Below the pieces are notes generated by a model. It saw nothing but the letters and a program-made list of their open reading frames with translations. It was not told where the DNA came from and did no database searches. Shown here in pieces: positions 1 through 37,084 of a DNA stretch of 37,084 nt. How positions within the stretch are numbered: position 1 is the stretch's first letter; every line of letters starts with the position of its first letter. The stretch covers positions 1 through 37,084 of the forward strand of contig JAENWH010000001.1 of the NCBI GenBank assembly GCA_016650135.1. The letters run 5' to 3'. Made by a program: the position numbers and the translations under genes. This stretch comes from Peptostreptococcaceae bacterium (lineage in GTDB: Bacteria; Bacillota_A; Clostridia; Peptostreptococcales; Anaerovoracaceae).

Positions 1-71
1 AACTTTTAGCGGCAATACAAAATAGTTGTAGGAGCCGTGCTGAGATTATCGCTTTCTTGGAGAGCAAGTAA
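1..71 (+). CDS. C-terminal end of an unidentified gene (5' end outside window)
   Basis: The third forward frame is open from the window edge and encodes 22 residues ending ...SRAEIIAFLESK before TAA at 69-71. The composition looks like a real C-terminus. The SRAEIIxFL pattern resembles the last winged-helix turn of RecG-like or AlbA-type transcriptional regulators, but so short a piece cannot settle the family. It is convergent with the dehydratase operon. The stretch from 72 to 347 contains no gene that I can support, only the inverted repeat at 81-115. Confidence 0.45.
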   Translation, partial: LLAAIQNSCRSRAEIIAFLESK

Positions 72-80
72 CTTATATCC

Positions 81-115
81 CAATGCCATCAATTTCTAAT
101 AGGTAAATGGCATTG
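81..115 (+). terminator. Inverted repeat after the left-edge gene, possible terminator
   Basis: CAATGCCAT (81-89) and ATGGCATTG (107-115) form a perfect 9-bp stem with a 17-nt loop, 10 bases after the stop at 71. The position fits a transcript end. No clear T-run follows, so it may instead be an RNA-stabilising hairpin. Confidence 0.35.
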
Positions 116-347
116 AGTGGGTAAAGTTTGGGAAGTTAGCATTTAAATTTGCGTTTAAGGATTAAGTTAATAATTATTTAAAAACCCAGTCCTTCTTTTT
201 ATTCTAAATGGTAAATATATATTTCTTTATTATATTAATTTCATTTCATTTCAAATAAACCCTGATTAGGCGGATCATATTATTACCCAGAGTTCAAAAA
301 AATAATATTCAGAAGCAACATCTTCCGTCCCAACTTTGTTGAGATTT

Positions 348-379
348 AAAAGGTGCACAAATTAACTTGTGCACCTTTT
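348..379 (-). terminator. Rho-independent terminator of the dehydratase operon
   Basis: AAAAGGTGCACAA (348-360) and TTGTGCACCTTTT (367-379) are a perfect 13-bp inverted repeat with a 6-nt loop. It begins 14 bases past the last stop codon of the operon. The minus-strand arm ends in four U residues. Its symmetry means it could also stop transcription arriving from the left. Confidence 0.8.
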
Positions 380-393
380 GGGATACATTACAT

Positions 394-2631
394 TCACTCC
401 GCCATTATTTTCATTATCGTCGGTGCTTTTTTACTATTGATAAATAACCGTTCTTCTGAACTTAAGTTAATCATTGCAATTTGATATTTAGATAATCCGC
501 TAGGCTTCATTTTCGCAGAAACTTGCAATGGTTTCTTGCCTCGGGCATACTCTACTGCGTTTAGCCCGATTTCTTTGTATAAAGAATAGCTTGAAAAATG
601 CATATTAAAAGAGACCTCTAAACTTTCAGTTTGAGCTTTTTCAGAATGATTAATTCGAACAAATCCCTTTGACTGAATTCCTATCCCTATTCCCGATTTA
701 CTGTAAGTTGCACTCAACTGAGCAATTTCCCCCAAATCTCCTGTATGATATATTTTTACAATAGCGACACTCATTCCTGATTCCTGAACACCTTCAACAA
801 TATTTTCCAGTATTCGAAAATGGTTGTTATATATTTCTTTTCCAGTTCCCTTGTTTGCGAAGGCCGGGGATATACCTATTACAATATCTGCCTCGTCGCC
901 TTTAACATTTGATACCTCTTCTAAATTATAAAAGCCCTTTTTATGGTCCTCTTTACCTTGCATTTCCAAGATATTCTTAGGCATTAAAGCAGACGCCTTC
1001 TTTTTCAATTTCTCCCAGCGTTCACCTTCCAACCTATAGCCAGTTCCCGGGCCTTGATAATCGTTAGAATCGTTCAATCCACTGAGGGTTTTTAAACCCT
1101 TATCAAAAATTGCCGCAACCTGCAGATAGTCTCCGCAAACTCTTTCCTTTAGCATCTTAAGAACATTTTCCCCCACGTCTATAAACCCTTGTTTTTGAAG
1201 TGCCGTGACAATGTCAATGGCATTTACACCTTTATTTAAAAATTCTTGTGCCGCGACCAAATCAGCTGCCATGTTTCTATCTGGCATCTCCTCATTAGAA
1301 TATGCATAAGTGGCAGCCTCCACTTCTTCATCTGAAATTTTAGGCAAACCCAATCCCTTGAAGACTCCCTGGCAGGCTTTTGCAGCTTTATTTCTCACGG
1401 CTATCGTATCGCACTCAAGTATTGGTTCTATACCCCCGTCCACTTGCATGTCTCTTTGAATCATATAATAATCATCATAATCGTCACAGTCTGTATTAGA
1501 ACCGGCAAATAAATCATCAAAATTCGGGGTTGCACTGTATCCTGAGGTAATAAAGTCTGTTCCGGGCATCATTTGCATCAGTAGTTTCGCTGTTCGACGC
1601 ATATCAGAGTGTGAAAATGTCTGGTCATTTCCAGATGCGACTTCCAGATCCAACAGAGAAACAACTAAATTTTCTGCCGCGATTGCCAAAAACCCCTCTG
1701 GAACAGCACTTGTAATACCAATACAACTTATCGAACCATTTTGAACACCTTGCGCTCCGCAAGCTCTAGCTAGAAATACGCAAAGTATTTCCAGATAGAG
1801 CATAGATTTTTTATTACTATGTCCTAATAGAACTTCTGCTCCTGTACCCGATGTAAATCTCATTTTCATTCCGCGGGAAGCATACAGTGATGCTAAAAAC
1901 GCTTTCGACCAAATCGTGTCGTCCCCGTCATCCATTGCCTCCTCAGTGCCATATAAGGATACCGTCTCCGCATAGCTAGTTAGCCCAAGCATGCCCATCC
2001 TAAGTTCTAAAGACTCCTCCATTGAGCATTGTGTTAATACCCCTGCTCTACAGGTCTGCGCCCCAACTAAAATTGATAAAGCATTAAAAGGTGCATACCT
2101 TGAAACTGCACAGGTAGTCTCAACCTCAGCAAAACCTCGTAGAGCAGCTTCCGCCGCATCTGCCGCCAAAAGCGCAGGATTATCCTTTATATTGGTAACA
2201 ATAGCCTGGTTTGCCGGAGTTCTGCGTACTCGCATTTTCATTTGACCCATCATTATTTCAACTGCATTTAAACTTCTGACCACCTGGAGCATCTTGGCGG
2301 GTGTTATTGCTGTAGTAATCTTTACAATATCTTCGCGCTTTACATTAATATCAACAATCATTTTGGCAATAAGATTCGTTTCCATAGACATCGCCTTTTC
2401 AGCAAATTCAATATTAATCCCGTATTGCGCTATAAAAATCTCTAGAGAATCAAACTCACTGTAGGGTTTTCCATCCATTTCTACTATAACGCCGTTCTCT
2501 ATTTTAATGCCTGGTGCAGGGTCATAAGGAGAGTTCATTGCTGACAGCCCACCTTCCGGCCACTCAACAAAAAAACTATCCTGATTAATGGGCATCTTAT
2601 TTAACTTTTCAAATCTTTTGGATCTTCTCAA
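394..2631 (-). CDS. Diol dehydratase large-medium subunit fusion, active-site His lost
   Basis: Residues 1 to about 556 align along their whole length with the large subunit of adenosylcobalamin-dependent diol/glycerol dehydratase (PduC). Residues about 580-745 are a medium-subunit (PduD) domain (DIVIGISPAF, SGIGIGIQSKG), so two normally separate subunits form one chain. I chose the TTG at 2631: it lies 7 nt after an AGGTGAT Shine-Dalgarno-like site and gives MRRSKRF, matching the homologues. A GTG four codons upstream has no site. Gln142, Glu171, Glu222, Gln297, Asp336 and Ser363 (K. oxytoca Q141, E170, E221, Q296, D335, S362) are kept. The His143 equivalent is Ile144 (codon ATT, two base changes from His). 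In the medium-like half the conserved HQRDL...FPQ-PL block (about 657-681) is also replaced. Last gene of the operon, directly after the second small subunit. It may be a pseudoenzyme, a regulatory subunit or a dehydratase with altered chemistry. Confidence 0.85.
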   Translation of the reverse strand: MRRSKRFEKLNKMPINQDSFFVEWPEGGLSAMNSPYDPAPGIKIENGVIVEMDGKPYSEFDSLEIFIAQYGINIEFAEKAMSMETNLIAKMIVDINVKREDIVKITTAITPAKMLQVVRSLNAVEIMMGQMKMRVRRTPANQAIVTNIKDNPALLAADAAEAALRGFAEVETTCAVSRYAPFNALSILVGAQTCRAGVLTQCSMEESLELRMGMLGLTSYAETVSLYGTEEAMDDGDDTIWSKAFLASLYASRGMKMRFTSGTGAEVLLGHSNKKSMLYLEILCVFLARACGAQGVQNGSISCIGITSAVPEGFLAIAAENLVVSLLDLEVASGNDQTFSHSDMRRTAKLLMQMMPGTDFITSGYSATPNFDDLFAGSNTDCDDYDDYYMIQRDMQVDGGIEPILECDTIAVRNKAAKACQGVFKGLGLPKISDEEVEAATYAYSNEEMPDRNMAADLVAAQEFLNKGVNAIDIVTALQKQGFIDVGENVLKMLKERVCGDYLQVAAIFDKGLKTLSGLNDSNDYQGPGTGYRLEGERWEKLKKKASALMPKNILEMQGKEDHKKGFYNLEEVSNVKGDEADIVIGISPAFANKGTGKEIYNNHFRILENIVEGVQESGMSVAIVKIYHTGDLGEIAQLSATYSKSGIGIGIQSKGFVRINHSEKAQTESLEVSFNMHFSSYSLYKEIGLNAVEYARGKKPLQVSAKMKPSGLSKYQIAMINLSSEERLFINSKKAPTIMKIMAE

Positions 2632-2632
2632 G

Positions 2633-3061
2633 TTACTTATCACCTTTCAATTTATTTCTCTTCGCATAAACCTCTATGGCTTGTCTTACAAATGCAGCAT
2701 TTAACACCGCACCTTTTTCTTCAAGTTCTTCTGCTATTTCCGCAAGTTCTTCTTTTGTAGACCTGAAAGGTCTCAAAGCCCCATAAATTTCAAGGACCCT
2801 TTTATCAGAAAAGCCCGTCAGCTCTGCCGCCCGTCTTAAATTCGCCGCCATTTGCCTATTTTTCGCGGATTCCGCAATCTGTGCCTGGTATTCCAAGGTT
2901 TGCGAACTAATTCTGCAGTCATCAACTGTTACATCCCCTAACAAAACACTCTCCATTGTAATATCTTCAATTTTTTTCCCAGTAGGAGTTAAAATAAGTT
3001 CAGGCCTTTTGTCCGCTAACGGATAATCCTTTTTTGAATCTAATTTTTTCAAATATGCCAT
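2633..3061 (-). CDS. pduE: Diol dehydratase small subunit, copy 2 (PduE-like)
   Basis: This 142-residue protein is the gamma subunit of a B12-dependent diol/glycerol dehydratase. It has the family core DYPLADKRPELI near the N-terminus, then CRISSQTLEYQAQIAESA, NLRRAAELTGFSDKRVLEIY and RPFRSTKEEL. It starts directly at the structured core and lacks the amphipathic N-terminal peptide that targets Salmonella-type PduE into microcompartments. Its ATG overlaps the medium-subunit stop as TAATG, so translation is probably coupled. It completes set 2 with the preceding large and medium subunits. The fusion that follows has no small subunit of its own and might share this one. Confidence 0.92.
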   Translation of the reverse strand: MAYLKKLDSKKDYPLADKRPELILTPTGKKIEDITMESVLLGDVTVDDCRISSQTLEYQAQIAESAKNRQMAANLRRAAELTGFSDKRVLEIYGALRPFRSTKEELAEIAEELEEKGAVLNAAFVRQAIEVYAKRNKLKGDK

Positions 3062-3642
3062 TATTCCAATACCTCCCTTAAGATAATTTCTATGTCAACG
3101 GGCAGTTTCTTGCTCACCACCAGCTCTGTTTCTTTGATATGCAGCAGTGCAGCTTTGATTTGATATTTCGCTAAAGCCATCTGATCATTTAAAGTTGGCA
3201 CCGGCTCTGGCGTATTGCCTTTACCGTATCTAGCGGCATTTTTACCAATCTGCCGGTAAATATTTGCATCATACAGAGGTGCCTGTGGGAATATTTCCAA
3301 ATTATCAAGCTGCTGTAAATCTCTCTGATGTATCACAATAGTTCCTTTAGATTGAATCCCTATACTAATGCCCGACCCACTCATCTTTGCTGCTTCGTTG
3401 GAAAATGAAGATAGGTCGGAACTATTATAGTATTTTACGAATCGAGGCTTAAAGCCTTCTTCTTCAACACCCGCTGCCAGTTCCCTTACAACAATAGCAT
3501 GAGAAAGCCCCACGATTGTCTCTCTTTGTTGTACTCCAAATGAAGGGGACAATGCAATAATAATTTCATCCAGTTCCCCGGAAGGTTGAGCTAACCCTAA
3601 TTCTTGTATTTCTAATTCTATTTTTATATTTTTAACACCCAT
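3061..3642 (-). CDS. pduD: Diol dehydratase medium subunit, copy 2 (PduD-like)
   Basis: This 193-residue beta subunit of a B12-dependent diol/glycerol dehydratase helps bind the cobalamin cofactor between alpha and beta. Visible family signatures are DEIIIALSPSFG, GVEEEGFKPRFVKYYNSSDL, SGSGISIGIQSKGTIVIHQRDL, LEIFPQAPLYDANIYRQIGKNAARYGKG and LHIKETELVV. All conserved blocks are intact, in contrast to the medium-like half of the downstream fusion. The ATG has a GAGGTGA site. The roughly 20-residue encapsulation peptide of compartment-associated PduD is missing. The gene starts 9 bp after the large subunit 2 stop and overlaps the small subunit start by one base. Confidence 0.93.
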   Translation of the reverse strand: MGVKNIKIELEIQELGLAQPSGELDEIIIALSPSFGVQQRETIVGLSHAIVVRELAAGVEEEGFKPRFVKYYNSSDLSSFSNEAAKMSGSGISIGIQSKGTIVIHQRDLQQLDNLEIFPQAPLYDANIYRQIGKNAARYGKGNTPEPVPTLNDQMALAKYQIKAALLHIKETELVVSKKLPVDIEIILREVLE

Positions 3643-3651
3643 TTTTTCACC

Positions 3652-5313
3652 TCAAAAATCCTTAGGCCCTAATATATTTTCTCGTTGAATTATTTTATTC
3701 CACCGTTCATCAGAAATTTGATATCCGGTTCCTGGACCCTCATACTGATTGGGGTAGTTTAACGCGCTTTCCAAATTACAATCTTCATCAAATATAGCAG
3801 CGGTCTGCAAATAATCCCCTGTAATTCTTTGCTTCAACATATCCAGAATATTTTTTGAAACGTCTGTGTAACCCTTTTCCCAAAGTGCTTTTGTAACGTC
3901 AACTCCTGTATTTCCAGCAAGAAATTTTTCTGCCGCCTTTAAATCTTCCACCATATTACGCTTTGGCATATCATAGCTTGAATATGCATAAGTTGCAGTT
4001 TCAACCTCTAAATCCGATATTTCTGGTAAGTCAAAATATTGAAAAACAGCCTGGAGAGCTTTTGCCCCCTTATTTCTGACACGTATTGCGTCTTCTTCCT
4101 TTATAGGAAGTATTCCCCCATCCACATGCATGTCTCGTTGCAGTGCGTACCAGTCATCGTAATCATCACAATCTGTATTTGACCCTGCAAACATATCATC
4201 GTAATTTGGCACGGAACTGAATCCTGAGGTAATAAAGTCAGTACCCGGTAAAAGTTGCATAAAAACTTTAGACATTCTTCTCATATCTGAATGTGTAAAT
4301 GTCTGGTCGTTACCTGATGCCACCTCTAGGTTTAACATGGATGCCATAAGGTTTTCTGCTGCCATTGCTCTAAACCCTCCCGGCACTGCACCAGGTATTC
4401 CAATGCAGCTTACTGAGCCATTTTGTGTCCCCTGGACGCCGCACCCTCTTGTCAAGAATATACACCTAGCCTCTAAATACAACATTGATTTCATTTCCGT
4501 ATTACCCATTAGAAGTTCTGAGCCCGTACCTGATGTGAATCTCATTTTTATTCCTCTAGATGCATAAACAGAAGCGAGAAATCCCTTTGACCACGGTGTA
4601 TCATCCCCATCAGTCAAAACCGTTTCAGTTCCATATACAGATACTGTTTCTGCATAGGAAGTAAAACCTTTCATTCCCATCTCGAGCTCCATTGATTCTT
4701 CCATTGAGCATTGAGACAAGACCCTGTTTTTTGCACATAGCCCGCCAACCAATAAGGCTAAGGCATTGAAAGGAGCGTAGCGTGTAACAGCTGTGGTAGT
4801 CTCAATTTCCGAAAATCCACGAAGAACCGCTTCTGCTGAATCTGCCGCCATAAGCACTGGATTATCATCTAGATTTGTTATATGTGCCTGGTTTGAAGGT
4901 CTTCTCCTTGCCCTCATTTTCATTTGTGCCATCATTATTTCAACCACATTTAAGTGACTCATTACCTTTGTGATTTTAGCTGGAGTAATGGCAGTTGTAA
5001 TATTTATTACTTCCGCTCTCGAAACATTAACATCAACAAGCATTCGGGCAATTTCCAAAGTATCCATTTTCATAGCATCTTCCGCACGCTCAATGTCTAT
5101 ACTGTAGTCAGCTATAAAGATATCTATGGAATCAAATTCTTCTCTTTTTTTCCCATCCATCTCTACAATAATGCCCTTTTCAATCCTTATCCCAGGGTTT
5201 GGGTCATACTCGGATTCCATAGCAATTAAACCCACTTCAGGCCATTCCTCAGAAAACCCATCTAGGTTAACAGGCCTTTTTTCAAGTACTTCAAACCGTT
5301 TAGACCTTTTCAT
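3652..5313 (-). CDS. pduC: Diol/glycerol dehydratase large subunit, copy 2 (canonical)
   Basis: This 553-residue catalytic subunit should convert a 1,2-diol or glycerol to the corresponding aldehyde with adenosylcobalamin. With the ATG at 5313 (GGGGAGG site 9 nt upstream) the N-terminus is MKRSKRF, as in homologues; a TTG three codons earlier abuts the Shine-Dalgarno site and is unlikely. All key positions of the K. oxytoca enzyme are present: Gln142, His144, Glu171, Glu222, Gln297, Ser302, Asp336, Gln337 and Ser363, each one more than the K. oxytoca number. The pocket residues Ser302 and Gln337 are also canonical, so ordinary propane-1,2-diol or glycerol activity is the best guess. The start overlaps the end of the DUF2294 gene by 14 bp. 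Confidence 0.95.
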   Translation of the reverse strand: MKRSKRFEVLEKRPVNLDGFSEEWPEVGLIAMESEYDPNPGIRIEKGIIVEMDGKKREEFDSIDIFIADYSIDIERAEDAMKMDTLEIARMLVDVNVSRAEVINITTAITPAKITKVMSHLNVVEIMMAQMKMRARRRPSNQAHITNLDDNPVLMAADSAEAVLRGFSEIETTTAVTRYAPFNALALLVGGLCAKNRVLSQCSMEESMELEMGMKGFTSYAETVSVYGTETVLTDGDDTPWSKGFLASVYASRGIKMRFTSGTGSELLMGNTEMKSMLYLEARCIFLTRGCGVQGTQNGSVSCIGIPGAVPGGFRAMAAENLMASMLNLEVASGNDQTFTHSDMRRMSKVFMQLLPGTDFITSGFSSVPNYDDMFAGSNTDCDDYDDWYALQRDMHVDGGILPIKEEDAIRVRNKGAKALQAVFQYFDLPEISDLEVETATYAYSSYDMPKRNMVEDLKAAEKFLAGNTGVDVTKALWEKGYTDVSKNILDMLKQRITGDYLQTAAIFDEDCNLESALNYPNQYEGPGTGYQISDERWNKIIQRENILGPKDF

Positions 5314-5686
5314 TTGTGCCAACCTCCCCGTCGCATATAATTGTCATACAACACATATTGTTTCCCATTGAAAAATCAACAAAATAGCATATAATTTCCT
5401 GACCTAAAATAAGTTCAATATTTTGCTTTAAAACCGGAAAGAATTTTTCCACCAATTTCCTTCTTGTATGCGCTACCGCCTGCTTGCTATAGTCATCATC
5501 TAAAATTGACTGCTCCACATATGTTAAAAATTCATTGCCAATTATCACTACAATATTTTTTGTAATGATCACAGTTGCATCCTTTAGACCCTTTTGAAAA
5601 TTCTTACGCATCCATCCTTTATAAAAATCTTCACATTCTTTACGGATCCTATTCATTTTTTTGGAGTCAATTTTTTGATTATCCAT
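5300..5686 (-). CDS. DUF2294 family protein of unknown function
   Basis: This 128-residue protein fits DUF2294. It has an N-terminal helical stretch, a central strand pattern (DATVIITKNIVVIIGNEFLT), a helix with RRKLVEKFFPVLKQNIELILG, and a final strand (IICYFVDFSMGNN). The family has no established biochemical role that I know of. Its ATG follows the preceding PEBP-like stop immediately, with no convincing ribosome binding site, and its end overlaps the start of large subunit 2. Expression is therefore probably coupled at both ends. Its place between the reactivase block and the second dehydratase suggests an accessory role, which is inference only. Confidence 0.75.
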   Translation of the reverse strand: MDNQKIDSKKMNRIRKECEDFYKGWMRKNFQKGLKDATVIITKNIVVIIGNEFLTYVEQSILDDDYSKQAVAHTRRKLVEKFFPVLKQNIELILGQEIICYFVDFSMGNNMCCMTIICDGEVGTNEKV

Positions 5687-6196
5687 TTACTTACCATAAC
5701 ACCCTTTTAATATAGATTCAGCCAATATATGGCCTTCCATTGATTTTAATAATTGATTATAGTAAAAGCCTTTTTTCATATCAAGAATCTTGTCTAAAGC
5801 ATAAATCTTTATCTCATATTCGTGTTCTCTTTCCGGCGCCGGTCCTCCATAATGCAGAGTTAAATCTTCGTTTATGTCGACATAAGGGCCATAAGGGATT
5901 GCCCAGCTATTTGTACCTTGAACAAATTTCCCACCTTCTCGGCTTGCATTTTTATCAAGGTTTGTAATGTCCTTGTGAATGTCTGCTAATAGCCAATGAA
6001 TCCAGCTGAATCCTTCGTCAGGGATATTATCATAATCCTGAAAAACAATGGCATAGGATTGTGTCCTTAAAGGTGCTCCGCTCCATTTAAGAGGTAATGA
6101 GGTCTGAGGCACACCTTGAATCACATTTTCAGAATTAATTCCATACTCATTCAAAATATGTCCTTCATATATTCCATTACTCATAATTTTAAACAT
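5687..6196 (-). CDS. PEBP / YbhB-YbcL (Raf kinase inhibitor-like) protein
   Basis: This 169-residue protein has the phosphatidylethanolamine-binding-protein fold signatures of the bacterial YbhB/YbcL group: LPLKWSGAP near residue 35, SYAIVFQDYD, the WIHWLLADI segment carrying the pocket histidine, the YGGPAPEREHEYEIKIYALD segment, and a C-terminal helix with EGHILA. These proteins have an anion/phospho-group-binding pocket, but bacterial functions are poorly defined. No signal peptide is seen. It sits 16 bp after ddrB with an AGAGG site and directly adjoins the DUF2294 gene. A PEBP-fold protein inside a dehydratase operon is unusual. It might bind a substrate or product, but nothing in the sequence proves it. 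Confidence 0.85.
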   Translation of the reverse strand: MFKIMSNGIYEGHILNEYGINSENVIQGVPQTSLPLKWSGAPLRTQSYAIVFQDYDNIPDEGFSWIHWLLADIHKDITNLDKNASREGGKFVQGTNSWAIPYGPYVDINEDLTLHYGGPAPEREHEYEIKIYALDKILDMKKGFYYNQLLKSMEGHILAESILKGCYGK

Positions 6197-6212
6197 TAGG
6201 TAACCTCTCCCT

Positions 6213-6557
6213 TTATATTATTTCTATAAACGGCTTTTTTTTAATGATTCTTGCTGCATTCTTACCAATAGTTTTAGCAATTTCTAACTCTTTGACATGG
6301 TAATCAAACAATGGTTTATGTTCTTTCAGCTGCCTGTAGAATACTGCTACAACACCCTCATCAATATGTATTGTTACCCCAATACCGTTTCTATGGCAAA
6401 TATCATAAACTTCTCCCTGTTTAATGGCTTCAAAATTTATGCGATAGGGTATCCCTTCTTCTTCAATACCATAACCTGTTGCTTCCGCTAAATCTTGAAA
6501 TTCCATAGAAGTACAGAAAATTTCAATTATACTGCTTTCTTTATTATTCCCCCCCAT
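6213..6557 (-). CDS. ddrB: Diol dehydratase reactivase small subunit (DdrB/PduH-like)
   Basis: This 114-residue protein resembles the small subunit of the diol dehydratase-reactivating factor. The family shares the dehydratase medium-subunit fold and displaces it during cofactor exchange. Visible marks are GYGIEEEGIPYRI, NGIGVTIHIDEG and KTIGKNAARIIKKKPF, which echo GIEEEG, SGSGI and IGKNAARY of the medium subunits. The ATG lies 8 nt after a GGAGGG site and overlaps the 3' end of ddrA by 14 bp, so the two reactivase subunits are probably made together. Confidence 0.9.
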   Translation of the reverse strand: MGGNNKESSIIEIFCTSMEFQDLAEATGYGIEEEGIPYRINFEAIKQGEVYDICHRNGIGVTIHIDEGVVAVFYRQLKEHKPLFDYHVKELEIAKTIGKNAARIIKKKPFIEII

Positions 6558-8379
6558 TTTTCAATCCCTCCAAATATGACAGCAAGAGCCCCGTGGCAAC
6601 CGCATTTCTCGGTCCTTCCGTTGATCTCACATTAGCCTTGCCGCTTACAATCCCAAAATATGAAAGAGTATCGGTAACCATATTACCCAACTCAAAATCC
6701 AAAGACGAGCCACCAACAAGAACAACATGTTCAAACTCGTTTATATTTCCAGTGATTGAAATTTTTTTCAATGCCCTCAAAATATTTGCAATCAATACTT
6801 TCTCTTTGGCTTCTTTTCGAATTTGCCTTATTTTTTCAAGATTTTTCTTTGTTTTTATTAATTTCCAGCCCTCAGGTTTCATGATTATTGTCCCAGCAAA
6901 ATATTTGCTTTCAATTGAATCTTGAAAAAACTGAACAGTACCGTCTTCGTGTCTTATATGATATAGAGATTCTACTTTTGCCAAAGGGTACTTCTTAATA
7001 TCTTCTGCCAGCGCAAAATTGTCTAGCCCAAGTTCTGCGCTTATCAGCATAGTAACCATGTTTCCTGCTCCTGCAAGATGTACAGGCCTTGTCTTTCCAT
7101 CCTTATTTATTAAACAGGCATCAGTAGAGCCTGCCCCTATATCTAAAACTAAAAGAGGTTTTTCAGTTCCTGGTGTTGTCAATGCTCCAACAACTGCCAT
7201 GCTGCCTTCGACGCCTCCAATCTCAATTGGTATTCCAATAGCATCGGAAATTAATGCAGCTAATTTTTCCATCTGCAGCTTTTCTGTTTTAACCATTGCG
7301 GCTATACCAACAGCTTTTTCCATTGCAAATTCATTGGCCAGGTTACCCCGTACCTCTTTTGGAACGATTGTATCCACCGCCATTAAATCTTTGATGCATA
7401 TCTTATTATACTCCTGTTCCGTAATATTCGCCATTTCCTTTCTAACTTTTTCCAGCATTCCACCTATATTGGTACCTTTTGTACCAATAACATCTAAAAC
7501 ATCTCCCGCTTTAACCATAACTTTCATAATTTCGTGGGCGCCATCATCTACTGAAGCTGTGTACGTCCTGCTTTCGTTTCGAATTATTATGTCACCAGCT
7601 GGAATTCTTCTCTCCATAACCTCTCCGGCAGGTGTTTTTATTACAACTGCAGACCTGTTTCCAATAAGAGCCTTGGCAATGGGTACAATCTGCTTTGTTT
7701 CCTTTGCATTCAACTTAAAGACTGTGGCTATCCCATATGGGTTAGAAAGAAGATCAATACAATTTCCTGGCTCGGCAACCTCAACAGCACATTCCATTCC
7801 AAGGGGAACTCTTCTGATTATCTCTACTTCATCAACAATTGGTATTTTCTTAAACAGCCTGTTGTTTATCAAAACCCCATCGTCTTTTTTCAGAATAGCC
7901 CCTTCTATTTGATAACCATTTTCAACTTTTTTATTAATAATTGCTGTAGCATTCAAAAAATCTATTTCTTCAGTGACTACGACAATATATTTTTCTTCTT
8001 TATTTGCGTTCTCTAAATCTGTTATAAGAATTGTTTTTCCTATTCCAATGCCTAGCCCCCCAGGAGTATCTGGGTTATGACCAATAAGTGTGGATTCGGT
8101 AATAATAGTTTCAGTAATTGTTTCCATAGCAAAGTCGCCTATAACTGGCGTTGCTTCATTTACTCGTATTAAATCAATCTGTTCAAATTCAATCCCCATC
8201 TTTTTAACAGCATTTTTTAAGGACTGAATTACCCCTTCTATATTATCTTTTGTACCTTTTATTCCTGTAGTTCCTGATATCCCACTTACGCATCGAAGCA
8301 ATACCCCATCTTCCACTTCCCCTAGAGCTGTTTCCGTGGTGGCGTTTCCAATATCAACTCCCGCAATATATTTAATCAT
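6544..8379 (-). CDS. ddrA: Diol dehydratase reactivase large subunit (DdrA/PduG-like ATPase)
   Basis: This 611-residue protein, close to the usual length of about 610, is the ATPase that releases damaged cobalamin from inactivated dehydratase. It has actin/Hsp70-type nucleotide-binding motifs at the N-terminus (AGVDIGNATTETALG) and in the second half (LVLDIGAGSTDACLI). Other family blocks are NEATPVIGDFAMETITET, IGHNPDTPGGLGIGIG, PYGIATVFKLN and a C-terminal VVLVGGSSLDFELG. A GGAGGT site lies 9 nt before the ATG. One reactivase pair serves three large subunits in the operon, and its central position suggests it supports at least sets 1 and 2. Whether it can act on the fusion, where the medium subunit cannot dissociate freely, is an open question. 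Confidence 0.95.
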   Translation of the reverse strand: MIKYIAGVDIGNATTETALGEVEDGVLLRCVSGISGTTGIKGTKDNIEGVIQSLKNAVKKMGIEFEQIDLIRVNEATPVIGDFAMETITETIITESTLIGHNPDTPGGLGIGIGKTILITDLENANKEEKYIVVVTEEIDFLNATAIINKKVENGYQIEGAILKKDDGVLINNRLFKKIPIVDEVEIIRRVPLGMECAVEVAEPGNCIDLLSNPYGIATVFKLNAKETKQIVPIAKALIGNRSAVVIKTPAGEVMERRIPAGDIIIRNESRTYTASVDDGAHEIMKVMVKAGDVLDVIGTKGTNIGGMLEKVRKEMANITEQEYNKICIKDLMAVDTIVPKEVRGNLANEFAMEKAVGIAAMVKTEKLQMEKLAALISDAIGIPIEIGGVEGSMAVVGALTTPGTEKPLLVLDIGAGSTDACLINKDGKTRPVHLAGAGNMVTMLISAELGLDNFALAEDIKKYPLAKVESLYHIRHEDGTVQFFQDSIESKYFAGTIIMKPEGWKLIKTKKNLEKIRQIRKEAKEKVLIANILRALKKISITGNINEFEHVVLVGGSSLDFELGNMVTDTLSYFGIVSGKANVRSTEGPRNAVATGLLLSYLEGLKNGGE

Positions 8380-8451
8380 AAATACTTAACCTCCGTTATA
8401 AATAAAAAAGGTTACGTAGCACAAATCTGCCCGCAAAAAATCTTTTTTAAT

Positions 8452-8484
8452 TTAACAGAGACTGATAGTATCAGTCTCTGTTAA
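8452..8484 (-). terminator. Strong stem-loop between pduE copy 1 and ddrA
   Basis: TTAACAGAGACTGAT (8452-8466) and ATCAGTCTCTGTTAA (8470-8484) are a perfect 15-bp inverted repeat with a 3-nt loop. In the operon direction it is followed by an A/U-rich stretch rather than a clean U-run. It may be a partial terminator or an RNA-processing/stability hairpin that sets the ratio of dehydratase 1 to reactivase. No clear separate promoter is visible before ddrA. Confidence 0.5.
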
Positions 8485-8515
8485 TACTATTTTTAGTCTA
8501 ACACTTTTGCAAATT

Positions 8516-8935
8516 CTAGTCTACTCTAAACATGTTTCTTGATTCATAAACAGTTGCTGCTTCTCGTAATAAAGCGGCATTAATTGTTGCATCATACTCC
8601 GTCTCCAGCTCTATTGCAATATCCAAAAGTTCCTGTTTCGTTGATACGTTTGGCCTCATGCAGTTGTACATGCTTAAAATTCTATCATCAGGAATACGAG
8701 TCATCTCAGCTGCTCTTCTAAAGTTTCCCGCCACCTGTGGATTCCCAACTGAATCTTCAATCTGTGCTTGATACTCTAAAGTCTCGGCACTGATTCTACA
8801 GTCAGCAGGAGTAATCTTTCCCGAAAGAATATTTTTCAGATTGATATCATCCACTGGTTTACCCGTATGAGTTTTAATTAATTCAGGTTTTTTTTCATAA
8901 AGAGGGTAATCCGTTTTTGCATTCAATTTATTCAT
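8516..8935 (-). CDS. pduE: Diol dehydratase small subunit, copy 1 (PduE-like)
   Basis: This 139-residue gamma subunit has TDYPLYEKKPELI at the N-terminus, then CRISAETLEYQAQIEDSVG, NFRRAAEMTRIPDDRILSMY and RPNVSTKQEL. The ATG at 8935 follows GGAGGTGAACTTA and matches the start of homologues. A longer reading from 8977 would overlap the permease gene and lacks a ribosome binding site. As with copy 2, the microcompartment-targeting peptide is missing. The gene is separated from its large and medium partners by the permease gene, an unusual order, but only 16 bp lie between the permease stop and this start. Confidence 0.93.
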   Translation of the reverse strand: MNKLNAKTDYPLYEKKPELIKTHTGKPVDDINLKNILSGKITPADCRISAETLEYQAQIEDSVGNPQVAGNFRRAAEMTRIPDDRILSMYNCMRPNVSTKQELLDIAIELETEYDATINAALLREAATVYESRNMFRVD

Positions 8936-8951
8936 TAAGTTCACCTCCAAA

Positions 8952-10280
8952 TTAATCAAGATCAAATTCTTCTTCATAAGGTCTTAATCTTTTTCTACCA
9001 AACAAGAAGTAATATACGATTGCTATTGCATATACAAGTAATACCCATTTAATAATTGCAAGGTTAAATGCAACTACGCAGAATACAATAAATATCAAAC
9101 TTATCATTGAGATAATAGGAGTAATTGGGAATGCCACTTTGTATGGCCTATCCATATTTGGTTCTTTTTTGTGAAGAACGAAAATACTGATTAGAGCTAA
9201 AACATACATACCCAAAGCAGCAAACACTGAAATTGTTATAACTACTGCTGTTAATCCAGAAAGTGCTACTATTACAGCGATTATGCCTGGAACGATCAAT
9301 GCGAAATGAGGTGTTTTAAATCTTGGGTTCAGTTTTGAAAGGAATTCAGGCAGATACCCAGTTCTTGCCATTGCATAACATTGACGTGAATATCCCAATA
9401 CACATCCAATCATGCTTGCTGTTAGTCCAATTAGGCCTACAACCGCCATTACATTTACCCAAGGGCTATCTGGTCCCAATGCATTTGATAATGACTGTGT
9501 CAATGGGAAATCAACGGCCGCAATTTCCATATAATCGCCAGCACCAGCTGCTAAAACACTTGTTATTAAAGCTGTAACACCTAACGTCACTAGTGCTCCA
9601 ATATAAGCTTTCGGGATATCTCTTTTTGGATTTTCCATTTCTTCAGCACTCATTGCAGCACCTTCAACTGCAAAGTAAAGCCACATAGCAAAGGTAACAG
9701 CTCCACAAACTCCCCAGAAGCCATTAGTAAACATTGGTGTTGTTACAACGTTCTGTATTTCAAAGTGAGGTGCAGCGAGAAAATAGAACAATAGCAACCC
9801 CAACAGGGATAATATCGTAACAACCAATTCCATTATAGCAGAGGATTGAACCCCTAGGGTTGCAATTAGAATGAATCCAATCAGGAACACCATTGTAACA
9901 CTCATAGCAGGCAATGCCGGAAACAAGAAGTTTACCACAGCTCCTACCGCAAGAGAAATAGCACAAGGTGCCATTAAAAATGCTAGAAGCATACTGAATC
10001 CGGTGAGGAATCCCCAAAAAGGTCCCAGCGCCCTACGTGTGTATGCTGATGGGCCACCTGCGTGAGGTATACTAGCCGCTAATTCTGTATAACAGAAAAT
10101 AAAACTAAAATAAAAAATACTTACTGGTATGAAAGCTACTAAAAATGAAACCGGTCCTCCTGTCGCATACCCATAGCTGAATCCATAAAACTGTCCTGAT
10201 ATTACCAAACCTACAGCTATTGCCCATAAATGTATTGGCTTGAGTACTTTTTTTAAATGAATATCATTTTGTTTTTCCAT
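8952..10280 (-). CDS. APC-family permease, ethanolamine-permease-like
   Basis: This 442-residue polytopic inner-membrane protein has about 12 hydrophobic segments. The N-terminal pattern LKPIHLWAIAVGLVISGQF, with AGGPSAYTRRALGP and GCVLGYSRQCYAMARTGYLP further on, resembles the ethanolamine (EAT) branch of the amino acid-polyamine-organocation family. The likely role is uptake of a small amino alcohol or related compound, by proton coupling or exchange. It lies between medium subunit 1 and small subunit 1, with an AAGGAGG site 10 nt before its ATG, so it is embedded in a dehydratase gene set. This suggests the substrate of set 1 enters through it. Substrate identity cannot be read from the sequence; another amino acid or amine is possible. 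Confidence 0.85.
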   Translation of the reverse strand: MEKQNDIHLKKVLKPIHLWAIAVGLVISGQFYGFSYGYATGGPVSFLVAFIPVSIFYFSFIFCYTELAASIPHAGGPSAYTRRALGPFWGFLTGFSMLLAFLMAPCAISLAVGAVVNFLFPALPAMSVTMVFLIGFILIATLGVQSSAIMELVVTILSLLGLLLFYFLAAPHFEIQNVVTTPMFTNGFWGVCGAVTFAMWLYFAVEGAAMSAEEMENPKRDIPKAYIGALVTLGVTALITSVLAAGAGDYMEIAAVDFPLTQSLSNALGPDSPWVNVMAVVGLIGLTASMIGCVLGYSRQCYAMARTGYLPEFLSKLNPRFKTPHFALIVPGIIAVIVALSGLTAVVITISVFAALGMYVLALISIFVLHKKEPNMDRPYKVAFPITPIISMISLIFIVFCVVAFNLAIIKWVLLVYAIAIVYYFLFGRKRLRPYEEEFDLD

Positions 10281-10325
10281 AATAAACTTTCCTCCTTAAA
10301 ATAGAATTAATAAAATAATGGATAG

Positions 10326-10889
10326 TTAAAATTGCATTTTCAATTCAACGGTCTTCGCCGATTTTTCCATCACCTCCGTTTCTTTCAGATGCATTAATGT
10401 TGATTTTATAAGATATTTTGAAGGAATCATAAAATCGTTTAAAATTTCAACCGGTTCTGGATTTTCACCCTTTGCATATTTACCCGCATTTTTGCCAATT
10501 TTTCTGTAAATTTTAGCGTCATAAAGTGGTGACTGAGGGAAAAGTTCTAAATTATCAAGCGCTACTAGATCTCTTTGATGAATAACTGTTGTTCCTCTGG
10601 ACTGAATCCCAACACATATTCCTGAACCTGACAGCTTTGACCCTTGACTGGCAATAATAGCAAGATCTGTCGAATTCTTTACTTTTATAAATCGGTATTT
10701 TAGACCTTCTTCTTCTATACCCGCACAAATTTCTTTGATGATTTTTTCTAATCCCACATCTATGATGCTTTTTTTTATTTTTGTCCCAAAGGCTGGTGAA
10801 ACGGCAATTATAACCTCATCTGCACTTTTTCCTGCTTGAGCTTCTCCAAGTTCTTCAACTTTAATCTCACTTTCATTGAATTCCGTCAT
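10326..10889 (-). CDS. pduD: Diol dehydratase medium subunit, copy 1 (PduD-like)
   Basis: This 187-residue beta subunit has the intact blocks DEVIIAVSPAFG, GIEEEGLKYRFIKVKNSTDL, SGSGICVGIQSRGTTVIHQR, LELFPQSPLYDAKIYRKIGK and LMHLKETEV. An AAGGAGGG site lies 7 nt before the ATG. It lacks the N-terminal encapsulation peptide of microcompartment PduD and begins only about 25 residues before the conserved core. It starts 16 bp after large subunit 1 and is followed, 45 bp on, by the permease. It should pair with large subunit 1 to hold cobalamin. Confidence 0.93.
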   Translation of the reverse strand: MTEFNESEIKVEELGEAQAGKSADEVIIAVSPAFGTKIKKSIIDVGLEKIIKEICAGIEEEGLKYRFIKVKNSTDLAIIASQGSKLSGSGICVGIQSRGTTVIHQRDLVALDNLELFPQSPLYDAKIYRKIGKNAGKYAKGENPEPVEILNDFMIPSKYLIKSTLMHLKETEVMEKSAKTVELKMQF

Positions 10890-10905
10890 GATTACACCCT
10901 CCTTC

Positions 10906-12570
10906 TTAAATATCTTGAGGCTTGAGTGCGCTGAATTTCTCTTTTAATTCTCCCCAACGCTCATCACTTAGTCTATATCCAGTACCTGGTCCCATATAGT
11001 CATTCTGATTGTTGATAGCACTCATAACCTTAAAGTTTTCATCAATAACTGATGATGTGTGAAGATAGTCACCAATAACTCTCTGTTTCAACATATTCAT
11101 TACCCTTGTTGATATATCTTCATATCCATTTTCATAAAGCCCTTTAACAATATCAAATCCCGTAATTCCACGATCCATCATTTCTGTTGCAGCTTTCATA
11201 TCCTCTGATTTATTTCTTTGTGGCATGTCTTTATAACAATACGCATATGTTGCCGCTTCAACTTCTTCATCAGTTATTTCAGGCAGGTTTAAAAACTTAA
11301 ATACTGTCTGGCAAACCTTTGCCGCCTTGTTTCTTACTTCAATTGCCTCTTCTTCTTTAATAGGCTTAATTCCACCATCGACTTTCATATCTCTTTGTAA
11401 TACATAATAGTCATCGTAGTCATCACAATCTTCATTTGAACCAGCAAATACATTATCAAGGTTAGGGATTCCTCCAAAGCCTGATGTTACATAATCAGTG
11501 CCGGGCATTAACTGCATTGCCAGTTTTACGCCTCTTCTGAAATCAGAATGTGTAAAAGCAGTATCATTCCCAGATGCAACTTCAATATTCAGCATAGATG
11601 CGATTAAGCATTCTGCAGCCATTGCCCTAAATCCATTTGGGAGTCCAGCAACAAGGGGAATTGCATTAATTGAGCCATTCTGAACACCTTGCACGCCACA
11701 GGCTTTTGTAAGGTAAATGCATCGAACCTCTAAATACAACATACTTCTCTTCTCTGCATTACCCATCAGTACTTCTGAACCAGTTCCTGACGTAAATCTG
11801 ATTTTAATTCCTCTCGACGCATATGCAGATGCCAAGAATGCTTTAGAATATGCAGTGTCTCCTCCATCTATCAATACGGTTTCTGTTCCATAAACTGACA
11901 ATGTTTCTGCATAAGAAGTAAAACCTCTCATTCCTAGTTCAAGTTCCGTAGCTTCTTCCATTGAACATTGGTTAAGAACTCCCGCTTTTCCGGTTTGCGC
12001 CCCAAGCATTAAGGCAATAGCATTGAAGGGTGCATACCTTGCAAGTGCGCAGGTTGTTTCAACTTCGGCAAACCCTCTTAATGCTTCTTCTGCGGCGTCT
12101 GCTGCAATAAGGACTGGATTATCATCTAGATTTGTTGCATGTGCCTGATTAGCCGGGTTCTTTCTTGCTCTCATTTTCATTTGGGCCATCATCATCTCAA
12201 CAACATTTAAATGGTTAATGACCTCTACCATTTTCGCAGGCGTGCATGAACAGCATATTTTGACTATTTCTTGTCTTGAAACATGAATGTCCACCAACAT
12301 CTTGGCTATTTCCAATGAATCAATACTCATTGCTTCTTCTGCATAATCAATATTTATTCCATATCCTGCAATAAAAATATCCAAGGAGTCAAAATCCTTT
12401 CTTTCCTTTCCATCCATTTCTATTACGATGCCATTTTCAACTCTAATACTGGGTTTTGGATCATTTGCCGATTCCATCGTAATAAGGCCAACATCTTCCC
12501 ACTCATAAGAAAAACCATCTTTATTTATTGGCATTTGATCTAGTTTTTCAAAACGCTTTGACCTTTTCAT
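10906..12570 (-). CDS. pduC: Diol dehydratase large subunit, copy 1, altered substrate pocket
   Basis: This 554-residue large subunit of an adenosylcobalamin-dependent dehydratase is the first gene of the operon, with an AAGGAGGT site before ATG. Catalytic and metal-site positions Gln142, His144, Glu171, Glu222, Gln297, Asp336 and Ser363 are conserved (K. oxytoca number plus one). Two pocket positions differ from both the K. oxytoca enzyme and copy 2: Ser301 is Asn302 (NGSINA instead of NGSVSC) and Gln336 is Thr337 (NDTAF instead of NDQTF). In the K. oxytoca enzyme these two residues shape the substrate pocket and influence tolerance of glycerol and longer diols. The enzyme is probably active, but on a different diol or amino-diol. 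A Cys cluster (residues 106, 107, 109) replaces the usual TTAMT/TTAIT segment. Together with the embedded permease this points to an unusual substrate. Confidence 0.93.
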   Translation of the reverse strand: MKRSKRFEKLDQMPINKDGFSYEWEDVGLITMESANDPKPSIRVENGIVIEMDGKERKDFDSLDIFIAGYGINIDYAEEAMSIDSLEIAKMLVDIHVSRQEIVKICCSCTPAKMVEVINHLNVVEMMMAQMKMRARKNPANQAHATNLDDNPVLIAADAAEEALRGFAEVETTCALARYAPFNAIALMLGAQTGKAGVLNQCSMEEATELELGMRGFTSYAETLSVYGTETVLIDGGDTAYSKAFLASAYASRGIKIRFTSGTGSEVLMGNAEKRSMLYLEVRCIYLTKACGVQGVQNGSINAIPLVAGLPNGFRAMAAECLIASMLNIEVASGNDTAFTHSDFRRGVKLAMQLMPGTDYVTSGFGGIPNLDNVFAGSNEDCDDYDDYYVLQRDMKVDGGIKPIKEEEAIEVRNKAAKVCQTVFKFLNLPEITDEEVEAATYAYCYKDMPQRNKSEDMKAATEMMDRGITGFDIVKGLYENGYEDISTRVMNMLKQRVIGDYLHTSSVIDENFKVMSAINNQNDYMGPGTGYRLSDERWGELKEKFSALKPQDI

Positions 12571-12751
12571 TTTTACCTCCTTCTTTTGTTACATAATAAA
12601 AGCCACAAACGACAAAAACAACTTCAAAGCTTTCTGTATTACTTCCCTAACTGATTTTTCAGTTCTGGAGAATACAGTACTCTGACTGTTTAACTCATTC
12701 GTGGCTAACTTCAATCTGCTAACGCCTATTTCCATCTTCCATATTAATATA
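12571..12751 (-). promoter_or_regulatory. Long structured 5' leader of the dehydratase operon
   Basis: About 180 nt separate the predicted transcription start from the first ATG. The RNA can form two perfect small hairpins: a 5-bp stem with 6-nt loop (12689-12674) and a 6-bp stem with 4-nt loop (12664-12649). A 9-bp long-range helix with one G-U pair (12706-12698 with 12609-12601) encloses both, and its 3' arm is followed by UUUAUUAU. This layout suggests a riboswitch or an attenuation/antitermination element. I do not recognise a known class. A cobalamin riboswitch was considered, but the ordered core and B12 box are not present. Confidence 0.4.
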
Positions 12752-12757
12752 TTAACG

Positions 12758-12786
12758 ATTATCTACCTAATTAATTAATCTGTCAA
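12758..12786 (-). promoter_or_regulatory. Sigma-A type promoter of the dehydratase operon
   Basis: On the minus strand TTGACA (12786-12781) is followed after exactly 17 bp by GATAAT (12763-12758), one mismatch from the full consensus. It lies about 190 bp before the first dehydratase gene and no other start is needed for the operon. No activator or repressor gene is seen nearby, so control may act through the leader. Confidence 0.75.
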
Positions 12787-12799
12787 GAATATTTTTCAA

Positions 12800-13260
12800 A
12801 AAAGTTTTCTTTATCCTCAGCTCAAAAGTATACGTTGGTCTCCATAGTTATGTAATTATCTTAGTGTTATTAATAGCATATCTTATATTATGACTCCGAC
12901 AATTCTTTAAATGCTTTATCAAACCCACGTGCTTTCCAAGGTTGCTAGAATCTGTTTGGCTTGTGCCGTAAGATTACTCCTAATTTGGCTGACGATATTA
13001 TTCCCTGGGGTAATATTACTTAAAGGTCAAAACAACTCAATCCGTTTCAGCCTTTGTCATTATATGCCACTTATAGGCACCCGCCGGATTGAAGTACCTT
13101 AAAATGGCAAGCTTCCGTCAGAATCATTTATAAAACCACAACATTTCCGAATATATATTTTTCAAGAATTCTTCAATTCACGCTCTACCAATTCTTTAAA
13201 TTTTTGTAATGTAGAAGCTTCATTATAATTCAAAATATTTATTTATAATTCTTCAAACTA
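12800..13260. other. Intergenic stretch with possible decayed gene remnants
   Basis: No intact gene is supported. On the minus strand several short open pieces in different frames read like fragments of real protein: one ending KFKELVERELKNS before a stop near 13160, one containing AGAYKWHIMTKAETD around 13050-13100, and one with AQAKQILATLESTW around 12930-13010. They are too short to assign. They suggest an eroded gene at the junction between the dehydratase operon and the defence island. Confidence 0.3.
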
Positions 13261-13271
13261 TCTGAGGTCTT

Positions 13272-14882
13272 TCATGATGGAAATTTCCATATAGATTCGT
13301 TGGAATAATATCGTTTTATCAAAGTATGTATTTTAGACAATCCTTTTAAATCAATTAAGTCTATTAATTTCTTACCATCATAGTACGAATCAAGCTGGCT
13401 TGGCTTGATTTTCGAGCTATTCAACTCATCTAGACATATAATCGCATCAGGCTCAAAACTAGCTGTAGTAATGTAACAACCTTTGACTGGAAATGGGTAG
13501 ATTGGATTATGTTTATAATATTTCTTAGCGAAAGGAAATGTTCTCTTGAAAAACCACATTGCAGTATTTTTTTTATCACGATCTCCCAGTTTAATAAATG
13601 AAGTAGACTTATACCCCTTTGCCTCAGCGATAATTATCTCTTTATAATTAGGAGAAATAATAATAAAATCATATTCATATACTTCCTCGGAGTTCTTAAT
13701 TTTCAAGATTTTCCCCTGTTCAATTATAGCATTCGGATATATACAACTTAGTAATTGATATATAAGTGCCTCAAATAAATCGCCCTTTATATTTTCTAAG
13801 TTCTGCCCCTGACCAGTTTGCTGAATATTAGCTAAAACATTTTCAATATTTTCAAGAAATTGTTCTGGGTTATTTAATTTTAATTGCTTTTCAGACTTGA
13901 TAATCTCTAATTTTTTAATTATTTCAAATATACTCTCACCAAAAACCGTTCCTAGACTAATGGTTATGAACCCAAGCTTAGCAAGTTTATTTCGCACAAT
14001 TATCGAAATTTCAGAATATACAACAACGGGCATAATTTTTCTGACACCTTTATCAACACTATTGATTACAATCTGAATTCTTGAGAGAAAGCCTTGCAAA
14101 TCCTCATCAGTATATGGCCTACTCACTATTACATCCAATACCACAAGAGTCTGTTTATCTTCAGTATCATTCGCTTTTCTTCCTCCATTAGTATTTATCC
14201 CAGTTGTTTTAGTATAAGCAAATGCATCCCAAACGAGATTATTATGTTTTATACTTATAGAAGGGTTTGACTTATTTCGAAAGCGTACGTTTTTATTATC
14301 AATTAGGTTATGTTTCGTAAGCCACCTAAGAATATCAGACAGAAAGACTGCATCTAGATACATTTTAGTTTTATGTTTTTCAATTAATTCATCTTTTCCA
14401 TCCAGTTTTTTGGGATCAATAAGATATCTTTCTTCAGGTAGAATAGTAATTTCTGAAATAAGATTCATTTTTTTTAGGACAATCATAATATCTGCTAGAG
14501 TATTAACCTTTGTACTACATTCTTCGATAATACATGATGTGACTTTCATCGCCTCGTTAATAGATATTATTCCTTGATTAAGGTCTATCAACGATAATAA
14601 CCTAAATATTGGTGGCCTATACTTTTTTGTTATTTCTTTCACGGCTTCTTTGTTTAGTGTTATCCCTGTATTTAGGTAAACATATTGTCCTTTACCAAAG
14701 GTTAATGGCGAACTCGACTTTATAATGCCTTTCGCCGCTGCTCTTTGAATTATTTTCCTTGAATTATCCGATGTTATTTTAAATTGTTTTTGAAGAAGTT
14801 CATTTAGCTCTCTACCAACCAAATATTTTTGATCATTTGAGAATAAATTAGATAAGAAGGATTCATATCTATTTTGAACCAT
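13272..14882 (-). CDS. Winged-helix protein with PD-(D/E)XK-like nuclease domain
   Basis: The ATG at 14882 lies 8 nt after a GGAGG site, while a GTG three codons upstream overlaps that site; the product is 536 residues. The N-terminal 75 residues look like a winged helix. A central part (about 215-330) contains WDAFAYT...LVVLDVIVSRPYTDEDL, a strand pattern reminiscent of a restriction-endonuclease fold without a clear E-x-K. The C-terminal part (about 365-470) has DLFEAL, then YEYDFIIISP and IIIAEAKGYKS, a good match to a PD-(D/E)XK active site (Glu371, Asp405, Glu420, Lys422). It is probably a DNA-targeting defence nuclease or restriction-like protein. It stands alone, with non-coding sequence on both sides, in AT-rich sequence. 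I do not recognise a named family. Confidence 0.65.
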   Translation of the reverse strand: MVQNRYESFLSNLFSNDQKYLVGRELNELLQKQFKITSDNSRKIIQRAAAKGIIKSSSPLTFGKGQYVYLNTGITLNKEAVKEITKKYRPPIFRLLSLIDLNQGIISINEAMKVTSCIIEECSTKVNTLADIMIVLKKMNLISEITILPEERYLIDPKKLDGKDELIEKHKTKMYLDAVFLSDILRWLTKHNLIDNKNVRFRNKSNPSISIKHNNLVWDAFAYTKTTGINTNGGRKANDTEDKQTLVVLDVIVSRPYTDEDLQGFLSRIQIVINSVDKGVRKIMPVVVYSEISIIVRNKLAKLGFITISLGTVFGESIFEIIKKLEIIKSEKQLKLNNPEQFLENIENVLANIQQTGQGQNLENIKGDLFEALIYQLLSCIYPNAIIEQGKILKIKNSEEVYEYDFIIISPNYKEIIIAEAKGYKSTSFIKLGDRDKKNTAMWFFKRTFPFAKKYYKHNPIYPFPVKGCYITTASFEPDAIICLDELNSSKIKPSQLDSYYDGKKLIDLIDLKGLSKIHTLIKRYYSNESIWKFPS

Positions 14883-15053
14883 GGATTTCACCTCCAGTGA
14901 TTTTATGTCACACTGCCCTTATATATTTATTAATCTTTTAAAGGGGTTCTCATTTTTTTAAAATCCCTATAATACCAACGGTTACAAACATTTTATGCCA
15001 AGGCATATTGTCCCGCGATTTATAATTTTTGTGTATATTCGCCTCAGTAATAT

Positions 15054-15314
15054 CTAGATATTACTGTCTTTTTTTAAGTTATAGAACCTCCATGGGTTAA
15101 AGTCGAGAATGGTAATATTATGATAGTTAAGCTCATTTCTTGCGAGGTTTATGAAAGATGTTTTTCTTGAGCCCCAAGCTCCAAGTGCACTGATAACGCT
15201 ACCTTTGCTTGCATCAAGAGAAATTATTTGTTTGGCAAATGATTTGGCAAAACGGGTCCTACCGATGGTATCTTCTTCAGGAAGCGTAATTGGATTGTCA
15301 CCAGTTATTTTCAT
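15054..15314 (-). pseudogene. Truncated KAP-family P-loop NTPase
   Basis: The 86 residues match the N-terminal P-loop part of KAP NTPases: IGRTRFAKSFAKQI, the Walker A region GAWGSRKTSFINLAR, and ILDFNPWRF. Family members run to several hundred residues, so most of the protein is missing. The Walker A glycine before Lys is Arg (GSRKT for GSGKT), expected to impair nucleotide binding. Just downstream (about 15027-14956, minus) another open piece reads SRDNMPWHKMFVTVGIIGIL, which could be a displaced fragment of the same gene. KAP NTPases are membrane-associated and some occur in phage defence. I read this as a dead remnant inside the defence island. Confidence 0.7.
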
Positions 15315-15326
15315 GTTATTTACTTG

Positions 15327-15413
15327 TTAATCAGCTGAAATAGCTGTTTTGGCAGTATTATAGACAATTTCAGATTTCTTGGTTTGTTTGAAAAGCTTCG
15401 ATAAGAATCCCAT
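15327..15413 (-). CDS. Small ORF upstream of the KAP remnant
   Basis: A 28-codon ORF begins with ATG 6 nt after AAGGAG and encodes a basic N-terminus (MGFLSKLFKQTKKS) followed by IVYNTAKTAISAD and TAA. It ends 12 bp before the ATG of the KAP remnant, so it may be a leader peptide or a small partner of the former KAP gene. No family is recognised. The ribosome binding site is the main support. Confidence 0.35.
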   Translation of the reverse strand: MGFLSKLFKQTKKSEIVYNTAKTAISAD

Positions 15414-15681
15414 TTACTGCTCCTTCATTTTTTTAAAAGGTATTTTTATGAATTCACATCCATCTCTCATTCAGACTGCAGACCTCTATACGACTTACTT
15501 AATTCTTTCAGTATTCAAAAAACAGATTTAATCCTTCTCTCTTTAATTAACATAAACATATTATAACAGAAGCAATCACATATTTCACCAAGTATAAACT
15601 GTTTATGGTTGTAAAACAAAATCTCAAGATTGTAAATTAATATAATTTGATATAAAATATATATAAAAGCTAATTATCACT

Positions 15682-15711
15682 TTGGAATTATCCAGGCTGT
15701 ATGATTAATAT
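15682..15711 (+). promoter_or_regulatory. Possible promoter of the Shedu gene
   Basis: TTGGAA (15682-15687) and TAATAT (15706-15711) are separated by 18 bp and end 23 bp before the Shedu start codon. Both hexamers are imperfect and the region is very AT-rich, so this is weak. The rest of 15,414-15,681 holds nothing else that I recognise. Confidence 0.3.
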
Positions 15712-15734
15712 AAGCTTTAGGAAGAGAGTCTTTC

Positions 15735-16898
15735 ATGAACGATGATGACAACTATAAAAATCCAAAAGAAGGAAAGACTTACTTTAGCCCAAGTCTCTCT
15801 TCATTCGAAAAAGGTGAATATAAAGTTCGAATTGCATCTAAATTAATTTCATCACCAGACAGCTATGCTTTTGGTACTATAAAAGGTGAAATCGTATTAA
15901 GACATAAAGAAGGTGCTGAATCATACATTAAAGCCAAATTCATTGAGGATACCAAGAATATTTTTGTTTTAAATATACAAGGCTTTACTGTAGCTACAGA
16001 CAAACCACATAATGCAAGCTTTTCATTTATTGGTGATGAAATTGGAAAACTAATTGAATTTATCAACAATATACAAGCAGTTTCTTTCAAGAATAACAGT
16101 CCCTTAAATATCACTGACGAAGATCTTAGGAAAATTATCATAACTGAGAATCAAGCAAGAAGTCTATTTAATGAAAATCAAGATGTCTTTTCAGAAATGT
16201 TAAAGTCTGCAATAACAACAAAAGATGTTATTGCGATTGGGTATAGGAAAAGGCAATTAGAAACTTATCATAAACTTCTTGAAGATGAAGAATATTTTTC
16301 TTATCTAAAAGAAAGAAAAACCTCTACTAACGAAGGTTTGTGGCAAAAATACTTCGAAAAAAATCCTTGGATATTTGGATATGGTCTTGGGTATATATTC
16401 TTATCATCACTTAATGACAAAAAACTTGAGCAGGTAGTGCAGGGGTATAGTTTAGCAAGCCATGGAAAACGGGTTGACGCACTAATGAAAACTAAAGGCA
16501 TTATATCTAGTTTATGCTTCGTGGAGATTAAAACCCATAAAACACCATTACTTGATAACAACCCCTATCGTTCTGGTTGTTGGGCTCCATCTAGGGAGTT
16601 ATCAGGAGCAGTATCACAAGTACAAGGTACCGTTTCATCTGCAGTTGATAATTTGAGAAGCAAGGTTAGTCTTGAGGACGAAAAAGGTAATCTTACTGGC
16701 GAAGAAGTTTTCAATTATCAGGCAAAATCATATTTGGTAATTGGTAATTTAGAAGAGTTTCGTGACGAACATGGCGTGAATAAGGATAAATTTCGTTCAT
16801 TCGAGCTTTATCGTCGTAACATAGTAAATCCCGAAATAATAACATTTGATGAGTTATATGAACGAGCAAAATATATTGTTCATCAAAATGAAAGCTAA
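15735..16898 (+). CDS. sduA: Shedu anti-phage nuclease SduA (DUF4263)
   Basis: This 387-residue protein carries a C-terminal DUF4263 domain, the nuclease of the single-gene Shedu defence system. Signatures are LWQKYFEKNPWIFGYGL (about 202-218), GKRVDALMK (Asp248), CFVEIKTHKTPLL (Glu264, Lys266: a PD-(D/E)XK-type D...ExK site), and SRELSGAVSQVQ. The N-terminal roughly 150 residues form a beta-rich variable domain, usually the sensing part, followed by a helical linker. The start has an AGGAAGAGAG site. It is encoded opposite to the neighbouring defence genes and appears intact and self-contained. Confidence 0.9.
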   Translation: MNDDDNYKNPKEGKTYFSPSLSSFEKGEYKVRIASKLISSPDSYAFGTIKGEIVLRHKEGAESYIKAKFIEDTKNIFVLNIQGFTVATDKPHNASFSFIGDEIGKLIEFINNIQAVSFKNNSPLNITDEDLRKIIITENQARSLFNENQDVFSEMLKSAITTKDVIAIGYRKRQLETYHKLLEDEEYFSYLKERKTSTNEGLWQKYFEKNPWIFGYGLGYIFLSSLNDKKLEQVVQGYSLASHGKRVDALMKTKGIISSLCFVEIKTHKTPLLDNNPYRSGCWAPSRELSGAVSQVQGTVSSAVDNLRSKVSLEDEKGNLTGEEVFNYQAKSYLVIGNLEEFRDEHGVNKDKFRSFELYRRNIVNPEIITFDELYERAKYIVHQNES

Positions 16899-17048
16899 CA
16901 ATGCCAAAAACAGAAAAACACTAAAATAGCAGGAAATATTTATACTGGACCTAATTCATGGGGACCCTCAAATACCATAGTGACTAACATTTGTTTTAGC
17001 TCAGTTTTTGGGGAGAAGGTCAATTAGCCTCAATGCACCCCCTATATT

Positions 17049-17786
17049 TTATAATATCAACTCATCAATAGCATTATGCATTAATAAAAAACCACCATTT
17101 TCCTCAATATGTTTGTCTCTTGATGATAAACACCATCCTTTAACGTAGCTTTTTAATTCTTTACCACTTTCTGTACTTTCAATTGTGTTAGTTGGATAGA
17201 TATAATCAAAGTTATTAATGAATCCAAAAATCAAATCCGAGAGTAAGTACACCGACAATTTACAATTCATATGATTATAAGTTTTACCAACTGTAATAGT
17301 TTTTGTCACAGGATTATAACATTCAACACCTTTCATTGAAAAGCCATGTGTATATCTACAGAGAATATCATAGTAATTCTTATATGCTAATTCGTTAGAA
17401 AAAACGTTTTCTGCCATTTGACTGATTAATACCCTTTTATCATTAATATGAGGTAATAGCTTTTCTGGAAATTTTGCAAAATATTTTAATTGAAGTAATG
17501 TTTCAAACAAATGTCTTATAAGGATTTTACTCTCTAAGTAATATCCAGTCATTATTTGTTTACAGATTGCATTAACGGTATATGGAAGCTGAGCATAATT
17601 AATAATTGCAAAGGTATGCAACTCGTTTTGTGGGCTTTCTATTTCTCCAATACTTTGTTGAAACAATAAAGCAAGTTCAACAAACTTCGATATTGACTTT
17701 TCAAATTCGCCCAAATTTAGTGTTGTTTCTTGGTAAGTTACATGCTCCGTTTTAAGTAGTTTTTCATAATCAAAATAACCATCCAT
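17049..17786 (-). CDS. Uncharacterised helical protein, possibly HEPN-like (DUF5677-like)
   Basis: This 245-residue soluble, mostly helical protein has an AAAGGA site before the ATG. The middle carries GYYLESKILIRHLFETLLQLKYFAKFP (about 80-106) and later YYDILCRYTHGFSM (about 137-150). A charged Arg/Glu helix followed by a Tyr...His motif is seen in HEPN-like and DUF5677-type proteins from abortive-infection contexts. The Rx4-6H RNase motif is not clear, so assignment to HEPN is tentative. The gene stands alone between the Shedu gene and a small membrane protein. It has no signal peptide or membrane segment. Confidence 0.6.
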   Translation of the reverse strand: MDGYFDYEKLLKTEHVTYQETTLNLGEFEKSISKFVELALLFQQSIGEIESPQNELHTFAIINYAQLPYTVNAICKQIMTGYYLESKILIRHLFETLLQLKYFAKFPEKLLPHINDKRVLISQMAENVFSNELAYKNYYDILCRYTHGFSMKGVECYNPVTKTITVGKTYNHMNCKLSVYLLSDLIFGFINNFDYIYPTNTIESTESGKELKSYVKGWCLSSRDKHIEENGGFLLMHNAIDELIL

Positions 17787-17942
17787 CTTGTTTTAATCCT
17801 TTCATATAATACAACAATAACGGTTATAAAAAATTCATACCCTCAAAGGGAAATTTATGACTTGTTTAGGGCATCATAAACTAACTCACAGATTGACTAG
17901 TATATTAAAATCTCGTCTCCAGTTCTCCCACAATATAATTAA

Positions 17943-18488
17943 TTAGTCATTATTATTATCTTTTGGGAATAGGTTATGAGTAATATTATGCTCTATTTTG
18001 CACTTGACTTCATCTAAAACTTCTTGGTCTAATACTGGATATGTATTTTTACAGATAGGGCAATAGAGTATGCCATCAAAACACCGCATACCGTTTAAAT
18101 CTGTTTTTTTAACCAATGAACAACCACAAGAACAAATAGGTCTTAGATTATTAATAGAATACTTTTTATTATAGTCTAATATATAATCCCAAATAAAAAA
18201 CCACTTCTTATAATTTGTCTGTTTATAAGTTAGCCATTCAATTTTGGGGTTTTTATCCCGAATAAAATGAAGTATTAAAACTAAGGCAAAAATTGAAAGT
18301 AATATAACATAAACAGGAATTTTAAAAGTGAATAGAAATACTACAAAAGCAAATATGTTGCTAAGTAACCATTTAATGGCTTGTAAAACATTTATATTCT
18401 TACTCCATGCTGTTATTACAGTTACAATTAATGAAGTTCCTATGCCTATCGTCCATGGATTTAAAAAGAATTTTTTCAATCTATTCAT
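17943..18488 (-). CDS. Membrane protein with C-terminal zinc ribbon, function unknown
   Basis: The start chosen is the ATG at 18488, 7 nt after GGAG, giving 181 residues; an ATG nine codons earlier has no site. Two hydrophobic segments (about 11-26 and 39-76, the second long enough to cross twice) form a membrane anchor. A cytosolic tail follows with CSCGCSL and, 19 residues later, CPIC, typical of a zinc ribbon. No family is recognised. A membrane-anchored zinc-ribbon protein in a defence island could be an effector or sensor, but it is orphaned here and no partner is obvious. Confidence 0.6.
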   Translation of the reverse strand: MNRLKKFFLNPWTIGIGTSLIVTVITAWSKNINVLQAIKWLLSNIFAFVVFLFTFKIPVYVILLSIFALVLILHFIRDKNPKIEWLTYKQTNYKKWFFIWDYILDYNKKYSINNLRPICSCGCSLVKKTDLNGMRCFDGILYCPICKNTYPVLDQEVLDEVKCKIEHNITHNLFPKDNNND

Positions 18489-19045
18489 TACATTTCTCCA
18501 ATATCCTAAAGTCATTACTTCAGATAATCAATCAATTACTGGTAAACTATAACGACCTATTATTTTTTTATATTTATTACCAAAATATTACCATATATTT
18601 CTATATTTTAATACAAATTTCTACAGTTTAATAGAATAAGCCAATACTCCTATATAAAGGCTATCGTATCATAAATACCAATTGAATGTGTAGAGCCTTA
18701 AGTTATAAGTGGATAGGCTACACTTAACTAGACAGAAAAAATAAGTTCATTCTTCCAGTAACAGTGTTTTTGTTTTTAAATGTGAGGCAAATTTTAAAGC
18801 TACTCAAAATTCTAACCGCTTCTAAAAGAAGTATTATATTTATATATATTAAAATTGCTAATAAAACAATAAAAGGGGGGGGAATTTTATTCCAATTTGA
18901 GAAATATTAATAAATAGCATAGTTGTTTTTATTACTATATGATAAAATGAAATTGATAAATAAATAGCTTATATTTACGAATATCGCTACTAAGCGAGCA
19001 GCGATTTGGGCAACATTACTATTCTGATATAGAAAGGGGAAATAA
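18489..19045. other. AT-rich intergenic region with a G8 tract
   Basis: No gene is supported. The stretch divides divergent genes and is very AT-rich. It contains a run of eight G residues at 18875-18882 and a short inverted repeat ATCGCT/AGCGAT (18983-18988, 19000-19005) about 40 bp before the next start codon. That repeat could be an operator. No promoter with good spacing could be fixed. Confidence 0.4.
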
Positions 19046-19432
19046 GTGGAAATTAAAATCAACGATGAAAAACTAGAATTCTTCTCTTCAGAAGCTAAAG
19101 ATTCACTGGAGGAAGAAGTGACTAAGTATATCAATGATGTGATCAAGGAAGCAGGAAGAATAGAAGCAGGAACAAGAGGAAAAAGAAATACTCCAGAAAT
19201 AACTGCCCCATATATCAGAGAAGCTTCTAAGAGTAATTTCCGTTTGAGACAGGGAAGGCCAAAAAAGTCAATTGTCGCACAAATAATATCGTCTGTATCA
19301 ATACTTTTTGCAGGGTTATTATACGATAAAGCTGCCTTCACTAACAATGAATGGCAACTACCTACTTTTGTATTAATATTGGTATTAGTTGGAATCTTTA
19401 CAACTCTTACATTTGTTTGGGAGGATAAATAA
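19046..19432 (+). CDS. Small membrane protein with a histone-fold-like N-terminus
   Basis: This 128-residue protein starts at a GTG, 6 nt after GGGG. Residues 1-65 are charged and helical: SSEAKDSLEEEVTKYINDVI, then KEAGRIEAGTRGKRNTPEIT and APYIREASK. The helix-long helix-(R/K)-T-x-I-T-helix layout resembles a histone-fold or TAF-like domain; this is a pattern match by eye. A basic linker (RLRQGRPKK) leads to two transmembrane segments (about 75-92 and 105-124). The stop overlaps the next ATG as TAATG, so the two products are probably made together and may form a membrane complex. No function is known. Confidence 0.6.
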   Translation: MEIKINDEKLEFFSSEAKDSLEEEVTKYINDVIKEAGRIEAGTRGKRNTPEITAPYIREASKSNFRLRQGRPKKSIVAQIISSVSILFAGLLYDKAAFTNNEWQLPTFVLILVLVGIFTTLTFVWEDK

Positions 19433-20130
19433 TGGATAGTAAATATACGAAATATATGGACAATTCAACAAAATTATTACTTGAAGAATTATCAGAAGAA
19501 TATAGTGAAAGAATAATTGAATATATAGTTGATATAAAGAGAATTTCAATTGAAGATATTAAAATGCGGGATATAGTACAGGCAGATGAGAACTTAATGA
19601 GGAATATTGATCGAAGAAGTGAGAATAAAGAACGATATAAAAGGCTCCTAACAGGCATGGGAATGTTATATGCTTTTTTAGGTGTATCCCTTATAATATT
19701 TGATAACTATAGATTTGATTTCAGTCAACTAACACAATTTGGTTTGATAATAACCATGGCTGGTCTACTCATAAGTATAATGTCTTATGGCATTTCATCT
19801 CTTAAAGTTTTTGAAAGAAATAGTAGAAAAAATAGATCCACTCGAATAAGTGATAACAATATAATTTTTATCAGTAATTGGAGTGTTTTGGAGAATGAAG
19901 CAAGAAACTTATTGATAACACGCGGGACTCAAGAGATTACAAATATTCGTCATCTGTTTGAAGAACTTCACAAGATTAAGATTTTTAATGATGATGATTT
20001 AAATGAAGTTTTAAACCTTATTAGGATGAGAAATAAATTGGTACATAGTGTTGAAGGTAATTATAGTAATGAAGAAATTAGAGAATCACTTAATAAAATA
20101 GATTATCTAATAATGAAATTAAGAAAATAG
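19432..20130 (+). CDS. Membrane-anchored HEPN-domain protein (candidate RNase effector)
   Basis: This 232-residue protein has a charged helical N-terminus (1-70), two transmembrane segments (about 72-91 and 102-120), a basic linker (NSRKNRSTR), and a C-terminal helical domain (about 145-232). That domain carries IRMRNKLVHSV, in which Arg200 and His205 form the R-x4-H signature of HEPN RNases (DUF4145/RiboL-PSP-like). HEPN domains commonly cut RNA in toxin-antitoxin and phage-defence systems. The gene is translationally coupled to the preceding small membrane protein. An RNase held at the membrane and paired with a putative histone-fold membrane protein is not a system I recognise. Confidence 0.7.
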   Translation: MDSKYTKYMDNSTKLLLEELSEEYSERIIEYIVDIKRISIEDIKMRDIVQADENLMRNIDRRSENKERYKRLLTGMGMLYAFLGVSLIIFDNYRFDFSQLTQFGLIITMAGLLISIMSYGISSLKVFERNSRKNRSTRISDNNIIFISNWSVLENEARNLLITRGTQEITNIRHLFEELHKIKIFNDDDLNEVLNLIRMRNKLVHSVEGNYSNEEIRESLNKIDYLIMKLRK

Positions 20131-20138
20131 GTGTCATA

Positions 20139-20249
20139 TTATCGTCTCTTAAATAGTTCTTTAATCATTCCAGAACCTAAGTGCAAGTACACGTCAACCC
20201 CATTTGGATGGCTTAAATTTCTGAAACGAATTAAGCACTGAACCTTTAT
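20139..20249 (-). pseudogene. Short remnant of an unidentified gene
   Basis: The minus strand is open for 36 codons, including FRNLSHPNGVDVYLHLG and ending KELFKRR before TAA. There is no start codon with a ribosome binding site, and a stop lies just upstream, so only a C-terminal scrap remains. It reads like real protein but is too short to name. Confidence 0.25.
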
Positions 20250-20265
20250 TTACAATTCCAGTCAA

Positions 20266-20298
20266 AAGAAACCATGCTTAATCATGGCTTCTTTTTTA
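20266..20298 (+). terminator. Bidirectional terminator downstream of the HEPN gene
   Basis: AAGAAACCATG (20266-20276) and CATGGCTTCTT (20283-20293) form an 11-bp stem with one mismatch and a 6-nt loop, followed by TTTTT. On the other strand the mismatch becomes a G-U pair, so it could also end transcription of the minus-strand TIR-like gene. Confidence 0.65.
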
Positions 20299-20433
20299 TT
20301 AACACAGTATTTGTAACCGTCGTTGTTGTTTTTTACACTATATTCCTACCAGTCTCAAATTGCATCCACATTCACTGTCTGCAAGTGAGATACCACTTCA
20401 ACAAAATGGGATATTGGGGCACTGAAGGTCCTG

Positions 20434-20532
20434 CATATGCAATTGGTGTCAGGTACTTTTTGCAACATCTCACCCTACAACGCTTGCAATTAAAGGATAT
20501 CCATCTTGCTCATTGTTTGGTGTCAGACACGG
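20434..20532 (+). repeat. Dispersed repeat copy A (REP/MITE-like)
   Basis: This roughly 100-bp segment is about 80% identical, in the same orientation, to 21637-21739. It begins GCAATTGGTGTCAGGTAC, has a shared core CTTTTTGCAAC, and ends with the perfect palindrome GTGTCAGACAC. Palindromic GTGTCAGACAC-type ends suggest a REP-like element moved by an IS200-like/RAYT transposase elsewhere. It lies 74 bp past the stop of the TIR-like gene. Confidence 0.75.
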
Positions 20533-20605
20533 GCATTAAAAAATGGAAAAAACTCCTCTTTATTTAATTCCGGGAGCTTTTGCATTCATGTCTTTTGAAA
20601 ATTAA

Positions 20606-21238
20606 TTAATTCTTGTAGGGGTTTTCAGCGATAAATTTCTTCATTGCTTTTATTCTCTCATTCACAGGTATTTCATAAATTTCTTCATCGGAATAGCCCC
20701 CTGCATTTAAGCAAGAAGTGTACTCGGAATTAAAATCCATTAGTCTCATCCAAATATCGTGAGGAGTTGGTGTATTATCCAAATCTTCATTTATTACAAA
20801 CCAATGTCGTATATTTTTAACTAATATTGTCTGGTCATTCTGGTGATAATATATATCAATCCCTGAGATATCAGATAATGCTTTCATATAGTCGTATTTG
20901 TCTCCCCCTAAAACCAAGAATTTTTTGCTCTTCAACACACTTTCAGATGCATACTTTTTACATCCAAAATCTAATCCAAACTCAAACGGCATATTCATTC
21001 TTGAGAATTCACCTTCTTTTTCGGATTTTACATAAGATAGATCATGTATGCTTATCCTGGATTGGCCAATCAAATCCATTATTTTATTTATTCGGTTTAC
21101 ACTTGAATCACTTGACTCCAAGGATAACCTTGGAGAATAGCCCATAGATACTACTGCAAAAATAATAGTATGCAGCATTGGATTATAGTTTTCATCAAAA
21201 GGGCAATTAATGAACACCTCTTTGTTGATTTCCATCAT
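20606..21238 (-). CDS. TIR/nucleoside-processing-like effector candidate
   Basis: This 210-residue protein has a Rossmann-like pattern: KEVFINCPFDENY at the N-terminus, a helix, then SRISIHDLSYVKSE, followed by FSRMNMPFEFGLDFG and KFLVLGGDKYDY. This order (strand with a charged loop, D-x-S after a second strand, and a Glu in M-P-F-E-x-G-x-D) resembles TIR or nucleoside deoxyribosyltransferase-like domains that cleave NAD or nucleotides in defence systems. The Glu in the MPFEFG segment is the candidate catalytic residue. It overlaps the DUF2188 gene by ATGA. The family is recognised only by pattern, so the enzymatic call is tentative. Confidence 0.55.
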   Translation of the reverse strand: MMEINKEVFINCPFDENYNPMLHTIIFAVVSMGYSPRLSLESSDSSVNRINKIMDLIGQSRISIHDLSYVKSEKEGEFSRMNMPFEFGLDFGCKKYASESVLKSKKFLVLGGDKYDYMKALSDISGIDIYYHQNDQTILVKNIRHWFVINEDLDNTPTPHDIWMRLMDFNSEYTSCLNAGGYSDEEIYEIPVNERIKAMKKFIAENPYKN

Positions 21239-21471
21239 CTCTTCCTATTCTTTGGTGGACTTGGGTCCTTACCATTGCTATTCGGATTCTGAATTGTCCC
21301 ATCTCTTTTGTGTACAACAAGTTCTGATTTTTGATGAATTGCTACCTGTTTCCCAAATTTAACGGCTGCTTCTTTCACATCAAAGTTCTTCGTTGCTTTT
21401 GTTGAGCCTCCTTTTTTTACGCTCCAACCACCGGATAAATTAGGTACAACATGTTGCGTTTTCCTGTTCAT
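21235..21471 (-). CDS. DUF2188 small protein
   Basis: This 78-residue basic protein matches DUF2188: HVVPNLSGGWSVKKGGSTKA, then a helix with EAAVKFGKQVAIHQ, then SELVVHKRDGTIQ, and a disordered basic tail ending PPKNRKR. An AAAGGAG site precedes the ATG. DUF2188 proteins have no established role. This one is coupled (ATGA overlap) to the TIR-like gene, suggesting a regulator, immunity partner or nucleic-acid-binding cofactor for that effector. The two genes sit between repeat copies A and B. Confidence 0.85.
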   Translation of the reverse strand: MNRKTQHVVPNLSGGWSVKKGGSTKATKNFDVKEAAVKFGKQVAIHQKSELVVHKRDGTIQNPNSNGKDPSPPKNRKR

Positions 21472-21636
21472 GAAATGCTCCTTTCAACAAGAAATAATAT
21501 ATATCTTTATTTTATACTATGTAGAAAATTCTTTCATGTTCCATCTATGCGCTTGGTATATTAACATAAATCATTATGATTAAAGGTTAAATACAAACCC
21601 ACCAAACTGGACCCATTGCTAAAACTCCCCCTTTTT

Positions 21637-21739
21637 CATATTTGCAATTGGAGTCTGGCACTTTTTGCAACGTCGCACCCTACAACTCTTACAATTAAAC
21701 GATATTTATCTTGCTTGTTGTGTTTGGTGTCAGACATGG
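21637..21739 (+). repeat. Dispersed repeat copy B (REP/MITE-like)
   Basis: This is the second copy of the repeat at 20434-20532, in the same orientation. It begins TTGCAATTGGAGTCTGGCAC, shares the CTTTTTGCAAC core and ends GGTGTCAGACATGG, where the terminal palindrome has one change. It lies 166 bp before the DUF2188 start codon and directly abuts the TTCT microsatellite. Confidence 0.75.
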
Positions 21740-21742
21740 TCC

Positions 21743-21795
<53 letters not shown>

Positions 21796-21821
21796 TTATT
21801 CTTTCTTTTATTTTACTGCCT

Positions 21822-22010
21822 TCATCTAAATAAAGTACAGCCTTGTTCTCTAAACTCTTCAATTTTTGTTATCAAATCATCTTCTGAACAATCAATATAT
21901 TCAGCAAGGCATATTATACATAAAAACTCATTTATTCTCCTACCAAGCAGTTTCTTGCTCAATGCTATTTCATCCTTTTCTAAAACTTTATTACAAAATT
22001 TGCATTGCAT
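21822..22010 (-). CDS. 62-residue zinc-ribbon protein coupled to brxL
   Basis: The protein has CKFC at residues 3-6 and CIIC at 31-34, a four-cysteine zinc site, then an acidic helix (SEDDLITKIEEFREQG). Its ATG overlaps the brxL stop as TAATG, so it is almost certainly translated with BrxL and is the last gene of the BREX operon. No named family is recognised. It could be a small BrxL partner or a replacement for a missing BrxL C-terminal domain. Both ideas are inference from position. Confidence 0.75.
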   Translation of the reverse strand: MQCKFCNKVLEKDEIALSKKLLGRRINEFLCIICLAEYIDCSEDDLITKIEEFREQGCTLFR

Positions 22011-23464
22011 TATCTACCCTCTCTGACTACAATATCTGGAATATCTTTGCCTAAAAACTCTGAATCAATAATACCTAACTGTGTTTTAATAACACGTCTC
22101 ATTTCTTTGGCAGGTTCTAAACAATAATTAATAAAATCTTGAGTATTGACATCTTCCGTTTTCCTTACGTTTGGAAAAATTAACTTTAAATATGCTGTAC
22201 AAATTCTTTTAATTGCTTCTGTGTCACGTGTGTCGGCATTTTTAGGTAAAATAAGTAATTCATCTACAATAGCTCTATAAATCAATTCTCCCCTTAACAT
22301 ATGCATTATCTCACTAAAGTATTCAACGTTTAATGCCCAACCATTCACTTTAAGGCTTTCTTTCATCCTAGGTATATCCCAACCTTTTATAAACCCGTGG
22401 AATCTATCGATAAGTGCTGATTCATGAAAAATATCAGGCAAATTAGCAAACATATTTGTATTTGTGTTCATAAGTGAAATGTCAATATTCCCCAATAAAA
22501 CCAAACCTGAATCTCCCACACCTTTATAATCCCCTACTCTATACTCTCCGCTTTCTAAGTACCCTTTTAGAGCTCCTTGCATCTCGTTCTTATCAGGAAA
22601 CTTAATGCTTTGAATTTCATCAAAAGCCACATAGTCATAATGTGAAGCAAGACCAGGATTTCTTTTACTAATATCATAAAACATCTTTGCTCTTGAAATG
22701 CTACCACCACTGACTAACCAACCATGTTTACTTAACTGCGAAAAGAGATATGACTTTCCTGTCCCTTTTGGTGCGAGCTCAATTAAATTAATTCTCTTTT
22801 CAACAAATGGTAACAACCTGCTTAACATTGTCAATTTTTGAGTAGTATTTACGTATCCACTGGGGTTATAATCAATAGCACTCAATAATATATCAATCCA
22901 TTCTTCAACTGAGAATTCCTTACGAGCTTCACAATAATAATCCAAATCAATTTGATATGGACAGAAAGGTGTAAATCCTATTAATTTTAATACACTTTGA
23001 TTCCTTTTATCCTCTTGCTCTTCACAAACAAGTTCTACAATTCCCCACACCTCATTTGGTGCTAAAAGGTAATCCTTATTTTGTTCTACGATATCCCAGT
23101 CCGCAATAGCTTCTCCTTTAGCTTTTGGGACTCCAAAATCCGGAAGAGAAAAATAAGCCGTTCGAGATGCTGTATCAAAATCAATTTTGATTTTTGCCAA
23201 AAACTTCACGGATTGAAAGTTTCTCAACATTTCGAATTGAAGTTGCTTCCATTGCTCTTTCTTAGGAATTGTCTTTCTAACATAATTTGATACTTCCTCT
23301 TTATTTACTTGACCATCCTTCCCTGCAAACCGCATAACTAACCAGTCCCTCATAAAAGATGGAAGGCTTAATGCAGAAAAGAATTTACCATTATCAGGAC
23401 TTTTAAAAACTAGCATATCGCCAAAAAATTCCAACAATTTTTCTTCAGCTGACTTATTTATCAT
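22010..23464 (-). CDS. brxL: BREX protein BrxL (short form)
   Basis: This 484-residue AAA+ protein has the BrxL pattern: MINKSAEEKLLEFFGDMLVF at the N-terminus, Walker A APKGTGKSY (231-239), Walker B VAFDE (279-283), sensor-like LLGNI (323-327), and the arginine segment LIDRFHGFIKGW (351-362). BrxL of other BREX types is about 670-690 residues and carries a Lon-like C-terminal region; this one ends at about residue 484 without it. It may be the type 4 form or a shortened one. The start has a GGGGGG site. It lies 12 bp after pglZ and overlaps the zinc-ribbon gene. BrxL is a DNA-binding ATPase needed for phage exclusion. Confidence 0.85.
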   Translation of the reverse strand: MINKSAEEKLLEFFGDMLVFKSPDNGKFFSALSLPSFMRDWLVMRFAGKDGQVNKEEVSNYVRKTIPKKEQWKQLQFEMLRNFQSVKFLAKIKIDFDTASRTAYFSLPDFGVPKAKGEAIADWDIVEQNKDYLLAPNEVWGIVELVCEEQEDKRNQSVLKLIGFTPFCPYQIDLDYYCEARKEFSVEEWIDILLSAIDYNPSGYVNTTQKLTMLSRLLPFVEKRINLIELAPKGTGKSYLFSQLSKHGWLVSGGSISRAKMFYDISKRNPGLASHYDYVAFDEIQSIKFPDKNEMQGALKGYLESGEYRVGDYKGVGDSGLVLLGNIDISLMNTNTNMFANLPDIFHESALIDRFHGFIKGWDIPRMKESLKVNGWALNVEYFSEIMHMLRGELIYRAIVDELLILPKNADTRDTEAIKRICTAYLKLIFPNVRKTEDVNTQDFINYCLEPAKEMRRVIKTQLGIIDSEFLGKDIPDIVVREGR

Positions 23465-23476
23465 ATTCCCCCCTAT

Positions 23477-25756
23477 TTATATGTCAAATTCTTGGCGTTT
23501 CTCCATAGGACGAACTACCCTATATTTAAAAACCCCAATAATATGACCATCGGAAACCACCTTTGCCACATAGTCTGTTTTTTTACTTTCCAAGTGCTGA
23601 ATAAATGAATATATTCCATTATTATATTCGCAATCAAATTTTTGGTTGTCAACGATTACTCCAATTTTATTTAAACTCATATCAACACTAAATTGCACTT
23701 CAATGTCTCTACTAATCGGGATCTTTATAAGTTGGCTTATTACTGTAATAATTGCGCTATTATTTAAACTTACCTCACTTAAAGCATCTTTCATTTGAAT
23801 AGTAATTACAGGTACAATCATTTCTTCTAATGATGCGCCCCCATGGATTTCACATATTGGGGCACCTTTCTGAATGAATCGATCATAATTTGCAAAAATC
23901 CAGAATTCATCATGTGAAAAGCAACCTTTTATATCACTATAATCTGCAGCATTATCAATGCAATATCTCCCATATTTGTATTTAACAGAAGTTTCAAATG
24001 ACTCATGAGAATCCCCACGAGCAATCACTGCAAGTCGACTAGAACCGTGGTCTGCAGCAATTATTATCGTTTTATATCCATCACTAAAGCTTTTGTCTAC
24101 AAGCCCTTTAATTTTTTTAACAATCTCAAATTCTCGTTCAATATTAGACGGGAATATGGAATTTGAATGTTTTAATATATCTAGCTCATAGTAAGGCTCC
24201 ATATGGTTTCTATTTTTATAAAAATCATTATTTTCACTTGTTATTGACGGCATATTGCAGTAACCAAATTCTACTTTAAAATCATAAATTGATTGATCAA
24301 AACATTTTTTAAAAATCGATACATATTCAGCACCAAAAGCATCCACAAACTGAATTATAGTTTTATCATCGTACATCTTTTCAACCAAAGCATTTCTTGA
24401 TTTCAGTTGCCAGATTAACTTACCGTGTTCTTTTGCAACTTCATTTACCCTATTTAAAAAATCTTCAGTTGCTTTATTTTTAAGTTTGCAAATGCGATAA
24501 GAATAGAAATATGATTCGAGCAAGTTATCTTCTAAACCTAATGGTTGCAAATATTCAAACACACATGGGTAAGTATTTTTGATAATATCCTCAATTATAT
24601 CAAATTCATTCATATTTGCTAGACATTCAAAAGTCTTTTCCCTTTCTTCAATAGAAACATCCGTTAAGCATTTCAGTTTATCCTCAACACTAAGGTTTTC
24701 CAAAAAAAACAATAGATTTTTTGATACAATTATCTTCATCTTAACAAGAATATCTTTTCGTTGGTTATAGACATCCCAAAATGAATAAGAATTCAGAAAA
24801 AAAGCAATACAAGAATACATTTTTTCTTCAAAATCATCAACTGTTTTACAATTATTTAGTACATATACCAAATATTCATTTTCCCCATTGACCATTGCCC
24901 AAACCCACAATATCCATTTTTTCATTGAATCAAAGTGTGCCCAGTTTGAAAACAAGTTATCATTATAACTTGTAACCAGAAGAATTTCACAAATTGCTCT
25001 ATCAAAATCTTTATTATCACGAAATTGAGCAGCCAACATCTCCCACTGCGCATCAGTTCCATATTCTTTGCGCAAGGATTTGGTAACGCCTAAATGCTTA
25101 AGGAAATCAAAGGCCGAAACTATAACCTCAACATTATCAGAAAAAGTAATGTCCGTATAATTAATTGCTTTACTTGTTCTTAAAACAATGGGCTTATCAG
25201 GATTTTCTTCCCAATAAATCATATATTTTTTAAAACCCTCAATTACATTACCATTCAAAGAAAAATTAAGATTATTCTGTACAATCATAAGGGAATAATC
25301 ACTTTCACAGCCTTCACTAATTATCAGCACTGCATTCATTTCGCGTGGACCTAATTGTAATGTTGAAAGAACTTCACTCATACGATAGAGTATTATATAA
25401 ATTCTCAAATCCCCATTAGTGTTATTTTCAAAATTTGCATGTAAAATATCATAAAGTGTTTTTGTTGCTAAAGGTCTATTAATACGTAAATACTCTGAAA
25501 GAGGAACCACCAGCGTTTTATCTTTCACCATTCGTATTTTCTTTTTAAGTTGGTTCATATTAGGAGCTATATCTTCATTTTCACAAAAGTCCGATAGTTT
25601 AATAAGAACCTGCGATTTGCTTGTTAAGTATGACTTAACTTGTGCCCACATTTTCATAGTTTCAACATTAATAAATCTCACTGGGTTAAGATCCGCTTTT
25701 CCACAATCCAAATCAATATATTGAGTAAAAGAGGAATAATCTTTGAAATTAAGCAT
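23477..25756 (-). CDS. pglZ: BREX protein PglZ (alkaline-phosphatase-superfamily)
   Basis: This 759-residue protein has a C-terminal PglZ domain of the alkaline phosphatase fold: QFVDAFGAEYVS (Asp472, first metal ligand region), IIIAADHGSSRLAV (Asp569, His570), and CEIHGGASLEEMIVPV (His638, Glu644). PglZ is the hallmark of all BREX systems and acts with the methylation/exclusion machinery. The N-terminal 450 residues are helical and divergent, as usual. A GAGGTGA site lies 7 nt before the ATG. It is placed 12 bp after the BrxC-like gene and the same distance before brxL, in one operon. Confidence 0.93.
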   Translation of the reverse strand: MLNFKDYSSFTQYIDLDCGKADLNPVRFINVETMKMWAQVKSYLTSKSQVLIKLSDFCENEDIAPNMNQLKKKIRMVKDKTLVVPLSEYLRINRPLATKTLYDILHANFENNTNGDLRIYIILYRMSEVLSTLQLGPREMNAVLIISEGCESDYSLMIVQNNLNFSLNGNVIEGFKKYMIYWEENPDKPIVLRTSKAINYTDITFSDNVEVIVSAFDFLKHLGVTKSLRKEYGTDAQWEMLAAQFRDNKDFDRAICEILLVTSYNDNLFSNWAHFDSMKKWILWVWAMVNGENEYLVYVLNNCKTVDDFEEKMYSCIAFFLNSYSFWDVYNQRKDILVKMKIIVSKNLLFFLENLSVEDKLKCLTDVSIEEREKTFECLANMNEFDIIEDIIKNTYPCVFEYLQPLGLEDNLLESYFYSYRICKLKNKATEDFLNRVNEVAKEHGKLIWQLKSRNALVEKMYDDKTIIQFVDAFGAEYVSIFKKCFDQSIYDFKVEFGYCNMPSITSENNDFYKNRNHMEPYYELDILKHSNSIFPSNIEREFEIVKKIKGLVDKSFSDGYKTIIIAADHGSSRLAVIARGDSHESFETSVKYKYGRYCIDNAADYSDIKGCFSHDEFWIFANYDRFIQKGAPICEIHGGASLEEMIVPVITIQMKDALSEVSLNNSAIITVISQLIKIPISRDIEVQFSVDMSLNKIGVIVDNQKFDCEYNNGIYSFIQHLESKKTDYVAKVVSDGHIIGVFKYRVVRPMEKRQEFDI

Positions 25757-25768
25757 ACTAAATTCACC

Positions 25769-28700
25769 TCATAGTTTAAGAATATTAATCCCAACAAGTG
25801 GCTTGTCATCTATTAAATCTGCAAGTAGCTTTTGGGATTCACTTGGTGTTAGATTGCAAATTTTTTCAATAACTTTTTCCTTGTATATAGTTCGATATTT
25901 CTCAAGGGAAAGCTGCTCAACACATTTACTAAGAGCAGTTCTATTATTAATCCATTTATATGTTTCATTGCCCATTGCTGAAACTAGCATGTTTTTTAAT
26001 TCTTCAACATCATTAATTATATAAGCATATTCTCCACAAAAGTTATTGATGAATATTTCATTACATTTTTTCAAATCGCTTAAAATATCTAGTGATTGGC
26101 CTGAAATAAAAGAAATGGACTCATCTATTTCATTCTCAGATTGTGGTTTTCTTGTACCATTAATTAAATCAAAAGCAATTTGTGCAGAATCAAATTCATT
26201 TTCAAATAGACATAGAATGCTTATTCTGTTTGTTCTAGACCATGTATCTGGAGAATTACTTGATGTTCTATCCTTCCATAATAAAAAAAGCTTATTAATT
26301 TTTTGATCTTTGCGATAATTTTTAAGTTTATTATTAAGCATTAATATAAACTCATCTGGTGTAACAAAAAAAGTTTTTGGTTCGATATTTTGATACAAAT
26401 ATAATAATTCGTCTCCTGAAATATTAGGAATATATTTTTTAACTATTTTTTTAAAGATATCTTGTTGGTTAGCAAAAAATACATTGAATATATCTGTGCC
26501 AAGATTTATTTTTTCTATTAGATCATCTTTGTTCACTATGGTCCTATTTTTAATCACACATAAAGATTTCAATATATCTTTCAAGTCAATTCTATCATCC
26601 AAAATCATAATTTCAGGTATCTTAATATTATTAAGCTTCTTTTCTATTGCAGAAATTGAACCTTCAAATGAAAATTGTTTCCCTGATACTATATTATTGA
26701 TTACATCAATTAATAAATAATCCTCATAAAGGTTATCTATTTGTTTATTCGTATCACCAATATCCCAAAGATAAGATGCATCAGCAGAAAGTTTTTTATT
26801 AAGTGCAATCAATAAATCTTGTTCGCTTAAATCTAATCTTTTAATTACTTGAATTAATTCCGGTTTATATTGAGCTATATAATATATCATTCCGGCTTTC
26901 ATATTTTCAACATGGACGATATCTTCCATAATTCTATCTAACCCTGCAGTTTTCTTATATAATACATAGAGTTCCTCAGCAACTTTTGTTATATCACGGC
27001 CAGCCATTCTATTCGTTGAGACAAGCTCACAGTATAGAGCAATCGTTGCAATGATTTGTTCACAAAGTTCCTCTTCTTCAAATTCTATTTCAACGTAATA
27101 TTTTAGTGACCATAATGAATTTTCATTATTCTTCAAAAAAACGCTAATGTTTTTTGCAATGTCTTGTATTGAATTTTGCTTGTCTTTGGCTATTCTAAAG
27201 ACAGCTCCACTTATTTTGCAAAACTCAATATGTTCAGGTTTCTGTTTAACTATAAACTGATTTTTGGATTTCGGAAGTCCTTTTACCGCGGAAAAAATCA
27301 AATCACTTAAATCCGTATGATTCAACGCAACGGTATTAGCTCCATCATATTTGTAAAAATTTCCATCAGCATATTCTTTCAATAAGAACCCAATTAAAAA
27401 AACAGATCCTGTACAACTGAATAAGCCAAATGGTGGCTCTTGCAAAGCCTCCCATATATCTGTTATTGCAACCATACTATTTTTTTCGAATGATCTTTTG
27501 ACAGTCTCATTTACGCATTTTTTCATACGAGACACTACATGATTTGGGGAAGTACTACAATAGTCAACATTAGCCCAAATTTGCTCATTTGTAAGTTTAG
27601 TAGCAATTTGATTTAAATAGCTAAAACTTGATGCAATAGCTAATCTATTCATTGCCATTTGTGCTACAGTTTCTTTAAATCCTGTAGGTGCAAATAATTT
27701 ATCATTAATTGATATCTCTTCTAGTCCGCACCCAAACCAATTTGAATTCAACTCCTTTAACCTTTTCCTAAGATTTCCTCCTCCTTGTACTTTTGTTACT
27801 TGTCCATCAACCTTAGGATAAAAATCAAGATTTGTAACAAAGAGCTTATTTTTCCATTCCTTTATTACACGTTCGGCATTTTGTTTTGCTAATTTCCCTT
27901 GATTTGTCTGATCACCATAATATCTCTCTTCGGTCTTAGATTGCAGATATTTTTCATAAAAAGCTCCTGATAAAGGGGTTGCCGAAAAATCAACTAAAGC
28001 ACCTTTTCTCATTATATCTTTTAATAATTTTTCTATGATTTCTCCGCACTTTCCTTGATCAATTTCATTTAAAGCGAAAATGAAGAACAACGGTATTTGA
28101 AAACTTTCCAGATTCTTTGCTATTTCTTGTGCAGCCTTGTAATTATTGGTGGTAATCAGAAAAATTCTATATCTATATTTCAAATAATCATTTGGTAAAA
28201 ATTGTTCATCAATTCCATTAGATGTATCAGTAAGGATTTTCTCAAATGTAATATTCTTTTTATTCTCTTCAAGCATCTTTTCAAATCGTTCCTGGTCTAT
28301 ATTATTTACAGGCGGTACATATAGAATATCATTCCCATCATTAATAGTTGAAAAAACACCTTTAGATGTAAACTCATTTAAAATGTTACCTACAGATGAA
28401 AAAATTGGTGTACCCGAAAAAGCATTTGAAATGTTAATTAAAGTTGGACGTAGCAATGCTGATTGACCTTGTATACGACTGCCAACATTTTTTTGTTGTA
28501 TTGCCGATAGTAGTAAGGCTACTTTTAAAACTTTCTGTTTATCTTCATCATTGTGGCAAATTGCATTGAAATTGTCGTATTGTGCAATAGCAGATTTAAA
28601 AGCATCATTTAAATCAACATTATCACCGGTAAAAAAATAGTCCCAAATATAGTTTGCTGTAAGATAGTTCCATTTCCCAATATCACTATTATACTTACTT

Positions 28701-29950
28701 GTAAACCATCTAAAATTATGTCTTTCTTTATCACCTTCAAAAGGTTCTCCACTAAGGAATTGGAACATTGTTCTCTGGTTCGAACTTATTTCTTTAGAAA
28801 TAACTTTTAAAAGGTAGGCCGCATATGGATGTATAGGAAGCAAACATTTCAATTCAGTTTCTGTGGTATCCTTAGCATGTAAAAGAATTGATTTTTGTGT
28901 TGTAAGTTCAACATTACTCCATAATTCGTTTGAAACATTTTCCCATTCTATTTTCAAGTCAGGTTCATGCTTAATAGCCTGTCCCATAAGCTTAAAAGCC
29001 GTTGTTTCAGCCATATCAATCGGTCGAATTTTAAATCTCGCCTCTATTATCCGCTTTGCATTAAGATCATTAATAATTTGAGTACCACTATGGGTTATTA
29101 AAAAAAAGTAAAAACTTATTTGTGCAGCCGCATGTGCTATTTCTTGTAAACCGGTTATATTGTTTTGATTGTTTTTAAAGAACTCAGTAAATTCATCCCA
29201 AATAAATACAATTGCATATAAATTATTTCCCTTTTTAACATCCTCGATCCAATTAATAACATCAGTATATGTTGTTGACCAAGTATAATGTTCAAGTTCG
29301 CCCACTTCAACAATTGTTTCCAATAAATCAATGCAATCATCAACCCCGAGATCTTCTAAATCTTTAATAATACTTTCTGCACTTTCATAGCCCTCAAACT
29401 TTTGCTTGTATTTTTGAAATACATTCAAAAAATTAAATGATCCAGACGTATCCTTTATTATATTGAGGATGTTCTCATACTGGCTTTTACCTCCTTTATA
29501 AGGGTAATTATTTTTCAACAATGCACCTTTAATTGATTCAATAATGCAATTGAATAGTTTATTATCACCAACAACAGCTGATGATGAACTCCTATGAACA
29601 ACTAGAATATCCCCCTTATTACGAACTCCCGAAATTCGAGAAAATAATGGTTTCATGTCATTTACTTCACAATAAGCCTCAACATCTTTCAAATCATCTT
29701 CAAGAATATGCTTAATTGCAAAAGACGCAAAAGTTTTCCCTGTGCCATAAGCACCATGCATCCACAAAGGCAGATCTTTACTAATATTCCCTTTTTCAAG
29801 AGTATCAATTAATTGTGAGACGATGGTTTTAAAACTTTCATGTGGATAAAATGATTTCCATTTATTTGGGAATTCCTTATCACTATGCTCGCTGAAAACT
29901 GGTATAAAGTCCGAATCAACGCTTAAATAATCACTGTATATTCTGCTCAT
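25769..29950 (-). CDS. brxC4: BREX type 4 BrxC-like large ATPase
   Basis: This 1393-residue P-loop protein has Walker A GAYGTGKT at 66-73 and Walker B IVFIWDEF with Asp252/Glu253. The segment FFLITHSGTQIIN is a probable sensor region. The rest is long, helical and poorly conserved, as in BrxC/PglY proteins, which are large ATPases essential for BREX. Its ATG overlaps the brxP stop (ATGA). Position between a PAPS-reductase-like gene and pglZ identifies it as the type 4 BrxC. No frameshift is seen. Confidence 0.85.
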   Translation of the reverse strand: MSRIYSDYLSVDSDFIPVFSEHSDKEFPNKWKSFYPHESFKTIVSQLIDTLEKGNISKDLPLWMHGAYGTGKTFASFAIKHILEDDLKDVEAYCEVNDMKPLFSRISGVRNKGDILVVHRSSSSAVVGDNKLFNCIIESIKGALLKNNYPYKGGKSQYENILNIIKDTSGSFNFLNVFQKYKQKFEGYESAESIIKDLEDLGVDDCIDLLETIVEVGELEHYTWSTTYTDVINWIEDVKKGNNLYAIVFIWDEFTEFFKNNQNNITGLQEIAHAAAQISFYFFLITHSGTQIINDLNAKRIIEARFKIRPIDMAETTAFKLMGQAIKHEPDLKIEWENVSNELWSNVELTTQKSILLHAKDTTETELKCLLPIHPYAAYLLKVISKEISSNQRTMFQFLSGEPFEGDKERHNFRWFTSKYNSDIGKWNYLTANYIWDYFFTGDNVDLNDAFKSAIAQYDNFNAICHNDEDKQKVLKVALLLSAIQQKNVGSRIQGQSALLRPTLINISNAFSGTPIFSSVGNILNEFTSKGVFSTINDGNDILYVPPVNNIDQERFEKMLEENKKNITFEKILTDTSNGIDEQFLPNDYLKYRYRIFLITTNNYKAAQEIAKNLESFQIPLFFIFALNEIDQGKCGEIIEKLLKDIMRKGALVDFSATPLSGAFYEKYLQSKTEERYYGDQTNQGKLAKQNAERVIKEWKNKLFVTNLDFYPKVDGQVTKVQGGGNLRKRLKELNSNWFGCGLEEISINDKLFAPTGFKETVAQMAMNRLAIASSFSYLNQIATKLTNEQIWANVDYCSTSPNHVVSRMKKCVNETVKRSFEKNSMVAITDIWEALQEPPFGLFSCTGSVFLIGFLLKEYADGNFYKYDGANTVALNHTDLSDLIFSAVKGLPKSKNQFIVKQKPEHIEFCKISGAVFRIAKDKQNSIQDIAKNISVFLKNNENSLWSLKYYVEIEFEEEELCEQIIATIALYCELVSTNRMAGRDITKVAEELYVLYKKTAGLDRIMEDIVHVENMKAGMIYYIAQYKPELIQVIKRLDLSEQDLLIALNKKLSADASYLWDIGDTNKQIDNLYEDYLLIDVINNIVSGKQFSFEGSISAIEKKLNNIKIPEIMILDDRIDLKDILKSLCVIKNRTIVNKDDLIEKINLGTDIFNVFFANQQDIFKKIVKKYIPNISGDELLYLYQNIEPKTFFVTPDEFILMLNNKLKNYRKDQKINKLFLLWKDRTSSNSPDTWSRTNRISILCLFENEFDSAQIAFDLINGTRKPQSENEIDESISFISGQSLDILSDLKKCNEIFINNFCGEYAYIINDVEELKNMLVSAMGNETYKWINNRTALSKCVEQLSLEKYRTIYKEKVIEKICNLTPSESQKLLADLIDDKPLVGINILKL

Positions 29951-32277
29951 TTACGTCCCTCCAATAGCAACTTTAAAACATCTAATGATGTTTTTGAACT
30001 TTCTAAATAGATATCTTCCATGATGTTTTTATTAAAGTTAACTTTTATAAATTTGCTGTAGTCTCTCGCCAACAATTCAAGTATTTGCTTACATGTTCCC
30101 TTGTCAATGCCGTACAGTTTTGTCGGACTAATTCCTAGTCTTTCAGTATCACTGTTACATATGTCAGATAATGTGAAGCTGTAAAGCGAGTCGGATTTTT
30201 CTGCATATTTATAAAGACAATAAAGAATGGCTAATGGTTCTGGCTCTTGCCAAACCCTTCTTGTGATGGCCAGAACCGCATTCCCTTTCATCTCACATTC
30301 TGAAATTCCAATTCCCCAACCGATAGGGGATGCTTTCATTGTTTCCTTTAACGATTTTAATGCGCTATTTTTAACAGAACTGGTATATTCATCGCCTAAT
30401 AAAATATTCAATTCATCATTGTTGTATGTCTGATTAATTTCAAGCTTGTTTACAAACCAATTTATAATAGATGAATTATATGCTAAATTATTGTATATAA
30501 CTCCCCAAGTTATAAAGTTATCACTTCCGAGTTCATTTAATATTTTACAAACATCGGAAGGTGAATTCCCATTAAGCAAATCCGCATCTCGCATCCATGC
30601 TTTAAATGCTAAAAACATATTTTTTCCCATACGATCGTTTGCCCAGAAGTCAGTCTCCAATTCAAAGTATAATTCAAGCCAATCCTGTCTAAAGCCTCTC
30701 GTTTGATAAGCTGCCAAATTATTCATTCTACTTCCTCCTAATGGTAAAGCCAAAGATTGAGCAATAATACATCCTTTAGATTGATTTAGGCAATTCTCAC
30801 AGTGAAGGCAACCCTTAATTGTAATTTCACCATCTTCCTCCATATTTATTGCACCTACTGGGCATTCTAATGTGCAAGCCTTGCACCCTTTACAATATAC
30901 TGACTTATTTAATGCATTTCTTAGCAAGTACAAAAATCTAATTGTTGCTGCCTTTTTAGGTAAATTCTCAAATCTAATTTTTATATTATTAGGTTCTTTA
31001 ACAATTTGAAAAGCAACCAAAAGTCCTTTATATTCTATCTCAAAATGCGAATCATCAATCCAATAAATCTGCCCTATTGTTGATAACCATTCCATATAAC
31101 TGTTGTTTGGATTTATTAACATAATTTCTGTATAATTATCATTTACAACTTCTATTAATCTATTACTTCCAATACTAAGATCTCTTCCATTTAACCTTAA
31201 TTTCCAATTTCTTTCATTGAAATATTTTTCAAATATAGGTTTAGTATCTAAATCGATAGTAAGTAAGTTTTTTATAGTATTAGCGTATATTTCCGTTTTT
31301 GCCGGCTCTATCATTCCATTAATAAGAAATGACCACTTAGATGACATCGGACAGAATACACATCCGACTCGGGTTAACCCTTTTTTATAGGCATTATTTA
31401 GAAATAAATTATTCTGAAAAATATACAAAAATAGCTCACATGTCCCCCATTCCAATATAGGGCAACAACTTGTCTGCATTATATGTTTTTTTGAATCAGA
31501 TAATGCTTCATATGTTGATCTAGATTCACTCTCCTCTGCCCTAACCCCCACATAAACTAAAGTTTTGAATTTACTCTTTCCAATAATATCTTTAATCAGT
31601 AAAACTTGAGGGACTGTTTTATGTACACTGCAGCACCATCTTAGTCTCTCTGCCGGCGGGCCAAAGATATCCCAGCTTTCTGGCGAAACAAAATGTGAAT
31701 TTGCTTTATGCCAATCCAAATCAGCCCATTTATTTTGAGCTAAGTCAACGGCAGTATAAGTATCTGAAAGTTCCATAGTTGTATCGGCAAAAACAACACT
31801 GAAACCATCGTGTGGTAAAGCCCGTTGAACTAAGTCTAGCATTACTATTGAGTCTTTACCTCCGCTAAACGCAACATAAACAATATCAACTTTATTAGAG
31901 TACAATTTAAATGTATCATATATGAATTTTAATGTTTTTTGTTCTAAGCCCGTCATTAGTGCTTTGTTTTTTTCAATCATTCTTAGGATATTCACTGGTC
32001 TTATTTTTAAGTCTCTTATTAATGCCTTTATCTTTGGATTCTCATATAGGCCTCCACCAACCACTTCGCCTACACACTCTCCAAAATAAATATATCTTCT
32101 TCCTTCAGCCCACATTATCGGTCCATCTGTTTCAGGGATTTCCCACATAAACTGTTTATCAAACCCAAATAAAATTAATTCTTCTTTAAAAACAGGCCTG
32201 ACCGCCTTAACGACTCCAGTTGTTTTAGTATCAAGTAAATACCCCCCTGTTTCTTTATCCCAAATGTAATTATACAC
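29947..32277 (-). CDS. brxP: BREX type 4 BrxP, PAPS-reductase-like with ferredoxin domain
   Basis: This 776-residue protein has a PP-loop SGGKDS (138-143) in the phosphoadenosine-phosphosulfate reductase fold, a CCSVHK site (215-220), CC at 271-272, GCVFCP (305-310), and a two-cluster ferredoxin-like insert: Cys462, 465, 468, 472 and Cys490, 493, 496, 503. The PP-loop family adenylates substrates, and the DndC relative acts in DNA phosphorothioation; here it marks BREX type 4. The start is a GTG, 8 nt after AGGGG. It overlaps the BrxC-like gene by 4 bp. Possible roles are DNA modification or sulfur transfer; no other dnd genes are visible. Confidence 0.88.
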   Translation of the reverse strand: MYNYIWDKETGGYLLDTKTTGVVKAVRPVFKEELILFGFDKQFMWEIPETDGPIMWAEGRRYIYFGECVGEVVGGGLYENPKIKALIRDLKIRPVNILRMIEKNKALMTGLEQKTLKFIYDTFKLYSNKVDIVYVAFSGGKDSIVMLDLVQRALPHDGFSVVFADTTMELSDTYTAVDLAQNKWADLDWHKANSHFVSPESWDIFGPPAERLRWCCSVHKTVPQVLLIKDIIGKSKFKTLVYVGVRAEESESRSTYEALSDSKKHIMQTSCCPILEWGTCELFLYIFQNNLFLNNAYKKGLTRVGCVFCPMSSKWSFLINGMIEPAKTEIYANTIKNLLTIDLDTKPIFEKYFNERNWKLRLNGRDLSIGSNRLIEVVNDNYTEIMLINPNNSYMEWLSTIGQIYWIDDSHFEIEYKGLLVAFQIVKEPNNIKIRFENLPKKAATIRFLYLLRNALNKSVYCKGCKACTLECPVGAINMEEDGEITIKGCLHCENCLNQSKGCIIAQSLALPLGGSRMNNLAAYQTRGFRQDWLELYFELETDFWANDRMGKNMFLAFKAWMRDADLLNGNSPSDVCKILNELGSDNFITWGVIYNNLAYNSSIINWFVNKLEINQTYNNDELNILLGDEYTSSVKNSALKSLKETMKASPIGWGIGISECEMKGNAVLAITRRVWQEPEPLAILYCLYKYAEKSDSLYSFTLSDICNSDTERLGISPTKLYGIDKGTCKQILELLARDYSKFIKVNFNKNIMEDIYLESSKTSLDVLKLLLEGRK

Positions 32278-32357
32278 TATTGTTTCCCCTAGCTTTCTTA
32301 TTGAATATTTTTATTTCTAAATACTTTAAATATTAAAAAGTGAATACTATCAATAAA

Positions 32358-32384
32358 ATTATAATATTGGACTCCACTGATCAA
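32358..32384 (-). promoter_or_regulatory. Possible internal promoter before brxP
   Basis: On the minus strand a perfect TATAAT (32363-32358) is preceded by TTGATC (32384-32379) with a short 15-bp spacer, about 80 bp before the brxP GTG. It could let brxP-brxC-pglZ-brxL be expressed apart from the large regulator gene. A small 7-bp hairpin overlaps the end of the upstream gene. The short spacing limits confidence. Confidence 0.35.
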
Positions 32385-32397
32385 ATCACTTTTGATT

Positions 32398-35300
32398 TTA
32401 ACTTAATTTTAGCAAGGCAATTATATTGCTTTCCAACCAACTCTTTGAGTTTTCATTTAATATCAACCCCGCAGTTTTAATCCATTCAAATGCATCTTCA
32501 ATCGAAACGAAAGGATTAGCCTTGTGCTCATTAATCAAAACGTTTTTAATTAATTCTTCATAATTTTCATAATTCAATGTTGAATCAACAAATATGGTGT
32601 TCATAGCAAATGTATCTGTGGTTGGAATATCAATTATCTGTATTTCATTTTCTAAGTACTTTTCAACGATACTCCGTAAAACAAAAGCATTCCAAGAAAA
32701 AGGAATCTCTGGGTAGAAAAGGAAACTTTCGATTTTAAATCCTACAACATACCCCTTTAGAGAAATGTTATCGAAAATAGCATTAGCTATTTCTTCTATA
32801 ATCTGTTGAGTGAACTCATCAAAATCAACTCTTTCGAGTAAATCAGCATCAGTTCGTAAAAAATCCGAATTAAAGCTTTTAATCATTTGGCGTATTGATA
32901 CGAATAGTAAGTGGTTTTCTGCACATATAAGTAATAAGTCTGATACGGAAATCCTTTTATAATTAGTAATATGTTGTTTAATAACGGAAATATTCGTTAA
33001 ATCTTCTGATCCAATTCGTGCAATATAAGGTCGAGAAAAAACAAATTCATCTTCAAACATATATTTGAGTATTCCAAAAAGTTTACCATTCTCCGTTATG
33101 TTGTTACGTATCAAAAATTCTGAATGTGCCATCCACAATAATTCCAGCAGTTTTCTTGAAGAAATAGGCAATTGAAGAGTATTAAATCTTAACACCTTAT
33201 TAATTTCATAGTCTTTTTCATTGATATTCAGATGTTTGGTGTGCATATAATAACCATTATTCATAAAAATTATATTTTTATTCAAGCTTAAATTTATTGA
33301 CAACATAGCTTCTGTAATACCAGCGAAATGGTTCGAAATTTTCGATTTATGTATTTCGCCTCGCTCAAGAATATATTTTTCTATCTCGTCATATACACTA
33401 ACACCTTTTTCTTTTGAAATAAAATCTTTTGTAATATAGTATTTATTACTAAGATAATATTTTGTAACACCTTGCAAAAAATACTTATTATTTATATTTG
33501 AAGATACCATAAGTTGTTCTTTAAACATTTCAAATAACTCATTAAAGGAAATCGCGATTCGTTTACTATTATTTACGTAATTCTCAATCGCTTGAACAAG
33601 CTCCATCTCTACCCTAATATATTTAGAGTGTATATATTTCCCGCGATTGCAAAGTACTGAAATATTGATTAACCTAGATTCAATAGCTCTATTATTTGTT
33701 GGAAGGTTAATATCTCCAAAAATGCTATTAGTTTTCTTTCTAAATTGAGATATTTGATTATCATCGTACAATTTAATTCCATGTGGATAGTATTCTCCAA
33801 GGATAAAATCATAAACCTGTGATAATACGAGACGACCTCTACAGTATACTTGACCATATAATTTATACAAATCACAGAATGCCATTTCTATTATTTCGAT
33901 ATCTTCTAATCTTTTTTCACTTACTTCATTTAGCACAATCTCAATTTCACTTTGTTTAATAAAAGTCGGAAGTCCTTCAAGTAATTTTGAGGAATTACAC
34001 ATTTCATGGTTAATTCCTTTAAGGCGGAATGCCGTGAATTTTTTATCATAAATATACAAGTTACTGATATTTTCCAGTTTGAGTAAATATAAGATAAGCG
34101 ATATATTATCACAATCATCAAAGTATTCTCTGATTTCATCTTGTGTAATTACCATGTCACCATTTCTTTCGGCTGAAATAAACATAATTGGATCTATACC
34201 TATACTGAAAATGAGATAGAATAATTTTTTATTCGCCTTAACCTCAATTTGCCGTATGCGTTCTCTTGATACTCCCCTTTGTTCCCCTATTTCTTGAAGG
34301 GATAATCCCTGACATCTGCTTATTATAACTTCATTCATACGTTCATGTTTTTCTATTTTACTAAATGATTCAAGGGTTGAAATGAAATTGTTTTTAAAAT
34401 CAATCGTTAATTCTTCCAAAATAATACACAGTGCAATATACATATCTTTTTCCTTTGAAACATCATAAAAAATCTTATTTAAATCGCTAACCAATTCTAG
34501 ATTTATCAATAAATCAGATAGTGGCAATATTGCCTGTATTAATTTCTTTGACCTAAAAGAATCAAGATAGTATTTCAGTTTTCTTTTCTTTCTATCGTTT
34601 GGTATTTCGCTATATATCTTATATAGCTTTTGGCGTGATTTAAAGTTAATATTATATTCTTCCAATGCTACTTGTATTTGCTTAATATATTCCGGGTTAT
34701 TATAGGCATTGTATGACATATCTTTGCCAATTATTCCTATTGAATCAACAACACTATTAATAACCACATATTCAGGGTTCTCACTATAAGAAGATAAAAT
34801 CTTCGCAAAATCAATCCCTTCTTCAAGCAAAATATTCATTGTATCTCGAGGCACAGTAGATATTGATTTATTAACTATACTTGGATTTACTACTTTTATG
34901 GAAGATGTCTCCCTTTGATTAATCTCTGTTTGTATTTTTATTATCTCTTCAATACTCTTCACGCCCAAATCCCTAATTCTATTTAATTGTCCCCGGTCTA
35001 AATTTAGCATCTGAGGTAAAGTTGTAATTTTCGCTTTAAATAATGCATTCCTTGATCTTGTAGACAACATACCTGTATCTAAGTAATCCTCATTAAATTT
35101 AACTTCTTCTGTCAGCAAGGGGTTTTCATTACCGTTTTTATTTTTTGCCTTCTCTTTTATTACCAATTTGAGATTTTGATAATTAATTTCAACGTCTATA
35201 TTATTTTCTTTACTTGCTTCTAATGCGTTATTACAAAAGGTATTGGTTTTGTATGACTCTTGATTCTTTTTCATTCTGTCTATTTTTTGATCTTCTATAT

Positions 35301-35568
35301 TGCCAGTTTGTATATTAGTTGTGTTATTAACAAGACTAAAAGGTTCTATTGTCTTAATTCCCAAATTTATACCATTGATATTTTGATCAATTATTTCCTT
35401 CAACATCCTAATTTCATACGTTTCTAAATTATACTTAGATTTAAATGCAATATAATCCGCCTTTGTAAGCTCATCCACATAACCATAACTACAATTTTTG
35501 CAGTACTCAATAATATTCATACATTTTTTATTATCGAATACTTGTTGAATTTTGATTCTAACATCCAT
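32398..35568 (-). CDS. Giant alpha-CTD / sigma4-like DNA-binding protein heading the BREX operon
   Basis: This 1056-residue protein has, after a leader domain and a low-complexity Asn-rich linker (about 80-150), a segment at 168-212 that closely resembles the RNA polymerase alpha C-terminal domain: LSTRSRNALFKAKITTLPQM followed by LNRIRDLGVKSIEEII. At 420-448 it carries a sigma region 4.2-like helix-turn-helix, GLSLQEIGEQRGVSRERIRQ. The second half repeats winged-helix-like units, one reading RAIESRLIN...LCNRGKYIH, similar to HARE-HTH/RpoE-type folds. The ATG has a GGGG site. It lies 120 bp upstream of brxP on the same strand. I infer a transcriptional controller or DNA-sensing component of the BREX locus; no catalytic motif is seen. 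Confidence 0.75.
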   Translation of the reverse strand: MDVRIKIQQVFDNKKCMNIIEYCKNCSYGYVDELTKADYIAFKSKYNLETYEIRMLKEIIDQNINGINLGIKTIEPFSLVNNTTNIQTGNIEDQKIDRMKKNQESYKTNTFCNNALEASKENNIDVEINYQNLKLVIKEKAKNKNGNENPLLTEEVKFNEDYLDTGMLSTRSRNALFKAKITTLPQMLNLDRGQLNRIRDLGVKSIEEIIKIQTEINQRETSSIKVVNPSIVNKSISTVPRDTMNILLEEGIDFAKILSSYSENPEYVVINSVVDSIGIIGKDMSYNAYNNPEYIKQIQVALEEYNINFKSRQKLYKIYSEIPNDRKKRKLKYYLDSFRSKKLIQAILPLSDLLINLELVSDLNKIFYDVSKEKDMYIALCIILEELTIDFKNNFISTLESFSKIEKHERMNEVIISRCQGLSLQEIGEQRGVSRERIRQIEVKANKKLFYLIFSIGIDPIMFISAERNGDMVITQDEIREYFDDCDNISLILYLLKLENISNLYIYDKKFTAFRLKGINHEMCNSSKLLEGLPTFIKQSEIEIVLNEVSEKRLEDIEIIEMAFCDLYKLYGQVYCRGRLVLSQVYDFILGEYYPHGIKLYDDNQISQFRKKTNSIFGDINLPTNNRAIESRLINISVLCNRGKYIHSKYIRVEMELVQAIENYVNNSKRIAISFNELFEMFKEQLMVSSNINNKYFLQGVTKYYLSNKYYITKDFISKEKGVSVYDEIEKYILERGEIHKSKISNHFAGITEAMLSINLSLNKNIIFMNNGYYMHTKHLNINEKDYEINKVLRFNTLQLPISSRKLLELLWMAHSEFLIRNNITENGKLFGILKYMFEDEFVFSRPYIARIGSEDLTNISVIKQHITNYKRISVSDLLLICAENHLLFVSIRQMIKSFNSDFLRTDADLLERVDFDEFTQQIIEEIANAIFDNISLKGYVVGFKIESFLFYPEIPFSWNAFVLRSIVEKYLENEIQIIDIPTTDTFAMNTIFVDSTLNYENYEELIKNVLINEHKANPFVSIEDAFEWIKTAGLILNENSKSWLESNIIALLKLS

Positions 35569-35986
35569 TTTTAGCCCCTTTTTTTTGCTATTGTTGTAAT
35601 TTTAAAAACATTACATTTTATAATATTCATTAAACGAAATCTTATTAATCTATCTCGAATTATACATAGTTTTAGGGAACAATACAAACAATATCATTAC
35701 AATTCCTTAGAATATGGAATAACTATATCAACGTTTTTACTATAACCCGCCGGGTATAAATGCCAATTTATATGTTCTATTACGAAGAGCTACCCCAAGT
35801 AATTCTAATTCTAATGGATTAGGGGAAACAACTTTGTTATAATCATCAACTAAAAATGATCTAATCTATTTCCTTTAATATCTTCTACCATTAATTCATG
35901 TCTCAATTTAGAATGGCCTCTCTTTTAAAAGTTTTGGTGAATTCACATCTATAATTTTCTTTATTTCTCGAAATAGTTTTATGATA
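35569..35986. other. AT-rich intergenic region at the island edge
   Basis: I see no gene in these 418 bases. Features are a short palindrome ACCCGCCGGGT (35745-35755) inside a TATA...TATA context, and an AT-rich stretch directly upstream of the large regulator that presumably holds its promoter (TATTATAAA near 35620 on the minus strand, no good -35). This is where GC content changes, but no attachment-site repeat or tRNA is seen. Confidence 0.45.
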
Positions 35987-37084
35987 TCACAGCCCCACCA
36001 AATTCCCACCAAGTTCCCTCGCTGTCTCCGGGCTGCAAGTGGTAAAAATCACCTGATGCTTCTCAGCAAATCCCTGTAATATCTTCACTGCCATTTCCTT
36101 CCGGTACGGATCCAGATCCACCAGGCAGTCATCCAGCACCAGAAACCCTTTGCTGTCAGCCAGGATGCTCTCCAGCAGTGCCAGTCTGAGTGCAAGTGCC
36201 ACTGAGTCATAAGTCCCGGTAGAAAGCAAACTGAGTGGCATGGTGGCTTCTGCATTCTTGTCTATCTTGAAATTAAAACCATTGTCGATTTCCTTCACCT
36301 GATAGGCGTCCTTTGTCATCAGTGCCAGATATTTGGAAAATGACTCGATCACTGGATTAAAGCTGGCTTCATCCATCTGACTGCGGGTTGCTTCGAAGGC
36401 TGCCTTGATTTTCAGCAGCTTCTTCCCCTTTGCCAGTTTACTTTCAAAATTGCTTTCCTCCATCTCTAACGTTTTTACCAGCTCTTCAGCCGTGGATTCC
36501 GGCATGTTCTTTTCTATCTCGTAATACTTCTGTTTCAGGCCTGCAAGTCTTCCCTGCGCCTCTTCATGGGCTGTTCGTAATTCAGACAGTTCTTTTCTGA
36601 AGCTGCCTGTCGAAGCAGTTCCCTCTGGCATTGGCGCCAATTTCCCCAGCTTTTCCACCTTTTCATTTAGAAGCATTTTTTTAGCAACCATGACATTTAA
36701 AAGGCCATCTGTATTTTTGTATTCCGTTACCCATTTTTCAAGTATATTTCCCATCGTCTTTTTATCAGTTAGCTTGCCTATTTTTATTTCCGTAATTTCT
36801 TTGGTTTCAGCCTCTATTTCAGCCAGGCTTTTCGTCTTACCCAGCCCCTCAATCTCCTTCACCTTTTGAACCAGGCCCTCATAACTATCTTCCCCAGTCA
36901 GCTCGGTGATTTGCCCCTTGAATAGCACCAGGTTTCTTTTCAAATCATCCTGCTTCTCTTTATTCAGCTTGGCCTCCTCAACAGTCCCGGCTTCCAGCTT
37001 TTTAAGGCCCTCCTCCAGTCTGTCTTTGCACCCCTTATACTGATTTCGCAGTTCATTGAAATCAATGTCCCCCGACTTCAGCTC
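35987..37084 (-). CDS. C-terminal part of a YhaN/SMC-like AAA ATPase (5' end outside window)
   Basis: The frame is open to the window edge: 47 more residues precede an internal TTG at 36943, so the gene is truncated by the window, not by nature; 365 residues are visible. Long coiled-coil helices (for example ELSELRTAHEEAQGRL) lead into an ABC/SMC head: LLSTGTYDSVALALRLALLE is the signature-type helix, FLVLDDCLVDLD is Walker B with the D-loop, and HQVIFTTCSPETA is the switch region. This matches YhaN-type or RecN/SbcC-like DNA-repair ATPases. Its base composition is clearly richer in GC than the defence island, so it probably belongs to the older chromosome. Confidence 0.85.
   Translation of the reverse strand, partial: ELKSGDIDFNELRNQYKGCKDRLEEGLKKLEAGTVEEAKLNKEKQDDLKRNLVLFKGQITELTGEDSYEGLVQKVKEIEGLGKTKSLAEIEAETKEITEIKIGKLTDKKTMGNILEKWVTEYKNTDGLLNVMVAKKMLLNEKVEKLGKLAPMPEGTASTGSFRKELSELRTAHEEAQGRLAGLKQKYYEIEKNMPESTAEELVKTLEMEESNFESKLAKGKKLLKIKAAFEATRSQMDEASFNPVIESFSKYLALMTKDAYQVKEIDNGFNFKIDKNAEATMPLSLLSTGTYDSVALALRLALLESILADSKGFLVLDDCLVDLDPYRKEMAVKILQGFAEKHQVIFTTCSPETARELGGNLVGL

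Follow-up and report, generated by a model that had tools for sequence, protein, structure and literature searches.

A natural fusion of diol dehydratase-like large and medium subunits with an altered medium half and, in most of its family, isoleucine at the position of His143

Background

Among B12 radical enzymes diol dehydratase is a textbook case. Its His143 assists the migration of the hydroxyl group, and what is known about this residue rests largely on mutants. Ethanolamine ammonia-lyase is an AdoCbl enzyme that is not known to have an equivalent of His143. In one review (PMC7674605) the H143A variant of the Klebsiella oxytoca enzyme is given a turnover of 5.1 per s against 304 per s for the wild type (two studies), and an inactivation rate of 1.8 per min against 0.025 per min. 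As H143A still turns over, His143 is important but not strictly indispensable. Mutations of E170, E221 and D335 are said in the same text to abolish activity; the table of that review gives 5.3 per s for E170D and 0.08 per s for E170Q (PMC7674605).

Natural fusions of the alpha and beta subunits have been described for Mesorhizobium loti and Mycobacterium smegmatis (Liu et al. 2010, cited in PMC7674605), and engineered dehydratase fusions (Wang 2009, Maddock 2017, Gibson 2013) are reported as active in the same review. Natural large-medium fusions are therefore already in print, and the fusion with Ile143 presented here is a variant of a known enzyme kind. No natural fusion without His143 was found in the accessible text of the open-access literature, PMC7674605, PMC4785665, PMC13210347 and PMC5243119 included.

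Comparison with known dehydratases

The fusion resembles the PduCDE/DhaB enzymes (1dio, 1iwp, 7xrk) in the fold of its large half, with about 60% identity, in the retention of the metal ligands, Glu170, Glu221, Asp335 and Thr172/Ser224, and in the presence of small subunit and reactivase genes in its operon. It differs from them in that both halves form one chain, His143 is replaced by Ile, and R103, H141 and N150 of the medium half are replaced. In the PDB, the top-scoring sequence match (847 bits) is to the alpha-beta fusions of Klebsiella pneumoniae glycerol dehydratase of the 9vi2 series, which we take to be engineered; these have the same topology, but canonical subunits are joined in them and the His is kept. 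The barrel is also related to that of the ethanolamine ammonia-lyase EutBC (Foldseek match to 3abo_A, E 4.3e-9), although identity is only 11% and the assignment of the fusion to the dehydratase family is unambiguous.

Other natural alpha-beta fusions (P0016-P0023, P0030-P0040, L127-L131 and L059) have the same domain order in one chain, but where placed they lie outside the clade of the fusion studied here. They keep His143 (24/24, P0036 being left out as it does not span the position), and in their medium halves R103 and N150 (25/25) and mostly H141 (23/25). Position 301 is Asp in 23 of 24 of them and position 336 is Ala, Thr, Gly or Ser in all 25; judged from these residues, their substrates may be cationic, as an acid would lie close to the C3 of the substrate. 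In one of them, L128, the fusion comes after a PEBP gene and after genes that, presumably, resemble urease genes (N-termini compared by eye).

Organisation of the locus

The window is the whole stretch of DNA analysed, 37,084 nucleotides of a Peptostreptococcaceae bacterium (contig JAENWH010000001.1). Twelve minus-strand genes lie together in it with intergenic gaps of -26 to 136 bases, and the fusion is the last of them (Table 1). The complete dehydratase set that the sequence-only reading had placed next to the fusion is indeed there, with alpha2, beta2 and gamma2 at 2633..5322. The perfect hairpin directly 3' of the fusion stop, which was absent from the list of the automatic scan, is terminator-like and probably marks the end of the operon.

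Table 1. Features of the fusion gene and its operon, with coordinates in the window and residues in the 749-residue numbering.
Feature	Coordinates	Strand	Basis
Perfect 13-pair hairpin, loop of 6	348..379	-	direct reading
Fusion ORF, large (PduC-like) and medium (PduD-like) halves	394..2643 or 394..2631	-	ORF, homologue starts, Pfam
Medium half (Dehydratase_MU match, residues 608-705)	397..900	-	Pfam, alignment
Large half (Dehydratase_LU, residues 7-555)	979..2625	-	Pfam; AF2 model against 1dio/7xrk alpha
ATT codon (Ile) at the position of K. oxytoca alpha-His143	2200..2202	-	alignment, codon reading
gamma2, small subunit of set 2	2633..3061	-	Pfam; stop 1 nt before the TTG start of the fusion
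beta2, medium subunit of set 2	3061..3642	-	Pfam
alpha2, large subunit of set 2, NQAH kept	3652..5322	-	Pfam, alignment
MpsC family protein (PF10057)	5300..5686	-	Pfam
PEBP/YbhB family protein	5687..6196	-	Pfam, NCBIfam
Reactivase small subunit-like protein	6213..6557	-	Dehydratase_MU 57.4 bits, operon place; no NCBIfam match
Diol dehydratase reactivase large subunit (TIGR04491)	6544..8379	-	Pfam, NCBIfam
gamma1, small subunit of set 1	8516..8977	-	Pfam
Ethanolamine permease-like transporter	8952..10280	-	TIGR00908, 432 bits (cut-off 381.75)
beta1, medium subunit of set 1	10326..10889	-	family search
alpha1, large subunit of set 1; His143 kept, Ser301 to Asn, Gln336 to Thr	10906..12570	-	alignment

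G001 (uncultured Firmicutes OKU13), G002 (Sinanaerobacter chloroacetimidivorans BAD-6) and G003 (Firmicutes UBA5559) carry all twelve of these genes in an identical order, and the contig pieces of G397 (STD2_249) and G398 (L_E1_T20_C_bin.72) agree with this order as far as they reach. The next long genes after the fusion are also the same in L001-L004, one of them presumably resembling peptide release factor 1 (N-terminus compared by eye). G324, G190 and G175 carry set 1 with the permease, the reactivase and PEBP, without MpsC, set 2 or the fusion.

No aldehyde or alcohol dehydrogenase family was found by Pfam among the twelve operon genes, no cobalamin riboswitch or other Rfam RNA reached the gathering score in the window, and a plasmid origin was set aside, as positions 1-12600 had no near match at the DNA level in the plasmid collection. 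Microcompartment shell genes occur in four of the five fusion genomes and EutB in three, both away from the operon.

The MpsC family (PF10057), presumably the same as DUF2294, was seen in operons with set 2 and the fusion (window, L001, L003, L005 and L137) and not found in the three operons with set 1 only. The PEBP/YbhB protein recurs beside dehydratase operons (window, L001, L003, L005, L127, L128, L132, L133, L135 and L137). Large subunits of the alpha1 type (window, L090, L091, L092, L132, L133 and L135) have Asn301 and Thr336, near the C3 group of the substrate, in seven of seven cases, and an ethanolamine-type permease accompanies set 1 in all seven operons seen. Set 1 is thus a candidate dehydratase for an amino alcohol or another non-standard diol.

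The fusion gene and its product

The fusion gene starts either at a GTG at 2643, giving 749 amino acids, or at a TTG at 2631, giving 745, and stops at 394. The TTG is the place where homologues start, with ATG or TTG, and AAAGGTG lies upstream of it. Residue numbers below are those of the 749-residue version, and K. oxytoca alpha numbers are obtained in the large half by subtracting 5. The interval 394..2631 had been proposed as a single intact frame of 745 codons, with the strand left unstated; the frame is open from the TTG as proposed, and it belongs to the minus strand, as the plus-strand translation is full of stops.

It had also been claimed that this frame joins a complete PduC-like to a PduD-like domain, and both domains score above their Pfam cut-offs. 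The large half reaches 891.5 bits with PF02286 Dehydratase_LU (cut-off 25) and 875.1 bits with NF011979 (cut-off 788), which places it among the diol/glycerol dehydratase large subunits. The medium half reaches 54.5 bits with PF02288 Dehydratase_MU (cut-off 27) and 92.4 bits with NF011616, below the cut-off of 248. A similar Pfam score led to the idea that the medium half came from the reactivase small subunit; this was dropped in view of the shared C-terminal Tyr-Gln and the length.

The AlphaFold model of the fusion has a mean pLDDT of 77.4 and a pTM of 0.67, with several loops below pLDDT 50, including residues 304-306 and 340-346 in the region of the active site. Compared with solved chains, its target TM score is 0.92-0.93 for alpha chains (0.93 for 1dio and 7xrk alpha) and 0.79-0.87 for beta chains. 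The predicted structure shows that both halves can fold as expected; it does not bear on cofactor binding.

Distribution and phylogeny

The C-terminal half of the fusion was detected in five of the 349 genomes of the family of G002 (E up to 1e-40), and a large subunit in 20 of the 349 (E up to 1e-60, best four candidates at most per genome). With the same number of candidates in the same 349 genomes, and short pieces aside, identity to alpha2 above 64% is confined to the five fusion genomes; the short pieces, at 67-68%, are a fragment of the G398 fusion and a 193-residue piece in G497. Matches in 393 genomes sampled from the order came only from three already known. A scan with a C-terminal profile matched 383 stretches, of which 300 encode relatives; of the 80 kept, five belong to the family at an identity of at least 50%. 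Three word-based searches yielded 23, 12 and 20 proteins; as the second and third found members missed by the first, the fusion family is under-sampled.

In the final tree the clade of the fusion has 25 members: the window, P0002-P0015, P0024-P0029, L001, L002, L003 and L005. P0002, P0004 and P0024 are incomplete, and P0001, the product of the window's fusion gene read from a later start, was not counted. Outside the tree are L137 (first 454 residues, with Ile at position 143), L004 (a C-terminal fragment) and further fragments that duplicate the same genes. The comparison set of 37 non-fused large subunits consists of 25 picked from the scan loci, seven alpha1 and five alpha2.

The fusion clade is monophyletic (100/100) and, the tree being unrooted, its nearest neighbour is the non-fused alpha2, with moderate support (92/83). 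Both lie inside a fully supported group with alpha1 and the fusion L127, to which another tree adds L128 and L129. The remaining placed fusions branch elsewhere on the unrooted trees, so the subunits were probably fused more than once, or a fusion was undone; the M. loti and M. smegmatis proteins are outside the tree sample.

Position 143 and the other residues of the large half

Residue 148 of 749 (144 of 745) had been read as Ile at the position of K. oxytoca His143, encoded by an ATT two changes away from CAT; alignment and codon agree with this. Both separate large subunits of the window retain the NQAH motif. In the final tree Ile143 is found in 22 of the 25 family members and His in three (L005/UBA5559, P0027 and P0028), which form a single subclade (support 99/97). 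All 37 non-fused large subunits and all 24 other fusions spanning the site have His, so that Ile143 is not a matter of chance. Three genomes encode the Ile with ATT and one with ATC, a synonymous variation under a constant residue.

The sequence-only reading had named homologues with His at this position as a finding that would speak against it. They do exist, as a minority of three in 25, and the trait is split inside the family, which is not defined by loss of the His. A pseudoenzyme in the sense of an essential catalytic residue lost in the whole family does not describe it either, His being kept in 3/25, and since these three members keep it, Ile is not required for the function of the family as a whole. 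The Ile-bearing P0014 and P0015 are deepest in the clade (92/88) and the best tree needs two His/Ile changes, as with a loss and a regain. A tree grouping all Ile rows, with a single loss of His, is 5.67 log units worse and is not rejected (p-AU 0.184; 0.18 with fewer rows), so Ile may go back to a single event in the past. Gene conversion from the alpha2 of UBA5559 into its fusion near the His was dismissed, as there is no local jump in nucleotide identity (0.77 in two motif blocks, 0.55-0.82 elsewhere in the large half).

The claim that most other active-site residues are kept holds throughout the family, where 14 active-site or cofactor positions are invariant in 25/25 fusions: Q141, E170, T172, E205, E221, T222, S224, D234, Q296, S301, D335, Q336, S362 and F374. 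We take E205, T222, D234, M373 and F374 to be cofactor or active-site contacts. The metal ligands (Q141, E170, E221, Q296 and S362, which like Asp335 are present in 25/25), the adenosyl contacts T172 and S224 and the role of S301 follow PMC7674605. In the 37 non-fused large subunits 153 columns are invariant. The 19 fusions compared show no change in 134 of these and keep 94% of the 153 on average, and for 14 other fusions the mean is 83%.

Apart from position 143, the large half is clearly altered by M268L, R282L and R314L, each in 25/25 fusions. These three residues are invariant or nearly so in non-fused large subunits, and R314 is often replaced in other fusions. V300 is Ile in all 25 fusions and also in 23/37 non-fused subunits. 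M373 is Leu in 20 and Val in five of the 25, and it is variable elsewhere too, with Met in 29/37 non-fused subunits. The Q267 column is uninformative on the fusion, as the window's three large subunits all have Leu there and 19/37 non-fused subunits have Gln.

The medium half

The replacement of the HQRDL...N block of the medium half, already noticed by the sequence-only reading, is confirmed by alignment. R103, H141 and N150 are replaced in all 24 family members that span them. H204 is lost in the family as well, but also in most other fusions. The 88 separate medium subunits have 34 invariant columns in common. On average the 19 fusions compared keep 50% of these, and 10 columns are lost in all 19; in 14 other fusions 79% are kept and none is lost in all. 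Members of the His subclade have N135 and G150, and Ile members have K/R135 and S150. D112, K135, L148, N150 and Y196 of the medium subunit presumably have cofactor roles.

The change in the medium half is thus common to all members and the His change to most. Loss of the His had headed the sequence-only reading; the alteration that every member shares sits in the medium half. As fusions are known and some family members keep the His, the fusion is less singular than first described, and it gains interest through the medium half and the tie with set 2.

Selection

Nei-Gojobori counts were obtained with synonymous sites saturated in most pairs, and the closest pair, G001-G397, is the most trustworthy. 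The range of dN/dS is 0.030-0.109 for the large half of the fusion (finite dS in 4/10 pairs), 0.047-0.159 for its medium half (4/10), 0.035-0.097 for alpha2 (5/15) and 0.053-0.125 for beta2 (4/10), with a single value of 0.041 for gamma2 (1/10). For G001-G397 the large half has 0.030 against 0.035 in alpha2 (301 codons only), and the medium half 0.047 against 0.053 in beta2. In the pair of the window and G001, dN of the large half is 0.094 against 0.091 in alpha2, while that of the medium half is 0.231 against 0.096 in beta2; for G001-G397 the latter comparison gives 0.040 against 0.046. Constraint on the large half is about equal to that on the adjoining alpha2, and over longer times the medium half is less constrained. 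The 0.03 of the closest pair, far from 1, shows strong purifying selection and bears out the description of the gene as maintained, and internal stop codons, which had been named as a possible sign of decay in relatives, are absent from the DNA of the window, L001, L002, L003 and L005.

Possible roles of the fusion

With about even chances, the fusion is a neofunctionalised protein, probably still a radical, B12-type subunit using the neighbouring small subunit gamma2. This is favoured because 14 catalytic or cofactor positions are kept under a large-half constraint like that of alpha2, because H143A is not dead and because the clade, itself at 100/100, lies beside alpha2 with moderate support; among the pseudoenzyme, the different chemistry and the partner proposed by the sequence-only reading, the retention of the other catalytic residues leans, as far as residues alone can tell, towards altered chemistry. 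Against this reading, cofactor binding could be lost, given that 10 of the 34 medium columns are missing from all 19 fusions; moreover M373 is replaced, H143A is inactivated far faster than the wild type, and residues of a barrel core can be conserved for folding alone. The main rival, possible if rather doubtful, is a non-catalytic partner that pairs with alpha2 by way of its large half, or takes gamma2, and tunes how set 2 is assembled, stabilised, loaded with cofactor or reactivated. The co-inheritance with the set 2 large subunit in all five fusion genomes, while set 1 occurs alone in three genomes, agrees with such a partner, as do the fusion start 1 nt after the gamma2 stop, the Leu at M268, R282 and R314 in 25/25 fusions and a medium half which, besides its lost columns, diverges more than beta2 in distant pairs, though not in the closest. 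However, the invariance of the 14 positions and a constraint close to that of alpha2 are more than a scaffold would seem to need.

An ordinary but weak diol/glycerol dehydratase isoenzyme tolerating Ile143 in the manner of the slow H143A (5.1 against 304 per s in PMC7674605) is unlikely. The C3 pocket with S301 and Q336 is canonical and His-bearing members exist, but the complete set 2 next to it shares these canonical pocket residues, it is not obvious what an equally constrained but slower copy would be for, and the medium half deviates from the 88 ordinary medium subunits used for comparison. A decaying pseudogene or an assembly artefact, which the loss of one catalytic residue and the divergent medium half might recall, is hardly credible: the pseudogene is refuted by the conserved open frames in the window, L001, L002, L003 and L005 and by the closest-pair dN/dS of 0.03, and the same operon recurs in separate assemblies.

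If the fusion is a neofunctionalised radical enzyme, it would have arisen by duplication within, or close to, the operon, the set 2 large subunit being its nearest relative. Canonical features of the medium half would have been lost and, in most members, the migration-assisting His replaced. The chain may fold with gamma2, translated just upstream, and its barrel may still bind a cobamide and the substrate, with the radical chemistry started through the usual adenosyl radical. The migrating group of the substrate would then need no hydrogen bond from His, or would clash with it, Ile offering a hydrophobic patch, and the altered medium half may change the hold on the lower face of the cofactor or the reactivation of the chain. 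One specific form of this chemistry, which we consider very unlikely, is a lyase of the B12 radical type acting on 2-hydroxyethyl amines or ethers (HO-CH2-CH2-X-R) that would move the N- or O-linked group in place of a free hydroxyl and release acetaldehyde, its substrate perhaps being imported by the ethanolamine-type permease of the operon. A family that mostly carries Ile, with a His subclade and the other catalytic residues kept, is a ready-made comparison on the role of His143, and the fusion may bring to light new chemistry or a regulatory subunit of a new type.

Other genes in the window

The remainder of the window carries defence genes. BrxL, PglZ, BrxC and BrxP lie in a row at 22010-32277, forming a BREX-like cluster which we take to be of type 4, and a Shedu SduA protein (568.8 bits) is encoded at 15735-16898. 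Next to the BREX-like genes, at 32398-35568, is the gene of a 1056-residue protein with domains like the C-terminal domain of RNA polymerase alpha and like sigma-70 region 4.
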